The position numbers and the translations under genes were made by a program. DNA of 64,000 bases. Origin: an uncultured Pirellula sp. (GTDB lineage: Bacteria; Planctomycetota; Planctomycetia; Pirellulales; Pirellulaceae). Below the pieces are notes generated by a model. The model saw nothing but the letters and a program-made list of their open reading frames with translations, did not search any database and had not been told where the DNA came from. The stretch is from NCBI GenBank assembly GCA_903892355.1, contig CAITIE010000153.1, positions 1 to 64,000 of the forward strand, written 5' to 3'. Positions 1-64,000 of the stretch are shown here, piece after piece. The stretch's first letter is position 1, and each line of letters starts with the position of its first letter.

Positions 1-3000
1 AATGCGGTTACCGAAAAGCAAAAGGCACGTATTCGCGAAGCGTTTTCGATTTGGGCAGACAACATCGGTGTGCAGTTTGTCGAAACGCCAAACAGCGGTT
101 TGACCATGGCACTGGGCAGCCTCAATGCACTGCCATCGGCCGCTGGTCTTCGCGTCGAAAATGCAGCGAGCGGTTTCTGGGGTGTTCGAATCGACCCAAC
201 CTATCAGAACAGCCTTGCCGTTTTCTCGGCTGACAATCAGTGGGACGACAATTATGGCGAAAACATGACCCGAGCTGCGATGTCCAGCATCGGCTTGATG
301 CTCGGTCTGGCTCGCGCCGGCGATGCGGATCCGTCCACCTTGATGAAGTTCGATAGCAACTTCATCAACTTCACTGCAGGGTCCGATCGCAACTTTGAAC
401 CGGTCTTCCCAGGCAACCTGGATACGATGCGAGCGCAATACCTCCATCGTCCAGAGAGCAGCGATATCGATCTTTACCGATTCGATGTCGATTTCGGTAC
501 CAATGGGGAAAACCGTCAAGGTGCACTCACCATCGAATCGTTCGCAGAACGAGCTAGTTCCAGCAGCCCACTCGATACGCGATTGGCCTTGTTCAAGCAA
601 ACACAAGCTACTGCCGTATCGAATCTCGGAGCCGGTGGCGGCGTCGAAGTGCTTTTCACCGCTGTCAAGCCAGGTAAAGAAGGTAACAACCTCCAAGTCT
701 TCGTGACTCGTAGCAATCGAGGCGTTGGTGCACAGCCAATCATCAACACCTTCCCGAACGCTATCACCATCGATCTCAACTCGTCCATTGGAAGCGAAAC
801 CACGCTCAATGAACTCCTCGTCGCTCTGGACAACGATCCGGCCGCTCGGAGCCTTGTCAAGGTAACCTTGAACAAGGGCGACCGTGCAACGGTGATCGGT
901 GACCGCGATATCACTTACTCACCGATCACTCTCTTCGGTGGCAACGTCGAACTCATCGCTCAGAACGATGATTACTTCAGCAAAGACTCCTTGATCCGGA
1001 TGAATCTCGATTCTGGGATCTATTACATCGGTGTCTCGGCATCTGGCAATGACAAGTACGATGCATCCGTTCCAGGAACCGGAAACGGTGGGCGGACCCA
1101 AGGCCGTTACGACCTTCGTCTCACGTTCCGCGCTCAAACCGACGGAGTCGATTCGATCAGAGACGTATCCAACGGTTCGGGCGATCCAGGTGTATCGCTC
1201 GATGGTGATGGTGATGGAGTCCCTGGTGGTGTTTACAACTTCTGGTTCGAAACCCGTCCTCTCGACCGAGTCCTCCGGTTCAATGCGGACGGCACCGCCC
1301 CAATCGATGGTCGAATCGTAACGGTAACCGGTGGCAATGGCGTTGTTCGCCGGTTCGAGTTCAGCACCGATGCAACGGTAGGGATCGGCAATACGGCTGT
1401 TCGGTACACCACCGCGAGCACCGTTGGTGATCTCGCATTGGCCCTGGCCGCTGCCATCAACTCGCGAACCGAGCTCGGCGTTACCGCCACAGCAAACGGT
1501 GCGAGGATCACCCTCAAGGGAGAACGGCTCGTCCAACTCTCGTCGGGATTGACAGCGATCGACATCTCTGGAAAGACCATTTTCGTCGACAAGTCCGCCG
1601 GTCCAAACGCGGATGGTTCTCTCGCAAAACCGTTTAACAACATCGCAGGTAGTGGCGTCGCTAATGCATTCTCTGCGGCCCTGCCTGGGGATATCGTCCG
1701 CATCGTTGGTAACGGTGGAGCGGACGGAAAGATCGAAACGGCAAAAGACAACTTTGCTTACGAAATCGGCTACGGCGTTCTGGCTGGATCGATCCTTGCC
1801 GATGGAGCAACCATGGACGTACCGAAGGGCGTATCGGTCATGGTCGATGCAGGGGCCGTCTTCAAGATGCGCCGATCGCGCGTTGGCGTCGGTAGCTCAA
1901 CCTTGGGGGTTGACCGCAGCGGTGGTGCATTGCAAGTCCTCGGTACTCCGAAACTGCTTGATCGAAACGGCAATGCCATTCGGGGTAGCAGCGGTCAGTC
2001 CGTGAGCGGTAATGTCTTCTTCACCTCGTGGCTCGATGAAGCGATCGGCTTCGACAACTACCAACCAACCACCGCACCTGCCGCCGGGGATTGGGGTGGA
2101 TTGCTGTTCAAGCGAGACCTCGACAAATCCGCAGGGCGATTCGATCTCGAAGATGAAGGTATCTTCCGCCAATACGTCAATTACGCCGATATCCGATACG
2201 GTGGTTCCAGCGCTGTTGTGATCGATTCCGTCCAACAGAGCGTGAACTCGATTCAAATCACTGAAATGCGTCCGACGTTGACCTTCAACCGGATAAGCAA
2301 TGGTGCGGACTCTGCAATCAGCGCGACCCCAGATAGCTTTGAGGAAACCCTCTTCAGCGATCTGCGTTACCAACGCAAGGGATCCTTCACTCCGGATTAC
2401 GATCGCATCGGTCCTGACATCCACGACAACACCTTGGTGAACAATTCGATCAACGGGTTATTCATCAAAGTCTCGACCCCTGCCGGTGGTGAACTCAAGC
2501 AATTGACCGTTCCTGGTCGATTCAATGACACCGACATCGTTCACATCATTACGGAAAACATCATCGTCCAAGGCAACCCGGGTGGTGCCCAGCTCGATGC
2601 AACCGTCGTTTCGTCGAATTTGATCTCTTTGGCTCCAACCCTCGGAGGAAGTTTCTTACCAGGTAGCTACAGCTACAAGCTGACTTTCGTTGACAGGAAC
2701 GGTTATGAAACACCTCCATCGAATGCGACACAAACCATCGATCTGTTGCCCGGACAAACGGCCATCCGATTGATCGGTTTGCCAGGTACCACGGGCGAGT
2801 ACACCAGTCGACGCCTGTACCGTGCGGATTCCGTCGGTGGATCTTACCGATTGGTGGCCGAACTCGATTCGAGCACGACCAGTTACCAAGACCGTGGCAC
2901 GGTCCTCGCTGATCCGTTGGATCCCAACGCGACACTCCTTCGCGATCGTCCAAACGTTTCTGGGATCACAATCACCCCAACCTCTGGTGGCAGTCTAGCC

Positions 3001-6000
3001 GCGGCAGCTTACACCTACCGAATCGTAATGATCGATTCCATGGGCCGCGAAGGTCTGGCGTCGAATACAACAGCCATTGCAACATCAACGACAACCAATC
3101 GTTCGCTGCGGCTTAACAATCTTCCAACCGTCCAAGCCGGCTACGCCGGTCGCCGGATTTACCGAAGCGCTGCGGGTGGTGCAGGTACCTTCTCGCTGAT
3201 CGCCGAGATCCGTGACCCTGCCATCAATTCGTACTTGGACAATGGCACCAGCACGCTCACTGGAACTCTGAGCGTTGAATCCTCGGGCAACATCCGACCA
3301 CGGCTGGACGCATCCCTCGCGATCGATCCAGGCAGCATTATCAAGATCGAAGGTGCGCGCATCGAGCTCGGTCAAAGCACGCAGTTGCTCGCTGAAGGAA
3401 CCGATGGAAATCGGATCGTGTTCACTAGCAAACAAGACGATCGCTTCGGTGCGGGTGGTACGTTCGATACGAACAACAACGGACTCCGAGGGTCCTTGGA
3501 CGCGAAAGCTCGTGACTGGAGCGGAGTTTACGCTTCCCCAGGAGCCAACATCAGCCTCGACAATACTGTCGTCGCTTACGCTGGTGGTATCTCGCGCCTG
3601 GAAGGTACGTTCAAAGCATTCAGCCCGCTCGAGCTTCAACAAGCCGACGCGCGGGTTGCTAACTCGGTCTTTGAAAACAATGGCAACGGGATGGGTGGCC
3701 AAGGACCCATCGATCGATTGGGCCGACCCGCGAACGAAAATTATCCTTTCGGCAACAACAACAGCCGAGGTGCTACAGTCTTTATCCGCGGTACACAACC
3801 GATCTTCGTCAACAATACGTTCCAAAACAACGTTGGTACGGCATTGACCATCGATGCAAACTCCATGGATGCCGAACTGCGTGGCGATATCGGCCGTCAG
3901 TCGGGTGAAGTGGATCGCATCAAGAATCTCGACGCAAACCGAGGTCCTCTGTTCCGAGGAAATCGTCTCTACAACAACAGCATCAATGGTCTTGAAATCC
4001 GCGGTGATGCTTCGACGAACAACCGAAATGAAGATGTACTTGCAGTTCGAGATCTCCAACGCAATCTCCTGACGACCGAAAGCGTCTGGGACGATACCGA
4101 CATGGTCCACGTCCTCTTCGACTCGATCACCGTTGGAAACCTCCAAAGTGTCGGCGGTCTGCGTTTGCAAAGCTCCGTGAATGAGTCCTTGGTCATCAAG
4201 ATGGAAGGCCAAGGCTCCAATTTCGACCAAGAACGTGGAACCGGCTTCACCGCCACAGGACGCTTTGGTAGTATCAGCGATCGCGTCGGTGGTACCGTCA
4301 CGGTGATGGGCATGCCTGGATTCCCAGTCGTCCTCACCAGTCTTCGCGATGACGCGGTCGGTGCTGGCACCCAGCCAGACGGCCGTCCACAAACCGATAC
4401 GAACAACGATGGCATTGCCAGCGTCCCACGCGCTGGGGATTGGCGAAGCATGCTGTTTGACTCATTCAGCAACGATCGCAATGTTCAAACCGTGTTGGAA
4501 CTCGAACAAGCGGACGTCATCGCACCGGGACTCAACGATTCGGTGCTATCTGCTCAGTTCATGGGAACCTTGGCGGCCAACGCCCAATCGAGCGATGAAA
4601 ACCTTCGCCTCGGATTTATTGTTCAAGGTGTTCTCAGCGAACCCGCCGACCAAGACCTCTTCAGCTTTGTTGCAACCGCTGGAACGGAAGTTTGGGTCGA
4701 TGTCGATTCGACCGAAATCACCCTCGACACCGTCATCGAAATCCTCAATGCCAACGGTGACCTCATCGCACGCAGCGATAACAGCACCGCGGAGCAACTC
4801 AATCCATCCTTGATCTATCGCGATCCTTCCCTCGACGTTGATTCAGTCAACCCGATCGTCCAGAAGAATCGTTCGACAGCCCGTCGCAATGAATCGGGAT
4901 TGATCAAAGAAGACGGCACCTCCAACACGGGTGATGCCGGTCTGCGAATGATCCTTCCGGGTGTTGCCGGCGCGACGAGCACCTACTTCTTCCGCGTTCG
5001 AAGCGCGAGCACGAACATCGAGAACCCAGCTGCGGGTATCACCAGCGGTTCCTACACGGTTCAAGTTCGAATGCGAGACGAACAAGAGTTCGCAGGTTCC
5101 ACTGTGCAATTTGCGGATATTCGGTACGCAACGAATGGCATCCAGGTCAACGGGTTGCCCAACAATTCGCCGCTGACCGGCGAAGCAAACTCCAACATGT
5201 ACGATGGAGTTGTCGAAAGCGGTATAACGCCAACCGTCACCGACCTGGGCCCCTTGCACTTGACCTCAAAGAGTGCGATCAGCGTCGCTGGAACACTGAA
5301 TGCGGGCACCAACCGCTACCGATTCACCGTCGGTGATTTGGCCAGCACATACGTTGGCACCCCGAGCGCGTCGTCGACCTACCCAGTAGTGATCGATGTC
5401 GACTACGCGGATGGACTCAACCGCAAGCGGTTGAATGTCCAAGTCCTCTACGACAATGACAACAACGCAAACACCCCAGGTATTCCTGTGGCAGGAATCA
5501 CCCGAAGTCGTTCCTTGATCGTCGATGACGTCCCAGGGCCACTATCCGGTTCCGATCTCGATGACCTGTCCCGGGGTTCGGTTGGCACCGCGGATCCGTT
5601 CATCAGCTTCATCGGGACCGCTGAACTCCGTCGAGGCACCTATGAAGTCATCGTAACGGACAACGATATCGGATCGACCAAGTCCGGTATCTACCAGATG
5701 GAAATCCGCCAAGGGGACAAGATCGCGGGCACGTTGCCAAACAACTACCGCGGTTCATACAGCACCACGATCGCATTCCAAGCAGGCTTGACCGCCGCCA
5801 ACATGGCAGGAAAAACCGTCACCGTCTCCGATGGATCCAGCCGAGTCTCCTTGGAGTTCACACTCACTGGAAACGTTGCCTTTGGAAATATCCCGGTGGT
5901 GATCGCTGCGGGTGACTCCCCAGCACGATTGGGTGACAAGTTCCGTGACGTGATCAACCAACTTTATCTCCAGAAGCAACTCAATGTACGCGCTTCGGAT

Positions 6001-9000
6001 AGCAATGGCGTTGTCAACGGAAATGGCAACGGCATCATCGACTTGTTCGGCAAAGTCCAAGTCAGCGATCCATCGGGCGCGTTCACTGTCAGCGGCACCT
6101 CGGGCATCCAAAACTTTGATGGTGCGGGCGACCAAAACGTTGTGCGCGACCAAGGACAACTCATCGTCTCGAACAACGTGATCACCAAGGCCCGCGATTG
6201 GGCTGTTTGGTCGGCACCAGCGGACAAGTACTACGCAGATGGACGAGCCCAACAGGCTCGCACCAATGCATTCGACTCCACGAACCCTGTTGCTCCGCCA
6301 ACGCTCGGTGGAGCCTTTGCTCGCAACTTGCCAGTCGCCAACGAAGTTCCATTCGGCGTCGCAGTCGGATCGGTTGCGGAACGGGCTGGGGTAGCCCCAG
6401 GAATGATCGTTGTCAACAACATATTTGACGAAGCTGGACTCGGTGGATTGCATATCCAAGGTGAAGAGCCAACATGGCGGCTCACCGTTCGACCAGGCAT
6501 CTTGGATTCAAGCTTTGATGGTGCTACAGGAAACCATGCCGGTTCTCGATTCCATGATTCGATCCCGAACCGTTTCGAGGTCGGATTCGGCCGGCAACGT
6601 GTTCGATTCGAATTCGAAGACATCGCTGGGGCAGTGACAGGGGGCCCAGACTTCGGTAGCGGCGTCACCGGTGGCAATGGTTGGTCTCCAGACTTTATTC
6701 CGATTTACTATCGCGAAGACGCAGGTGCTGTGTACTTGCGACCCGACCCAACCAATCCTGGGTATGCCGCCGATGAAATGGTCAAGGCGATTCGGGATTC
6801 GTTCTATGGAAGCGTTTTGACCACCAATGGAACGACCCAGCACATCTATACTTGGTTCGAACCACAGAATCCAATCGTCCAAACAGACCCAGCAGACCCA
6901 GCCACCTGGATCTATCCATCCGCAACTTTGATCGTTCGAGGACCTCAATACTTTGATACCCTCGGTACGGGTGTTCCAATCACCTTTTCGCGAGTAGGCG
7001 ACTACACCGCAGCACCGTTTGTCCGCGCCGTGAACAACACGATCGTCGGCAACGATGGACGCGCCGCCTTCAATCCGGTAAGCGTGGATCTCGATAACAA
7101 CGACACATTGGCGGGTGCGGCTGAAACCTACCAAGGTGTCAACATCAACCCACGCCAGTACACGGTGAACGGTACCTTGTCCGCGGATCCACTATCGACC
7201 GGTTCCAGCGATGTCGACATCTACAAATTCCAGTTGGAAATTGGGGAACGAGTACGGGTCAACGTCGATACCGGAGCGGGATCCAGGCTGGATGCAGCCC
7301 TCAAGATCTTCGATGCGAACGGCGTTGCTCAAATCGTCAGCACTTCGCAGGACCCAACGACCTCGGAAAACAGTTCAGCACCGGGCGAATCCGTAGGCTT
7401 GGATCCTTACATCGACTTTACAGCTACCAAGGCAGGTGTCTACTACGCAGCAATTAGCGCCTCTGGAAACAGTAGCTACGATCCGCTTTCCCTCGCCGAT
7501 CGCAAGCGCGGCACCACGAGCGGTGATTACAAACTAATCCTCGAAGTTCTTCGACCGGAGGAATTTGTGATCACGGTGGATGAAGTCAACACCTACGCAG
7601 ATGGCGAAACGTTCACCATCAGCCAAGTCGCTGATTTTATCGGAACCACGAATAACTCGAGAACCTTTGAGTTCACCCGTTCAGGAGCAGTCTCGGCGGG
7701 CAACATCCCGGTTTATATCGGCAATGAATACCGTGTACCCGATCTAGCGCGATCGATTGCTATGGCGATCAATTTGGCCGGAATGAGTAACACTCAAACG
7801 CTAGGCAATGGTCCCTTCGGCGTCGCAAGTCCTCTGGCGCCTGTTTCCGCGATCGCTCTTGGCGGGATCAATGGATTCAACCCATCGACTGGAAACCTGC
7901 CTGCTCCTGATCTTGGTGTGAACTCCGGTAACATCCGTGGTGCAGAACTCGAAGCCGGCCTCAATCGTGTACAGAACTCTACCAATGATTTCAATCCGCC
8001 GGGTCCATTCTCGCCATTCGATGCCGGATCCGGTCCTGGCGGTAATCACATGGGTCGAGGTTTCGGTCACGACCGCACCATGTCGGGAGGATTCGGGACC
8101 GCCCAAGGAAACGGTACCACCGAGAAGTTTGTGGTGATCCGAAACGCATACTCGATCAACTCGAGCGTGACACGACGCATCAATGCACAAGTCGGCAGCA
8201 ACAACGCGAACCAGTTGATCCCAGAAACGGGCATCATGGTCTCCGGTGGTGCAACCCCGACGCTTCTCAACAATGCGTTTATCAACGTACAAAGCCCGAT
8301 CATCCAAGAGGTCGCAGGCGTTCGTCCTGCTGCGGTGATCGTCGGTGGTAACACCTACCAGTACATCGAAGGGGCCAAGCCCGATTCGAACTTGACTTGG
8401 GCTGGAATCGAAGGCGTTCCAACGAACGTGCCGAACACCAACACCGACTTCAACTTTATCGCTGGCAACGCCGAGAAGCTTCTTTCCGACTTCCCTGGAA
8501 ACAAATTCCTCCCAGCCTCAGGATCGCAAATCATCGATAGCTCGATCGATTCGATGCCAGAGCGTGAGAAGTTCCGTGCGACCAAGGCTGCTGTCGGTAT
8601 CGCTCCATCTCCAGTCCTAGCACCAGACCGAGACTACTACGGACTGCTGCGAGCGGATGATCCGAGCGTCGCACCCCCGAGCGGCTTAGGTGGCAACGTC
8701 TTCAAGGACCGTGGCGCAATCGATCGCGCCGACTTTGTTGGCCCATACGCTGTCTCGCTCAAACCGATCGATAACGACGCTCAAAACGTGGATATCGACA
8801 AGACCGAATCGGTCATGCAACTGACGGCTGGCGTTTACCCAGAGTTCCGAATCCAACTCAAGGACGGATTCGAGTCGGCGAACTTGGGTGGCGGCACGGG
8901 AATCAATGACGATTCGGTAACAGGACGCACCGGTGGCAATCGTCTTCCAGGTTCGGTGGTAACCATCACCGAAAACGGACGATTGCTCGTCGAAGGGATG

Positions 9001-12000
9001 GATTATGCGTTCTCCTACAACACCACGACGAACGAGATTGTTCTCAAACCGCTCGCAGGCGTCTGGAAGAATGACCGGGTGTACGATATTGCGATCAACA
9101 ATAAAGATCGTTTCGTCGTCAACGCCCCTGCCGGCGATCAGATCGAAGACGGTGGCATGTTCACGATCCGAGATGCCAACGGTGGAGACGTTACGTTTGA
9201 ATACGACAGCGGATATCGGTTGCAACTGCCGCAAGGCTTGCAATTGAATGTTCCGCTCGCAGGTGGTGGAGCCGGTGGAATTATCGATGGTGACCGCTTC
9301 GCGTTGACCTCGGGATCGAAGACCGTATTCTTCGAGTTCGACAACAATGCCAACATCATCGACACGACCGCAACCGTGATCAAGTTCACTTCGCTTTCGA
9401 CCAAGTCGGAAGTCTCGGACGCGATCATCTCAGCTATCAACGGAGCAATGCTTGCCGGGGTCACCGCTCGGAAAGACTCGGTCGGTAACGTGTTTATCGG
9501 CGCTCCGCTCGGCGCTTATGTGAATACCGCGGCTGCTCCATCGGTCACCCAACCCAAGCAAACCACAGGCTTGCTCGTTCCAGCTCTCGGCACCCGTCCA
9601 GGTGGAATCTCGGATGGCCAAACCTTTAGCCTCTCCGATGGTCGCATCGCTGTTGTCTTCGAATTCGATGCGGATGTCCAACCTCAGGTCCAATCCGGAA
9701 ACATCCGTATCGACATTTCGAACGCAAACACCGACGCTGAAGTCGCCATCGCGATCAAGAACGCGATCGACGGTTCTTTACTGGCCCTCGATTCTTTGGT
9801 CGTCAATAACAACATCGTTTACCTCGGGTTGCCTGAAACGGGCCGAGTCGATGTCGTTAGCTCGAAACTCGATGTTGTCGGTGTCGCCCGAACGATCCTC
9901 GATGGCCAATCGATCACCATCACCCGAACTGTCGGCTCGTCGGTCATCACGAAGACCTTCGAGTTCACCACGGATGCAACCGTGGCAGCCGGTAACATCC
10001 CTATCCCATTCACACTCTCCAGCACTCAGTCGGAGATCGGTGACACCCTCGCTGCTGCAATCAAGAACGCAGGTTTGGGATTGGCTCCTGCCCATGTCGG
10101 CAACGGAAATGTGATCATCGGTGGATCGCCTGAATACTCCGTCTCGGTAGCCAATGCTCCGACGGTTGGCGTGTTCGGTCAACCTGGTGTCCAAGGGAAC
10201 ACTACCCTCCAAATCTTCGGCACTCTCCAATTGCTGGTTCCATCTCGCGGTGGAGCCGATTTGAAGGACGACACCACGTTCACGATCACCAGTGGTTCGA
10301 TCACTGCAACCTTCGAATTCGATGGCAATTTCAGTGGATCGACCGTACCAGGTAGCAGCACCATTCGCTTCACGCCTGCGTCGACCCAAAGCGACATCGT
10401 GACGTTGATTGTGCAAGCGATCAATGCAACCACCGCTCTGGGCATCACGGCACGCGATGCCGGACTGGGTCGAATCGATCTTGGTCTCCTCGAAAATTCG
10501 GCGGTCAATGTTCGCGATAGCAAACTGACCACCGACCGCGGCAATGTCCAAGATGGCGATTATTTCACCATCAGCAACGGCACCACGGCCGTTACGTTCG
10601 AGTTCGAGAACCTGAGTCTCGGCAATGGCTATAGCCCGAGCCGAACTCCGATTCGGTTCACCAACGGTGATTCTCGCCAACGTGTCTACGAGGCAATGCA
10701 AGCCACGATTAAGTCATCGGCGTTGAAACTCGACACCGATATCACTGCGGATGGATTGCGTCTCCGCGACAATGCTAGTTTCTTGATCAACGCCGACAAT
10801 GCTCCATCGCTCCGCAAGCTCGGGGTACCTGGTGGAGCGATTGCAGTGCCATTCGTTCAAGACGCCTCGTTCACCTCGGAACAAGTTCGCGACTCGATCA
10901 TCCGAGCGATCAACGCTGCATCGACTGCTGGCAAGACTCCGCTGGTCGCAAAGGTGCGTGGTGGTTCGACCCTGTTCGTTGAAAATGCGATTAGCATCAG
11001 TCCAGACGTTAGCAGTTTCTACCTGCGTGGCGTCCAAGACAACGCTGGCAATTTCTTGAAGAGCAATCGCATCACCAATGAAACGCAGTTCACGATCATT
11101 ATGCCAGGTGTTGAACTGGATTTCGGTGATGCACCAGATCCATTCAGTACGACGCTGGGTCGTTATCCAACTCTCAAGGCAAACGATGGAGCTCGCCATG
11201 TGATGACCGACAACGGTCCACGATTGGGCGCCGTCATCACTGCTGAACGGGATGGTCAACCACAACCGCTCGGCGACGGTGATATCGGAGATGACGGTGT
11301 TTCATTCCAATTCCAAACGAATGTCTACACGCTCAATTCCTCGCCGCTGTTCAACAAGAATGTCGACACCTCCATCACCGTCTCGATGACGGCCCCAGGC
11401 GTACTCAATGCATGGGTTGACTTCAATGCGGACGGTGACTGGGAGGATCCAGGTGAAAACATTCTCACCGATGCAGTGTTCAACGCTGTCACTTTGCAAC
11501 AAACCTTCAATGTTCGCATCCCTGCAACATCGCCAACCCCAACCACGGCTACGCCAGCCTTTGCACGATTCCGAGCATCCACGCTCGGAACGAAGCTACC
11601 GACCGGTTTGGCACTGGACGGGGAAGTCGAAGACTACCGCGTTATCATCGCTCCGGGCACTCCTCCAACCGGAGTCAATGATGCCTACTCGATGAACGAA
11701 GATCAACTGGGTGGACTGTCGACAACCGATGCCTTGGGTCAAGTCACACCAGGCTTTGGAGTGGATGATGGGGTTTTGGCCAACGATATCAACCCGGACA
11801 ACAAGCCGCTAACTGCTTCGTTGATCACCCCGCCCAAGCACGCTCAGTCGTTCACGTTCCGCCCTGATGGGACCTTCGACTACGCTCCTGTGGCGGACTT
11901 CTTCGGAACCGATACGTTTGTGTACAAAGTGAACGACGGGGTGCTGGATTCGCTCAACTATGCCACTGCGGTCATCACTGTTCGACCTGTGAATGATGCA

Positions 12001-14139
12001 CCGGTTGCGGGAGATTTGAACTACACCATCCTCGAAGATCAGATCCTCGAAGTGGCTGAGTCCGCAGTCATTGCAGTCTCGTCCCCGGGACCAGCCAATG
12101 AATCGGATCAGACGATCAAGATCCAGTCGGTCGATGCACTGTCCAACAAGGGTGGTAGCGTTCGATTCATCGGTGGAAAGATCACGTATCAGCCACTGCC
12201 GAATTTCAGCGGCAGCGACTACTTCACCTACACCATCGTCGACAACGGAGTGACCGGAGTCCTCGCGGATCCATTGACCGCGGTTGGCACCATCTTCTTG
12301 ACCGTCAAGGACAAGAACGATGCACCGATCACCACGCCGAAGACACTCAACACGGTCGAAGATACGCCAGCGAGCATCTCGATCGCCGATTTGATCTTCG
12401 GTGACGTGGCAGGTCCAGCCGATGAGCAAGGCTCCCAAACCCTCAACTTCACAGGTGTGAACTCACCGAGTGCTAAGGGTGGAACCGTAATCGTCGTCGG
12501 TGACCGTGTTGTCTACACGCCGCCGAAGAACTACAACGGTATCGACACTTTCACCTACATCGTGACCGACGATGGCTTGAGCGATGGACGACCCGACCCA
12601 CAGTCGGCTTTTGGAACCGTCACAGTCAACATCGAAGCTCGCAACGATGCCCCTGAGGTTGTCAAACCGTTCGGTACCGTATCGATGAAGGAAGACGCCG
12701 ATGAGATCGCGTTGCCTCTGTCGGATTACTTCACCGATCCAGACATCATCCTCAATGGCGATGTTTTGACCTACACGGTCATCAGCAACACGAATACAGG
12801 CCTGATCGAACCCACGTTCGGTAACGGCAACGTGTACTTGAAGCCCAAGGCTGATCAGAACGGCGAAGCCACCATCGTGATCGAAGCGATGGACAAGGCA
12901 GGTCTGAAGGTTACCAACACCATGAAGGTTGTGGTAACACCGGTCGACGATGATCCTCGGTTGGTGACTCCGCTGCCAGACCTATCGGTCGCAGAGGATT
13001 CTCCCCCTCTGAACATCGTCTTAACCCCGACCTACTTCTTCGATCCAGACGTGATCAACGGAGACAAGCTTTCGTTCGAGGCGACCAGCAGCAACACGGA
13101 CATCGCCGAAGTTCGAATCTCGGGCGACAGCCTCCTGATCACCTTGGTGCCAAACGCAAACGGTCAAACGACGATTTTCGTGAAAGCGACCGATTTGACA
13201 GGTCGATCGGTATCCGATTCCTTCGTCTTGACGGTGACCCCCGTCAACGACGGCCCGGTCACGGTACCCGACAGCTACACCACTCCTCAGGGGGTAACGT
13301 TGATCACCACGGACGCCCGTGGAACGCTGACGGTTACCACGACCGACGACGGGGTACTGGCAAATGACAGGGATCCCGAAGGGGATTCGTTCACCGCCAC
13401 GGTCACGGTCCAGCCAACCCGAGGCTCGGTGACGATGAATGCCGATGGAACCTTTACCTACATTCCTGGTTCGACCGCAATTGCTGGAACCACGGATACG
13501 TTCAAATACGTGGCCAAGGACAGCCAGGGTGCTGCAAGCGTCGCGACGACGGTTACAATTACCATCGGTCGCCCGCCACAGCCGAAGTATCAGAACCCAA
13601 CCCGCAAGCAAGACGTCAACGCAGACGGCTTCATATCCCCAATCGACGTCCTGATCGTGGTCAATCTGCTCAACAGCCGTGGCCCATCGGTACCCGTCGA
13701 AGGTCTCCCTGGACCACCGGATTATGTGGACGTCAACGGTGACAACGTCGTCAATCCACTCGACGCTCTCGAGGTGATCAACTACATCAACTCGCAGAGT
13801 GGTGGATCCTCGGGCGGAGAGGGAGAAGGAGAAGGATTCTCGAGCGTCCAGCAAGTGGTCGCACCTTGGTCCCAGGGATGGAATGTTGACATCGGTCGCG
13901 GTGTGGAAAACACCACCGTCGCGATGTCTGCAGCCCAGACTCTGAAGCCGATGGTCACACGGTCCTCGTCGAACTCGACCGGTTCGATGGCACCGAGTCC
14001 TTCGGCCCCTTGGAATCTGGCCAGCTTGAATATCGAGGAGGATGAACTCGATACGCTCGCCGACGATCTGTCGCGCTACGGCGCGAGAGACAACGACTCA
14101 CTAGTCGACCAGGCTCTATCCGACCTGTTTGGCGAATAG
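1..14139 (+). CDS. Giant dockerin-tailed multidomain surface protein with degenerate metzincin domain (5' partial)
   Basis: The frame is open from base 1, so the gene starts upstream; 4,712 residues are visible. Domains in order: a metzincin-like domain (to about base 360) whose zinc motif is replaced by SSIGLMLGLAR while a later Met is kept; a PPC-like domain (about 420-1130); an F-E-F module (1297-1545); a DUF1565-like start of a beta-helix (about 1561); two Fn3-like stretches (2605-3260); a second helix (to about 4480); PPC-like domains (4540-5730, 7130-7560); more helix ending like a choice-of-anchor-Q region (to about 8750); an array of F-E-F modules (9136-11000); a GEVED domain (11107-11650); six cadherin-like modules (11660-13560); two dockerin calcium loops (DVNADG, DVNGDN; 13612-13800); a Gly/Glu linker and an acidic tail. 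Dockerins normally bind cohesins, but none is encoded here. An extracellular or cell-surface structural or adhesive role is inferred. It is a tandem paralogue of the next gene. Confidence 0.9.
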   Translation, partial: NAVTEKQKARIREAFSIWADNIGVQFVETPNSGLTMALGSLNALPSAAGLRVENAASGFWGVRIDPTYQNSLAVFSADNQWDDNYGENMTRAAMSSIGLMLGLARAGDADPSTLMKFDSNFINFTAGSDRNFEPVFPGNLDTMRAQYLHRPESSDIDLYRFDVDFGTNGENRQGALTIESFAERASSSSPLDTRLALFKQTQATAVSNLGAGGGVEVLFTAVKPGKEGNNLQVFVTRSNRGVGAQPIINTFPNAITIDLNSSIGSETTLNELLVALDNDPAARSLVKVTLNKGDRATVIGDRDITYSPITLFGGNVELIAQNDDYFSKDSLIRMNLDSGIYYIGVSASGNDKYDASVPGTGNGGRTQGRYDLRLTFRAQTDGVDSIRDVSNGSGDPGVSLDGDGDGVPGGVYNFWFETRPLDRVLRFNADGTAPIDGRIVTVTGGNGVVRRFEFSTDATVGIGNTAVRYTTASTVGDLALALAAAINSRTELGVTATANGARITLKGERLVQLSSGLTAIDISGKTIFVDKSAGPNADGSLAKPFNNIAGSGVANAFSAALPGDIVRIVGNGGADGKIETAKDNFAYEIGYGVLAGSILADGATMDVPKGVSVMVDAGAVFKMRRSRVGVGSSTLGVDRSGGALQVLGTPKLLDRNGNAIRGSSGQSVSGNVFFTSWLDEAIGFDNYQPTTAPAAGDWGGLLFKRDLDKSAGRFDLEDEGIFRQYVNYADIRYGGSSAVVIDSVQQSVNSIQITEMRPTLTFNRISNGADSAISATPDSFEETLFSDLRYQRKGSFTPDYDRIGPDIHDNTLVNNSINGLFIKVSTPAGGELKQLTVPGRFNDTDIVHIITENIIVQGNPGGAQLDATVVSSNLISLAPTLGGSFLPGSYSYKLTFVDRNGYETPPSNATQTIDLLPGQTAIRLIGLPGTTGEYTSRRLYRADSVGGSYRLVAELDSSTTSYQDRGTVLADPLDPNATLLRDRPNVSGITITPTSGGSLAAAAYTYRIVMIDSMGREGLASNTTAIATSTTTNRSLRLNNLPTVQAGYAGRRIYRSAAGGAGTFSLIAEIRDPAINSYLDNGTSTLTGTLSVESSGNIRPRLDASLAIDPGSIIKIEGARIELGQSTQLLAEGTDGNRIVFTSKQDDRFGAGGTFDTNNNGLRGSLDAKARDWSGVYASPGANISLDNTVVAYAGGISRLEGTFKAFSPLELQQADARVANSVFENNGNGMGGQGPIDRLGRPANENYPFGNNNSRGATVFIRGTQPIFVNNTFQNNVGTALTIDANSMDAELRGDIGRQSGEVDRIKNLDANRGPLFRGNRLYNNSINGLEIRGDASTNNRNEDVLAVRDLQRNLLTTESVWDDTDMVHVLFDSITVGNLQSVGGLRLQSSVNESLVIKMEGQGSNFDQERGTGFTATGRFGSISDRVGGTVTVMGMPGFPVVLTSLRDDAVGAGTQPDGRPQTDTNNDGIASVPRAGDWRSMLFDSFSNDRNVQTVLELEQADVIAPGLNDSVLSAQFMGTLAANAQSSDENLRLGFIVQGVLSEPADQDLFSFVATAGTEVWVDVDSTEITLDTVIEILNANGDLIARSDNSTAEQLNPSLIYRDPSLDVDSVNPIVQKNRSTARRNESGLIKEDGTSNTGDAGLRMILPGVAGATSTYFFRVRSASTNIENPAAGITSGSYTVQVRMRDEQEFAGSTVQFADIRYATNGIQVNGLPNNSPLTGEANSNMYDGVVESGITPTVTDLGPLHLTSKSAISVAGTLNAGTNRYRFTVGDLASTYVGTPSASSTYPVVIDVDYADGLNRKRLNVQVLYDNDNNANTPGIPVAGITRSRSLIVDDVPGPLSGSDLDDLSRGSVGTADPFISFIGTAELRRGTYEVIVTDNDIGSTKSGIYQMEIRQGDKIAGTLPNNYRGSYSTTIAFQAGLTAANMAGKTVTVSDGSSRVSLEFTLTGNVAFGNIPVVIAAGDSPARLGDKFRDVINQLYLQKQLNVRASDSNGVVNGNGNGIIDLFGKVQVSDPSGAFTVSGTSGIQNFDGAGDQNVVRDQGQLIVSNNVITKARDWAVWSAPADKYYADGRAQQARTNAFDSTNPVAPPTLGGAFARNLPVANEVPFGVAVGSVAERAGVAPGMIVVNNIFDEAGLGGLHIQGEEPTWRLTVRPGILDSSFDGATGNHAGSRFHDSIPNRFEVGFGRQRVRFEFEDIAGAVTGGPDFGSGVTGGNGWSPDFIPIYYREDAGAVYLRPDPTNPGYAADEMVKAIRDSFYGSVLTTNGTTQHIYTWFEPQNPIVQTDPADPATWIYPSATLIVRGPQYFDTLGTGVPITFSRVGDYTAAPFVRAVNNTIVGNDGRAAFNPVSVDLDNNDTLAGAAETYQGVNINPRQYTVNGTLSADPLSTGSSDVDIYKFQLEIGERVRVNVDTGAGSRLDAALKIFDANGVAQIVSTSQDPTTSENSSAPGESVGLDPYIDFTATKAGVYYAAISASGNSSYDPLSLADRKRGTTSGDYKLILEVLRPEEFVITVDEVNTYADGETFTISQVADFIGTTNNSRTFEFTRSGAVSAGNIPVYIGNEYRVPDLARSIAMAINLAGMSNTQTLGNGPFGVASPLAPVSAIALGGINGFNPSTGNLPAPDLGVNSGNIRGAELEAGLNRVQNSTNDFNPPGPFSPFDAGSGPGGNHMGRGFGHDRTMSGGFGTAQGNGTTEKFVVIRNAYSINSSVTRRINAQVGSNNANQLIPETGIMVSGGATPTLLNNAFINVQSPIIQEVAGVRPAAVIVGGNTYQYIEGAKPDSNLTWAGIEGVPTNVPNTNTDFNFIAGNAEKLLSDFPGNKFLPASGSQIIDSSIDSMPEREKFRATKAAVGIAPSPVLAPDRDYYGLLRADDPSVAPPSGLGGNVFKDRGAIDRADFVGPYAVSLKPIDNDAQNVDIDKTESVMQLTAGVYPEFRIQLKDGFESANLGGGTGINDDSVTGRTGGNRLPGSVVTITENGRLLVEGMDYAFSYNTTTNEIVLKPLAGVWKNDRVYDIAINNKDRFVVNAPAGDQIEDGGMFTIRDANGGDVTFEYDSGYRLQLPQGLQLNVPLAGGGAGGIIDGDRFALTSGSKTVFFEFDNNANIIDTTATVIKFTSLSTKSEVSDAIISAINGAMLAGVTARKDSVGNVFIGAPLGAYVNTAAAPSVTQPKQTTGLLVPALGTRPGGISDGQTFSLSDGRIAVVFEFDADVQPQVQSGNIRIDISNANTDAEVAIAIKNAIDGSLLALDSLVVNNNIVYLGLPETGRVDVVSSKLDVVGVARTILDGQSITITRTVGSSVITKTFEFTTDATVAAGNIPIPFTLSSTQSEIGDTLAAAIKNAGLGLAPAHVGNGNVIIGGSPEYSVSVANAPTVGVFGQPGVQGNTTLQIFGTLQLLVPSRGGADLKDDTTFTITSGSITATFEFDGNFSGSTVPGSSTIRFTPASTQSDIVTLIVQAINATTALGITARDAGLGRIDLGLLENSAVNVRDSKLTTDRGNVQDGDYFTISNGTTAVTFEFENLSLGNGYSPSRTPIRFTNGDSRQRVYEAMQATIKSSALKLDTDITADGLRLRDNASFLINADNAPSLRKLGVPGGAIAVPFVQDASFTSEQVRDSIIRAINAASTAGKTPLVAKVRGGSTLFVENAISISPDVSSFYLRGVQDNAGNFLKSNRITNETQFTIIMPGVELDFGDAPDPFSTTLGRYPTLKANDGARHVMTDNGPRLGAVITAERDGQPQPLGDGDIGDDGVSFQFQTNVYTLNSSPLFNKNVDTSITVSMTAPGVLNAWVDFNADGDWEDPGENILTDAVFNAVTLQQTFNVRIPATSPTPTTATPAFARFRASTLGTKLPTGLALDGEVEDYRVIIAPGTPPTGVNDAYSMNEDQLGGLSTTDALGQVTPGFGVDDGVLANDINPDNKPLTASLITPPKHAQSFTFRPDGTFDYAPVADFFGTDTFVYKVNDGVLDSLNYATAVITVRPVNDAPVAGDLNYTILEDQILEVAESAVIAVSSPGPANESDQTIKIQSVDALSNKGGSVRFIGGKITYQPLPNFSGSDYFTYTIVDNGVTGVLADPLTAVGTIFLTVKDKNDAPITTPKTLNTVEDTPASISIADLIFGDVAGPADEQGSQTLNFTGVNSPSAKGGTVIVVGDRVVYTPPKNYNGIDTFTYIVTDDGLSDGRPDPQSAFGTVTVNIEARNDAPEVVKPFGTVSMKEDADEIALPLSDYFTDPDIILNGDVLTYTVISNTNTGLIEPTFGNGNVYLKPKADQNGEATIVIEAMDKAGLKVTNTMKVVVTPVDDDPRLVTPLPDLSVAEDSPPLNIVLTPTYFFDPDVINGDKLSFEATSSNTDIAEVRISGDSLLITLVPNANGQTTIFVKATDLTGRSVSDSFVLTVTPVNDGPVTVPDSYTTPQGVTLITTDARGTLTVTTTDDGVLANDRDPEGDSFTATVTVQPTRGSVTMNADGTFTYIPGSTAIAGTTDTFKYVAKDSQGAASVATTVTITIGRPPQPKYQNPTRKQDVNADGFISPIDVLIVVNLLNSRGPSVPVEGLPGPPDYVDVNGDNVVNPLDALEVINYINSQSGGSSGGEGEGEGFSSVQQVVAPWSQGWNVDIGRGVENTTVAMSAAQTLKPMVTRSSSNSTGSMAPSPSAPWNLASLNIEEDELDTLADDLSRYGARDNDSLVDQALSDLFGE
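9136..11000 (+). repeat. Array of F-E-F modules nested inside a split host module
   Basis: Five complete modules of about 75-80 residues start near 9280, 9607, 9895, 10258 and 10546. Each has the pattern D-G-x2-F-x-I...F-E-F-D, a loop, a strand, S/N-T-x-S/A-E, a helix with A-I-x-x-A-I-N/K, then G-(I/V)-T/A-A and a final strand. They are flanked by an N-terminal half module (about 9136-9264, ending after FEYDSGY) and a C-terminal half module (about 10837-11000, with RDSIIRAIN). Together the two halves make one host module interrupted by the array. The C-terminal half resembles the flagellin hook IN motif; that relation is inferred. Confidence 0.7.
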
Positions 14140-14160
14140 TAATAACCGAAATTAAAACAC

Positions 14161-14184
14161 GCGGGGTATCGATCGATGCCCCGC
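14161..14184 (+). terminator. Hairpin at the end of the first giant gene
   Basis: GCGGGGTATC (14161-14170) pairs with GATGCCCCGC (14175-14184) over 10 bp with one G-T wobble and a 4-base loop. A pyrimidine-rich stretch (ATTCCTTTTCC) follows. It lies 21 bases after the stop of the first giant gene. The ATG at 14176 sits in its right arm, which argues against that codon as the start of the next gene. Confidence 0.55.
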
Positions 14185-14235
14185 GATATTCCTTTTCCAT
14201 TATCAACCACCGTACGGTTCCAAGGTTTGTTCAAC

Positions 14236-17200
14236 ATGGGAATTGACGCATCCAGATCGGCTCATCGAAATCGCTCCAACAAGATGGAGCGGCGCAACGG
14301 CTTTCGCAACATGCTTTGCGAAAACCTAGAACGCCGCGAGGTTATGGCCGGGGATATCCTCGACCTCGATTTCCGATTGCTGTCCGTCGCACCGAATTCA
14401 GGCGAGATTCTCTCGACCACTCGGGCGAACGAACTGACGGAGTCGCCGCGTGAATTGGTGTTCCGATTCGTCGGCGGAGAGGACATCCAAGCATCGACGC
14501 TCAAGAACGGGATTCGGATCACCCGCGCGGGTGGCGATGGGGTCTTCGGTGCCGGTGGAGTAGCCACTGACATAGTGGTTGGTCCTGACTATCTAGATTT
14601 CGCGGACAGTTCCAACAAACGCGTTGTGGTGGCTCGGTTCTCACAACCGCTGACCGACGACATGTACCGTGTCGAAGTATTCGGTACCGATACACCCGCA
14701 GCCGTTCGCACCATCGATGGCGATCCGCTGAAGCCACGCAAGACTGGCACTACCAAAGACACCTACGATTTCAATCTGGAACTCGGCACGAAAATCGTCG
14801 CGGTTGTTCCACAGCCGATCGTTCGTCAAACCAACGGTTCGCTCCAACAGAACCGCGACCAAATCGAGATCTACTTCAATGATTCAGAACTCTATGATCG
14901 CAACATCAACACCGGGGATTTAAGTCCCAACCCATCCGTGGTTGATCCCCAGTACTACAAGTTGATGCTTACTCAGGAATCCGTTAGCCCCAACGATGAT
15001 GTGGTCTTCAGCCCGATCTCGGTCAGCTACAACCCTACCGCCAAACGCGCGGTCCTTACGTTTGCGGGTCCCATTGATCAACTCCCCGGAGTAGGCAACT
15101 CCGGTACGTTCCGGTTGCGCGTTGGCTCCAATGAAGCGGTTGCATCGGCATTGACTCCGATCAGCCCCCTTGCCCCGATCGTCGCTGCTGATCCGGCAGG
15201 ATTTTTGAGCGGCGCCTTCCAACTGAACGCCGGGAACCCGTTGACCGGTTCGTTCTCAGCCGTGGTCAGCGAAGAGATTCGCAACGCGACCACTTCTCTA
15301 CCCAACGATTTCCCAGGATCCAATTTCGAACCCGGGCACCGCGATATCCAGGATGAATCGCACCTCGGTGGACCCGATGCCGACCCAGAAATTACTCAGT
15401 TGCAGTACTCCTTCATGGACGGAGTTCCCTACGGAACGGACGCTGCCGGTCGGCCTGTTTACTCCTCCATCACCCCAGACCAAAAGCAGAGAGTGCGTGA
15501 GATTTTCGAGTTTTACTCCCAGAAACTTGGCTTGGATGCTGTGGAGTTCATGGGCGACGCAAGCAGCAATCCGGATATCTACAAGGTTGTCGTTGGCGAT
15601 CTATACCCCAACGCGGGGCCAACGGGCCCGGTTAGCGGCCCTGGTGATGTGATCGGTCTTGCAGGTGGCGACCTGGCCATTATGGACGGTGCCGAAGCGT
15701 GGGATAACACCTTTGGCAATGGATCGAATTTGCCAGGTACGGTTAATTTCTTCTCGACCGCAATGCACGAAATCGGCCACCTCCTCGGCTATTCGCACAC
15801 CTATGATCTGCCTGAGGGGACCATCATGGGCTCTGATGGTCGACTGAGCATCGGAACGCCTCCAACCGAACAAGTATTCCCGGGCGTTAACGACGTCATT
15901 CACGGCCAGCACATGTACCGTCCCGACAATCGGGATGTTGACTTGTACCGTTTCGTCGTCGCGGCGGGAGCAACTGGCTCCCTGCGCGCAGAAACCATTG
16001 CAGAAAGACTCAACGATTCCAGCAATGCCGATACGCACCTCACCCTGCTCCGGCTCGAATCAGACGGCACACTGACCACAGTGGCCTCCAACGATAATTA
16101 TTTCAGCGACGACGCGTTTGTTTCCGCAGAACTTCAACCTGGCGAGTACTTCCTGTCAGTGACCGGCTCTGGCAACCAAGACAACAATCCGTTGACTGGT
16201 GACACCGGTAGCGGTGCAACCAGCCAAGGCCGATACGATCTTCGCATCGATTTCAAGAGTACCACGGCTAGCAGTATCGTCGAGCAAAAGACCGGCTCCA
16301 ATTCGAAAGGCAGCGCACTCGATGGTGACGGCGATGGCATCGCTGGCGGCAATTTCGACTTCTGGTTCCGCGCCGCTTCCCCAGTCGGTACCGCAGGGGT
16401 ACCGGCGGGAAGCCCTCGGACCATCGTCGTTGACAAGGCATTTACCGGAGTCACTCGGGATGGTTCGCTCGCGAGACCGTTCAACCGTATCAACGAAGCG
16501 ACCATGGTTGCGGCTCCTGGAGATATCATCCGACTCGTCGGTGACACGCGTACCTCCTCCTTGACCGACGATGCCGCTTACGAAATCGGCTTTGGCGGTG
16601 CGTCGGTCGGAACACTTCGTGACGGCGCATCTCTCGATGTCCCTCGCGGTGTTACTTTGATGGTCGATGCGGGTGCCATTCTCAAATTCGGCGGAAGCAG
16701 AGTTCTCGTTGGTAGCGTGGATAGCACGACCAATCGAAGCGGAGCCGCCATTCAAGTTCTCGGTACGCCAACGACCCCCGTTTACTTCACGAGCTACTTC
16801 GATCAGTCCCTCGGAAACGATACCAATCCTCTGATCACGAGCCCGCAAAAGGGAGATTGGGGCGGGATCGAAATCCGAAATGACATCGATCGTACCCAAG
16901 GCCGAACTAGCATCTTGATGGCCGGTGGAAAATTCCTGGCGGCCGATAAAGAACGCGAGGGAATATTCCTCAATACCATCTCCAACGCAGACATCCGCTG
17001 GGGTGGTGGTGTTGTCGGTACAGGCGCGCAGTCGAAGGTGGTTAGCCCGATCGACATGGCCGAAGCTCGCCCCCTGATCATTGGGAATAAGATCTCTAAC
17101 AGTGCCGACTCCGCCATGAGCGTCGACCCAAATGGGCTCGAGGAAACGTTATTCACCGAACCCCGTTACCAAAGTGGTGGTGCGTTTATTCCCGATTACG

Positions 17201-20200
17201 GTCGTGTTGGACCGAAAATCTACTCAAACTCGGTTACCAACAACTCGATCAACGGGCTCTTCGTTCGCGCGGAGACGTTGGCCGGTCAACCGCTCAAGGA
17301 ACTCACGGTTCCAGGGCGAATTGATGATTCCGAAATCACCATTGTTTTCGGTGAAAACGTCATCGTTCAAGGTACACCAGGTGGCGCTACGAGCGAAGTC
17401 GCCGCGCCGAACACCTCCCTTTTGACCTTGGCAAATGTAGCTCCAACTTCAGGCACGGGATTCACCGCATCTGTTGCTCTCAATTACATTGTTACCTTTG
17501 TAGATCGCTTTGGCCAAGAAAGCCTGCCGAGCAGTTCGAAATCCGTAGTGGTCAACGCGGGCTCGGCGATCCGTCTCAATAACATTCCTGCAGCCACAGG
17601 CGATTACGTTTCACGCCGCATTTGGCGTCAAGTCAATGCAGCCGGCGCTTTTCAATTAGCAGGAGTGCTCAATCGCGACGACGTATCGTTTGTCGATAAT
17701 AACATTACGCTCAATGGAATCATGCAAACGGTGATCGGACAAGCGTCCGTCAACCGCGCACGACGCGATGCCAGCTTGGTTGTCGATCCTGGTATCGTTG
17801 CGAAGATGCTCGGAGGCCGAATTGAGGTTGGGATCGGAGCAACTCTGCTCGCCGAAGGCACCGAGTCCAAACCGGTTGTTTTCACGTCCCGTCGAGACGA
17901 CCGTTACGGTGCTGGTGGTACATTCGACACCAACAACGATGGTAGCGCCACCCTCCCCGCAAAGGGAGATTGGTCCGGTATTGTAAGCCGTCACCTGGGA
18001 ACCTTGAGCATCGATTCCGCGATCATCAATTTCGGTGGTGGTGAGTCCCGAATCCCAGGCGGTTTCGCGTCGTTCAATGCTGTCGAAGTCCATCAATCGA
18101 CTGCCCGTATCGCGAATACGGTTTTCGATTCCAATGCGTCCGGTGCAACCAACATGGGCGCTACCAATCGGGATACCCGAGGCGTCAATGAAGGGGCGGT
18201 GGTTTTTGTTTTAGGAAGCCAACCGGTAATCATCAACAACGTCTTCAAGAACAACAACTCCGCGGATACCGCTGCGATCAGCGTCGATGCGAACTCCCTC
18301 AACCCAACCTTCGTTCGTGACTGGGGGCGATCGATCGGGGAGAACCAACGAGAAAACGTCGGTATCGGAAACTTCGGGCCTTTGGTGAGCAACAACCAAC
18401 TCGGCGGAAACTCTCTCAACGGGATGCGTGTTCGCGGTGCCGTTGTGATGACCGAGTCGGTTTGGGATGACACCGACATCGTCCACTTGCTCCGCAGCAA
18501 TCTGGTGCTGCCCGATTACCACACCTACGGTGGACTTCGTTTGGTAAGCAAGGCTGACGAGAGCCTAGTTGTCAAGGCCAGCAATGGCGCGTCGATCACC
18601 GCCGAAGGCCGCCCGCTCGACATCAAGGATCGCATCGGCGGAACCGTACAAGTCATCGGTCAACCTGGATTCCCAGTGGTTATCACCAGCCTCGCCGACG
18701 ATTCGATCGGTGCCGGCTTTGACTACCTCGGAAACTCACTGCTCGACACCAACAACAACGGCCCCTCAAGCGGTGTGGCCGGAGATTGGAAGGGAATCAC
18801 ATTCACCCCATTCAGCAACGATCGAAATGTTGACTTCCGATACGAACGTGAACCAGATCAAATCAGCGAAGGTTCGAACGATTTCCCATCCGATGCAGAG
18901 GATTTAGGCTCACTCGCCAGCAACCTAAACGGCGGCGATGAAAACCTCCGCTTAGGCGTGACCTTGACCGGTTCGATCGCCTCGCCACGCGATCTAGACG
19001 TTTACCGGTTCTCGGCGAATGCGGGAACGACCGTTTGGATCGACGTCGATCAAACCTCGGGTTCGTTGGATTCCATCGTCGAGCTGGTCGATGGTAACGG
19101 GCAGATCATCGCCTTGAGCGACAACTCGATCGCTGAGTCGGTTGCGAAAACAACCTTCTCCGATCCTTCCTTCATTCCCGATGGACGGGTCTTGCCCATG
19201 GATCAATCCGCTTGGGCAAAGACCAACGCCAACGAACCAGGCGCACAGGTTGACTTCCTAGGCGTGAATCCTCTCGATGCTGGCTTCCGCGTAGTACTGC
19301 CCGGAGTTGCCGGCAGCTTTAACAATTACTTCCTCCGCGTTCGCAGCAGCAACGTGTCTCAGGAACCGGGCAAGAACGATCCGGCACGATTGACATCCCC
19401 AGCATTGGTCCGCGAAGGGATCACGACCGGTGGTTACAAAGTCCAAGTTCGAATGCAACAGCAACAAGAAGTCGCTGGGTCAGCGGTTCGATTTGCGGAC
19501 ATTCGCTATGCGCAAATCGGCATTGACGTTCAAGGTGGACCGATGCACTCGCCGCTCTTGGGCGAAGTGGGTGAACTCGATCCAAACGAAACCAATGCTT
19601 CGGATCAGAGCGCAATTAACCTTGGCAATATCATCACCAACGATCGCGCGGGAACGTCGATCGCGGCAAACTTGGCATCTCGAGGCGACATCGACTGGTA
19701 CAATTTCTCGGTCTCTCGCGAAGCGATCCAACAAGTTAGCACAACGCCTAGCAACCATATCGCTTTGACCTTCGATATCGATTACGCCGACGGCCAAGGC
19801 CGTCCGAACACTCAGCTTTGGGTATTCCGACGCGATGCGACCAGCGGCCAACTGACCCTCGTGGCAACGGCCAACGAATCGAACATTCAGGACGATCAAG
19901 CTCGGGTGAATATGGGTGCGGACCTCACGGATCTGACCCGTGGCTCGCAAGGCAAACGCGATGCTTACCTCGGCCCCATCGAACTGCCTCAAGGGGATTA
20001 CACGGTAGCAGTAACCAATGCATCCCTGAAGAATGTGAACATGGATCAGTTCACCACCGCCGATGGGTTTTCGGGGTCCAACACGGTTCGTTTTGAACCA
20101 CTCGATTCGGTCCGAGTCATCTCCGAAGATCGTTTCGATCCGGATTCTCCAACTCGGCCATCGCGCAATCAGGATCCCGTTCAGGTTTCCTTTGCTTTGG

Positions 20201-23200
20201 CGTCCACGTCACCAACCATGCCCAACGCGGGGGGGGTAGGCTTGCCGAACGCGGTTCCCTTCAATCTGTCGGACGTGACCGTATTCGCGGGTACTGCTAC
20301 TCAAATGCTGTATGCGAATGCGTTGACAGGTGCCAGAGAGGGTTCCGGAAGTGATTACGGCGGAAGAGTAGCCGTCGATATTGCCGTCTCTCCAGCCGGT
20401 GGAGCATGGGGTGCACAGAGCTCACTGCAGTCGGGCAATACAGATGCTAGTGGTCCAGTGATCTTTGGCATCAATATTGGTGATGCAGGTGTAGGCGTTG
20501 CTGGCAGCTCTGCGCCGAGTTCTGGACTGATCACATACGTAGGAAACTTTGATAATGCGGTCCCTCCCAATTTGATTATCGAACAACGTGGCACCGTTGG
20601 GGACGGCATGCGATTCCATGCACTTTCGTTCTCGAACATCAGTTCCAACGGTGGAGCAGCGACATTCTGGGGGGTCGGCAGCCGGATCAATCAATCCAAC
20701 AGTGCAGCGGTGGAAGCGCCCTTCAAGAGAAACATCCTTTATCGGCTAGATCCAGCGACTGGAAATGCTTTGAACTCGGATGGATCCACCACCGACAATG
20801 GACCTAACTTGGGTGGTGCAGGGACACAAATTGGAGCATCAGGCTTTTTCAGCACGGCCATCGGTGAAGTTACCGGTTTGTCTTCCGTTGGAGGACAGTT
20901 CTTTGCTGTTACCAACCAAGGTGAACTCGTAACGTTCAACAACACGGTTGCTATTATCCGTGATCCGAACTCCAATCAACCCATCAACTTCACAGGCTTG
21001 ACAACGGGTCCTCGCAACGTAGCAGAAGGTATCTATGAGGATTTATTGTTCGGCGTAACAACCTCTGGACGCATTTATGCGTTCGATACCACAGGTGCTC
21101 TGCAACCCATTTTCCCATTTGGACAAAGCTTTACCCAAGCCACTGGAGCAAACAGTATTGCTGGGGTGACAGGTATCGATTTCTCGTCGCTCGACGTGAA
21201 CATGTGGCATACGTCCCTCGACCAAACTGGCCAAGGGCACGGTCGACCAGCAACGTTCAATAGGTCCCGCGACACAACCACCAGTAACCGCACTCTGCGC
21301 TTTGCCTTCGATAGCGATGGAAACGACGGAGATATCATGTCGGGTAACTGGGGAGGGATCTATTCCAACCTCGGGATGGACAATACCTACGCAGCACCTG
21401 GGGGTGCGATGGGTTCCCTGGAAAGCGATTTGATCGATCTGCGGAATTACTCGGCCGACGATCAACCGATGCTCTATTTCAATTACCTTGCCAACACGCA
21501 AGACAACGGAGCAACCAGCGAGCTCGGAGATAACGTTACAGCCCTCGATACCGTTCGAGTTTATGGCACGAGCGAAGATGGGCAGTGGGTGCTGCTGGCC
21601 ACCAGCAATAGCAACACCAACACATCATTTGCGGATCGGGGCAACGGTTCGGATGAGTATGATTTTTCGAACACGGGGAACGAAGATGCGTATGGGCGAA
21701 CCCGCGTTACCGAAGAAATGTTTGATAACGGTCAGTGGCGACAAGCCCGTGTCAATCTAGGACCTCTAGCCGGAAAACGGGATATCAAACTCCGATTTGA
21801 GTTCAGCACGGTGGGAGATTTCCGATCTGCTGATCCGCTTCGAGGAGGTATTGAACTCGGGGCTGTACCCGGAGAGCGAATCTCGGACGGCGATATCATG
21901 GAAATCGGAGGTAGCACCTTCGAATTCGATCTCGGACTGGTCCTCAACGTCCCAAGCGGTCAAAGTATCGTTGATGGCGATCAGTTGAAGATCGGTGCTA
22001 ATACGTTTACGTTTACCAATACTGCTGGACCATCGAACATTCCGTTCTCAGCAAACGACACTCCTGCGGCATTGGCCGCGTCGATACGTGCAGTGCTCGA
22101 GGCAGCTGGATTCACCGTAGCCACGAGTACGGGTACAACCAACGTTCTCAATATCACAGAATTGAATGGCGTGCGACTTGCAGCTCCTGCATTGCCGACC
22201 ACCTATGATATCATCGGTGCGGACAAGAGCATCATTATTGGCTTGCCCGGTGTCCAGGGAACCAACACCCCGGTCCTTGTAACCAATGAAATGGATTCGA
22301 TCGAGGTTCGTGATGCAGTTCGCGTCGCATTGGCAGCAGCTCTCAATATTGCTGGCCAGAAAAACAATATCGATGTGTATCCGGTTCGCGGAAACGTCAT
22401 TGTACTTCACAGTTCGTCCGCAGCGTTCACAGTCGACGATGCGGGACCGCTGACCCTGTTCACTCGTCGATCAGGGGATGATTTCGGACCCGTCGATGGT
22501 GGCGATCGCTGGGCAGAAGCTGGTAAGAGGACGAGCGGCAACAAACCGAATACGACGATAGTACCCGCGGGTATTTATTTGGACGACTTCATCATCGGTT
22601 TCGCCGAACGTGGTGAAATGGTGACAGGCACCTCCACCAATCCTGGCGGCCAGACGTTCAATGCATCCCGATTCTACGAGCAGTACGGCGGTCCTTTGGG
22701 GACACCTGTCCAAGAAGTCGCCACGGGGTCCTATCAGCTCGAAATCCGCGTCGCCGCCGACTACGGAACATCCAACAGACAAGGTGAATTGCGCCTTGAG
22801 AATACACTTCTAGGCCCTCTTGGACGCACCTACGACACGAACGAACGTCTCACCAAGAGCGCGGCATTAATCTTCGATGCCTCGAGCGAAATCGAAGACG
22901 GAGCGTCGTTCACATTGAGCGATGGTATCAATACACTGACCTTCGAATTCGACGTGGTAACGTCAGCCAACGATCGACGTGTTGGCGTCACCCCAGGTTC
23001 GACAGCGATAACCGTTGCACCGAACGCTACATCTGCTGAAATCGCTCGCGCGATCCGCGATGCCATCAATTCAACGTCGGCGCAAGGGCTACTGAATTTA
23101 TCCGCCGAAAACGGCGGCGACATGCCAGGCTCCAGCAATTTGGGAGCACGATCCCCGATTATTCAACTCAACGGCAACGCTGCTGTTGATGCCTTGGGTG

Positions 23201-26200
23201 GAACTTTGTTCCCTGCGAATGTTCCATTGATTTTTGTGCAGTTTGGCAACGACACTCAGTGGGGTGAAGACCTCGGTGACGCGAATATCAACCGCGAACA
23301 AGGGCAACTGCTGATTTCCTCGGCCGTTGTTTCGAATTCGCTGAACTACGGGATCCGCGTGGATGCGGCTGCACGCGATTATGCGGCAACCCGATTCGGT
23401 GGCAACAACGCGACGATTCGCCCAGGGAACCGTCCCTACCCAGGTGCCGTTCGTAACTTGGTTACCCTCAATACGTCCAACGTTGCCCCTGGCGTTGTGT
23501 TGATGAACAACGTCCTCTCCACGAACAATGCTGGTGGGATTTTGGTCAGCGGGGACACAGCATCTAGCGTTGGTCAATCGACCCTCTCCGTCGCACGGAT
23601 CGTCAACAACACGATCTACGGTGCCGGTGCCGGTACAGGATTAACGATCGAGCAAGGGGCTACCCCGACCGTCCTCAACAACATTATTGCCAACTCGAAC
23701 ATCGGTATCTCCGTAACCGGCGGCAACACGGCCAACGTGGTGTTGGGTGGAAATATCTACAAACAAAACGGGACGAATGTCAATCCAGGAGGCATTTCGG
23801 AATCGTTCCGAATTCCTCTCAACGCTTCAGATCCACTCTTCCTGAACCCAGCACTGGGGCGATTCTACCTCGCTCCACTTTCGCAAGCGATCGACTCGTC
23901 TCTCTCCTCGTTGGAGAACCGGTCCTCGATGGAGACAGTCAAATCGCCGTTGGGATTGCCCACCAGTCCTATCATTGCACCCGAGTTTGATGCAAGCGGA
24001 CTCCGACGCAGCGACGATCCCAATGTAAACTCTCCTCCTGGACTGGGATCCAACGTGTTCATCGATCGCGGAGCTCTCGACCGAGTCGACCAAATCGGAC
24101 CTATAGCGACGCTCCAACGTCCGCTCGATAACGATGCGAATGGGATCGATATCGATCCGTCGAGCACCTACGTCCATGTGCGAACCGGAAACTTCGATTT
24201 CTTCGAGATCCTACTCGATGAACGCCAAGGAACCGGTCCGGATCCATTGTCGATCAACAAGGACAATCTCGTACTGACCGAAAACGGTCGCATGCTCTCG
24301 CCTGGCGTCGATTACGTCTTCGGGTATAGCTACAACAGCCGAACCATTCGCTTGACACCGTTGGCAGGTTTCTGGCGTCAAGACAGCGTTTACGAAATGA
24401 CGCTGATCAACAAGTCGACGCTTCGCATCATCGCTCCAGACAACGCTGCAACGCGTTCTGATGGGGACAAGTTCACCGTGACGCTTCAAGGAGGCGGTAC
24501 GAAGACTCTGGAACTCGACAGCGGGTACACCATCACTGTACCTACCTCGGGCGTTTCGGACGGGCAGTTCTTTACTTACACCCCTGCGGGTGGAAATACC
24601 GTACGCTTCGAATTCGATTCGGATGGCAAGACCACCTACGGCAGCCAGGTGATTAGCTTCACCACGTCCGATACCGCTGCGACGCTTGCGACCAAGATCG
24701 CATCCGCGCTGAATCCGTTTGTGAAACAAAATGGATTCCCTGTCCAAGCGATCTCCGGAGGACGTGTTTCGGTCGGCGGTAATGTTGGCGATGTCATCAA
24801 CGTCGCCGGGTCGTCGTTGACCTTGAGCGGTACCCCAGGCGTCGCCGCTGGTTCCACGCCAGTACGGTTTGTTCCAATCGCAAGCTTCGATGCGTTTGCG
24901 ATGGCAACCGCTATGACCAAGGCCCTCAACCAAGTCGGGTCGGGCGTTAAGGCTTACTCGCTCGCTGGCGGAATTGTCTTCATCGAAGGGGTAACATCGG
25001 TCTCCGGAGTTACCTCGCTGAGCCTGTCGCCGATCGTTGACCTCGCAGCGAATCCGTTGCAAGCTAACCGAGCCAACGCTCTGACGCAGTTCACTATCCT
25101 CATGCCTGAAGTCGCCGTCGACTACGGGGATGCCATCGAGCGATCGGGTACCGGCGCTGGAAGCAACACATTGCTCGCCAGCAACGGCGTTCGCCATGGA
25201 ATTTATCCTGACGATGCAACTCTCTTGGTCCTTGGCGCCCTGGCTGATGGTGAAACCGACGGCCTAGTCTCTCCGGCGGCCGATGGGGACGATTTCGACT
25301 CCGGACTGTCGCTCGGTACACTTGCAAATTATCTAAGCATTGCTCAGAACGGTCCTGCTCGTTTGACGACCAGCGCCTTCAATGCCGCCATGATCGGCAA
25401 GTCAGTAACGATTTCCGATACGGTCGCGAAGACGGTCAAGTTCGAGTTCACCAACGGCGGGGCTACCAGTGATCCTTCGGCCCGCGCTGTGGACCTCACC
25501 GGCGCAGTTTCTGCAGATGATGTGGCCCTTCGATTGCAATCGGCTATCCTGGCATCCATCCTCGATGGCAGCATCACCGGTATCCATGCAATGGTCACTG
25601 GGAATGTGATCTCGCTTGGTGGATCCGCGGGCCACCTGTTTGATGTCTCTGCCTCGGCTGGATTCGTTCAACGAGCCCTCAATGGAAGCCTCGGTCTATC
25701 CGTCAATACGGATCTGACAGGACTCACAGCAGGTTCCTCGATGTCGATTAGCGACGGCTCAGGGAATACCGTTGGATTCCAAATCATCGATACCAATCTA
25801 TCGGCGCCAGCAACCTCCCTCGCTGCAGGCAATGTCGCTGTACGTGTCAATCTTGCCACTGCAACCGCCGCAGACCTGGCAAATGCTTTGGCAGCAGCTA
25901 TCAATTCAGCAGTATCGGACAATCGACTTCGGTTGCCGACCGTAACTGTTTCGGGCACCTCGTTCAAACTGGCTGCCGATGACGAAGACGGCGTTCAGTT
26001 CAATAGTTGGTTCAACTCGAAGGCCCTCGCAACGCCAATCAGTGTCACCGCTTCAGCGGCGGGCTTTGTCGATGCATGGATCGACTGGAACCAAGACAAC
26101 GACTTCGAAGACGCCGGAGAGAAGATTCTCAACAGCGAACCTGTGATTGCGGGTACGAACACATTCTTTGTCTCGACACCTGCCAACGCGGCCATTGGAT

Positions 26201-29200
26201 TCACTACGTCTCGGTTCCGTTTGAGCACCACTGGCGGTACCTTCACGTATGGGTTGGCCACTGGGGGCGAAGTCGAAGACCATCTGATCGAAGTGATCAG
26301 CGGCGAACCACCTGTTGGCACCAATGACAACTACAACATCGCAGAAGACAACAAACTCGTCGTCGCTGCAGCGGGCGTCCTCACCAATGATGTCGACCCA
26401 GATGGACAAACCATCCGCGTCTTCGACTCGGACTTGAGCAAGCCTGGCGTGCAACCTGTTCTCGGTCCACAGCATGGATACCTAACGATCAACGCAGACG
26501 GGTCGTTCGAGTACATGCCGAAGCAAGACTTCTTCGGTACCGATACGTTCATCTACCTCGTCACTGACCCACGCATGACAGCGAATGTGCCAACCACGGT
26601 CACTATCAACGTCACTCCGGTCAACGATGCACCTGTCGCGAAAGACGATGCTGTCACCATTTTGGAAGACACTGTTACCACGTGGAATGGTGCAACCTTC
26701 ACAGCCAATGACCGAACGCAACCGGATCGTGCTCCAGGGACAGACGGTGATCTCTATGACACCAACGAGTCGGGGCAAAAACTGACGATCATCGACGCTC
26801 AGTTGGTGGCTGATCGAGGATTGGGTGAAACACTGACCCTCGTCAACAACGTCATCACCTACACCCCGCCAACCGACTACAACAACCTCATCGCAGGTCC
26901 AGTGCTGGTGAAGGTCTTGATCCAAGATTCAGGTGTCGCGGGTGGAGATGACTCGCCGAAGAGCCCGGGCCAAGATGACACGCCGCCGAACTTGGTTTAC
27001 AGCACATTGACCATCAACATCGACGATGTGAACGATGCACCGGTCTTCAACATTCCACGTCCGGTACAAACGCCACTCGAGGATGCATCGGTCACGGAAC
27101 CAGACTTCCTGAACCTGATTGCGCCAGCGAAATCCACGGCTCTCGATGAATTAGGTAGTCTTCCTGGAGTGACCGGACAAACCGTCGACTTCCTGGTCCG
27201 TGCATTGGATCCATCGCGATTCACTGCAAGTGGTCAACCAAAGATTGCTCCGGATGGAACGCTGACCTACACCCTCAACACCGATGTCAACTTCCTCAAC
27301 TCGGGGAATATCGTGGTGGAAGTCATCGCACGGGACAACGGCCCAGCGGCAGGTACGCGACCACCTCGTCCTGACGTGAACCTATCCGCGCCGAAGTACT
27401 TCACGATCGTGACCACCGAAGTCAACGATGCACCACTGTTCGATATTCCAAAGCCCGAAATTTTGATCAACGAGGATCTAGAAAACTCGCCGATCAACGG
27501 GTTCCTCACCAACATTGTCGCCGGCCCACCGACGGCAACCGATGAGCTTGGGCTCAATCCTCCAACTTCCGGTCAAACGGTCTCGTTTGAAGTGGTAGCA
27601 CTGGATCCAACCAGGTTCAACGGTGCTGCAGGTCAACCGAAGATATCCCCAGCAGGTGTTTTGACCTACGACTTGGCTCCCGATGTCAACCAATTGAACT
27701 CCGGACCGATCTTGGTGCAAGTTACTGCGGTTGACAGCGGTCCTGCCGCCGGCGATCGCGTTGGGATTCCAGACGTGAACCGTTCTGTAACCAAGACGTT
27801 CACGCTGCTCGTCCAAGACGTGAACGACGCTCCGCAATTCGCGATCCCGAGCCCGGTGATCAATGTCCAAGAAGACTTGGAGAACTCACCGGTCAACGGT
27901 TTCGTTACGAACATCGTTCCAGGTCCTGCTTCCGCAACGGATGAAGCCGGTCAAACGGTAACGTTCACAGTCGTCGCATTGGACCCAACACGATTCAATG
28001 GTGCCGCTGGCCAACCGAAGATCTCGCCGACTGGCGTCTTGACATATGACTTGGCACCCGATGTGAACCTGCTCAACTCCGGACCGATTGTTGTCAGGGT
28101 AACAGCATTCGACAGCGGCTTTGCCGCAGGCAGTCGAGTTGGTATTCCTGACAACAATCAGTCAACGCCACAATTGTTCACGTTGTTGGTTCAAGACGTA
28201 AACGATGCGCCGCAATTCACCATCCCGAATCCAGTGGTTTCGATTCTCGAGGATCTCGAGGTGTCACCTCAAAGCGGATTTGTAACGAACATCCAAGCTG
28301 GACCAAATACGGCCGTAGATGAGTTGGGCTTGGTAACTGGTGTTACCGGTCAAACGGTATCCTTCATCGTTGAAGCAGTCGATCCGACACGATTCAACGG
28401 AACTGCTGGTCAGCCAGCGATCTCGCCGACCGGAGTCCTTACTTACGACTTGGCTCCAGACGTGAACCAACTCAACTCTGGACCGATCTTGGTCAAGGTT
28501 ACTGCGGTCGATAGCGGCAACGCTCCTGGATCGCGAGTAGGCATTCCAGATGTCAATTCATCGGCGACCGTCACAGTTACGTTGATGGTCACCGAGGTGA
28601 ACGACGCTCCGCTGTTCACCATCCCAAATCCATTGATTCAGATCCAAGAGGATCTCGAGGTCTCCCCGGTGGATGGATTTGTAACCAACATCGTCGCAGG
28701 ACCACCCACTGCGACGGATGAATTGGGACTGATTGCGGGACTTGCCGGTCAAACGATCACCTTCGACGTCAGGGCCGTCGATCCAACTCGGTTCAATGGC
28801 ACAGCCGGCCAGCCGAAGATTTCGCCGACCGGAGTGCTCACCTACGATCTGGCACCCGATATCAACCGACTCAACTCGGGCGATATTTTTGTGATCGTCA
28901 ACGCGGTCGACAGCGGATCCTCGACGGCACCAAACGTGAACCGCTCGATCACACAGACCTTCACGATTCGCGTTGCTGAGATCAACGATGCACCGATCTT
29001 TGATATGGCTTCGACGACCTACAATTTGCGAGAAGATGCAGGCTTCCAAACCCTGACTAACTTCATCACGAATTTGGGACCTGGACCATTGACGGCGACC
29101 GATGAAGTCACCCAGACGACCAAGATCGTCGCTGTAGCGATGGATCCGAGCGCGTTCTCGGTACAACCGTTGGTGACCGGAACAGGGGACCTCTCCTTCC

Positions 29201-32200
29201 AACTCGGACCGGATGTGAACAGTCTGTTCAAAGATCTTCGTATCCGACTGATCGCGACCGACGATGGCTTGGGAACCCCGCCACCAAACTCGAACACCAC
29301 CGAGAAGGTACTAACCGTCATCGCTGCCGATATCAACGATGAGCCACTGTACAACATCCCGGTCAAATCGGTGTCGGTGTTTGAGGATAATGAGCAAGTC
29401 ACAGGCATATCGCCAACGGTCTTCGCCGGCTTCGCAACCAACATCAAGCCTGGCCCATCGACTGCGATTGATGAAGCCAACCAGAAGTTGACCTTCCGAG
29501 TTACGTTCTCGTCGAATCCGAACTTGTTCAGTGTCCAGCCGAGCATCAACAGCACCACGGGTGACTTGTCGTTCGTCACGGCACCGGATCAAAACGGGAC
29601 GGCAGTACTGATTGTCCGTCTCGAAGATGACGGACGCCCTGGTCCCTTCCCGAACGACAACATCGGGGCGAATGAAACCTTTACGATCAGCATCCGACCC
29701 GTCAACGATGCACCTCAGTTCACCATCCCAGCATCGATCACTTCGGATGAAGACCAAGGTGTCGTTTCAATCAGCGGGTTTGCAACTTCGATCCGACCAG
29801 GGCCGGCAACGGCTGCGGACGAATCGACTCAAGAACTCGCATTCGATGTCGTCGCGGTAGACCCAACCGCATTCGCAGTACAACCGAGCTTGCTCGTCGA
29901 TGGAACCTTGATTTATCAAACGGCCAAAGACATCAACCGAAACTCGGGACTGGACACGCGTGTGGTGGTAACCTTGCGAGACAACGGTCTCGCTAGTCCA
30001 CCGCCGAACACCAACGTCTCGGTCCTCAAGACCTTCGTTGTCAACATCAACCCAGTCAACGATCCTCCAATTCCAGATGCTTACTCGACCTCAGGCTTCG
30101 AAGACACGAAGACGACGATTCAGACAAGCGATGTTTTGGCAGGTGATTTACCAGGCCCTGCCGACGAAGTGGCTGAAGGGCAGAAAGTTCGCATCACGAA
30201 TATCGAGCAGCTTACCACCGCCGGTGGTACCGTGGTTCCGATATTCAACGGAACGACTTTGGTCAGCTTTGAGTACATTCCACCTCTAAACTTTGTAGGA
30301 CAAGACACCGTACGCTACGTGGTCACCGACGATGCCACCTACAAACCGGGTGAGCAAAGCGCGACTGGTACTGTGACGATCAATGTTGGACCGATCAACG
30401 ATCCTCCATCGTTCACTCCAGGAAGTGATGTATCCGTCCTCGAGGATTCGGCGCCTTACTCGGCACCATGGGCAACCAACATTGTTGCCGGTCCTCCAGC
30501 AGCCACAGACGAACTCGCCTCGCAAACGGTCAGCTTTAAGGTAACGACCGATAACGATGCAATGTTTGCGGTCCTGCCAACGATCGACTCGACCGGCAAG
30601 CTTAGCTTTACGTTGTCGAAAGACGCGAATGGCATCGTGAAACTGGTTGCCGTCGCTGTGGACAGTGGCCCAAACAGCCCAGTACCGAACAACAACAGCT
30701 CGGCTCCTGCAACCTTCAACTTGAATGTTGGTGCAGTCAACGACCCACCAGACTTCAACGTCAGCCGCTCTATTGTGGTTGCCGAAGACTCCGGCGCGTT
30801 CACCGGTTTGGTTCTGGCCGATATCGTTCCTGCCGAAGGGATGAACTCGGTTCCACCAACCGCGCTCGACGAAGCATCGCAGACAGTAACGATTGCAGCG
30901 ACGGCAGACAAGCAGAACTTGTTCTCCACGCAACCGACCATCGATGCCAATGGCGTACTACGCTTCACACCAGCACCTGATGCGTCCGGATCGGCAATCA
31001 TCACGGTGGTCGCAACCGACAATGGTCCTAGCACTTCGCCGAACATCAACATCTCGAAGCTCAAATCGTTCACGATCACGATCACAGCTGAGAATGATGC
31101 TCCGGTAGCTAATAACGATAGGTACCGTGCAGATGAACGATTCATCCTGAACGTTCCGGCTCCAGGGGTTATCAGCAACGATACCGACTCAGACCTTCCA
31201 GGGGATTCGCTGAGCATAGCGAATTTCCAGGCTACGTCCGATCTCGGTGCCACGGTCACCCTCGCACCGAACGGGGCACTCACTTACGACCCGACCGGCG
31301 CAGCTCGCATTCGTGCACTCGTCGATGGTCAAACCATCAACGACACCTTTGTGTATCGATTGAAGGACACTGTAGGCCGATTGAGCAACTACGCAACGGT
31401 CACGGTCACCGTCGATGGATTCAACGATGCTCCTGTGGCGGTCAATGATTCCTTCACAGTACCGTTTGGCGTGAGCCAGTTGCTCAATGTTTTGGCTAAC
31501 GATACCGACCTCGATACACCACTCGATCAAGGATCCATCGAGATCGGTCGCTTGGCTGTCAACGGTGTCGCCACAGCGACCTCCACCGGACGTGTTCGCT
31601 ATGTACCAAACCCAGGATTCCGAGGCTCCGACTCGTTCACCTACCGCGTGAAGGATTCTCTCGGCAAGTGGTCGAACGAAGCGACTGTCAGCATCACGGT
31701 GAATACAGCTCCTGTCGCTGCTAACGACGCGGTGGTTACCGAGCGTAACAAGCCAATCAGCATCAATGTCACCCTCAATGACTTCGATCCCGATGGTTCC
31801 ATCGATCGCAACTCGGTAAACATTGTTACCTTGCCCGATTCCGGAACCGCAGTCGTTCAGCCTGGCGGAACCATCCTGTACACGCCGCTCACCAACTTTA
31901 CCGGAGTAGCAACATTCCAGTATGTGGTTTCGGATAACGAAGGGCTTTCGAGCAACGTCGCCGATGTAACCGTTCGAGTTGTGGCTTCACTGTTCCAGAA
32001 TCCGAACAACAAGTACGACGTCAATGCCGATACGTTTGTCTCGCCGATCGACGTACTGGTTCTGGTGAACTTGCTCAACTCCCAAGGACCATCGATTCCG
32101 GTGAGCACGTTGCCTGGACCACCGGATTATGTCGACGTCAACGGTGATGGTTTTGCCTCGCCTCTCGATGTGGTGGAACTGATCAACTTTATCAATTCCC

Positions 32201-32511
32201 AAGGGGGTAGCGGGTCGGGTGAAGGCGAAGGTAACAGCGTGAGCCTGGTCGGTATCCAATCCGCACCGGCTCCCGAGTTAGTTCTCGCCGCTGAAGCTCG
32301 CAACGAAGCAATCCGTCAGTCGACGGCTTTGGGAGAAATCTTCGATGAAGAGATTACTACCTACGGGCCACTGATGGCTACCGACGATTCCGACGAGGCT
32401 TCGGCGTCCAGTGCATTCCTTTCCCAAATTGGAAACGAAACCAAACGCAAGAAGTCGTCGGAGAGTTCGCTCGATGACGTCTTCCTCAACGATGACTGGT
32501 TCCTCAGCTAA
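14236..32511 (+). CDS. Giant dockerin-tailed multidomain surface protein with intact metzincin zinc motif
   Basis: About 6,091 residues. I prefer the ATG at 14236 because the in-frame ATG at 14176 lies inside a hairpin. The basic N-terminus has no hydrophobic signal peptide but carries NLERREVMAGD (14320-14355), like the LEPR-type sorting motif of planctomycete giants. Then come Ig-like segments (14365-15300) and a metzincin-like domain with HEIGHLLGYSH (15766-15798) and a Met-turn-like TIMG. PPC-like domains lie at 15910-16250 and 18860-20040, with beta-helix segments at 16420-18840 and 23280-24080. An insert (about 20080-21840) is absent from the upstream paralogue. F-E-F modules occur at 21880-22440, 22888-23130 and 24457-25005. 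A GEVED domain (25090-26300) holds two more, followed by about 16 cadherin-like modules (26310-31970), a dockerin pair (32017-32202) and an acidic tail. Inferred to be a secreted or surface protein with a possible metalloprotease activity. Confidence 0.92.
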   Translation: MGIDASRSAHRNRSNKMERRNGFRNMLCENLERREVMAGDILDLDFRLLSVAPNSGEILSTTRANELTESPRELVFRFVGGEDIQASTLKNGIRITRAGGDGVFGAGGVATDIVVGPDYLDFADSSNKRVVVARFSQPLTDDMYRVEVFGTDTPAAVRTIDGDPLKPRKTGTTKDTYDFNLELGTKIVAVVPQPIVRQTNGSLQQNRDQIEIYFNDSELYDRNINTGDLSPNPSVVDPQYYKLMLTQESVSPNDDVVFSPISVSYNPTAKRAVLTFAGPIDQLPGVGNSGTFRLRVGSNEAVASALTPISPLAPIVAADPAGFLSGAFQLNAGNPLTGSFSAVVSEEIRNATTSLPNDFPGSNFEPGHRDIQDESHLGGPDADPEITQLQYSFMDGVPYGTDAAGRPVYSSITPDQKQRVREIFEFYSQKLGLDAVEFMGDASSNPDIYKVVVGDLYPNAGPTGPVSGPGDVIGLAGGDLAIMDGAEAWDNTFGNGSNLPGTVNFFSTAMHEIGHLLGYSHTYDLPEGTIMGSDGRLSIGTPPTEQVFPGVNDVIHGQHMYRPDNRDVDLYRFVVAAGATGSLRAETIAERLNDSSNADTHLTLLRLESDGTLTTVASNDNYFSDDAFVSAELQPGEYFLSVTGSGNQDNNPLTGDTGSGATSQGRYDLRIDFKSTTASSIVEQKTGSNSKGSALDGDGDGIAGGNFDFWFRAASPVGTAGVPAGSPRTIVVDKAFTGVTRDGSLARPFNRINEATMVAAPGDIIRLVGDTRTSSLTDDAAYEIGFGGASVGTLRDGASLDVPRGVTLMVDAGAILKFGGSRVLVGSVDSTTNRSGAAIQVLGTPTTPVYFTSYFDQSLGNDTNPLITSPQKGDWGGIEIRNDIDRTQGRTSILMAGGKFLAADKEREGIFLNTISNADIRWGGGVVGTGAQSKVVSPIDMAEARPLIIGNKISNSADSAMSVDPNGLEETLFTEPRYQSGGAFIPDYGRVGPKIYSNSVTNNSINGLFVRAETLAGQPLKELTVPGRIDDSEITIVFGENVIVQGTPGGATSEVAAPNTSLLTLANVAPTSGTGFTASVALNYIVTFVDRFGQESLPSSSKSVVVNAGSAIRLNNIPAATGDYVSRRIWRQVNAAGAFQLAGVLNRDDVSFVDNNITLNGIMQTVIGQASVNRARRDASLVVDPGIVAKMLGGRIEVGIGATLLAEGTESKPVVFTSRRDDRYGAGGTFDTNNDGSATLPAKGDWSGIVSRHLGTLSIDSAIINFGGGESRIPGGFASFNAVEVHQSTARIANTVFDSNASGATNMGATNRDTRGVNEGAVVFVLGSQPVIINNVFKNNNSADTAAISVDANSLNPTFVRDWGRSIGENQRENVGIGNFGPLVSNNQLGGNSLNGMRVRGAVVMTESVWDDTDIVHLLRSNLVLPDYHTYGGLRLVSKADESLVVKASNGASITAEGRPLDIKDRIGGTVQVIGQPGFPVVITSLADDSIGAGFDYLGNSLLDTNNNGPSSGVAGDWKGITFTPFSNDRNVDFRYEREPDQISEGSNDFPSDAEDLGSLASNLNGGDENLRLGVTLTGSIASPRDLDVYRFSANAGTTVWIDVDQTSGSLDSIVELVDGNGQIIALSDNSIAESVAKTTFSDPSFIPDGRVLPMDQSAWAKTNANEPGAQVDFLGVNPLDAGFRVVLPGVAGSFNNYFLRVRSSNVSQEPGKNDPARLTSPALVREGITTGGYKVQVRMQQQQEVAGSAVRFADIRYAQIGIDVQGGPMHSPLLGEVGELDPNETNASDQSAINLGNIITNDRAGTSIAANLASRGDIDWYNFSVSREAIQQVSTTPSNHIALTFDIDYADGQGRPNTQLWVFRRDATSGQLTLVATANESNIQDDQARVNMGADLTDLTRGSQGKRDAYLGPIELPQGDYTVAVTNASLKNVNMDQFTTADGFSGSNTVRFEPLDSVRVISEDRFDPDSPTRPSRNQDPVQVSFALASTSPTMPNAGGVGLPNAVPFNLSDVTVFAGTATQMLYANALTGAREGSGSDYGGRVAVDIAVSPAGGAWGAQSSLQSGNTDASGPVIFGINIGDAGVGVAGSSAPSSGLITYVGNFDNAVPPNLIIEQRGTVGDGMRFHALSFSNISSNGGAATFWGVGSRINQSNSAAVEAPFKRNILYRLDPATGNALNSDGSTTDNGPNLGGAGTQIGASGFFSTAIGEVTGLSSVGGQFFAVTNQGELVTFNNTVAIIRDPNSNQPINFTGLTTGPRNVAEGIYEDLLFGVTTSGRIYAFDTTGALQPIFPFGQSFTQATGANSIAGVTGIDFSSLDVNMWHTSLDQTGQGHGRPATFNRSRDTTTSNRTLRFAFDSDGNDGDIMSGNWGGIYSNLGMDNTYAAPGGAMGSLESDLIDLRNYSADDQPMLYFNYLANTQDNGATSELGDNVTALDTVRVYGTSEDGQWVLLATSNSNTNTSFADRGNGSDEYDFSNTGNEDAYGRTRVTEEMFDNGQWRQARVNLGPLAGKRDIKLRFEFSTVGDFRSADPLRGGIELGAVPGERISDGDIMEIGGSTFEFDLGLVLNVPSGQSIVDGDQLKIGANTFTFTNTAGPSNIPFSANDTPAALAASIRAVLEAAGFTVATSTGTTNVLNITELNGVRLAAPALPTTYDIIGADKSIIIGLPGVQGTNTPVLVTNEMDSIEVRDAVRVALAAALNIAGQKNNIDVYPVRGNVIVLHSSSAAFTVDDAGPLTLFTRRSGDDFGPVDGGDRWAEAGKRTSGNKPNTTIVPAGIYLDDFIIGFAERGEMVTGTSTNPGGQTFNASRFYEQYGGPLGTPVQEVATGSYQLEIRVAADYGTSNRQGELRLENTLLGPLGRTYDTNERLTKSAALIFDASSEIEDGASFTLSDGINTLTFEFDVVTSANDRRVGVTPGSTAITVAPNATSAEIARAIRDAINSTSAQGLLNLSAENGGDMPGSSNLGARSPIIQLNGNAAVDALGGTLFPANVPLIFVQFGNDTQWGEDLGDANINREQGQLLISSAVVSNSLNYGIRVDAAARDYAATRFGGNNATIRPGNRPYPGAVRNLVTLNTSNVAPGVVLMNNVLSTNNAGGILVSGDTASSVGQSTLSVARIVNNTIYGAGAGTGLTIEQGATPTVLNNIIANSNIGISVTGGNTANVVLGGNIYKQNGTNVNPGGISESFRIPLNASDPLFLNPALGRFYLAPLSQAIDSSLSSLENRSSMETVKSPLGLPTSPIIAPEFDASGLRRSDDPNVNSPPGLGSNVFIDRGALDRVDQIGPIATLQRPLDNDANGIDIDPSSTYVHVRTGNFDFFEILLDERQGTGPDPLSINKDNLVLTENGRMLSPGVDYVFGYSYNSRTIRLTPLAGFWRQDSVYEMTLINKSTLRIIAPDNAATRSDGDKFTVTLQGGGTKTLELDSGYTITVPTSGVSDGQFFTYTPAGGNTVRFEFDSDGKTTYGSQVISFTTSDTAATLATKIASALNPFVKQNGFPVQAISGGRVSVGGNVGDVINVAGSSLTLSGTPGVAAGSTPVRFVPIASFDAFAMATAMTKALNQVGSGVKAYSLAGGIVFIEGVTSVSGVTSLSLSPIVDLAANPLQANRANALTQFTILMPEVAVDYGDAIERSGTGAGSNTLLASNGVRHGIYPDDATLLVLGALADGETDGLVSPAADGDDFDSGLSLGTLANYLSIAQNGPARLTTSAFNAAMIGKSVTISDTVAKTVKFEFTNGGATSDPSARAVDLTGAVSADDVALRLQSAILASILDGSITGIHAMVTGNVISLGGSAGHLFDVSASAGFVQRALNGSLGLSVNTDLTGLTAGSSMSISDGSGNTVGFQIIDTNLSAPATSLAAGNVAVRVNLATATAADLANALAAAINSAVSDNRLRLPTVTVSGTSFKLAADDEDGVQFNSWFNSKALATPISVTASAAGFVDAWIDWNQDNDFEDAGEKILNSEPVIAGTNTFFVSTPANAAIGFTTSRFRLSTTGGTFTYGLATGGEVEDHLIEVISGEPPVGTNDNYNIAEDNKLVVAAAGVLTNDVDPDGQTIRVFDSDLSKPGVQPVLGPQHGYLTINADGSFEYMPKQDFFGTDTFIYLVTDPRMTANVPTTVTINVTPVNDAPVAKDDAVTILEDTVTTWNGATFTANDRTQPDRAPGTDGDLYDTNESGQKLTIIDAQLVADRGLGETLTLVNNVITYTPPTDYNNLIAGPVLVKVLIQDSGVAGGDDSPKSPGQDDTPPNLVYSTLTINIDDVNDAPVFNIPRPVQTPLEDASVTEPDFLNLIAPAKSTALDELGSLPGVTGQTVDFLVRALDPSRFTASGQPKIAPDGTLTYTLNTDVNFLNSGNIVVEVIARDNGPAAGTRPPRPDVNLSAPKYFTIVTTEVNDAPLFDIPKPEILINEDLENSPINGFLTNIVAGPPTATDELGLNPPTSGQTVSFEVVALDPTRFNGAAGQPKISPAGVLTYDLAPDVNQLNSGPILVQVTAVDSGPAAGDRVGIPDVNRSVTKTFTLLVQDVNDAPQFAIPSPVINVQEDLENSPVNGFVTNIVPGPASATDEAGQTVTFTVVALDPTRFNGAAGQPKISPTGVLTYDLAPDVNLLNSGPIVVRVTAFDSGFAAGSRVGIPDNNQSTPQLFTLLVQDVNDAPQFTIPNPVVSILEDLEVSPQSGFVTNIQAGPNTAVDELGLVTGVTGQTVSFIVEAVDPTRFNGTAGQPAISPTGVLTYDLAPDVNQLNSGPILVKVTAVDSGNAPGSRVGIPDVNSSATVTVTLMVTEVNDAPLFTIPNPLIQIQEDLEVSPVDGFVTNIVAGPPTATDELGLIAGLAGQTITFDVRAVDPTRFNGTAGQPKISPTGVLTYDLAPDINRLNSGDIFVIVNAVDSGSSTAPNVNRSITQTFTIRVAEINDAPIFDMASTTYNLREDAGFQTLTNFITNLGPGPLTATDEVTQTTKIVAVAMDPSAFSVQPLVTGTGDLSFQLGPDVNSLFKDLRIRLIATDDGLGTPPPNSNTTEKVLTVIAADINDEPLYNIPVKSVSVFEDNEQVTGISPTVFAGFATNIKPGPSTAIDEANQKLTFRVTFSSNPNLFSVQPSINSTTGDLSFVTAPDQNGTAVLIVRLEDDGRPGPFPNDNIGANETFTISIRPVNDAPQFTIPASITSDEDQGVVSISGFATSIRPGPATAADESTQELAFDVVAVDPTAFAVQPSLLVDGTLIYQTAKDINRNSGLDTRVVVTLRDNGLASPPPNTNVSVLKTFVVNINPVNDPPIPDAYSTSGFEDTKTTIQTSDVLAGDLPGPADEVAEGQKVRITNIEQLTTAGGTVVPIFNGTTLVSFEYIPPLNFVGQDTVRYVVTDDATYKPGEQSATGTVTINVGPINDPPSFTPGSDVSVLEDSAPYSAPWATNIVAGPPAATDELASQTVSFKVTTDNDAMFAVLPTIDSTGKLSFTLSKDANGIVKLVAVAVDSGPNSPVPNNNSSAPATFNLNVGAVNDPPDFNVSRSIVVAEDSGAFTGLVLADIVPAEGMNSVPPTALDEASQTVTIAATADKQNLFSTQPTIDANGVLRFTPAPDASGSAIITVVATDNGPSTSPNINISKLKSFTITITAENDAPVANNDRYRADERFILNVPAPGVISNDTDSDLPGDSLSIANFQATSDLGATVTLAPNGALTYDPTGAARIRALVDGQTINDTFVYRLKDTVGRLSNYATVTVTVDGFNDAPVAVNDSFTVPFGVSQLLNVLANDTDLDTPLDQGSIEIGRLAVNGVATATSTGRVRYVPNPGFRGSDSFTYRVKDSLGKWSNEATVSITVNTAPVAANDAVVTERNKPISINVTLNDFDPDGSIDRNSVNIVTLPDSGTAVVQPGGTILYTPLTNFTGVATFQYVVSDNEGLSSNVADVTVRVVASLFQNPNNKYDVNADTFVSPIDVLVLVNLLNSQGPSIPVSTLPGPPDYVDVNGDGFASPLDVVELINFINSQGGSGSGEGEGNSVSLVGIQSAPAPELVLAAEARNEAIRQSTALGEIFDEEITTYGPLMATDDSDEASASSAFLSQIGNETKRKKSSESSLDDVFLNDDWFLS
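21880..22440 (+). repeat. F-E-F module nested in a split F-E-F module (first copy in second giant gene)
   Basis: The N-terminal half of a host module (from 21880, with GGSTFEFD) is followed by a complete module beginning IVDGDQLKIG (21967). The missing C-terminal half of the host (about 22267-22440, with VRDAVRVALAAALN) resumes after GVQGTN. The layout is the same as the five-module array of the first giant gene, but with one guest. Confidence 0.6.
24457..25005 (+). repeat. F-E-F module nested in a split F-E-F module (second copy in second giant gene)
   Basis: The host N-half starts at SDGDKFTVT (24457), the guest module at VSDGQFF (24553), and the host C-half resumes at about 24853 (TPVRFVP...MATAMTKALN). 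The position between an upstream ITENGR/LTENGR domain and the GEVED domain matches that of the five-guest array in the upstream paralogue. This makes the two loci orthologous sites with one and five guests. Confidence 0.6.
27028..28980 (+). repeat. Five consecutive near-identical cadherin-like modules
   Basis: Modules start at V-N-D-A-P motifs at 27028, 27421, 27820, 28198 and 28597, giving units of 393, 399, 378, 399 and 384 bases, with the next one beginning at 28981. The phrases TNI(V/Q), VDPTRFNG, SPTGVLTYDLAPD and VGIPDVN recur almost unchanged, most strongly in units 2-5. The other cadherin-like modules of the same protein are far more divergent, so these five look like a recent amplification or a gene-conversion block. 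Confidence 0.85.
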
Positions 32512-32548
32512 GTCTCGCTCGCAAAACGCAGTGTGACCATCCCATCAA

Positions 32549-32579
32549 CAGGCCTCGCGTCCGCGAGGCCTGTTTTTTT
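32549..32579 (+). terminator. Rho-independent terminator after second giant gene
   Basis: A perfect 10-bp stem, CAGGCCTCGC (32549-32558) with GCGAGGCCTG (32563-32572), has a GTCC loop and is followed by seven T residues. It lies 37 bases after the stop codon and before the convergent antiporter gene. Confidence 0.93.
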
Positions 32580-32640
32580 GTGACTTGGGAGTGCCCAATT
32601 CCTGGTGCTTCGTCTCTACGGTGCGTGCAATGCGAGTGAC

Positions 32641-33912
32641 CTAGTCTGCTGGCAACGCGCTTTCAGTCTTTGGTACCAACCAGTCGAAGATCGGAGAGGC
32701 CATGAGGGTCGTGATCACCGCCATGATGACCAACGTCGCGAAGAGTTCCTTGGAAATGATCCCTCGCTGAAGGCCGATGTTGATGATGATCAATTCCATC
32801 AAGCCTCGGGCATTCATCAGCGAACCGATTCCTAGCGATTCCCGTTGAGACAATCCGGATGCTCGTGCTGCAAGCCAGCATGCAACTCCTTTTCCAAGAA
32901 CAGCGACCAGCAACACGGCCAAGCAAATCAGCCACAGGTATCCCGAGTTCAACAATCCGATTTGGGTGTTCAGGCCTGAGAATGTGAAAAACAACGGCAG
33001 CAGCAGAGCGACCGCTAAAGGCTGAATCCGTTCGATCAATTGCCGATTCACAACGCCTCGCGGCATCACCGTCCCCATCACAAATGCACCAAAAACCGCA
33101 TGCAAATGCAGGAGATCGGTAAACCAGGCTCCGAGCGCCATGAATAGCAATCCAATCACAAGCCCTGACTCCGACAAGTCTCCTTGCTTGGTCAACAGTC
33201 TCTCTTGGGTTTTTCGCAAAAGTGGGCCGACCACCACGTAAGCGACAGCGACAAAAAAAGCACCACCACCAATGCTTTTCAATGCCCCCAACAGATTGTC
33301 GTCGAAACTGGCAAGGACAATAGCTAACAAGCACCATGCGGCAGCATCGTCGATCGCACCAGCCCCGATCGCAACCGTTCCCATCAAGGTCCCGGTTAAA
33401 CCCTTGAAATGGATGATTCGTGCCAGCATCGGAAATGCGGTGATGCACATCGATGCCCCTAGAAAAAGCATCGCTTCAAAAAGACTTGTCCGTTCCGGAA
33501 ACATCGCACTGTTGTGGTACAAGTAGTACGCGAGTCCTGCTCCCAGCAAAAAGGGTGTCACCATACCTGCAATAGAAACCATCAACGAACTCCGAAAGTG
33601 ACTTCGGACGATGTCCATTCGGAACTCCATCCCAACGATGAACATGTACAGCGCCAGCCCCAACTGGGACGCAGGAAACAAATAACTGGAGGTGTCTCGC
33701 GTCGACTGTGTTGAATCCCACGGAAACAACAGCTTTTGCCACTCCGGCGCGAGCAAGCCAAACAGCGACGGCCCCAAGCATACGCCGGCGATCATCTCCG
33801 CAACTACCTGAGGCTGCCCCAATTTCCGAGCGACGATTCCCACCAGTCTGCATGCTGCGAGGATCACGGCGATCTGAATAAAGAAGTGGATCGCAAGATC
33901 TAGATTTTTCAT
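32641..33912 (-). CDS. Kef-type monovalent cation:proton antiporter (CPA2)
   Basis: 423 residues forming about a dozen hydrophobic segments with no soluble regulatory domain. The family swaps monovalent cations for protons across the cytoplasmic membrane. Visible signatures are the N-terminal R-x-x-GQPQVVAEMIAG-x-x-LGPS stretch (about residues 30-50) and the paired acidic residues in GAGAIDDAAAW (about residue 190), the ion-binding site expected of Na+/H+ exchanger-type antiporters. The C-terminus stops after the last membrane segment, so the TrkA-N/RCK domain of classical KefB/C is missing. The ion cannot be read from the sequence. It converges on the giant gene across the shared terminator. 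A palindrome about 80 bases upstream is a candidate operator. Confidence 0.88.
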   Translation of the reverse strand: MKNLDLAIHFFIQIAVILAACRLVGIVARKLGQPQVVAEMIAGVCLGPSLFGLLAPEWQKLLFPWDSTQSTRDTSSYLFPASQLGLALYMFIVGMEFRMDIVRSHFRSSLMVSIAGMVTPFLLGAGLAYYLYHNSAMFPERTSLFEAMLFLGASMCITAFPMLARIIHFKGLTGTLMGTVAIGAGAIDDAAAWCLLAIVLASFDDNLLGALKSIGGGAFFVAVAYVVVGPLLRKTQERLLTKQGDLSESGLVIGLLFMALGAWFTDLLHLHAVFGAFVMGTVMPRGVVNRQLIERIQPLAVALLLPLFFTFSGLNTQIGLLNSGYLWLICLAVLLVAVLGKGVACWLAARASGLSQRESLGIGSLMNARGLMELIIINIGLQRGIISKELFATLVIMAVITTLMASPIFDWLVPKTESALPAD

Positions 33913-34597
33913 TTCAACAAATCATCAACGGAAAGAAGTCTTCAAAAAGGAGAACCTCATGGCCATAAGGATCCTTTCGGATTGTAACCCTGGATACTTG
34001 TTCAAACAAGTATTCACCCTCCCGAGAATCGTTGGCTTTCGTTTGCTATCACCCCCCGAACGCTTGTTTTTGGAGCAACTCAGGACGGCTTAGCGAAGGC
34101 TTTACAAGGAATATTTTTAAGGCGTGATTGGCCCCTAAAACTGGCTCTTCTGGAACGAAAGGTTGCCGTCGCTGGTACTTTCATTCCAGACTTCGATTCG
34201 TCTTTGCCATGTCCTCACCGTCACTGCCACAAAACTCGACATCGGCGCCAACGGCGAGATACCCCTCCTTCCCAGTTCGCTATTCCCTGAAATAGCGACC
34301 TACCTTGCAATCCCCTCCCGAACCATCGATCGGTCTCAAATCCTCTCCAAACGCCCCTGCATAAGAAATTGGCAACGGCACCCTACAGGATTCGGGTCGG
34401 CAGGAGCCTATCCGCTTAAAACGGCCTCTAGGGATCAAATATCCAACCTTGTTCGTCGGTGCCATGATTAGCCTCGGCAATGGCACACCAAGTGCATCCA
34501 TCGTGCCTACGAGGGCTGCTCGGTCTAACGCATTGCTGCGGAGAGGACGAGACGCCCCCAAACTCGTTGGAAGCTCGCGGAGAAAGGAGAATCGATC
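33913..34597. other. Intergenic region upstream of antiporter and of a small membrane protein
   Basis: Divergent spacer of 685 bases. Small ORFs here (such as 34163-34471 and 34280-34624) have no recognisable domain, and I treat them as chance. What I can support is the palindrome at 33994-34013 and the Shine-Dalgarno sequence just before 34598. The rest shows nothing I can assign. Confidence 0.5.
33994..34013. promoter_or_regulatory. Palindromic operator-like site
   Basis: ATACTTGTT and AACAAGTAT are perfect inverted 9-bp arms around a central CA. Symmetric sites of this length and composition are typical of TetR-family or similar dimeric repressors. It lies 82 bases upstream of the antiporter start. 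No regulator gene is adjacent, so the binding protein is unknown. Confidence 0.45.
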
Positions 34598-35125
34598 GTG
34601 GCTCATTCCATCAGGATCATCCAAGGACAGACATCTTTCACAAGCGGTTCACATGCGTCCGAACCGGATTGCATTCCGTCGTGGCATTCGTTCCCTCGGT
34701 TCGTTCGACATGTTCAAGATAAAGGGGACAAGCGATACCCAACCCCCACTCACCGATCCGCTTTGATGCTCTGCGTGTCCTACGGACTATTGGTGATTTA
34801 CTGGTTTGTCATCGCCTCGGTTTCGATTTACGACATGCATTTGACCGTGAAGTATGCCGGCACCTTAAAGTCGCTTGAGCAAAACCCGGTGGGTCGATGG
34901 TTGATGCAATTGGACTCCATCCAGCACGATGTGATCCCAGACACAACGTTGTTCCTTTCCTTCAAGTCCCTCGGAACGATTGCGGTGATGCTGATCTTAG
35001 CCATCCTGATCCGACAGCGAGCACGACTCGGTCACCCCGTCGCTATTGGTGTCACCATGTTCCAACTTTCGCTCGCATGGTACCTCATGTACGGGGACAT
35101 TCCCGAAAATTGGTTCATCCAGTAG
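34598..35125 (+). CDS. Small multi-pass membrane protein of unknown function
   Basis: 175 residues. The GTG start is chosen because a strong AAAGGAG lies 8 bases before it. An alternative ATG at 34766 would remove the 56-residue polar N-terminus. Residues 57-80 (MLCVSYGLLVIYWFVIASVS), about 120-138 and about 147-165 are hydrophobic, suggesting three membrane segments with a soluble N-terminal region. The loop after the first segment contains a polar D-M-H-L-T-V-K and an NPVGRWLMQLD motif. I do not recognise a family. It is convergent with the glycosyltransferase gene, 16 bases away. Confidence 0.7.
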   Translation: MAHSIRIIQGQTSFTSGSHASEPDCIPSWHSFPRFVRHVQDKGDKRYPTPTHRSALMLCVSYGLLVIYWFVIASVSIYDMHLTVKYAGTLKSLEQNPVGRWLMQLDSIQHDVIPDTTLFLSFKSLGTIAVMLILAILIRQRARLGHPVAIGVTMFQLSLAWYLMYGDIPENWFIQ

Positions 35126-35141
35126 CCGCTCGCACGAGCAA

Positions 35142-36344
35142 TTACAACACCTTCAACGTGCGCCGATAGACCTTGGAAACATTCTCCGCCATGGCACGGT
35201 CCGAGAACAGCTCACGTTGTCGTTCCCATGCGTTTGCGCTGAGTCGGTGCCATTCGATTCGGTCATCGACCATCTTCAAAATAGCGGCTGCGAGGCTCGA
35301 GGCATCCCGTGGCTCGGCCAAATATCCCTCGATGCCATGCCGTACCACTTCCGGAGTCCCTTCCACCTTGGTGGCAACAACGGGCACGCCCAAGGCCATG
35401 GCTTCGAGAACGACCATGGGCATTCCCTCTCCGAAGAGACTGGGCAGGACTAGCGCATCCAACTCTCGTATCCGACTCGGTACGTCCTGACGAAAACCCT
35501 GCCAGTGCACATGAGACCCGAGGTTCAGCCGCTCTGTCATGGAAAGGACTTCGCGCTGGTACTCCTCGGTCTCGAATCCACCGATGACATCCAGCGTTAC
35601 CTGAGGATTGATTTGTTGGATTTGTTTCATCGCTTCGAGAAGTACCTCGATTCCCTTTCGAGGACGGATCAACGCCACCATCCCGAGTCGCCACTCTCGC
35701 TGCTCCATGCGATCCAGCGTTGAGATCGATTCCTGCGTGGCAACTCCGTTCGCAACTTTCGTCAGCCGATGCCGCGAGTAACCTCGCTTGAGCATTTCCC
35801 GTCGCAGCGACTGCGACACGGTGATGATGTGGCTCGCGCTTCGCAGAGCCCATCCTTCGACCCAATCGTTCACGCGGTTGATCCAAGCTCGGGTTGAGTC
35901 CCGAGCCGTCGGTGAGTGGACATGGTAGATCCAAGGAACACTTAATCGTTTCGCCAAGAGGCCTGCAACCAATGCCGAACGTGGCGTGTGCGCGTGCAAA
36001 AGCGAAGGTGGATTATTTCGCAATCGGTTGGTCATCCGCGCAACCACGCCCAAGTCCGCCCGCCCTCGCATCTCCTCGGTAAACACCATCGACGGATCCA
36101 ATCCGCAGCAGGCCTCGAACTTCCCGGGTTTCAAACACCCGAACCAAGGCTCGACGCCAAACAGAGGCAGATTCTTACCGAGCAATTGCTGGACCCGCTC
36201 CGCACCCGAGAAATGCTCTCCGTTCACCAAGTGCAGGACGCGAACCAATGCCTCGGCAGGGGAAGTACCTCGCGCACCACGTTGGGATGACTCTATCGAA
36301 GCAACATGAGCGTTGATGGAAGGCAAATCGGATGCTGTAATCAT
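35142..36344 (-). CDS. Family 4 (GT-B) glycosyltransferase
   Basis: 400 residues. An N-terminal Rossmann-like acceptor domain begins at VRVLHLVNGEHFSGAER (about residue 35). The C-terminal donor-binding domain has the typical basic site RPRKG (about residue 230) and the EGMPMVVLEAMALGVPVVAT segment with the E-x7-E pattern of retaining GT4 enzymes (about residues 320-340). Family members move a sugar from a nucleotide donor to a lipid-linked or polysaccharide acceptor at the cytoplasmic face of the membrane. The acceptor and sugar cannot be inferred. No other polysaccharide gene is adjacent. The first 34 residues are polar and not conserved-looking, so the true start could be internal. Confidence 0.88.
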   Translation of the reverse strand: MITASDLPSINAHVASIESSQRGARGTSPAEALVRVLHLVNGEHFSGAERVQQLLGKNLPLFGVEPWFGCLKPGKFEACCGLDPSMVFTEEMRGRADLGVVARMTNRLRNNPPSLLHAHTPRSALVAGLLAKRLSVPWIYHVHSPTARDSTRAWINRVNDWVEGWALRSASHIITVSQSLRREMLKRGYSRHRLTKVANGVATQESISTLDRMEQREWRLGMVALIRPRKGIEVLLEAMKQIQQINPQVTLDVIGGFETEEYQREVLSMTERLNLGSHVHWQGFRQDVPSRIRELDALVLPSLFGEGMPMVVLEAMALGVPVVATKVEGTPEVVRHGIEGYLAEPRDASSLAAAILKMVDDRIEWHRLSANAWERQRELFSDRAMAENVSKVYRRTLKVL

Positions 36345-36531
36345 CGGCTGTGTCTTGGTCCTGGGGGCATCGGGAAGAACGCTAGCATTTCTTGTTTTTT
36401 GCGCGTGAGGTATCCTGCAGGAAAACCATAGGTCAGGGAGGCACTTTCCCCTGCAAGGAGATCCCTCGAGTCGAAAAAAAGGGGGCGCGAAGACCCTATC
36501 ATTCTCGGCACAACCGGAAAAAACGATCTAG

Positions 36532-36645
36532 GTGGAACGCTTCAAAACTGCTATCGTCCTCGAACCAATGCGCGGCGACCGTATGGATGCGGAAGCTCTG
36601 AAACAGCGCGGCTTACTGATTCACAACCCGCTCACGGACGAGTGA
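36532..36645 (+). CDS. Possible 37-residue leader ORF
   Basis: A GTG-initiated frame directly follows an in-frame TAG (36529-36531). It encodes 37 residues ending in LLIHNPLTDE. Its TGA overlaps a GTG (36642) that opens the next reading frame, a GTGA arrangement typical of translational coupling. No Shine-Dalgarno sequence is obvious and the product is not recognised, so it may be chance. Confidence 0.25.
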   Translation: MERFKTAIVLEPMRGDRMDAEALKQRGLLIHNPLTDE

Positions 36646-36650
36646 TTTCG

Positions 36651-38051
36651 ATGCGTCGATCGACTCCCTCTTGGAAATCAACCTCCCTTCTAGCGTTTGC
36701 AATGATCGTGGCACCGACCTCGAATGCATTCTCGCAGCAGAATGGAACACGCCCCGGCGTTCAACCGCGTGCTCCAGGTTATGGCGCTAGTACTTCCGGA
36801 GCTGGTACTTCCGGCGCTGGCACCACACAACCCAACACCCAGGCGGGCAATCCTCCGCCAAACGGGCAACTCAATCCCCAATTCAATCCGCAGCTCAATC
36901 CCCAACTGAACACACCGCAGGCACAAGCCGCCGCGCAGGAAAAGCTTCAGCAAGCGGTTCGCGATGGGCAACAATGGCAGATGCAGGGTCCCAACAATGG
37001 TGGCCAAGTCATCATGCAGCAGCCCTTCCCAAACCTCACGGCCGACGAACAGAAAATGTTGGATCAGGTTCTCGCTTATTGGGAGCAAGAAACATCAAAG
37101 ATTCAGCGATTCAATTGCGAGTTCAGCCGCTGGGAATACGATTCGCAAGCGCCTGGCGTCGCTGAATTAGCACGGCAAATCGGTTCCATGGAAGTCCCGA
37201 TCGCTGCGGGCCAGGGGGTGATTCGATTTCAAAAACCTGATCGCGGGCTTTTCAGAACCGACACCTATTTGAAGATGACTGGGCAACTCACCGCCGACCG
37301 ACGGGTCGAGCTCAAGAAGGACGCGAACAATTTTGGAGAATGGGTTGTCTGCGACGGCAAAAACGTCTGGGACTACGATCGAAAGGTGAAGGTTCGAACC
37401 CGACTCGAACTCCCGCCTGAAATGCAAGGACTCGGGATCATGAACTCACCACTTCCATTCTTGTTCGGGGTAAAAGCCGATGAGATTAAATCGAGGTATT
37501 GGATCCGTATGATCAGTGCCGGTACGGAGAATGGCAGACCCGTCCAGGACAAATATGCAATCGAAGCCTATCCTAAGTATCCTGTCGACGCGGTGAACTA
37601 CCACCACGTTCAAATCGTTCTCGATCGAGAAATGTTCCTACCATTACTGATGGTACTCTTCATGCCGGAGTGGAACGACAAAGGAAGCAACGAGAACGGA
37701 GTCGTGCTCGAACCACGCGATAAACGGATGGTTTATCAGTTCGCGAATCGTCAAACCAACGCCACAATCTTTCAGAAGCTAAGCGAAGCGATCTGGCGTC
37801 AGGAGTTTATTCCGACCGATCCTGGAGCAGGGTGGACGACCAACGAGATTCCGTACCTGCCTGCCCAAAACACGGCAGGACCGGCATCCCCCGGAACAGG
37901 ACCATTCGCTCCAGGACCTCTTGCTCCAGGACAGGGCGTCCCACCCGGTACGCCGCAAGGTCTACCTCCAGCAGGCGCAGGCGCCCCCCAAGGCCAAAGG
38001 ACCGCAAACCCCGGTCTCCCAGCCTCATCGAACACTCCAAAATCTCGCTAA
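36651..38051 (+). CDS. Secreted LolA-like planctomycete protein (TIGR03009 type)
   Basis: 466 residues from the ATG at 36651; a GTG at 36642 would add three. A signal peptide is clear (MRRSTPSWKS, hydrophobic LLAFAMIVAP, cleavage near SNAFS-QQ). A low-complexity linker follows (residues about 35-110, rich in G, T, N, P, Q) with two short internal repeats. The core (about 135-385) starts MLDQVLAYWEQET and contains VIRFQKPDRGLFRTD, DGKNVWDYDRK and VLDREMFLPLLM, which fit a curved beta-sheet fold of the LolA/LppX kind. This matches what I recall of the planctomycete TIGR03009 family. The C-terminus is Pro/Gly/Ala-rich. Lipid or lipoprotein carriage in the periplasm is plausible but unproven. It probably forms an operon with the following lipoprotein and SLC13 carrier. 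Confidence 0.75.
   Translation: MRRSTPSWKSTSLLAFAMIVAPTSNAFSQQNGTRPGVQPRAPGYGASTSGAGTSGAGTTQPNTQAGNPPPNGQLNPQFNPQLNPQLNTPQAQAAAQEKLQQAVRDGQQWQMQGPNNGGQVIMQQPFPNLTADEQKMLDQVLAYWEQETSKIQRFNCEFSRWEYDSQAPGVAELARQIGSMEVPIAAGQGVIRFQKPDRGLFRTDTYLKMTGQLTADRRVELKKDANNFGEWVVCDGKNVWDYDRKVKVRTRLELPPEMQGLGIMNSPLPFLFGVKADEIKSRYWIRMISAGTENGRPVQDKYAIEAYPKYPVDAVNYHHVQIVLDREMFLPLLMVLFMPEWNDKGSNENGVVLEPRDKRMVYQFANRQTNATIFQKLSEAIWRQEFIPTDPGAGWTTNEIPYLPAQNTAGPASPGTGPFAPGPLAPGQGVPPGTPQGLPPAGAGAPQGQRTANPGLPASSNTPKSR
36786..36824 (+). repeat. 15-bp coding tandem repeat (2.6 copies)
   Basis: Units at 36786-36800 and 36801-36815 plus a partial third encode (A-S/G-T-S-G). The repeat lies just behind the signal peptide of the LolA-like protein. 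Confidence 0.75.
36870..36905 (+). repeat. 12-bp coding tandem repeat (3 copies)
   Basis: Three units (CTCAATCCCCAA-like) encode L/F-N-P-Q in the linker behind the signal peptide of the LolA-like protein. Confidence 0.75.
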
Positions 38052-38075
38052 TTGCTTTTGGGGATGGAGACTGCG

Positions 38076-39032
38076 ATGCGCAGCGCGACGCCACGAACCA
38101 CTACACGCCCGATGCTGCTGGGCTCGGGCACTGGTCGAACGACGATCGCACGATGCATTCTACCTCTAGGGTGCTGCCTCGTCTTGAGTAGCACGGGATG
38201 CACAGGTTGGTTACCGACCCAACCGGAACCTCGACCTATCGAAAAAACGTTTGGGAAAACTGAGAGCTCGCGAGACACCATCGGTATCGAATCGATCTTG
38301 ATTCGACTTGATAGCCAACAAGCATCACAGCTTCCGGAATTATGGGCGGCGCTCGACGAACAAGTCATCACGCCGGATACCCGAATCACACTTGACCGCA
38401 ATGGACTACGGGCCGCCAAGGCCGCTGATCATCTCCCGGTGGTGCTTGAAAACTGGGTTCGAGCAAGCGAACGCCGAAGGGACGACGATTCCTTGGAACA
38501 AGCCGGACTGGCTGCCGATGTCTCCTCATTCTGTCAGCTTTGGCGATGCCGGCCCGATTCACGGAAAGAGTTGACTGTTAGGCGATTACCTCAGGACCAA
38601 GCGACTTTATTTTATTTCGATGGCGCCATGAAAGGTGGAACTTTCAACGCTCCGCATTTCTACTACTCTCTTTTCACGGCACCCTCTGGAGACGCATCAG
38701 CACTGGTCCGGTTGGTCCCGGAAATGGAGTACGGCGAGACGAAACGAATCGTCGTGGCAAAGGATTCGGCGATACGGACCGACGAGCGACGCGATGCCAT
38801 TGCATGGGAGTCTCTTGCAGTTCAGTTGCGTCTTCGGCGCGGTGACTGCATCGTTATCGGTGCCACGCAAGAGTCACGGGGGTTGGGGGAGCATTTTTTT
38901 AAGACCCTTACCAAAGACGGCGAAATGCAGCATGTGCTGCTTCTCGTCCGATTGTCTGAGCTGCGCGCCGAAGATATCTTTGCCCCCAATACCAACCCAG
39001 CGGCCACCTCTGCCAGCCGGCTCTTGCCATGA
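38076..39032 (+). CDS. Putative lipoprotein of unknown function
   Basis: 318 residues. The ATG at 38076 has GGAG 6 bases upstream; the frame is open from a TTG at 38052. The N-terminus is basic, then hydrophobic (CILPLGCCLVL), and ends in a lipobox-like S-S-T-G-C at about residue 42, so the mature protein would be lipid-anchored. The rest is soluble, with a charged N-terminal third and a C-terminal part containing VRLVPEMEYGETKRIVV and HFFKTLTKDGEMQHVLLLVRLS. I do not recognise the family. The start is 24 bases after the LolA-like gene, and the stop overlaps the start of the SLC13 gene (ATGA), so the three are probably co-transcribed. Confidence 0.75.
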   Translation: MRSATPRTTTRPMLLGSGTGRTTIARCILPLGCCLVLSSTGCTGWLPTQPEPRPIEKTFGKTESSRDTIGIESILIRLDSQQASQLPELWAALDEQVITPDTRITLDRNGLRAAKAADHLPVVLENWVRASERRRDDDSLEQAGLAADVSSFCQLWRCRPDSRKELTVRRLPQDQATLFYFDGAMKGGTFNAPHFYYSLFTAPSGDASALVRLVPEMEYGETKRIVVAKDSAIRTDERRDAIAWESLAVQLRLRRGDCIVIGATQESRGLGEHFFKTLTKDGEMQHVLLLVRLSELRAEDIFAPNTNPAATSASRLLP

Positions 39033-40450
39033 AGATGTTTAGATTCATCGCGGGACCACTTTTGGGTGCCATCCTCTTTGGTTTGCTCACGCAGTATTTC
39101 GTCTTGGAAACTCCAGCCGCAGCCGTGGCGATGCTTAGCCTGTGGATGGCCCTTTGGTGGGTAACCGAAGCCGTCCCGTTGGAGCTGACGGCGCTTCTGC
39201 CTATGTTGGTATTGCCACTTACCGGGCTCTACCCGGAAAACGCCATGATGAAATCGTGCGCACCCTACGCGCATGAGAGCGTCTACTTTTTCCTAGGTGG
39301 TTTCGGACTTGGCTTGGCTATCGAAAAAACCACGCTCCACCGCCGTGGAGCACTCTTCTTGCTTCGCTGGGCGGGTTCGAATGCGGCAACCGTGGTTGGA
39401 ACATTCATGCTCTGCACCGCTCTCTTGAGCATGTGGATGAACAACACGGCGACCACCATGTTGATGCTTCCGTTGGCGATGAGCGTCATTGCAACCCAGG
39501 AGAATCGACGCTTCGCGACGTCGTTACTTATCGGAGTCGCTTACGCAGCCAGCATCGGTGGGATGGGCACTCTGGTAGGTACCGCTCCGAACATATTCTT
39601 CGCGGGCTTTCTCGAACAGAACAACATCGAACTCGGCTTTCTCAATTGGATGGCTATCGCTCTGCCAATCGTCGCGACCTTGCTCGTGGGCTGCTGGGTT
39701 TGGATGGTCTGGATTCTCTGGCCGATGGGGGATTTGAAAGTCGAAGTCCCCTCCGCTTGGAAGGAAGAATGGGCCAGCAACCCCGGTTTCACAGCCAAGC
39801 AAACCACCACCTTGATCATCTTTTCGATCGCCGCATGCATGTGGATCCTGCGCGATCCTATGCTTGCGTATTTTGATGGAACTACCGTCGGAACCTGGAT
39901 CAAATTGATCAATGACCCATGGATCGCGATGGCGTCAATGGCGGCGCTGTTGATCTTCCCGATTGGCTCCCCTGTCCTGGAATGGGCGGATATCGAACGC
40001 ATCCCGTGGGGGGTACTTCTTCTCTTTGGAGGAGGAATGAGCCTGTCGATCGCGATCAGCGCCTCTGGCTTGGACAAGCATATCGCTGCGATCGCCTCGC
40101 AACTCCATGGCGTGCCAACCTACCTATTGATCACTTGCGTGGTGATTCTCGTGATTGCCATCTCGGAATTGGCCAGCAACCTTGCTACTGCCACCACCAT
40201 GATCCCTATCTTGATGAGCGCCGCACCAGCAATGGGGATCGACCCCTTGACGCTCCTGAGTGCTACAGTTCTAGCCAGCAGTTGCGGTTTCATGATGCCG
40301 GTTGCCACACCGCCAAACACGCTCGTGTTCGCACAACGCCGATTCCCGGTACGCGACATGCTACTGGCTGGCTTGGGGCTTAACATCCTCTCAGCGATCG
40401 CGATCCCCTTCTTCGTGCTCTGGATCCTGCCGTGGGTGGTGCGTCGCTAA
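39029..40450 (+). CDS. SLC13/DASS-family anion:sodium symporter
   Basis: 473 residues with about 11-12 membrane segments. Family members carry dicarboxylates, sulfate or phosphate together with sodium into the cytoplasm. The two inverted halves each show the expected short polar signature in a broken helix: SMWMNNTATTMLML (about residue 132) and ASNLATATTMIPI (about residue 385). GMGTLVGTAPN (about residue 175) and CGFMMPVATPPNTLVF (about residue 420) are the matching substrate-site loops. The substrate is not determinable. Its start overlaps the preceding lipoprotein stop by ATGA. It ends only 2 bases before the stop of the convergent lipoprotein gene. Confidence 0.9.
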   Translation: MKMFRFIAGPLLGAILFGLLTQYFVLETPAAAVAMLSLWMALWWVTEAVPLELTALLPMLVLPLTGLYPENAMMKSCAPYAHESVYFFLGGFGLGLAIEKTTLHRRGALFLLRWAGSNAATVVGTFMLCTALLSMWMNNTATTMLMLPLAMSVIATQENRRFATSLLIGVAYAASIGGMGTLVGTAPNIFFAGFLEQNNIELGFLNWMAIALPIVATLLVGCWVWMVWILWPMGDLKVEVPSAWKEEWASNPGFTAKQTTTLIIFSIAACMWILRDPMLAYFDGTTVGTWIKLINDPWIAMASMAALLIFPIGSPVLEWADIERIPWGVLLLFGGGMSLSIAISASGLDKHIAAIASQLHGVPTYLLITCVVILVIAISELASNLATATTMIPILMSAAPAMGIDPLTLLSATVLASSCGFMMPVATPPNTLVFAQRRFPVRDMLLAGLGLNILSAIAIPFFVLWILPWVVRR

Positions 40451-40452
40451 AG

Positions 40453-41106
40453 TCACTTGCCCTTCAAGTCCAGTTCGCTGATCTGCTCGAACGTCTTGGT
40501 CGAACTCGATTCGGTCAGCATCTCTTGGCGAACGATCCGACCTGGAATCTCCTCCGAACGCCACAGCTTGACCGTCATCGGTCCGGCTTCGTTATTCTCT
40601 GTCCATTCGAAGACTTCTGCATTCACTTCCAACTCGCCAATCGACACACGCTCCTCACCAACCAGTTTGGCTTTGCTCGACGGCAACAAAAACAGTTCCG
40701 GCTTCAATCCGCTGGGTAGCGCGAACTTGGCAGGGTATGTCGCGCTGCTGGGTGGATTGTTTTCTGGAGGGGTATCAGTGCGCACCACCGAGACCTGGCT
40801 ACCAACTACGACCTGTTCCGGCGACTTGTCCTCAAGCCACATTTTGGTCGTCACTAGAACTTCGCCAAATTCATTGGTAACCACTCGTTTCCGGATCGCG
40901 GATGCACCTACCGGGAATCGACTCCAGTTGGAGTACTCCGGATGATCGAGCAGAACGGGACTTGGAACCGTTTCGCGTTGGGCCGTACTACCCGATTGAG
41001 AAAGCGCCGTCTTGGGAACAATCGGCCGCTTGTCCTCACATCCGATTGCCAAGCAACCAGTTACTATCAAAATTACGAACACCCTACTAACGCGATGATG
41101 ATGCAT
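40453..41106 (-). CDS. Putative lipoprotein of unknown function
   Basis: 217 residues from the ATG at 41106; the frame continues upstream to 41202 but that extension lacks signal-like character. The N-terminus has M-H-H-H-R, a hydrophobic run (VFVILIVTGCLA) and a lipobox L-A-I-G-C at about residue 22. The mature part contains ASAIRKRVVTNEFGEVLVTTKMWL and ends in a segment with WRSEEIPGRIVRQEM, a beta-rich layout. No family is recognised. It is the last gene of a minus-strand cluster behind a DUF1559 protein and a small lipoprotein, an arrangement frequent in planctomycetes. Confidence 0.72.
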   Translation of the reverse strand: MHHHRVSRVFVILIVTGCLAIGCEDKRPIVPKTALSQSGSTAQRETVPSPVLLDHPEYSNWSRFPVGASAIRKRVVTNEFGEVLVTTKMWLEDKSPEQVVVGSQVSVVRTDTPPENNPPSSATYPAKFALPSGLKPELFLLPSSKAKLVGEERVSIGELEVNAEVFEWTENNEAGPMTVKLWRSEEIPGRIVRQEMLTESSSTKTFEQISELDLKGK

Positions 41107-41164
41107 AGCAATCCCGTTCTTGCATGTGAAAACTGGATAATCAGCCAATAGGTAAACTTTGTGG

Positions 41165-41344
41165 CTACTTGCCAGCGCTCCCTTGGCTCTCCTCATTTTC
41201 AATCGCTTTATCCTCCGCGCGGATTTTTGCCTTTTGCTCCTCCGTCAACTCACCCGTCGGGAGAATCGGCGCACTGCTACCCCCGCATCCCAGAGTTACG
41301 CAGAAAAGTCCCATCCAGCTCCATTTTGTCAATTTCGTCAGCAT
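41165..41344 (-). CDS. Small lipoprotein (59 residues)
   Basis: ATG at 41344. The sequence has MLTKLTKWSW, a short hydrophobic core and a lipobox V-T-L-G-C at about residue 19, then a Gly/Ser spacer and a charged helix (TGELTEEQKAKIRAEDKAIE). Tiny lipoproteins of this build commonly follow DUF1559 genes in planctomycetes, which is the context here. Function unknown. The longer frame to 41392 adds a Cys-rich, non-signal stretch that overlaps the hairpin at 41377-41405 and is unlikely. Confidence 0.65.
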   Translation of the reverse strand: MLTKLTKWSWMGLFCVTLGCGGSSAPILPTGELTEEQKAKIRAEDKAIENEESQGSAGK

Positions 41345-41376
41345 CTCACACTCTCTGATTCTAGATACAACACAAG

Positions 41377-41405
41377 CAGGCGGCTCACGCATTGTGAGCC
41401 GCCTG
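41377..41405. terminator. Perfect 12-bp hairpin between DUF1559 and small lipoprotein genes
   Basis: CAGGCGGCTCAC (41377-41388) pairs perfectly with GTGAGCCGCCTG (41394-41405) around a GCATT loop. On the minus strand it lies 44 bases after the DUF1559 stop and 32 bases before the next start. It is followed by only a weak U-rich stretch (CTTGTGTTGT). It may be a partial terminator or an mRNA-stabilising stem that lowers expression of the downstream lipoproteins. Confidence 0.55.
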
Positions 41406-41421
41406 TATTTGAAACCGGTCT

Positions 41422-41453
41422 TCGACAGGCAATTACTTCGACCAGCAATTACT
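41422..41453. repeat. 16-bp imperfect direct repeat (2 copies)
   Basis: TCGACAGGCAATTACT (41422-41437) and TCGACCAGCAATTACT (41438-41453) lie head to tail over the 3' end of the DUF1559 gene. Confidence 0.6.
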
Positions 41454-42546
41454 CGTCGGTGTTTACAGTCTGTCCATCATCGATCACGCACAGGTACATC
41501 CAAACCATCGGATCAACGCTAAACGGAGAGAAACGGACAGAACCATCGGCATAGGTCGCATTCAAGCCACTTCCATGGCTTGATCCGAAATACCGTCGCC
41601 AGACGTTGCTACCGTCGTTGGGATTGGAAGGTGACCCGGCGATCTTGATGGTCGGATCAAAGTCCGACTTAGGTGGGAAATGGTAACGGATTACGCATTC
41701 GTCCCAACCAGCGTTGTTCCATCGTTCGTTGTCACCACCATCTACGCCAAAGCGTTTGTGGGGCAAGCATTTTTCGGCGGCCATGATGGAGGATGAGGTT
41801 CCATCGGTGATGTCGCGCAGCCTTCGTTTGGCTCCTTGCGCAGACCACACGATGATTCCTTGTCGGCCTGGCTGCGTCCCAAAGTTTTCTGGGGTTCGCT
41901 CATTGCGGCGCGGTGACATCCCCAGAGGTGCTGCTGGGATATCGCCCCAATTCTCATGCACTTCACCTTGGTAGAAACCAGCGTTTCCAGCATAGTCGCT
42001 GCGGGCAAAGAGTCCGCCACCGTACACGGCCCCGCTGCGACGCGAAGGGCAATAGTAAATAGGGATGATCGAGCGCGCTACATCATCCTCGCCGTTGTAG
42101 TTCGCTGGACGACTCGCATGGATCGGGGGCAGATCGAACCTGGCAAGGTTGTAAACGTTCTGCCCTTCGACATAAGGAAGGATTTTAAACCAGTGGCTCC
42201 AACCCTTTGGGCTAGCCGCGTTGCAGCAGGTAGTGCCGCTCTCATACGCACCAACAGGTTCGTTGTAAACCATCCCCGGCAAACTCGGATCGCCATCGTA
42301 AGGACCTTGAGGCAAGTGCTTCAACGCCGATTCGTGGTTCATGAACGCGAGTCCAATTTGACGCATATTGCTTGAGCAAGACATGCGCCGTGCTGCTTCC
42401 CGAGCTGCTTGCACAGCAGGCAGCAGAAGCCCCACAAGAATTCCGATGATTGCGATGACAACCAACAGCTCGACCAGCGTGAAGGCTTGTCGTCCTCGCA
42501 TTGGCGCAACACGCCAAACGCTCTTACTCCACCAACCCTTAGCCAT
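41449..42546 (-). CDS. DUF1559 (SBP_bac_10) pseudopilin-like protein
   Basis: 365 residues. GGGAG lies 7 bases before the ATG. Residues 17-45 hold a type IV prepilin cleavage site and helix ([22 protein letters not shown]). The long globular DUF1559 domain follows, beginning [11 protein letters not shown]. The C-terminal [14 protein letters not shown] is the H-X9-DG signature of the planctomycete family. Such proteins are thought to be processed by a prepilin peptidase and anchored or assembled at the cytoplasmic membrane; their role is not established. They occur in many paralogues per planctomycete genome, so this is good taxonomic evidence. It is first in a minus-strand cluster with two lipoproteins. 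Confidence 0.93.
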
Positions 42547-42840
42547 ATGAAAACTCCCAAAAATAGTTTCGCTGAGCTAGCCGATTCGCGACCTAGCGTC
42601 AGCCATGGAATCGAATGACGTGCGGGAAGATAACGACCAAGGGGTCCGCGCCAACTATTACGAAATCGACTTCACAGAACCTTCGTCAATTTCAAACAAA
42701 ACTCATCGACAACCATCGGTTTGTGTGAAGCAAGCACCAAGCTCTGGTAAAGATCCTGTGTAGAAGGAACCGACGTTCCGACTGGACGCAACAAGAACAA
42801 AAGCAAATCACGGAACGAATGGCTCGCACCAAGCACCATG

Positions 42841-42865
42841 AACTAAGAACTAAGAACCAAGAACC
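42841..42865. repeat. 7-bp tandem repeat (about 3.6 copies)
   Basis: AACTAAG, AACTAAG, AACCAAG and AACC follow head to tail in the leader of the uxuB-like gene. Confidence 0.7.
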
Positions 42866-42962
42866 TCACTCGTACGACTCCCGATCTGTCCCTGGTTTTC
42901 CTTCAGCAAGTAGCACCCCAACGCTCCGAGGTTCAGAAAATGGTTGTAACCGATGAAATTTC

Positions 42963-42985
42963 GGCGAAAAACTTGGTTTTTCGCC
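42963..42985 (+). promoter_or_regulatory. Perfect 10-bp hairpin in the uxuB-like leader
   Basis: GGCGAAAAAC (42963-42972) pairs with GTTTTTCGCC (42976-42985) across a 3-base loop. It ends 79 bases before the chosen start codon at 43065. It could be an mRNA stem in the leader; no T-run follows, so it is not a standard terminator. Confidence 0.4.
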
Positions 42986-43064
42986 CCCTTGCAGATGAAG
43001 CGATGTTGTCATCCAATTGGGCCTTGTCGCAAATGAAAAACCTCGTCCGAACATGAGACTAGCC

Positions 43065-43880
43065 ATGGGTTTAGAAAGTCTTTTTCAGCTTGAAAATCGT
43101 GTCGCCGTTGTGATCGGAGGATCCGGTGCCCTGGGGGGCGCAATGGCCTCTGCATTGGGATCCGCAGGGGCACGTATTGCCGTGGTGGGACGGAATGCGG
43201 AGCGGGGGATGAGCAGGGCCGAAGATATCCGACGCGCGGGTGGCGAGGCGGTCTTCGTTTCCGCCGACGCGATGAACCGCGAATCCATGATGCACGCTCG
43301 CGACCATATCGAGAAATCGCTGGGACCCGTCGACATTTTGATCAATGCCGCCGGTGGAAACCAAAGCGGTGCGACCTTGCAGCCTGGAGATGACTTTTGC
43401 AACCTATCGCTCGAGGCCTGGCAGCAGGTATTCGACCTGAATCTGATCGGCGGAACGGTCATGCCATGTCAGGTTTTTGGCGAAACGATGCTTTTGCGCA
43501 ATTCCGGAAGCATCATCAACGTGGCATCGATGTCTGGGATCATCCCTTTATCACGCGTTGTCGCGTATTCAGCCGCCAAAGCAGCCGTGATTAACTTCAC
43601 CAAGTTCCTCGCCCGCGAATGGGCTCCCCGCGGTATCCGAGTGAACTGCATCAGTCCTGGATTCTTCCCCGCCGAACAAAATCGCAGCTTACTGTACAAC
43701 CCCGACGGAAGCCTCGCTCCTCGCGGAGAGCAAATCATCAATCACACTCCCATGGGTCGGTTCGGTTATGCCCACGAACTCGCCGGCTCCGTAGTGTACC
43801 TCGCATCTCCCACCGCATCCTCCTTCGTCACCGGACATAACTTGGTCGTCGATGGTGGCTTTTCCTCAACAACGATCTAA
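43065..43880 (+). CDS. uxuB: SDR-family D-mannonate oxidoreductase (fructuronate reductase)-like
   Basis: 271 residues from the ATG at 43065 (MGLESLFQLENRVAVV); the frame is open from a TTG at 43017. It has the SDR nucleotide site GGSGALGG, the structural INAAGGN, a catalytic Ser in VASMSG and Y-S-A-A-K. The C-terminus (PDGSLAPRGEQI, HTPMGRFG, VVDGGFS) closely follows SDR-type D-mannonate oxidoreductases rather than generic FabG-like proteins. Those enzymes interconvert D-fructuronate and D-mannonate in the cytoplasm using NAD(H), in hexuronate breakdown. A KDG-type kinase follows 113 bases downstream, which supports the call. The mannonate dehydratase step between them is not encoded in the window. 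Confidence 0.75.
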   Translation: MGLESLFQLENRVAVVIGGSGALGGAMASALGSAGARIAVVGRNAERGMSRAEDIRRAGGEAVFVSADAMNRESMMHARDHIEKSLGPVDILINAAGGNQSGATLQPGDDFCNLSLEAWQQVFDLNLIGGTVMPCQVFGETMLLRNSGSIINVASMSGIIPLSRVVAYSAAKAAVINFTKFLAREWAPRGIRVNCISPGFFPAEQNRSLLYNPDGSLAPRGEQIINHTPMGRFGYAHELAGSVVYLASPTASSFVTGHNLVVDGGFSSTTI

Positions 43881-43886
43881 CTCCCT

Positions 43887-43937
43887 ATTGCGATCCGAGC
43901 GATATTGCGATCTGGGCAATTTTGCGATCGGGGCAAA
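43887..43937. repeat. 17-bp tandem repeat (3 copies) between uxuB-like and kinase genes
   Basis: Units at 43887-43903, 43904-43920 and 43921-43937 share the core TTGCGATC followed by an RGGGC-like part, with about three to five differences between units. The repeat is non-coding and 56 bases before the kinase start. Confidence 0.75.
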
Positions 43938-43993
43938 TATCGAACCCAAAACCACTGTTCTAAAAACTGATTTCATTAACTTCTGGAGACACC

Positions 43994-45076
43994 ATGTCCA
44001 AACTTGCGATCCGTACCGATGCTTGCGAACTCGATTTTCTTTCCTTAGGAGCATTGGTCCATCGCCTCGACCCAGGCATCATCCCTTTTCGCAAGGCTCG
44101 GACGTTCGATGTCCATGTTTCGGGCGGTGAATACAACGTCGCAGCAAACCTTGCCGATTGCTTCGGATTGAAAACCGGTGTGGCCACCGCTATGGTGAAC
44201 TATGGTATCGGAGAATTGGTACAGACTCGCGTTAAAGAAATGGGAGTCAAAACGTTTTACAAGCACTTTGAGCACGATGGTGTCCGTGGCCCAAACATCG
44301 CAACCGTCTATAGCGATCGCGGGCAAGGGGTACGTCCACCGGTGGTTTATTACAACCGGGCCAATGAAGCAGGAGCCATGCTCAAGCCAGGGGACTTTGA
44401 TTGGAAGAGCATCTTCACGACGGGAGTCCGCTGGTTCCACTCCGGAGGGATCTTTGCCTCCCTCTCCAACACCACTTCGGAATTGATCATCGAGGGGATG
44501 CAAGCCGCCCAGGCTGCCGGTGCCGTCACCTCGTTCGACTTGAATTACCGCGCGAAAATTTGGGCCACCATCGGCGGTCCATCGAAGGGCCAGGAAATGA
44601 TTAGCAAGATCGTCAAACACGTCGATATGCTTGTCGGCAACGAAGAAGACCTCCAGAAAGGTCTCGGTATCGAGGGCCAAGACGTCGAGCATAAATCCGA
44701 ACTCGATCCGGATGCTTTCTTCAAGATGATCGATCGAACCATTGAGAAATTCCCGAATGTCAAAATGGTCGCCACCACGTTGCGCGAGGTAAAATCTACC
44801 AATCGCCATGAATGGGCCGCCGTCCTCTGGTATGATGGAAAACGGTATATCAGCCCAACGATGCACCTGGACGTCATCGACCGAATCGGCGGTGGTGATG
44901 GTTTTGCCGCTGGATTGATTTATGGCATGCTCGCAGGAAAAGATCCCGAGCAAGCGTTGCGACTTGGCTGGGCTCACGGCGCGTTGCTGACCACATTCCC
45001 CGGCGATACCACCATGGCAAAATTGCCCGAGGTGGAAACGTTGGCCAAGGGTGGTTCGGCCCGCGTTCAACGTTAA
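43994..45076 (+). CDS. kdgK: PfkB-family sugar kinase, probably 2-keto-3-deoxygluconate kinase
   Basis: 360 residues. GGAG lies 6 bases before the ATG. The ribokinase/PfkB fold is shown by an N-terminal substrate site (VSGGEYNVAANLA, about residues 40-53) and a C-terminal anion-hole and catalytic region RIGGGDGFAAGLIYG (about residue 300), with Asp as the expected base. The usual G-A-G-D-A is G-G-G-D-G here. The protein is longer than typical KdgK, with an additional segment around residues 215-260. Together with the preceding D-mannonate oxidoreductase-like gene it suggests phosphorylation of KDG to KDPG in hexuronate use. Specificity for another keto-sugar acid cannot be excluded. Confidence 0.72.
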   Translation: MSKLAIRTDACELDFLSLGALVHRLDPGIIPFRKARTFDVHVSGGEYNVAANLADCFGLKTGVATAMVNYGIGELVQTRVKEMGVKTFYKHFEHDGVRGPNIATVYSDRGQGVRPPVVYYNRANEAGAMLKPGDFDWKSIFTTGVRWFHSGGIFASLSNTTSELIIEGMQAAQAAGAVTSFDLNYRAKIWATIGGPSKGQEMISKIVKHVDMLVGNEEDLQKGLGIEGQDVEHKSELDPDAFFKMIDRTIEKFPNVKMVATTLREVKSTNRHEWAAVLWYDGKRYISPTMHLDVIDRIGGGDGFAAGLIYGMLAGKDPEQALRLGWAHGALLTTFPGDTTMAKLPEVETLAKGGSARVQR

Positions 45077-45106
45077 CCTCAGCCAAGCTCTGCGAAACCA
45101 ACGGAT

Positions 45107-45169
45107 TCGCTTCGGCGATGGAGATTGTCGCTTCGGCGATGGAGATTGTCGCTTCGGCGATGGAGATTG
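45107..45169 (+). repeat. 21-bp tandem repeat (3 exact copies) at the start of the GspF-like gene
   Basis: Three identical units at 45107-45127, 45128-45148 and 45149-45169, core CTTCGGCGATGGAGATTG. Each contains an ATG followed by GAG, so each offers both a start codon in frame with the downstream gene and a GGAG that can act as a Shine-Dalgarno sequence. Confidence 0.9.
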
Positions 45170-45174
45170 ATTCG

Positions 45175-46347
45175 ATGTCCAATGGAAACCCATCAAGGCC
45201 GAACCCTTACGAGGCATCGAAGACACCTCCGAAGAAATCTCCGCGGCAAAAACCACCGCCCGTACCTGAGTCGAGCGAACCGTCGAATCCACGGACGCTC
45301 GAAAGCATCTTCGGAGGAGCCTCGCTCGCTCAATTGCAAAACTTCTGCAATCGCTTGGCCACCGGACTACATGCAGGGGTCGATATCCTTCGCGCCCTCG
45401 ATGTCGAGTCGAAAGTTGGCTCGGCACGGTACCGCGATGCCGTCAAAGACACCTCCGACAAGATTCGGTTGGGCTACGCGCTGGGCGAAGCCATGCGGCT
45501 ACAAGGAGTCTTTTTCCCCCCGCTGCTCATCAAGATGGTTGAGGCGGGTGAGCACTCCGGACAAGTCGAGCGGGTCTTTCGCTACATGTCGGATTACTAT
45601 TCCGATTTGAAACGAACCCGCCAAGAGTTCGTCTCGCAAATCACGACCCCAGTGATTCAGTTCGTGGTTGCGATTCTTATCGTCTGCGCATTGATCTTTA
45701 TCAATGGCTTCTTCACCTCGGGAAGCACTCAGGAAAAACCCATCGATCTCACTGGAGTAGGCTTAAGGGGTATTTCGGGCGTTCTGATTTTCCTGAGTAT
45801 CCTCTCTGTGATCGGTGGTGTTCTGGGGACCGTCGCATTTGGGATCTGGAAGAATTGGTTCAACTGTCATCAAACACTGGTCCCTCTGATCAGAAACGTA
45901 CCCGTGATCGGCACCGTCCTTACCACCACCGCCCTTTCCCGTATGTCGATGTCTCTTTCGATGATGCTCGGTGCCGGAGTCGACGCGAAGCGCAGTGTTC
46001 GCGATTCGGTCTTGAGCACCGGAAACTACTACTACATTTCGGGCGTCGAACAGATGACCGATTCCATCCAAGAAGGCCGATCGCTCGCGGAATCGCTCGA
46101 CGCGCCTAAACGCCTCCCCGATGAGTTTATTCAGACACTAGAAATCGGCGAACTGAGCGGCAATGACAGCGAGTCCCTCGAGCGACTCGCCGTGCAATAT
46201 CGCGAAAAAGCTCAGCTCGCATTGAAACAGCTAGCCATTACAGCTGGCTTTGCAATTTGGTTTGCCATCGCCGGTATGATCATCGCCGTGATCTTCATCA
46301 TCTTCACACAGTACCTCAGCTTGCTCTATGGCAATCTCCCCAAGTAA
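45175..46347 (+). CDS. Type II secretion/type IV pilus GspF/PilC-like inner-membrane protein
   Basis: 390 residues from the ATG at 45175, which has GGAG 9 bases upstream supplied by the third tandem repeat. In-frame ATGs at 45118, 45139 and 45160 would add E-I-V-A-S-A-M heptads. After a Pro/Lys-rich cytoplasmic N-terminus, two T2SSF domains follow (about residues 45-180 and 250-375). The first has FCNRLATGLHAGVDILRAL and MVEAGEHSGQ, the second MSLSMMLGAGVDAKRSV and EIGELSGND. Hydrophobic helices lie between them and at the C-terminus. GspF proteins form the membrane platform that couples an assembly ATPase to pseudopilin extension. A pseudopilin gene follows. No ATPase or secretin gene is in the window. 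Confidence 0.88.
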   Translation: MSNGNPSRPNPYEASKTPPKKSPRQKPPPVPESSEPSNPRTLESIFGGASLAQLQNFCNRLATGLHAGVDILRALDVESKVGSARYRDAVKDTSDKIRLGYALGEAMRLQGVFFPPLLIKMVEAGEHSGQVERVFRYMSDYYSDLKRTRQEFVSQITTPVIQFVVAILIVCALIFINGFFTSGSTQEKPIDLTGVGLRGISGVLIFLSILSVIGGVLGTVAFGIWKNWFNCHQTLVPLIRNVPVIGTVLTTTALSRMSMSLSMMLGAGVDAKRSVRDSVLSTGNYYYISGVEQMTDSIQEGRSLAESLDAPKRLPDEFIQTLEIGELSGNDSESLERLAVQYREKAQLALKQLAITAGFAIWFAIAGMIIAVIFIIFTQYLSLLYGNLPK

Positions 46348-46539
46348 GCCTTGGGGGGCGTTGCTATATTCCGACACTTCAGCGTTAACGCTTGTGCCGG
46401 TTAGTTCGGTTTTATGCCCTAGCATTTGCGACTCGAGTCCCTCTTTTCGATTTTCAATGGAATCGCAGAGAGTATCTACCACAAACTTGATGTACGTTTA
46501 GTTAAGTACAGGCAGGGGAGCGAGTAGCACCTACTGTGA

Positions 46540-47124
46540 ATGAGTACTAATTTCCTGAATCGAATCACGAGTCGGTGCTTGCGGATGCAACGAGGGCGAG
46601 ACATTTGGAACGACTGGGTTCTGAAATACCCAGGGCATGCTCCTCGCAATCGACGCGGCTTTACGCTCGTAGAGTTGGTGGTTTATATCGCGATCGTCGC
46701 AATCATGGCGATCTCACTTTTCCGCGTACTGGGTCAATCCGAAAAAGCGAAAATCGTATCGGTTGCAAAAACAGCGCGACTACTCAACGACGTGGCAAGC
46801 ACCGTGTATGCGACAACTGGCACGTGGCCGAGCGATGCCAACAACAGCATCCTACCAACCGAGATGAAGCCATACCTATCGAACAATATTTTCGCCAATG
46901 ACACGCCGTTGAAAGGACGTTGGGATTGGAACGGACCGACAAACACTGTTAGCAACCTCATCGGAATCTCGCTGCGATTCAACCCGCCATCCACTGCAGA
47001 CCAACAGCTACTCACAAAGCTAGATAAGTTGATTGACGACGGCGATCTGGCAACGGGGAGTTGCAAAAAAGTTAACTACAGTGGATCGCTTTTCTACGTG
47101 ATCTCTGTCGCGACGAAAAACTGA
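46540..47124 (+). CDS. Type II secretion-like pseudopilin (prepilin-type N-terminal methylation motif)
   Basis: 194 residues. A 40-residue basic leader ends in the processing site RRG-FTLVELVVYIAIVAIMAISLF, with Gly before the cut, Phe after it and Glu at +5. The mature domain (about 150 residues) is soluble, with TARLLNDVASTVYATTGTWP and a single C-terminal Cys. Pseudopilins are cut by a prepilin peptidase and assemble into a periplasmic filament. The gene follows the GspF-like gene at 192 bases on the same strand, so a shared machine is likely. The long leader suggests that a later start, for example ATG at 46585, is also possible. Confidence 0.8.
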   Translation: MSTNFLNRITSRCLRMQRGRDIWNDWVLKYPGHAPRNRRGFTLVELVVYIAIVAIMAISLFRVLGQSEKAKIVSVAKTARLLNDVASTVYATTGTWPSDANNSILPTEMKPYLSNNIFANDTPLKGRWDWNGPTNTVSNLIGISLRFNPPSTADQQLLTKLDKLIDDGDLATGSCKKVNYSGSLFYVISVATKN

Positions 47125-47162
47125 TCGCTCAGATTGCAATCGCATCTGGATCCATGTACATC

Positions 47163-48272
47163 TCAGTCTTTCGTCTCGCGATTTGATTTCGATGGGTACA
47201 ACGCGACTACATTGGCGAGCAGGATCAGTGCCCCCCCCATCCAAAGCCCAAAGGTAATTTTTTCGTTGGGATGCTCCATCCCAGTCCATGGCGCCAGCAT
47301 GCCGGGCAGGAACAACGCCCACGACGATGCGAAGACTGGCTCTAAGCTGTAGATGACTGCGGCCTGCGATGCGGTGATCTGAGGTTGGTAACGGTTCATC
47401 CAACCAAACGACAACAGCGAGCAAAAGAATGCAAGTGCAAACATGGCGAGAACAAAAGGTAGCCGCATCGTCAATTCAGTCCAATCCGTAATCGACATAT
47501 CCGGCACCAACGTCCAATCGCGAATCGGTGTGAAGAGTACGAACAGCGTTGTCATCCACCCCAAAATCGCCGTCACCAAAAACATACCAGGGGTAATCCG
47601 ACTCGACTCGATCCGCTTCCCGTAATAATCCAGCAGGAGGACTTGGAAGGCAAAAAAGACAGAACCGGTTGTGGTCAAGGTATCGCCGAGGGTCCATCGG
47701 TCTGCGGCATCCTCCGCCAATCGGATACCGCTAGGCGTCCATTCGACGAGTCCCGTTAGAACAATCACACCCGCCACAGCCAGCAGAGCCCCCATGACCA
47801 TCCATCTCGAAGGAATTCGACGGAACACGATGACACCAAACAGCGGAGTAAACACGGCAGTGAGACTCGTCAAAAAACCACTTCGCGACGCCGGAATCGT
47901 TGCCAGTCCGATCACTTGCAGCACCAACCCCAGATAGAACATGACCGCGATCGCGGCTCCTGCAAGCCATTCTTGCCGTGTCGCTTCACGGACCAAGCGA
48001 TTCCAGAGAATCACGAGCATCACCAATGCCAGTGTGAACCGAACAGCGATCATCCACGACGAAACGATAACGCGAAAAGCGGTCGACTCGGAAGCCTCGT
48101 TGATACCGAAATGCGCATCCGTCAATTCATTGAGCATCTTGACCACAGGAAACGAAAACCCCCACAAAGCATTGACCATCACCAACGCGGCGATGGCAAG
48201 CCAAGGAAAATTCGTATTCCGTGATTCTGTAGGATCCGAGTTGTCAATTCCCAATGCGTCTACCCATCTCAA
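47163..48272 (-). CDS. DMT-superfamily (EamA) transporter
   Basis: 369 residues, about ten membrane helices in two EamA repeats: the first includes ALWGFSFPVVK and QVIGLATIPASRSGFLTSLTAVFTPL, the second begins after about residue 190 and ends with ASQAAVIYSLEPVFASSWALFLPG. Proteins of this family export small metabolites such as amino acids or nucleotides. The substrate is unknown. The first codon of the open frame is TTG; the ATG near residue 33 lies inside the first helix, so the TTG or a nearby TTG is more plausible. It lies 65 bases behind the isomerase-like gene on the same strand. A run of eight C (47231-47238, G8 in the mRNA) falls in the last helix. Confidence 0.85.
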   Translation of the reverse strand: MRWVDALGIDNSDPTESRNTNFPWLAIAALVMVNALWGFSFPVVKMLNELTDAHFGINEASESTAFRVIVSSWMIAVRFTLALVMLVILWNRLVREATRQEWLAGAAIAVMFYLGLVLQVIGLATIPASRSGFLTSLTAVFTPLFGVIVFRRIPSRWMVMGALLAVAGVIVLTGLVEWTPSGIRLAEDAADRWTLGDTLTTTGSVFFAFQVLLLDYYGKRIESSRITPGMFLVTAILGWMTTLFVLFTPIRDWTLVPDMSITDWTELTMRLPFVLAMFALAFFCSLLSFGWMNRYQPQITASQAAVIYSLEPVFASSWALFLPGMLAPWTGMEHPNEKITFGLWMGGALILLANVVALYPSKSNRETKD

Positions 48273-48337
48273 GCGTCGGAGTCTTACTCCACCCTATAAA
48301 AAGGACTCGCCGATCAGCAGCAAATCCTCAACCGCAA

Positions 48338-49159
48338 CTACTTCGCATTCGCAGCACATCGGGTCATGGTTTCCATACTCCGACGAAGAATGGTCTCTAC
48401 TCCAGGCGAGTAATCGAACACTTCAACACTTACCCACCCTCGATAATCGATATCGTGGAGGGCCTGGAAAATCGGTTGCTGATCGACCGCACCCATCCCT
48501 GGTCCCAGTAGATTCGGATCATTGGCATGGAAATGGACCATCAAATCCGCGTTCTCGCGAATGACTTGTTCGATGGGAACTCCTTCGGTGCTCATCGCTT
48601 TGACATCCAAATGCAATTGGACCCATGGACTCGCGATCGCCTCGATGATCGTTCGAGCTTGGGATGCATGATTCAGAAAATTCCCCTCGCCGGGACCGAG
48701 TGGCTCGATCGCCAATCGAACGTTCGCCTTCTCAAGCGATGGGACCAACTGTTCGATGACTCGGATCGCGTTCGCCGCCGCTTGATCGTGGGTCATGGGT
48801 GGCAGAAAATTCCGTTGGTTGGGCGAACCCAAAACCATCACCTTGCCACCCATTTCCGCGCAGAGTCCAACCAGTCCATGCAGGTATTCGGCGGTTCGAT
48901 TCCGGACAGATTCATCGTCCGTCGTCAGGTGAAACCCATCGGTTTTGGCCAGCAACCAATGGAGTCCGATGACCTCCATCCCCATCCCTGCGAGGACCTT
49001 GGCGAACTCGCGGCACCGCTCCGGCGCGACCTCGAGCGGTTTCGGACCCAAAGTAAAAGGTGCGATCTCGACCCCGGTGTACCCAAGCTCCGCAGCCAAG
49101 CGGTAACCCTCCAACCCGGGAACTCCTTCGAACAATTCGTTGCAAATCGCGTATTTCAT
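48338..49159 (-). CDS. Sugar phosphate isomerase/epimerase family (TIM barrel, AP-endonuclease 2 fold)
   Basis: 273 residues from the ATG at 49159 (MKYAICNELFEG); upstream in-frame codons to 49204 run into a tandem repeat. The fold signature is seen in YTGVEIAPF (about residue 30), VIGLHWLL (about 65), LAIEPLGPGEGNFLN (about 150), LHLDVKAM (about 185), VHFHANDPN (about 208) and WVSVEVFDYSPG (about 245). The Glu, Asp, His and Glu of these strands are the usual divalent-metal ligands of xylose-isomerase-like proteins such as hydroxypyruvate isomerase and tagatose epimerase. The substrate is not determinable. It may be co-transcribed with the downstream DMT transporter. Confidence 0.82.
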   Translation of the reverse strand: MKYAICNELFEGVPGLEGYRLAAELGYTGVEIAPFTLGPKPLEVAPERCREFAKVLAGMGMEVIGLHWLLAKTDGFHLTTDDESVRNRTAEYLHGLVGLCAEMGGKVMVLGSPNQRNFLPPMTHDQAAANAIRVIEQLVPSLEKANVRLAIEPLGPGEGNFLNHASQARTIIEAIASPWVQLHLDVKAMSTEGVPIEQVIRENADLMVHFHANDPNLLGPGMGAVDQQPIFQALHDIDYRGWVSVEVFDYSPGVETILRRSMETMTRCAANAK

Positions 49160-49197
49160 TGAGTATTCCATTCGCAGGGGATTCGCCGACCTCGGGT

Positions 49198-49251
49198 CTA
49201 GCAAACCTCAAGGGGGCTAGCAAACCTCAAGGGGGCTAGCAAACCTCAAGG
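49198..49251. repeat. 19-bp tandem repeat (2.8 copies)
   Basis: CTAGCAAACCTCAAGGGGG occurs at 49198-49216 and 49217-49235, with a 16-base third copy at 49236-49251. It lies in the divergent spacer between the isomerase-like gene and msrB. Confidence 0.9.
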
Positions 49252-49310
49252 CCGCGGGTGTTCCCGCCTGTTCTCGACTTTTGGGCTCGGACTCCGCTTG
49301 ACCGATGGGC

Positions 49311-49316
49311 TATAAT
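49311..49316 (+). promoter_or_regulatory. Possible -10 element of msrB
   Basis: An exact TATAAT lies 59 bases before the msrB start. No convincing -35 box is found at 16-18 bases, so this is only a candidate. Confidence 0.3.
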
Positions 49317-49375
49317 TCGATGTGACGGGTCGTCATCGACAGCATACTGCATTTTCGCATTCCGCTGAGGTTACC

Positions 49376-50062
49376 ATGCAATCAATCTTTGCAAAGCTTC
49401 CTTCCATTCTCACCCTTGGTGCCGTGCTCGGCGGCGGGGGCGCACTGCTCGTCGTTGCAGCGGACCCACCTGCCAACTCGACCAAACCAGCCGACTCGAC
49501 CAAATCCGATGAACCTAAGGAGACGGCCAAAGTCATCCCGAATCGGAACGTACAGAACAAGACCTCCAAGGACAAAAAGAAGATGGCGGACGAGCCTGAA
49601 TACAACAAACTGAACCCTGAGGAACGCTGGGTTATTCTGAACAAAGGGACCGAATTCGCGTTCACGGGAAAGTACACCGACCACTTCGTCGAAGGAACTT
49701 ACATCTGCAAACGATGCAACGCCCCCCTCTACAAGTCCGATGACAAATTCCACAGCGGTTGCGGATGGCCCGCCTTCGATGATGAGATCAAGAACTCTAT
49801 CAAACGAGTAGCCGACGCCGACGGAATGCGGGTCGAAATCATGTGCAAGAACTGCGGTGGGCATCTTGGGCACGTCTTCGAAGGCGAACAGATGACCAAG
49901 AAAAACTCACGGCATTGCGTGAATAGCATCTCGATCAAATTCGTCCCCAAAGGAAAGGAACTCCCCAAAGTTATCACCGCTGAAAAAGCCGGTGATGCAT
50001 CCAAGGAAGCTCCTAAGAAAGAGGTGGACGGTAAGTACAACTCCTCATCGTCTAAGAAGTAG
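49376..50062 (+). CDS. msrB: Exported peptide-methionine (R)-S-oxide reductase
   Basis: 228 residues. GAGG lies 6 bases before the ATG. The N-terminus (MQSIFAKLPSIL, hydrophobic to about residue 30, then ADPPA) is a signal peptide or anchor, followed by a Lys/Pro/Ser linker to about residue 75. The MsrB domain then starts (EERWVILNKGTEFAFTGKY) with both zinc pairs (CKRC and CKNC), the GCGWPAF site and the catalytic Cys in RHCVNS. MsrB repairs the R-epimer of oxidised methionine in proteins; here it would act outside the cytoplasm. A Lys/Ser tail is added at the C-terminus. Its last 18 bases overlap the 3' end of the convergent hydrolase gene. Confidence 0.93.
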   Translation: MQSIFAKLPSILTLGAVLGGGGALLVVAADPPANSTKPADSTKSDEPKETAKVIPNRNVQNKTSKDKKKMADEPEYNKLNPEERWVILNKGTEFAFTGKYTDHFVEGTYICKRCNAPLYKSDDKFHSGCGWPAFDDEIKNSIKRVADADGMRVEIMCKNCGGHLGHVFEGEQMTKKNSRHCVNSISIKFVPKGKELPKVITAEKAGDASKEAPKKEVDGKYNSSSSKK

Positions 50063-51010
50063 CTCGCGGCTCTTTAACCATTCCTCAGCCCGATCGGTCC
50101 ACTGCGATGACGGGTTGCTGGTACGTCGCAAACCGTACCCGTGCCCACCCGTCGGGTAAAGATGCAGACTGACGGGAATCTTGAGTTTGTTCAGTTCCAT
50201 CGCTGGAACGAACACGTTCTCGCACCCGAGAGGATCGTCTTGGGCCATTGTCATGAACACCTGTGGCATATCTTTTGGGAACACCACATCGGGTGCCAGT
50301 TTCGTCCGATCCTCGTTCGAGACGAGATACGCTGGATAGATCAGCATGGTGAAGTCTGGGCGAGGCGTTAACTCATCCGCTCCGTCCGCTTTGGGATACG
50401 TGACCGAAGCGAACTTGGTACTCAGCATGGTGGATAGGTTCGCACCCGCGGAGTACCCAAGGCATCCAATTCGTTTGGGATCGATACCCCACTCGCTTGC
50501 GCGAAACCGCAACACATTGATCGCACGCTGGGCGTCTTGCAAAGGAGCATCCGAAGGTTGACGTCCCTCGCGTCTTGGAACGCGATACTTGAGAAGCGCG
50601 GCAGTAACACCGATCGAGTTGAGCCATTCGCAGGTTTCCGTTCCCTCGAGATCCATCGCTAAGATGTTGTATCCACCTCCTGGACACACCAGCACCGCCG
50701 CTCCCGTTTCCCGTTCGGGGGTCGGGCGATAGATCGTCAGTGTCGGCTCGCTAACGTTCCCAAGTCGTATCACTTTTGTACCGGCAACCATACCATCGGT
50801 TGGCTTGGTGATATCCGCCTCGGGAGGCAACTCCCTTTGCTCCCCAGGAGCGACTCCCGACCAGAGCTTGATTAAGACCGGTTCTGCCGACCGAGCGTCA
50901 CCACGAGAGATGCACAATAAAAAGGCCAACACGACAGTAACCTTCAGCAATCCCGCTGGAACTTTTTTCGGAATGCAGCCACTGAACGGCGTGCGGTTTA
51001 CTAAGCTCAT
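50045..51010 (-). CDS. Secreted alpha/beta-hydrolase (esterase/BD-FAE-like)
   Basis: 321 residues from the ATG at 51010; a TTG at 51016 is also possible. The hydrophobic stretch VTVVLAFLLCIS followed by DARSAE is a signal peptide. The catalytic features are an oxyanion loop CPGGGYNILA (about residue 105), the nucleophile elbow GYSAG (about 193), the acid in AQDDP (about 257) and the His in GGHGYG (about 290). The layout matches secreted carbohydrate-esterase or xylan-esterase-like hydrolases common in planctomycete polysaccharide use. The substrate is not known. No glycoside hydrolase is adjacent. Confidence 0.85.
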   Translation of the reverse strand: MSLVNRTPFSGCIPKKVPAGLLKVTVVLAFLLCISRGDARSAEPVLIKLWSGVAPGEQRELPPEADITKPTDGMVAGTKVIRLGNVSEPTLTIYRPTPERETGAAVLVCPGGGYNILAMDLEGTETCEWLNSIGVTAALLKYRVPRREGRQPSDAPLQDAQRAINVLRFRASEWGIDPKRIGCLGYSAGANLSTMLSTKFASVTYPKADGADELTPRPDFTMLIYPAYLVSNEDRTKLAPDVVFPKDMPQVFMTMAQDDPLGCENVFVPAMELNKLKIPVSLHLYPTGGHGYGLRRTSNPSSQWTDRAEEWLKSRELLLRR

Positions 51011-51168
51011 GATCAACCATCTCCCACAAACGAGGCATGAATACCTGGACTCGGTTCCGTACTACCACTCCGATTGGTTCGAATGGGTAGCGTGAAATGA
51101 TTACTATCGATCGGGTTTCATGCTGCGACATCATCCAATCGGACCAGTCGACAACATTCTTTGCGGTC

Positions 51169-51222
51169 GCGCGAACCATCTAGCTGGCGCGAACCATCTA
51201 GCTGGCGCGAACCATCTAGCTC
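51169..51222. repeat. 18-bp tandem repeat (3 copies)
   Basis: GCGCGAACCATCTAGCTG at 51169-51186 and 51187-51204, and a third copy at 51205-51222 differing in the last base. It sits just after the stop codon of the TPR-like gene (minus strand) and upstream of the hydrolase gene. Confidence 0.9.
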
Positions 51223-51245
51223 GCGCGGTACCCCCCTTCGGACAA

Positions 51246-51560
51246 CTATTTGCCCAGTTCGGACAAAAGCTCTCCCATCTCGGCCGCCGCGTGTAAATTA
51301 TTCTGCCTACGGGCCTCCTCGATGCCATCGCGGAGCAATGTCCTCGCCTCTTCAACTTGATCCAGTTCGGCCAACTGCTGAGCGGCCATGAAAAAAGCAG
51401 CGACGTATTTTGCATCGGGGTCGTAGGCGAGTTCTCGCAGCATCGTCACGCTTTGCTCGTGGTCGGATTCCTTGCGCAGCTCCATCGCCAACGTGTACCG
51501 CAGAAACGCATCCTTGGGATCGTCCGCAAGCATAGCTAGGATTTGATCTTTACGGCTCAT
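51246..51560 (-). CDS. Small TPR-like protein
   Basis: 104 residues, almost entirely alpha-helical. Helix pairs start at about residue 14 (DDPKDAFLRYTLAMELRKESDHEQSV) and about residue 48 (DPDAKYVAAFFMAAQQLAELDQVEEARTLL), with a third helical stretch. The small and large residues are spaced as in tetratricopeptide repeats. Such proteins mediate protein contacts; there is no catalytic motif and the partner is unknown. GGAG lies 12 bases before the ATG. There is no signal peptide, so it is likely cytoplasmic. Confidence 0.75.
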   Translation of the reverse strand: MSRKDQILAMLADDPKDAFLRYTLAMELRKESDHEQSVTMLRELAYDPDAKYVAAFFMAAQQLAELDQVEEARTLLRDGIEEARRQNNLHAAAEMGELLSELGK

Positions 51561-51616
51561 CGAATTGACTCACTCCTGACAACTCCGCGATCGGAACAGT
51601 GTGTACTTTAAACCGA

Positions 51617-51647
51617 TCAGCCGCGAACCCCACGGCCGCGGCTGATT
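51617..51647 (-). terminator. 10-bp hairpin downstream of Gfo/Idh gene
   Basis: ATCAGCCGCG (51617-51626) and CGCGGCTGAT (51638-51647) form a perfect stem around an 11-base loop, 45 bases after the oxidoreductase stop. The following minus-strand sequence (CGGTTTAAAG) is only weakly U-rich. Confidence 0.4.
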
Positions 51648-51692
51648 CATTTGACCTTCAATGTATGAGCAAAGCCCAAAAAACTTAGTCAC

Positions 51693-53063
51693 CTACAGCG
51701 TCTTGTTGAAGCTGTACGAACCAGGCTGATGAACTTCGACCGCAGGAGCCTCGCCCCATTGTAGTTTTTCAGGCATGAGCGACATCTTGCTGTCCTTGAT
51801 ATCATCCCAACGGATGACTTCGCCGGAGTAAGCAGCTTCGCGGCCCATGATCGCCATGAGCGTGCTCTTGCACATGTAGTCCCCGTTGTTGAGAGGCTTT
51901 CCTTCACGGATCGACTTCATCAGTGCGACATGCTCGAGGTAGTACATGCTCGGCTTTTGCCCGCTGAACTTCCATGGATTTTCGCCGGTGATTTCATTGG
52001 CGAGCACGCGAGCTGTTCCCTTGGTGCCAAAAACGTAGTCTTCGGTCTCATTGAAGCAATTGGGCATTTGCCGAGTTGCAGCATAGGTGCGCGTGCCATC
52101 GGCCCATTCGTAAACGACATAGAAGTGATCGTAGATATCGCCATACTCCACGTCCGTTCGAACTTGGCGGCCACCCATTCCATAAGCGAGCACAGGGGGG
52201 ACGTCGTGGTGCAACCACATCGACTTGTCGAGCGAGTGGATAAACTGTTCCACGATATGATCGCCACTGAGCCAACGGTAGTACAACCAGTTCATGACTT
52301 GGTTATGCATCGGGGTCCAGAAGTCTTTGGGTTCACGGATCCAGAGGGTACCGGCGAGGTAGTTTTCTTGGACTGAAATGATGTCACCGATGGCGCCGCT
52401 ATGGATCTTTTCCATCGTGGCTTTCACCCCCAAGTCATACCGCCAGCACAAACCGGAAACGAGCGAGAGACCTTTTTCTTTCGCAGCTTCGCTCGCTGCC
52501 ATCACGCGGCGGACACCGACCGGATCGACTGCCACCGGCTTTTCGCAGAAGATGTGCTTGCCCGCAGCAACAGCCGCTTCCATCTGCATGGGTCGAAAGC
52601 CTGGCGGCGTTGTCAGCAATACCACGTTGATGTCGGTCTCAAGCAACTTTTGCATGGAGTCTAAGCCGGAGAAGCATTGGTCATCCGGAACTGCAAACTG
52701 CTCACCGAGAGTTCGCTTGAGGTTTTTCTTTGCCCCGTCCAATCGATCATCGGTGATTTCAGCGATCGCCGTCAGACGGCAACCGGAGTCCGCATCCATC
52801 GCGTCCTTTGCCGCCCCCGTTCCTCTTCCGCCCGCACCGACCAAACCGACCTTGATGATATCGGAGCCTTGGGCGTGCACCGACCGATTGAAGAAACTCG
52901 TCGCAACACCTGCGGCGACTCCTGCACCCGCAGAAGTCTTCAAAAAACCACGACGGTCAACGCCGCTAGCCTGCTGTTTCGATTGGGTCTGATCGCTCGC
53001 TTGGGTGGTCGTCTCGGCCGTCACGTTTGCGTCCATAGCTTGAAAATTTGGAGAGGAACTCAT
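51693..53063 (-). CDS. TAT-exported Gfo/Idh/MocA-family oxidoreductase
   Basis: 456 residues from the ATG at 53063 (MSSSPNFQA); the frame runs further to 53339 but into sequence shared with the divergent trmB. The twin-arginine motif DRRGFLKTS (about residue 37) precedes a small-residue helix and cleavage near VHAQG. The Rossmann domain follows with VGLVGAGGRG, AIAEITDD and the E-K-P of HIFCEKPVA (about residue 175), the usual substrate Lys. The C-terminal alpha/beta domain includes GDHIVEQFIHSLD and WADGTRTYAATRQ. Planctomycetes have many such exported sugar or cyclitol dehydrogenase-like proteins. The substrate is unknown and NAD(P) is expected as cofactor. Confidence 0.88.
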   Translation of the reverse strand: MSSSPNFQAMDANVTAETTTQASDQTQSKQQASGVDRRGFLKTSAGAGVAAGVATSFFNRSVHAQGSDIIKVGLVGAGGRGTGAAKDAMDADSGCRLTAIAEITDDRLDGAKKNLKRTLGEQFAVPDDQCFSGLDSMQKLLETDINVVLLTTPPGFRPMQMEAAVAAGKHIFCEKPVAVDPVGVRRVMAASEAAKEKGLSLVSGLCWRYDLGVKATMEKIHSGAIGDIISVQENYLAGTLWIREPKDFWTPMHNQVMNWLYYRWLSGDHIVEQFIHSLDKSMWLHHDVPPVLAYGMGGRQVRTDVEYGDIYDHFYVVYEWADGTRTYAATRQMPNCFNETEDYVFGTKGTARVLANEITGENPWKFSGQKPSMYYLEHVALMKSIREGKPLNNGDYMCKSTLMAIMGREAAYSGEVIRWDDIKDSKMSLMPEKLQWGEAPAVEVHQPGSYSFNKTL

Positions 53064-53248
53064 GAAAGGTGGGGTCTCAAGGGGTATCGAGGAAGGCGGG
53101 ATTGCATATCCTAGGAACGGTTTGGTCGATCCTAGTTGAACCAAGGTCAAGGCACCTTCTTGGAACTGGACCAAGGAGAATCGCCGTAGACCAAATCGTT
53201 GATAGACCTGACAAATAGGTAATTCGGTTATAACCCAACCAGCGCGAC

Positions 53249-54001
53249 ATGCAACACAGCCACCCACGATCCTCCCCCGAAAACCAAGATTCAAACTCCG
53301 ATTCGGGCACCTCCGATTCAGGCTACCCAGACCAGCCATTGCACCCGAGCGACGATACCAGTCCGGCAGATGACACTGACATGGGGTTTTCGCTGGAAAG
53401 CCCTCGAAATCGTTTTTACGATGACTTCGAGGAAAACCGCTTTCGGGCGGCCCTCCAATCCTCGATTCCCATCGAACTGGAAATCGGGTCGGGGAAGGGT
53501 CTGTTCCTTACCCGAGCCGCACAACATACCCCCGATCGGTTTTTTATCGGGCTCGAACTGGCGACCAAATACGCAAAAGAAGCCCAAGCCAAGCTCGAGA
53601 AAATGGGCATTGCGAATGCTTGCTTCATCGCCTGCGATGCCGTCGCATTGATGCAACAAGACGTCCCCTCGGAGTCCCTCGTCGCCGTACATGTCTATTT
53701 CCCGGACCCATGGTGGAAATCCAAACATAAAAAACGGCGAGTCTTGAGCGACGAAACCATCCGCAATATCGAACGAGCTTTACTCCCAGGGGGAAATCTT
53801 CATTTTTGGACGGACGTCTTGGACTACTATGAAGAGGCCGTCGCACGCATCTGTGAACTCACCCAACTGCGAGGACCATTTTACGTTCCCGAGCCCGAAG
53901 CAACGCACTCCATGGATTACCGAACCCATTTCGAGAGACGCACCCGGCTCAATGGCTTGCCGGTGTACCGTGCTCGATTCGACAAAGCAACTCGTGAATA
54001 G
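53249..54001 (+). CDS. trmB: tRNA (guanine-N7-)-methyltransferase
   Basis: 250 residues. The SAM site ELEIGSGKGLFL (about residue 75), GLELATKYA and the family-diagnostic VYFPDPWWKSKHKKRR (about 150) are all present, with the C-terminal LHFWTDVLDYYEEAV. TrmB makes m7G46 in the variable loop of cytoplasmic tRNAs. The first 45 residues are acidic and Ser/Asp-rich with a doubled N/T-S-D-S-G. They are unusual for the family, and an internal ATG at 53381 would remove them. It is transcribed divergently from the Gfo/Idh gene. Confidence 0.93.
   Translation: MQHSHPRSSPENQDSNSDSGTSDSGYPDQPLHPSDDTSPADDTDMGFSLESPRNRFYDDFEENRFRAALQSSIPIELEIGSGKGLFLTRAAQHTPDRFFIGLELATKYAKEAQAKLEKMGIANACFIACDAVALMQQDVPSESLVAVHVYFPDPWWKSKHKKRRVLSDETIRNIERALLPGGNLHFWTDVLDYYEEAVARICELTQLRGPFYVPEPEATHSMDYRTHFERRTRLNGLPVYRARFDKATRE
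53294..53323 (+). repeat. 15-bp imperfect coding repeat (2 copies) near trmB start
   Basis: AACTCCGATTCGGGC (53294-53308) and ACCTCCGATTCAGGC (53309-53323) encode NSDSG-TSDSG in the acidic extension of TrmB. Confidence 0.6.
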
Positions 54002-54024
54002 TCACGACAAGTAGTTTGCCGACT

Positions 54025-55353
54025 ATGAATCTGCTAACAAGCCTCGCGGTTGCGCGAATGCCCACCTTATCATCGTCATATACTTTCAACGGACTCGCTT
54101 CGCGGGTGAACGATCGCGGGTGCCGTTCTTCCTGGACAGCCCTTGCTGCAGCGCTCGCGTGGATGATCCTGATTCTCGAAGGATACGTCGTGGGCCAAAC
54201 CTCCCAGTCGCAACTGGAGAGGCCGCAACTGGAGAGGCCGCAACTGGAGAGGCCGCAACTGGAGAGGCCGCAACTGGAGAGGCCGCAACTGGAGAGGCCG
54301 CAACTGGAGAGGTATGAGTACTCAACTCCAACCATGGGTACCATGTTGCACCTGGTCGTCTATGCAAACGACGAAACGAGGGCTCAACTCGCGATCGATG
54401 CCGGACTTGATGAAATCGAGCGACTGATCCCCATCTTGAATAACTATGATCCCACAAGCGAGGTTTCCAGGTTATCTCACGCCGCATCTAATCCGAGTTC
54501 ACTGAGTTCCGATCTGGCAGGAACTCTGGCCGTTGCAAAACGCTGGCACGATTTATCGATCGGGCAGTTTGACGTTACCGTCGGTCCATTAACCCGTCTC
54601 TGGTCTCGCGCCAGAAAAGAAAAACGGCTGCCAGATCCTAGCGAAATCGTTGAGGCTCAAAAACGGATCGGTTGGAAAAATCTCCGACTGTTCCAAACAG
54701 AGTCAACCGCGACGGATCTGGACCAACTCTCCAATCTAGTGCAGGCCAATCTCAACGAACATCCACTCCACGCCGAACTTCTGGCCGAAGGAATGACTAT
54801 CGATGTCTCTGGTTTGGCGACCGGGTACATCATCGATCGCGCGTTTGAAGCCATCGTTCGGTCCGGCCACGATTGCATCTTGATCGATATCGGTGGTGAC
54901 ATTCGATTGGGAAGCCCCCCTCCGGAGACTCAAGGCTGGACGATTGAGATCGCTGGTATCGGCAAGAACTCGCCACCCCTGTGCAAACGTCTGCTGCACT
55001 CGTGTGCCATCACCACCTCCGGTGACCTCAACCAATTTGTTGAAATCGATGGGCACAGATACAGCCACCTCATCGATCCAATTACCGGCAATCCATTGGA
55101 ACGCCGACAGAGCGCTACGGTGATCGCAGCGACAGCGATCGATGCCGATGCCGGCGCCACCGCATTATGCTTGTTGGGAATGGAAAACTCATCTCAACAA
55201 TTCGACGCCATGCCAGTAACCGAAGCTTACCTCATGGAAGTCTCCAAAGAGAACGCTGCGGCCCCTCGCTCTAGCGACTCCATACAATCGCCCAAAAACT
55301 ACGACGTAGTCCGATATCGGCATTTGTTCCAGTCCTCGGCTGCCGAAGACTAA
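54025..55353 (+). CDS. apbE: ApbE-family FAD:protein FMN transferase with QLERP repeat linker
   Basis: 442 residues from the ATG at 54025; a TTG at 54016 is in frame. A membrane anchor or signal segment (ALAAALAWMILILEGYVVG, about residues 40-58) is followed by six Q-L-E-R-P pentads plus Q-L-E-R-Y. The ApbE domain then runs to the end: STPTMGTMLHLVVYA, the FAD-contact DVTVGPLTRLWS, DVSGLATGYIIDRA, IDIGGDIRLG and the metal/active-site region AITTSGDLNQF with HLIDPITGNP. ApbE moves FMN from FAD onto Thr of exported flavoproteins such as NqrB/C or RnfD/G; none is encoded here. Its end is 5 bases from the stop of the convergent uracil-DNA glycosylase gene. Confidence 0.9.
   Translation: MNLLTSLAVARMPTLSSSYTFNGLASRVNDRGCRSSWTALAAALAWMILILEGYVVGQTSQSQLERPQLERPQLERPQLERPQLERPQLERPQLERYEYSTPTMGTMLHLVVYANDETRAQLAIDAGLDEIERLIPILNNYDPTSEVSRLSHAASNPSSLSSDLAGTLAVAKRWHDLSIGQFDVTVGPLTRLWSRARKEKRLPDPSEIVEAQKRIGWKNLRLFQTESTATDLDQLSNLVQANLNEHPLHAELLAEGMTIDVSGLATGYIIDRAFEAIVRSGHDCILIDIGGDIRLGSPPPETQGWTIEIAGIGKNSPPLCKRLLHSCAITTSGDLNQFVEIDGHRYSHLIDPITGNPLERRQSATVIAATAIDADAGATALCLLGMENSSQQFDAMPVTEAYLMEVSKENAAAPRSSDSIQSPKNYDVVRYRHLFQSSAAED
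54211..54312 (+). repeat. 15-bp in-frame tandem repeat (6 exact copies plus partial)
   Basis: CAACTGGAGAGGCCG repeats six times without change from 54211 to 54300, then 12 more bases. It encodes the Q-L-E-R-P pentads between membrane segment and catalytic domain of the ApbE protein. Perfect identity at the DNA level implies recent expansion. Confidence 0.95.
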
Positions 55354-55358
55354 GGATT

Positions 55359-56324
55359 CTATTTCAAGGTCCCCATGTCCCGCATGAGGAACTTCATGTC
55401 TTCCCATGTTTGCCGTTTGGCATCAGGATTCCTCAACAAGTAGGATGGGTGGTACGTCACCAGTACTTTGGCTTGTTGGTAGCGAAAGAATCGACCTCGC
55501 AGACGACCGATGCTTTCGGTGGTTTTTAGCAAGGCTCTCGAGGCCACACTTCCCCAGCAGATGATGTATTCAGGCTGCAGGATCTCGATCTGCGACTCAA
55601 AAAAAGGTCGGCAGTTCTCGACTTCGATTTCGGTCGGAGTGCGGTTGTTGGGTGGACGGCACTTGAGCGTGTTCATGATGTAAACCTCGTCCCGCCTCAG
55701 CCCAGTCGCGACGAGGATCTTATCGAGCAATTGTCCTGCCGGACCAACAAACGGCTCTCCGGTCCGATCTTCTTCTGCCCCGGGTGCTTCTCCGAACATG
55801 ACAAATCGGACGTCATGCGGTCCTATCCCAAAAACCGTCTGCTGTCGCCTGCAAACAATATCGGAACACTTGCGGCAAGCCTTCACCTCCTCGGAAAGAG
55901 TCCGCAGCGACTCGATCCGTTCCCCGCTGGTCCCCTTAGGCCTCGCCCACGCCTTCGCTTCGTCCGTAACGGGTGACTGTGTAAACACGGGAGCAATCGC
56001 TGGCCGCTGTGCCCCCGGTACCGTCGATGGTTGACTAGGATCGTTGAACGATCGAGCAGGGGAGCTTGCATTCGAGGATACGGTGGTTTTTGGCTGAGGA
56101 TTCGAACTGGTTGTGGCCAATTGGCCGACCAAGGTCGATGTCGTCTGCCCTGCAACCGGAGCGGATACAGCCGGCTGAGACGCGAGTTCCGAGGACTCCT
56201 GCTGGCCCCATGCGATGACAGCATCGGGCAAGGTCTGATGCGCTTTGGGAAGCCGCGTGATGCCTGAACGCTGCAGATGGGTCAACAACTGCTTCGTAGC
56301 GAGATACCATTCGTTGTTTTCCAT
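55359..56324 (-). CDS. Family 4 (iron-sulfur) uracil-DNA glycosylase
   Basis: 321 residues from the ATG at 56324, which has GAGG 5 bases upstream. A short N-terminal helix (NNEWYLATKQLLTHLQRSGI) is joined by a Ser/Thr/Gln/Pro-rich linker of about 90 residues to the catalytic domain. That domain has the cluster ligands C-R-K-C and C-x15-C (CRPPNN...ENC), the uracil pocket GEAPGAEEDRTGEPFVG, and HPSYLLR near the end. Family 4 enzymes remove uracil from deaminated DNA. They are normally near 200-230 residues, so the extra length is the linker and N-terminal helix. It is last in a minus-strand run with kbl and a membrane protein. Confidence 0.9.
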   Translation of the reverse strand: MENNEWYLATKQLLTHLQRSGITRLPKAHQTLPDAVIAWGQQESSELASQPAVSAPVAGQTTSTLVGQLATTSSNPQPKTTVSSNASSPARSFNDPSQPSTVPGAQRPAIAPVFTQSPVTDEAKAWARPKGTSGERIESLRTLSEEVKACRKCSDIVCRRQQTVFGIGPHDVRFVMFGEAPGAEEDRTGEPFVGPAGQLLDKILVATGLRRDEVYIMNTLKCRPPNNRTPTEIEVENCRPFFESQIEILQPEYIICWGSVASRALLKTTESIGRLRGRFFRYQQAKVLVTYHPSYLLRNPDAKRQTWEDMKFLMRDMGTLK

Positions 56325-56387
56325 CGCATCCTCACCGTTGCTTGTATGCATTGCCAACAAGTTCTATCAGGTAGCGGTATAGATCCG

Positions 56388-57569
56388 TTACTGGGCACCT
56401 TGGATGGCTCGCTCGAAGGCCGCAGCCGCATGCAGTAGTTGTTCTTCGGTGTGCGCCGCAGAAACCTGCGTGCGGATTCTCGCTTTGCCTTGTGGAACCA
56501 CGGGATAGGAGAAACCGATCACATACACTCCTTCATCCAGCATGGCTTGTGCAACGCGTCCTGCCAGAGCCGCGTCACCCATCATCACCGGTACGATGGG
56601 GTGGGTCCCGCTGAGAATGTTCAAGCCACGACGGGTCATCTCGGAGCGGAACAGTCTCGTGTTGGATTCGAGCTTATCCCTGAGTTCGGTGGACTCACTC
56701 ACCATCTCCAGCGCACGGATCGCACCCGCCACCACAGGTGGAGCGATGGTGTTTGAGAACAGATATGTCCGTGAACGCTGGCGCAGCAACTCCACCATTT
56801 CGGCAGGCCCCGAGGTATACCCGCCACTGGCTCCACCAAGCGCCTTGCCAAGCGTTCCAGTGAGGATATCGATCCGATCCATCACTCCACAGTATTCATG
56901 CGTTCCCCGGCCATGCTTTCCGACAAAGCCGACCGCATGCGAGTCGTCCACCATGACCATGGCATCGTATTCGTCCGCCAATTGACAGACCGATGCTAGA
57001 TCCGCGATGGTTCCATCCATAGAAAAGACCCCATCGGTAGCAATCAGTCGAAAGCGCGCGTTTTTGGCTTCCTCGAGCTTGGCCCGCAAATCATCCATCG
57101 AGTTGTTCTTGTACCGGAACCGCTGCGCTTTGCACAATCGAATCCCGTCGATGATGCTCGCGTGATTGAGTTCGTCCGAAATGATCGCATCCTCGGCGCT
57201 CAAAATCGTTTCGAACAATCCGCCGTTGGCATCCCAGCATGAGTTGTAAAGGATCGTGTCCTCCATCCCTAAAAAGCGACTCAATTGATCCTCGAGCTTC
57301 TTGTGGATCGTCTGGGTACCGCAAATGAATCGTACCGACGCCAATCCGTATCCCCAGCGCTCGAGAGCGGCATCGGCCGCGCCGCGAACACTCGGATGCT
57401 GAGCCAAACCGAGATAATTGTTCGCGCACAGATTCAACAATTCACGTCCATCAGCGAGGGTAACGGTAGTGCCCTGGGACGAGTCGATGATCCGCTCCCG
57501 CTTGAAGGTTCCAGCATCTCGCATCGAAATGTTCGATGCTGCCACGTGCTCTAAAAATCTCGTATTCAT
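56388..57569 (-). CDS. kbl: Glycine C-acetyltransferase (2-amino-3-ketobutyrate CoA ligase)
   Basis: 393 residues, full family length. It is a PLP enzyme of the alpha-oxoamine synthase group: [13 protein letters not shown] near the N-terminus, [21 protein letters not shown] and the PLP Lys in [13 protein letters not shown] (about residue 240). The C-terminal [21 protein letters not shown] is typical of Kbl rather than of 8-amino-7-oxononanoate synthase. It splits 2-amino-3-ketobutyrate with CoA into glycine and acetyl-CoA in threonine breakdown. The usual partner, threonine dehydrogenase, is not adjacent. It starts 2 bases after the stop of the upstream membrane-protein gene. Confidence 0.93.
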
Positions 57570-57571
57570 CG

Positions 57572-58648
57572 CTAAGAATTTTTTGTTTTGGGAATTTCGA
57601 TTTGGTTGAGAAGTGTTGTCGACGAAGACTCTGCCGTCGCTAGGGCCGATAGCTCTAATTCGGTCTCTCCAGGTTGCTTCGAAGACACCCGAGCCATCGG
57701 TGTCCAGTAGTCAATCCAGCGGCAGCCCACCCATGGTATCAAGGACGCAGCGAATCCATAAGCGATCGTTTCGAGAATCCCCACAAGGGCCCAATTCCTT
57801 CGAATAGAAACTCCAAGCGAACCGAACCAACTCGATTGCAACTCCACCCATTGGAGCAATTTCTCGACCCCCGCTAGATGCAGTACCAACAACAATCCAA
57901 AAATCGGGAAAAGGTAGAAACGCCATCGTTTTCCGGCAAACATCCATCCAGAAAAGTGGACGGGAAGGATCGGGATTAAGGGCAACGACGCCAGAAGGAA
58001 CACCAGCCACTGACTGCGGGCAGACTCAAGCGGATTCACAGCAGGTGGTCCGACAGAGTTATCCGATGGGAGTCCCGCCAAATCCACCATCCAATTGGAT
58101 TCAGCAACCACGACTTGAATACCGATTGCGATTACCGCCATCAACAGGAGCCAACGCCTTATTCCCCATCGCGGCCGAATTGAAGACGTCGCGCCTACGA
58201 TTTCCAATCCAGTGAGTAAGCTGGCCAGCCGAAAAAGGAGAAGTCCCTTGACGACAAACCAAAACACGACTGGAAGATCGATCTCCCAATAGGTATCCCA
58301 ATTGCTAAAAACGTCTGGGCGATAACGCCAATTCAACCATGTTATGACAACGAGCATTAAGAACAAATAAACCACCCCGCCCAACATTGCCAAGTACCGC
58401 CCCGGTCCTTGCATTGCAATCCAAGCGATTACGCACCACATCGGGATGGTGAAGAGGTCCTCAAAACCTGACTCGTCGACAGGATTCAGTAGACAAAACG
58501 CCCCCTGGGCAATCATCAATCCGATACATACCAATACCATCCGAACTGCATAGCGATTCCACATGTTCGGATCGTGCAATGCCTCATGCTCTGCATGGCG
58601 AGGATGTCCCATAGGATCCGACACGGATTCATCATCGTGGTCAGGCAT
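57572..58648 (-). CDS. Multi-pass membrane protein of unknown function
   Basis: 358 residues with about eight hydrophobic segments (from about residue 34 [18 protein letters not shown] to about 310). The N-terminus is polar and rich in His, Asp and Glu ([22 protein letters not shown]). The C-terminal 45 residues are soluble and Ser/Thr-rich. Lumenal-looking loops hold several Trp and Pro residues ([17 protein letters not shown]). I do not recognise a family. Its stop is 2 bases from the kbl start and its start is 91 bases after argC, so it may be co-transcribed with them. Confidence 0.72.
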
Positions 58649-58739
58649 GTGCGAAATCCTTTGGCAAACTCGATCGGGATTCCGAGTTCACTCGTCAAAC
58701 CGCGAAATACTCAAATGTTGCCTCGGTATCAAGTTAGTA

Positions 58740-59762
58740 TCAATGAAGTCCCAGCATGGGGTCAAAACCGAACATATGGTTAAGGTTCTGAACCGCGGCA
58801 CCACTGGCACCCTTGACCAAGTTATCGATGGCGCTGATCAGAATAATCCGCGGTCCATTTTCCCGGACGGTGATGTCGACATAGTTAGTCCTGGCAACAA
58901 ACCGCGTGGCGGGAAGGTGGGACACGATGCGAACAAATCCGGTGTTGGGATAATAGGAGTTCAAGCACTCTCGCAGTTGATTGGGGGTCGCACCGTTTGC
59001 CGGATGGACATAAATCGTCGATAGAATTCCACGCTCCATCGGGGTGAGATGGGGTGTGAAAACAATTTCAGGCTCAACGCCCGAGAAACGATGGACGATG
59101 TCAGCAATTTCTGGTTGATGCCGATGATTTCCAACGGAATATGCCGAGATGCTTTCGTTGACTTCGCAGTACAGGTTTCCGAGCTTGGGGGTCCGCCCCG
59201 CGCCGCTCACACCCGACTTGCTATCGACGACGATGTCTTTCGGAGAAATCAATCCTTCTTTAAGCAACGGCGCCAAAGGCAAGATCGCTGAAGTGGGATA
59301 ACAGCCCGGATTCGCCACCAATGAAGCCTTGGGCAATTCACTCGCGAACAATTCCGGTAGTCCATACGGGGTCGTGCCGAGTCGGCGCGGATCTGGATGC
59401 TTCTCGCCGTACCATTTTTCATAGAGCTCTGGGGTGCTGAGACGGTAGTCCGCGGACAAATCGATGACGCGGCATCCCGCATTTAGCAGTTCCATCACAA
59501 CGTTGGCAGAAGCGCCGTGTGGCAAGCAGGTCATCGCCACATCGCATCGTTCCCCGATTTGGGCTGGAGTCAAATCCTCGACGGGCAAACGCAATTTGCG
59601 CAACAGCGACGGATGCATATCCGCAATCATGCTCCCGTCAGCTTGCCGGCTCGTGGCGGCAACGATCTGAACATGGGGATGATGCAATAACCATTGGATG
59701 GCTTCTAACGCGGTATAGCCCGATGCCCCGACGATCCCAACTTTAATGATCCGTTTTTCCAT
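58740..59762 (-). CDS. argC: N-acetyl-gamma-glutamyl-phosphate reductase
   Basis: 340 residues, the usual size. The NADP site GIVGASGYTALE opens the protein; the catalytic Cys is in ANPGCYPTSA (about residue 150). DLSADYRL, SKSGVSGAGR and VNESISAYSVGNHRHQPEI match ArgC closely. The enzyme reduces N-acetylglutamyl phosphate to the semialdehyde in arginine synthesis. It starts 15 bases after the stop of the Nudix gene, so the two are probably co-transcribed. No other arg gene is in the window. Confidence 0.95.
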   Translation of the reverse strand: MEKRIIKVGIVGASGYTALEAIQWLLHHPHVQIVAATSRQADGSMIADMHPSLLRKLRLPVEDLTPAQIGERCDVAMTCLPHGASANVVMELLNAGCRVIDLSADYRLSTPELYEKWYGEKHPDPRRLGTTPYGLPELFASELPKASLVANPGCYPTSAILPLAPLLKEGLISPKDIVVDSKSGVSGAGRTPKLGNLYCEVNESISAYSVGNHRHQPEIADIVHRFSGVEPEIVFTPHLTPMERGILSTIYVHPANGATPNQLRECLNSYYPNTGFVRIVSHLPATRFVARTNYVDITVRENGPRIILISAIDNLVKGASGAAVQNLNHMFGFDPMLGLH

Positions 59763-59777
59763 CTCGATTTTTATCCC

Positions 59778-60482
59778 TTACATAAACCAAGGTTCAGTAT
59801 TGTAATTGCGAAGAATGCGACGAATGATCTCGCGAAATTCCCCAAGGATCATCGCGGTAGCACCCCAAACAAAATGCCCGTCGACCTGGAAGCCAGGTGC
59901 ATCAAACTCCGAGTTGCCACGACGCAGGGTGCCAATTCGCATGCATTCGTCCGAAAGGAGTTGATCGACGGACAGATAGATCACCTCGGCGACTTCATCG
60001 GGGTTGGGATGGATCTTTGGCTTCAACGACGACACGCTGACCATTGGGGTCACCGAATGCTTGCTGGCAAACACATACAACGGCGACAATTGCCCCAGCG
60101 GTTGCAGGTATTCCGTCGAGCATCCGAGTTCCTCGCCGTACTCTCGGCAAGCCGTACGCCAGTCCGATTCGCCGGATTCGGCGCGACCACCCGGCAACGA
60201 TATCTGCCCTCCATGATCGGCCATCTGGCTCGGACGAAGGGTCAGGGGGATCTGCCACTGGCCAGATTTGCCCGGTAGCAAAGAAATCATTACGGAAGCT
60301 CGGTGGGCGCTCCTCAGAGCGGGGCCGCGATGCCTGCCATAAGCGTATCTGGGAGCGTACCCGCGATGCACGGAACGGTCGGTGGCACGGTTTTCGGGGA
60401 CGCGGGCGTCTGGGCTGCGATCCGCAAGCTCCCGCCGCAACCAGTCCGGCAATAGAGACAGGTCCGTCGATTCAACGCTCAT
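59778..60482 (-). CDS. Nudix hydrolase, CoA pyrophosphatase type
   Basis: 234 residues from the ATG at 60482. The Nudix box is complete (GGRAESGESDWRTACREYGEELG pattern, G-x5-E-x7-R-E-x-x-E-E-x-G). It is preceded by RPSQMADHGGQISLPGG, the UPF0035-type stretch that marks coenzyme A pyrophosphatases. These cleave CoA or related dinucleotides to phosphopantetheine and adenosine 3',5'-bisphosphate. The first 85 residues are a basic, Arg-rich extension not typical of the family. It is likely in an operon with argC. Confidence 0.85.
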   Translation of the reverse strand: MSVESTDLSLLPDWLRRELADRSPDARVPENRATDRSVHRGYAPRYAYGRHRGPALRSAHRASVMISLLPGKSGQWQIPLTLRPSQMADHGGQISLPGGRAESGESDWRTACREYGEELGCSTEYLQPLGQLSPLYVFASKHSVTPMVSVSSLKPKIHPNPDEVAEVIYLSVDQLLSDECMRIGTLRRGNSEFDAPGFQVDGHFVWGATAMILGEFREIIRRILRNYNTEPWFM

Positions 60483-60647
60483 GATTCTACCAGACCTCTG
60501 CCAATTCAATTATCATTCTGGCTAGTTCGGAACCTCAAGGGGTCGAGCTCGCTCCAATGGGGCAAACTCCGATTAGAACGTATACCCCGCATTTGTTCGA
60601 CGCAAGTCTTATTCGCCCCCTTGGAAAATCCCGCATTCCACCCCCCA

Positions 60648-60683
60648 ACAACTTCCCGAACAACTTCCTGAACAACTTTCCCG
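60648..60683. repeat. 12-bp tandem repeat (3 copies) upstream of a possible nuclease gene
   Basis: ACAACTTCCCGA, ACAACTTCCTGA and ACAACTTTCCCG follow head to tail, ending 28 bases before the ATG at 60712. Confidence 0.7.
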
Positions 60684-60711
60684 ATATCGTTTTTTCGCAA
60701 CTGAAGCTCGC

Positions 60712-61497
60712 ATGACGCGTCGATCGCCCCAAAACCCCGAAATGATTGCTGGTGCTCTCAAGCTCCTTCCTGCTCGCTGGGCGATCGCGATCCTCGTCGC
60801 TGCTATTGCCTACGTGGTGTTGCAGCCCAAGCTCAATCAGTGGTTCGGTTGGAGTTTACCCAGCGCGGCAGCCATGCTGGGCCAGGAAGCCCCGGCCACT
60901 AAGAGCAAGCAACCCCCGATTACCAAGCCTGATGCTTCCGCCAACACCAAGCTCGACAGCGCATCCTCCAACAAAACAGCCCCCCCGAAGCCTTCGAACC
61001 CGAAGCCCGCTCCGCAAAAACCAACACTCGCCAACGGGACAGACGCTACTAGCTCTAAAACAAGTTCGGGTTCCAAAACCAGCTCGAACGACTCCGAAGA
61101 CCTCAAGTTTCGCTTCCTGAAACCACTCGGAAGAGACCGGTACGAATCCCCAGCGGGCCTCATCTATACCCCTGGGAGCGAAGAGGGGCACCGCTTGAAA
61201 CACATCGAACGGCACTTGTCCGATCAACCCAATCGCCCGGGATCTCACGGTGTTTTCGATGGCAACATGGAATCCTTCCTGACGGCAATCGACGATGGTT
61301 ACAAACGTGCTCGCGGGCATGCCAAAGGGACCAAGCAAAGGGAAGAAGAGGGGATGACCGTTTTCGAAGCCCCTTTTGACAAGCCGATCGGATATCTCGG
61401 TGGATCGGAAGGAGCAAGGAAAGGAAAACCCAAACTGAAACGATTGCGCATCGTAGTCCGAGACAAAAACCTGATCACCGCCTTTCCGATCCAATAA
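60712..61497 (+). CDS. Membrane-anchored protein with possible BECR-type ribonuclease domain
   Basis: 261 residues. A membrane segment (WAIAILVAAIAYVVLQP, about residues 19-36) is followed by a Lys/Pro/Ser/Thr linker (to about residue 128). The C-terminal domain of about 130 residues has SPAGLIYTPG, HRLKHIERHLSD, GSHGVFDG and the last strands KRLRIVVRD and LITAFPI. The His-rich helix followed by a beta-sheet ending in I-T-A-F-P resembles the Barnase-EndoU-ColicinE5-RelE group of small RNases. This is inference from the look of the motifs and needs a profile comparison. No immunity gene candidate is obvious, although a small Cys-rich protein follows. Confidence 0.6.
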   Translation: MTRRSPQNPEMIAGALKLLPARWAIAILVAAIAYVVLQPKLNQWFGWSLPSAAAMLGQEAPATKSKQPPITKPDASANTKLDSASSNKTAPPKPSNPKPAPQKPTLANGTDATSSKTSSGSKTSSNDSEDLKFRFLKPLGRDRYESPAGLIYTPGSEEGHRLKHIERHLSDQPNRPGSHGVFDGNMESFLTAIDDGYKRARGHAKGTKQREEEGMTVFEAPFDKPIGYLGGSEGARKGKPKLKRLRIVVRDKNLITAFPIQ

Positions 61498-61603
61498 CCT
61501 CGACCAGCGTCGCTACAGGCCAGGCCCCCAGGACGCTAGGATTCCGCAAAACCGCGAACCCAAACTCTGAAACCACCACCTACGCAAACTCAACATCTGC
61601 AAA

Positions 61604-61900
61604 ATGGTACTCCCTTATCTTATTTACGTCCGGACTTGCCCCTCCTGCGGGGATGGCCTGTGCCGCGTTCGTGTATGCACCCATGAGAACAAACTCGCTG
61701 GTTGCGTTGTGTGCGATGAATGCGAGTCCGTCTGGACCGATCCAACGATGTCTGAAAAATTCACCGAGGGTATCGATTCCTACACGGCTTCATGCCCCGA
61801 TTGCGGCCGCTCCCTTTGGGAAGACACCTCGCACTGGGCGGATATCCAAGAAGTATGCTTGCTCGGATGGTACGACAAAGTCAAAGTCGCTCGCACTTAA
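61604..61900 (+). CDS. Small Cys-rich (zinc-ribbon-like) protein
   Basis: 98 residues with three C-x2-C pairs (CPSC, CDEC preceded by CVVC, CPDC) plus further Cys and His, consistent with one or two zinc ribbons. The rest is acidic and Trp-containing (SLWEDTSHWADIQEV). No family is recognised. There is no signal peptide and no clear Shine-Dalgarno sequence. It lies 106 bases after the possible nuclease gene on the same strand; a link between them is only positional. Confidence 0.55.
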   Translation: MVLPYLIYVRTCPSCGDGLCRVRVCTHENKLAGCVVCDECESVWTDPTMSEKFTEGIDSYTASCPDCGRSLWEDTSHWADIQEVCLLGWYDKVKVART

Positions 61901-62306
61901 CCCCACGCAGACACCCCGACGATCTCCCTCGCTGAACGAATTGGTCGATTACTGCCCAAAAAACGAATCCTTCTGAACGAATCCCTGTGAAACTTTGACG
62001 CATATTCGAATCCGAATGACAGCACTTCAGAAATTCAATCTGGATTTCGATTTCTCTACTGGTATTCTCCGGCGGCTGACGGACAATTTCGGTTCGACTC
62101 TGCTGTCTTCCATGCTTCACGTGGCGAACGGACTTTGTCATCCACGGAAGGAAAGCAAGTGCGGTAACGCATGACGCTGGATCGTTGGATAGCGACGACA
62201 AACAGCGTCTTCCTCAGGGTTGAACTCCTCAGGGTTGAACTCCTCAGGGTTGAACTCCTCAGGGTGCCGCGCCATTACCATCGTTCCAAGCCAGCGGAGC
62301 ATTGAA
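61901..62306. other. Intergenic region before the desaturase gene
   Basis: About 400 bases. ORFs on either strand (for example 61881-62201 minus) show no domain. The identifiable element is the 15-bp tandem repeat at 62211-62266; otherwise I see nothing assignable. Confidence 0.45.
62211..62266 (+). repeat. 15-bp tandem repeat (3.7 copies) at the desaturase 5' end
   Basis: TCCTCAGGGTTGAAC occurs at 62211-62225, 62226-62240 and 62241-62255, with 11 more bases to 62266. Each unit has AGGG directly followed by TTG in frame with the desaturase, so it could be read as N-S-S-G-L pentads. Confidence 0.92.
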
Positions 62307-63227
62307 TTGCAAATCGACGTACCAGTTACCGTCAAACCGTACACGGTCCATTGGGTTTATGTATGCACGATCGTCGTTGTGCATATCCTGGCCTTGTTGG
62401 CCCTGCACCCTTATTTCTTCTCCTGGGCAGGGGTGATCGCGGCCCTTCTTGGGATCCATGTCTTCGGCCAAGGAATCACGATCGGCTACCATCGGCTGCT
62501 GACCCATCGCAGTTTCAAAACACCGCTATGGGTGGAACGCACCTTTGCGGTCCTTGGCATTTGCTGCTTGGAAGACACCCCGGCTCGATGGGTAGCGATC
62601 CATCGCATCCACCATGTCCACTCCGATGATCAACCCGATCCGCATTCCCCGCTGGTGAACTTCCTTTGGTCCCATTTCGGCTGGCTCTGCATCAACAATC
62701 GCCAGACGCATTGCCTCTCGGCCATCGAGAAATTCTCCAAGGATTTGCTTAGGGATCCGTTTTACATGTACCTGGAGAAACGACCGCTTACCCACGTCTA
62801 CATCGCTCTTTTGCAAATTCCCGCGTTCTTCCTTCTAGGGACACTCATCGGGTATGCGATGAGCGGTCCGGAACAAGCGATCCGGATGGGATTGAGCATG
62901 GTGGTTTGGGGTGTTTATGTTCGCTTGGTCGCCGTTTGGCACATCACTTGGTCTGTAAACTCGCTCAGCCATTTGTTCGGTTACCAAAACTACGAAACCG
63001 GCGAACACAGCAAGAATAATTGGCTGGTGGCGATCCTTACCGTCGGCGAAGGCTGGCATAACAACCACCATCATGACCCGTCCACCGCGTGCCTCCACCA
63101 TCGCTGGTGGGAAATTGACATCAGCTACCTGGAGATTAAGCTGCTAGAACGCCTGGGGCTCGCCAGTGAAATCATCCCTCCGAGACACCTGCGCCACAAG
63201 CACGCGAGCCCAGCCCAGCAGCAATAG
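62307..63227 (+). CDS. Membrane fatty-acid (acyl-CoA delta-9-type) desaturase
   Basis: 306 residues from a TTG at 62307 that has GGAG 7 bases upstream. The frame is open further to TTG codons in the tandem repeat (62220, 62235, 62250), and no ATG is available at the N-terminus. Three histidine boxes are in place: HRLLTH (about residue 57), HRIHH (about 94) and HNNHH (about 236), the di-iron ligands of this integral membrane family. Two pairs of membrane segments flank them (VYVCTIVVVHILALLAL, WAGVIAALLGIHVFG and two more after residue 150). The enzyme introduces a cis double bond into a saturated acyl chain, adjusting membrane fluidity. The call as desaturase is firm; the exact position is by family. 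Confidence 0.92.
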   Translation: MQIDVPVTVKPYTVHWVYVCTIVVVHILALLALHPYFFSWAGVIAALLGIHVFGQGITIGYHRLLTHRSFKTPLWVERTFAVLGICCLEDTPARWVAIHRIHHVHSDDQPDPHSPLVNFLWSHFGWLCINNRQTHCLSAIEKFSKDLLRDPFYMYLEKRPLTHVYIALLQIPAFFLLGTLIGYAMSGPEQAIRMGLSMVVWGVYVRLVAVWHITWSVNSLSHLFGYQNYETGEHSKNNWLVAILTVGEGWHNNHHHDPSTACLHHRWWEIDISYLEIKLLERLGLASEIIPPRHLRHKHASPAQQQ

Positions 63228-63273
63228 CATTCGGCGTGCACTGCCCCCGGCGACTTTCCTTTCAGAGAATATC

Positions 63274-63771
63274 ATGAACTCAACTCGTATCGACGCATAT
63301 CTGGCCGGCAGTGCGGAACTGCTGAAATCGATTTGGGGATTGACCCATGATCAACTTCATGCCAAACCCGCCGACGGCTCTTGGACCATCCACCAAATTG
63401 TCATCCATATGCTGGATAGCGATCTGATCGGTACGGACCGAATGAAGCGGATCGCATGCATGGACACGCCTCTGATCGTGGCTTACGACGAGAACGCCAT
63501 GGTACACCTCCCAGGCACCTCGGAACTTAATGCATTCGCAGCCTGTGAAATGTTCCAGAGGAATCGCCAAATGACCGCGACAATCTTACGGCACCTACCT
63601 GCAGCGGCCTGGGAGCGATTCGGGATCCATACCGAGAGTGGCAAGGTCACCCTTGGGGAATTCCTCGTAAAATACACGCAACACCTGGACCATCACCTCA
63701 AGTTCATCGCGGCGAAACGATCGCGTCTCGAAGGGACTGCTCCAAGCGAACCAACCAGCAACGCTGGTTGA
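63274..63771 (+). CDS. DinB/YfiT-like four-helix metalloprotein
   Basis: 165 residues from the ATG at 63274; the frame is open from 63166 inside the desaturase 3' end. The four-helix bundle typical of DinB-like proteins is suggested by LAGSAELLKSIWGL, SWTIHQIVIHMLDSD (first His ligand), FQRNRQMTATIL and YTQHLDHHLKFIAAK (the H-x-x-H pair near the C-terminus). Members bind a divalent metal and include thiol transferases and DNA-damage-induced proteins of unknown activity. The substrate is unknown. A small 8-bp hairpin (63752-63770) covers the stop codon. Confidence 0.8.
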   Translation: MNSTRIDAYLAGSAELLKSIWGLTHDQLHAKPADGSWTIHQIVIHMLDSDLIGTDRMKRIACMDTPLIVAYDENAMVHLPGTSELNAFAACEMFQRNRQMTATILRHLPAAAWERFGIHTESGKVTLGEFLVKYTQHLDHHLKFIAAKRSRLEGTAPSEPTSNAG

Positions 63772-63982
63772 TCGCTCGCATCCGGCATCACCGTCCTGGC
63801 TATCCCTGAGCAGGACCCGCGTTGTTTTGACGCCTCAGCAATGCCCTCTTAAAATCACCAACGCGAATGGGGCCCACTGGGTTGCTCAGCCCTTTTCATG
63901 CGAGAGATTGCCCAGGGATCGCCCCGCAAAACGCCGCCGAGCATGCGGCCCTCCACTGAGCATTCGCTTTGCTCAGGGCAAC

Positions 63983-64000
63983 AAAAAAACCCGCCGAGTC
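63983..64000 (-). terminator. 3' half of a minus-strand terminator at the window edge
   Basis: Read on the minus strand, GACTCGGCGGG is followed by seven T residues (A7 at 63983-63989). This is what the right arm and T-run of a terminator for a gene beyond 64000 would look like. The left arm is outside the window, so this is a guess. Confidence 0.35.

Follow-up and report, generated by a model that had tools for sequence, protein, structure and literature searches.

A protein module interrupted by copies of itself in two giant proteins of an uncultured Pirellula

The question raised by this locus is why a long array of similar modules in a giant bacterial protein opens with the first half of a module and closes with the second half of one: whether degenerate repeats cap an ordinary array, or a single module has been split by copies of itself. 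The window, the whole analysed stretch of 64,000 nucleotides from an uncultured Pirellula sp. (Pirellulaceae; contig CAITIE010000153.1 of assembly GCA_903892355.1), carries two giant genes in succession:

1-14139, + strand: protein A, frame 1, 4712 codons, truncated by the contig start (N-terminus missing)
14176-32511: protein B, 6111 codons, the next giant gene after A

Cadherin-like, tandem-95 repeat, GEVED, PPC, and dockerin domains were detected in protein A by Pfam and NCBIfam, and PPC together with weak matrixin signals by Pfam in aa 1-3000 of protein B. The repeated module, herein designated the F-E-F/IN module, was not clearly covered by any Pfam or NCBIfam model. In the same genome, on contig C52, a third giant gene (locus L247; 5174-codon frame) also holds a split module, or host, with two complete modules, or guests, inside it. 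Most relatives with names are Pirellulaceae; MAGs carrying the label uncultured Pirellula or Planctomycetota stand closest. Giant genes of Stieleria varia (Pirellulaceae), some with consecutive locus tags, encode cadherin-like, tandem-95, and matrixin proteins of very great length, for which a role as adhesins or hydrolases has been proposed (PMC7717043); the passages of that paper on these genes mention neither the module nor nesting.

Apart from the nested modules, perfect short tandem repeats were noted at 54209-54312 (15 bases x 6.9), 45107-45169 (21 bases x 3.0), and 62211-62265 (15 bases x 3.7). At 643-942 protein A has an extra segment (VEVLFTAVKPGKEGNN ... DITYSPITLFGG) within a PPC-like stretch, absent from protein B and resembling by eye another inserted strand-helix-strand domain.

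Split hosts in the two giant proteins

The module of about 85 residues is composed of two strands ending in F-E-F-D, followed by a strand, the AIN helix, and two or three strands. A strict profile was started from 12 seeds, iterated, and rebuilt from 316 complete modules, so that the halves were not in its training set. At 3 bits or more this profile gave 1383 matches in 390,688 real residues and seven in 1,172,064 shuffled residues (each protein shuffled three times, in blocks of 30 residues), and chance as the origin of the module matches was ruled out by these shuffles. The window holds 16 modules (nine in A, seven in B) when stand-alone modules, guests, and three hosts are counted together, as an initial annotation made from the sequence had estimated. 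Stand-alone, unsplit modules were located as follows:

1306-1551, + strand: protein A, 46 bits by the strict profile
5809-6105, + strand: protein A, 32 bits
7597-7812, + strand: protein A, 37 bits, the match ending at model position 68
22894-23121, + strand: protein B, 53 bits, the match ending at model position 67
25396-25671, + strand: protein B, 42 bits
25732-26007, + strand: protein B, 28 bits

The module at 1306-1551 sits between FWFETRPLDR and KTIFVDKSAG, and similar flanks without a module were seen by eye in protein B; it may thus represent an insertion difference between the paralogues A and B.

The nested array of protein A was resolved into the following parts. Boundaries of the outer immunoglobulin (Ig)-like domain are approximate and come from by-eye comparison with the module-less relatives L155, L238, and L244; host profiles hN and hC, which include the flanks, were built from 73 filled sites with one, three, or five guests.

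8836-9114, + strand: outer Ig-like (Big_5-type) domain, N-terminal part
9145-9213, + strand: host N-half (aa 3049-3071), strict profile model 3-24, 9 bits
9286-9564, + strand: guest 1 (aa 3096-3188), 67 bits
9610-9870, + strand: guest 2 (aa 3204-3290), 72 bits
9901-10173, + strand: guest 3 (aa 3301-3391), 87 bits
10264-10533, + strand: guest 4 (aa 3422-3511), 72 bits
10549-10812, + strand: guest 5 (aa 3517-3604), 63 bits
10825-10986, + strand: host C-half (aa 3609-3662), strict profile model 27-74, 9 bits; hC 130 bits
11017-11109, + strand: outer Ig-like domain, C-terminal part (D-N-AGN ... QFTI), which directly follows the N-terminal part in module-less relatives

The host N-half consists of two strands, ends in F-E-Y-D-S-G, and matched hN over its full length (112 bits); the C-half consists of a strand, the AIN helix, and two strands. 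The initial annotation, which had located this array correctly to within about 15 bases, described an N-half at its start, an orphan C-half at its end, and five complete modules between them. This description was confirmed, the two halves covering complementary parts of the model. Each guest is about the size of the host, the whole array is several times larger, and the gap between hN and hC is 536 residues.

In protein B two sites were recognized:

24454-24528, + strand: site 1, host N-half, strict profile model 2-25, 7 bits; hN 76 bits
24556-24825, + strand: site 1, single guest, 74 bits
24838-25038, + strand: site 1, host C-half, strict profile model 26-88, 12 bits; hC 100 bits
21874-21936, + strand: site 2, host N-half, by eye, with no separate strict-profile match
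21964-22173, + strand: site 2, guest, 17 bits, the match starting in the host N-half
22249-22410, + strand: site 2, host C-half, strict profile model 26-73, 3 bits only

Site 1, with an hN-hC gap of 104 residues, is the matching site of the second giant protein and holds a split host with one guest, as had been proposed. The third proposed host-guest-host arrangement, site 2 of B, was upheld more weakly, given its by-eye N-half and its C-half of 3 bits. The block is conserved: it was matched in 39 of 100 family genomes at E ≤ 1e-10 (the window's own included), and 22 of the 44 matches listed, counted by eye, start at residue 1-2 and reach residue 278 or beyond of its 290. The flanks of this site (21790-22659) resemble another beta-sandwich domain (LRFEFSTVGDF ... 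GIYLDDFIIGF), and outer domains of more than one kind may therefore accept the module.

The position of the split was examined in a list of 100 nested configurations. In 60 of them the N-half stops near model 24, and in 82 the C-half begins near model 24-30 (both binned); junctions in this list are rough and noisy, and it was used for the pattern only.

The five-guest segment of A was modelled by AlphaFold2 together with 46 relatives (47 sequences), giving a mean pLDDT of 89.5 and a pTM of 0.71. In the model the host N-half forms strands at residues 20-25 and 30-36, and the C-half forms strands at 581-584, 616-621, and 624-628 with a helix at 593-609. The two halves (20-36 and 581-628) thus have their strands and helix in the order found in a complete guest, the block means being 84-95. 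For the structural check suggested in the initial annotation, that the halves at the array ends should pack together, the prediction supplied two confident halves in the order of one module; the packing itself we infer from model confidence and from the empty hosts described below, and the halves probably form one domain also in the filled state. Couplings learned on 659 complete modules were also read in 130 hosts, where the top 15 N-C pairs stood only a little above the null (mean percentile 0.62, null 0.50, p = 0.04); over all N-C pairs, no correlation of couplings between complete modules and hosts was detected (Spearman 0.04, p = 0.18).

Empty hosts and the range of guest numbers in relatives

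The A-site query found matches in 71 of 100 family genomes and the B-site query in 99 of 149 genomes. Sixty regions from the A-site search, 20 from the B-site search, and 75 loci were compared. Both host profiles were run on all regions, giving 135 distinct sites, of which 129 were kept as clean; the six dropped were L068, L071, and L111 (partial hN match; gaps of 67, 273, and 173 residues, off the ladder), L155 (no module), and L183 and L185 (hN truncated where the locus ends; gap of 562 residues). The hN-hC gap of the clean sites fell into the following classes, shown with the number of sites at which the count of complete modules agrees with the gap:

no guest: 1-5 residues, 7 sites, agreement in 7
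one guest: 101-109 residues, 11 sites, agreement in 10
two guests: 215-223 residues, 5 sites, agreement in 5
three guests: 311-348 residues, 29 sites, agreement in 29
four guests: 430-481 residues, 4 sites, agreement in 3
five guests: 523-619 residues, 61 sites, agreement in 58
largest class: 733-1035 residues, 12 sites, with six complete modules in 5 and four or five in the others, some of which have nests of their own

The arrays of relatives therefore differ by whole modules of about 107 residues. The class sizes are not natural frequencies, since sites were fetched for their resemblance to the A and B sites; some genomes stand under two locus numbers, only identical sequences having been removed. 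Odd guest numbers (one, 11 sites; three, 29; five, 61) exceed even ones (two, 5 sites; four, 4) in this set, in which sampling and kinship are uncontrolled. Short and long linkers between guests also seem to alternate, as if guests were paired.

The seven sites without guests (L188, L189, L170, and L180, all four from the window's genus, and L190, L191, and L194) are of the protein B type. In each of them hN and hC lie 1-5 residues apart, and one unsplit module stands between the flanks known from protein B. It had been stated at the outset that the nested reading would fail if each half proved to be a complete, independent domain; in the empty hosts, however, the two halves run on without a break as a single module. 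Repeat proteins often end in degenerate units, and a plain tandem array joined end to end, its degenerate caps not belonging together, would agree with the low scores of the halves taken alone (7-12 bits in the window). Against such caps, the host profiles with their flanks reach 76-130 bits in the window, most splits lie at a single position of the model, and the supposed caps are joined as one module in seven relatives. This explanation was rejected as contradicted by the empty hosts, and we regard it as very improbable.

We thus prefer the reading that a domain is nested in its own loop, in arrays that vary by whole modules, and put its probability at about 0.85. The loop after F-E-F-D, first suspected as a permissive insertion point from the window, is occupied in comparable sites by none, one, two, three, four, and five or more guests. 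That length varies by a route other than end-to-end fusion, as had also been supposed, agrees with the complementary halves and with their fusion in relatives. Because the loop of the module takes further copies, the protein can gain length in the middle of a domain and not end to end.

Outer shell, further levels, and history

The host is itself enclosed. At L155, L238, and L244 there is no module and the flanks join directly, and L155, the one locus tested, scores 24.8 bits with PF13205 Big_5 (cut-off 23.6); the split outer domain in the window was undetected by Pfam. When L155 served as query, the match to filled sites was broken in two near residue 86 (for example 12-86 and 85-143 at G048:C40), and 57 of about 127 matches listed run from residue 34 or less to 138 or more over a length that leaves no room for a module (counted by eye from the match coordinates). 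The module-less relatives, the Big_5 score of L155, and the two-piece matches altogether indicate, at the level of sequence, that the shells lie, from the outside in, as Ig-like domain, host, guests, and sub-guest. More widely, 11 of 199 genomes across the phylum (the window's own included) matched a nine-row profile at E ≤ 1e-6, one of them, from the same taxonomic order, with a 6789-codon frame; a search for nested hosts outside the family established none.

A second point of self-insertion was found near model 40, before the helix (split at about model 37-42). In L133 such a nest is made up of an N-part of 34 bits (model 3-39), a guest of 81 bits, and a C-part of 26 bits (model 37-90), and a second such nest adjoins it. 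Two adjacent nests of this kind are present also in L130 and in L071, and one in L061. A third level was observed in L078 (= L134), L079, L138, L141, and L143, from five Rhodopirellula-type genomes, where guest 1 is split at about model 38-45 and carries an insert, which matched the module profile at hhalign E 1.3e-5 with a probability of 81% (without permuted control). Guest 1 is unsplit in L140, L148, L118, and L122. The enclosure of the host in an Ig-like domain, the use of the second loop, and the sub-guest of guest 1 go beyond the initial annotation. In L035 and L036 a module of the array carries, by eye, about 270 residues rich in D-x-D-x-D-G, with a calcium-binding look and not a self guest. 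AlphaFold2 models of the type-2 nest (four sequences; best pLDDT 86.6, pTM 0.77) disagree with each other, their mean pLDDT being 86.6, 80.0, 79.8, 76.8, and 42.8.

Recent copying or a mobile element was also considered as the origin of the arrays. The B site gave no plasmid match, the type-2 nest gave only two phage records at E 10, and the other eight modules of A3 have 23-35% identity to guest 2. This origin was rejected on the absence of signs, which is not proof.

The history of the guests was traced on a tree of the 129 host sites, on which the guest-number classes need 21 changes against 62 with shuffled labels, that is, the classes cluster. A clade of protein B-type sites (support 100/99), lying among filled sites, contains seven empty, two one-guest, and two two-guest sites; the protein B site and its sister are nested among the empty ones. 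Under a history of loss only, the long array would be ancestral and the loop a permissive site of deletion, not of insertion. Such a history would accord with the empty state of seven of the eleven sites in this clade. Retention and loss are likewise favoured by a strand, S-G-Y/F-x-I/L-x-V-P, common by eye to the protein B site and other filled sites, and by the protein B guest, which groups with those of other B-type sites at modest support in a tree from few columns and 24 chosen sites. The fewest changes for the empty class are nevertheless three (one loss and two refills), as against four with losses. Module-less Ig-like sites are widespread among the L155 matches. The sub-guest, present in five related genomes and absent from the unsplit guest 1 of the four relatives checked, is together with the host tree read more simply as a gain. 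Loss alone is therefore improbable, and both gains and losses of guests most likely occurred; to the insertion envisaged at first, loss should likely be added. When guests of seven five-guest sites were compared, those of position 5 formed one group (SH-aLRT 89), positions 2 and 4 needed two changes each, and positions 1 and 3 three each. Since guests of equal position mostly group across these sites, the five-guest arrays look old.

As a mechanism, we propose that in Pirellulaceae giant proteins a Big_5-like Ig domain received one copy of the module in one of its loops, and that the loop of this host after F-E-F-D then took up further complete copies in tandem. The second loop, before the helix, is used in some relatives, and a guest can itself turn host. 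Change of length by whole modules would most simply be brought about by in-frame recombination between module copies. Both ends of an array being held by one host, arrays would form closed loops rather than rods. Since giant genes of the family were proposed as adhesins or extracellular hydrolases (PMC7717043, in the passages on these genes), the arrays might tentatively be seen as side branches, differing in size, of a surface or matrix protein with an adhesive role.

The insertion of one domain in another is usually treated as an event that happened once and was then frozen. The living relatives described here give a series that runs from an Ig-like domain without module through an empty host to hosts filled by one to six guests. 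Since this series stands at a nearly fixed host position, the folding of a split domain, the choice of insertion site, and the change of repeats within a loop can be tested with natural homologues. A module without a clear Pfam or NCBIfam model stands at the centre of very large, little understood planctomycete proteins.

Comparison with flagellar, phage, and RNA polymerase domains

The initial annotation had compared the C-half with the flagellin hook IN motif (Flagellin_IN, PF07196), which has a strand-strand-helix-strand order similar to that of the module. A borderline match was obtained for one piece of B site 2 (21964-22200, 79 residues; 22.8 bits, cut-off 22.7), falling to 19.5 bits on a 187-residue piece; the genome search gave 22.5 bits (22.9 with neighbours). 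The PF07196 match starts at the F-E-F strand and leaves the first strand of the module outside. No match was detected on the 621-residue main array, on the whole of protein A, or on aa 1-3000 of B, so that in the window only the site 2 piece exceeded the cut-off, by a narrow margin. Among nine single modules one matched (E 0.022; limit E 10, with filters dropping most weak matches), and nine other frames of more than 4000 codons in the family matched at E 4e-4 to 0.06.

That the module is simply a flagellin outer domain (Flagellin_IN or FliD head) placed in another protein, and thus a member of a known nested family, was weighed on this and further evidence. Apart from the borderline score, an hhalign comparison of the module profile with 15 Flagellin_IN sequences from planctomycetes aligned 31 columns at E 3.4e-4, at a probability of only 38%; the reversed control gave 0.12 and the best of 60 permuted ones 0.019; the reciprocal search of flagellar loci reached a best E of 0.035, and the sub-guest profile gave no match with Flagellin_IN (E 0.33). 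FliD came first in both PDB fold searches, H. pylori FliD at E 1.2e-3 for the five-guest model, with flagellins further down, and E. coli FliD at E 1.3e-2 for the type-2 nest. These searches gave nothing at E ≤ 0.001, the first matches having rmsd of 20.6 and 16.1 and the FliD matches TM-scores of at most 0.32, and PDB sequence searches gave nothing convincing. Predicted phage structures fit the type-2 nest far better than any solved structure: nine viral fold matches were found at E ≤ 0.001, including a baseplate J-like protein at E 1.7e-11, and tail sheath proteins also match; by sequence, PHROGs gave nothing below 0.078. The families of the flagellin N and C termini (helical D0/D1) were absent from the Pfam matches of protein A and of aa 1-3000 of B (3001-6111 partly scanned). 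The flagellin outer domain is thus an unlikely, though not negligible, full account of the module, and the predicted fold weakly resembles flagellin and FliD heads.

Returning to the self-nested module, a broader picture, somewhat more doubtful than that of variable side branches, may be sketched. The module would belong to a family of domains that prefer their own loops, recursive at two loops with up to four shells (Ig-like, host, guest, and sub-guest), by which giant surface proteins might grow closed, side-branching rings of flagellin-head-like modules. Copy number would be tuned by lineage, and the odd guest numbers could reflect pairing around a shared hub of linker strands.

Among the titles and abstract beginnings searched in the open-access literature, no description of such nesting in planctomycetes was found. 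The initial annotation knew of no named family with this behaviour, and here a correction is needed, because a domain nested in a domain is already shown by the outer domains of flagellin and FliD. In FliD, a loop of D2 carries D3 as an insertion, an arrangement described as representative of all FliD proteins (PMC8533109, in the passages on these domains), and the module is alike in that an outer domain is nested in the loop of another. FliD is flagellar, with one guest and a helical leg, whereas the module has up to six complete guests by profile count and belongs to giant proteins that also contain Ig-like, GEVED, and dockerin domains. In Campylobacter FlaA flagellin, D2 is a structural homologue of D3, and the passages of PMC8306008 on these domains mention neither a ladder of copy numbers nor tandem guests in one loop. 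In rpoC2 of cyanobacterial RNA polymerase, hybrid motifs are inserted recursively to six levels; the likeness lies in domains of the same type nested in several levels, and the difference in that rpoC2 is one enzyme, its fold is another one as judged by name only, and no ladder of tandem guests is given in the passages concerned (PMC13114784). Domain-in-domain nesting is thus already known from flagellin and FliD and from rpoC2, and the arrays of the window are a variant of such nesting.
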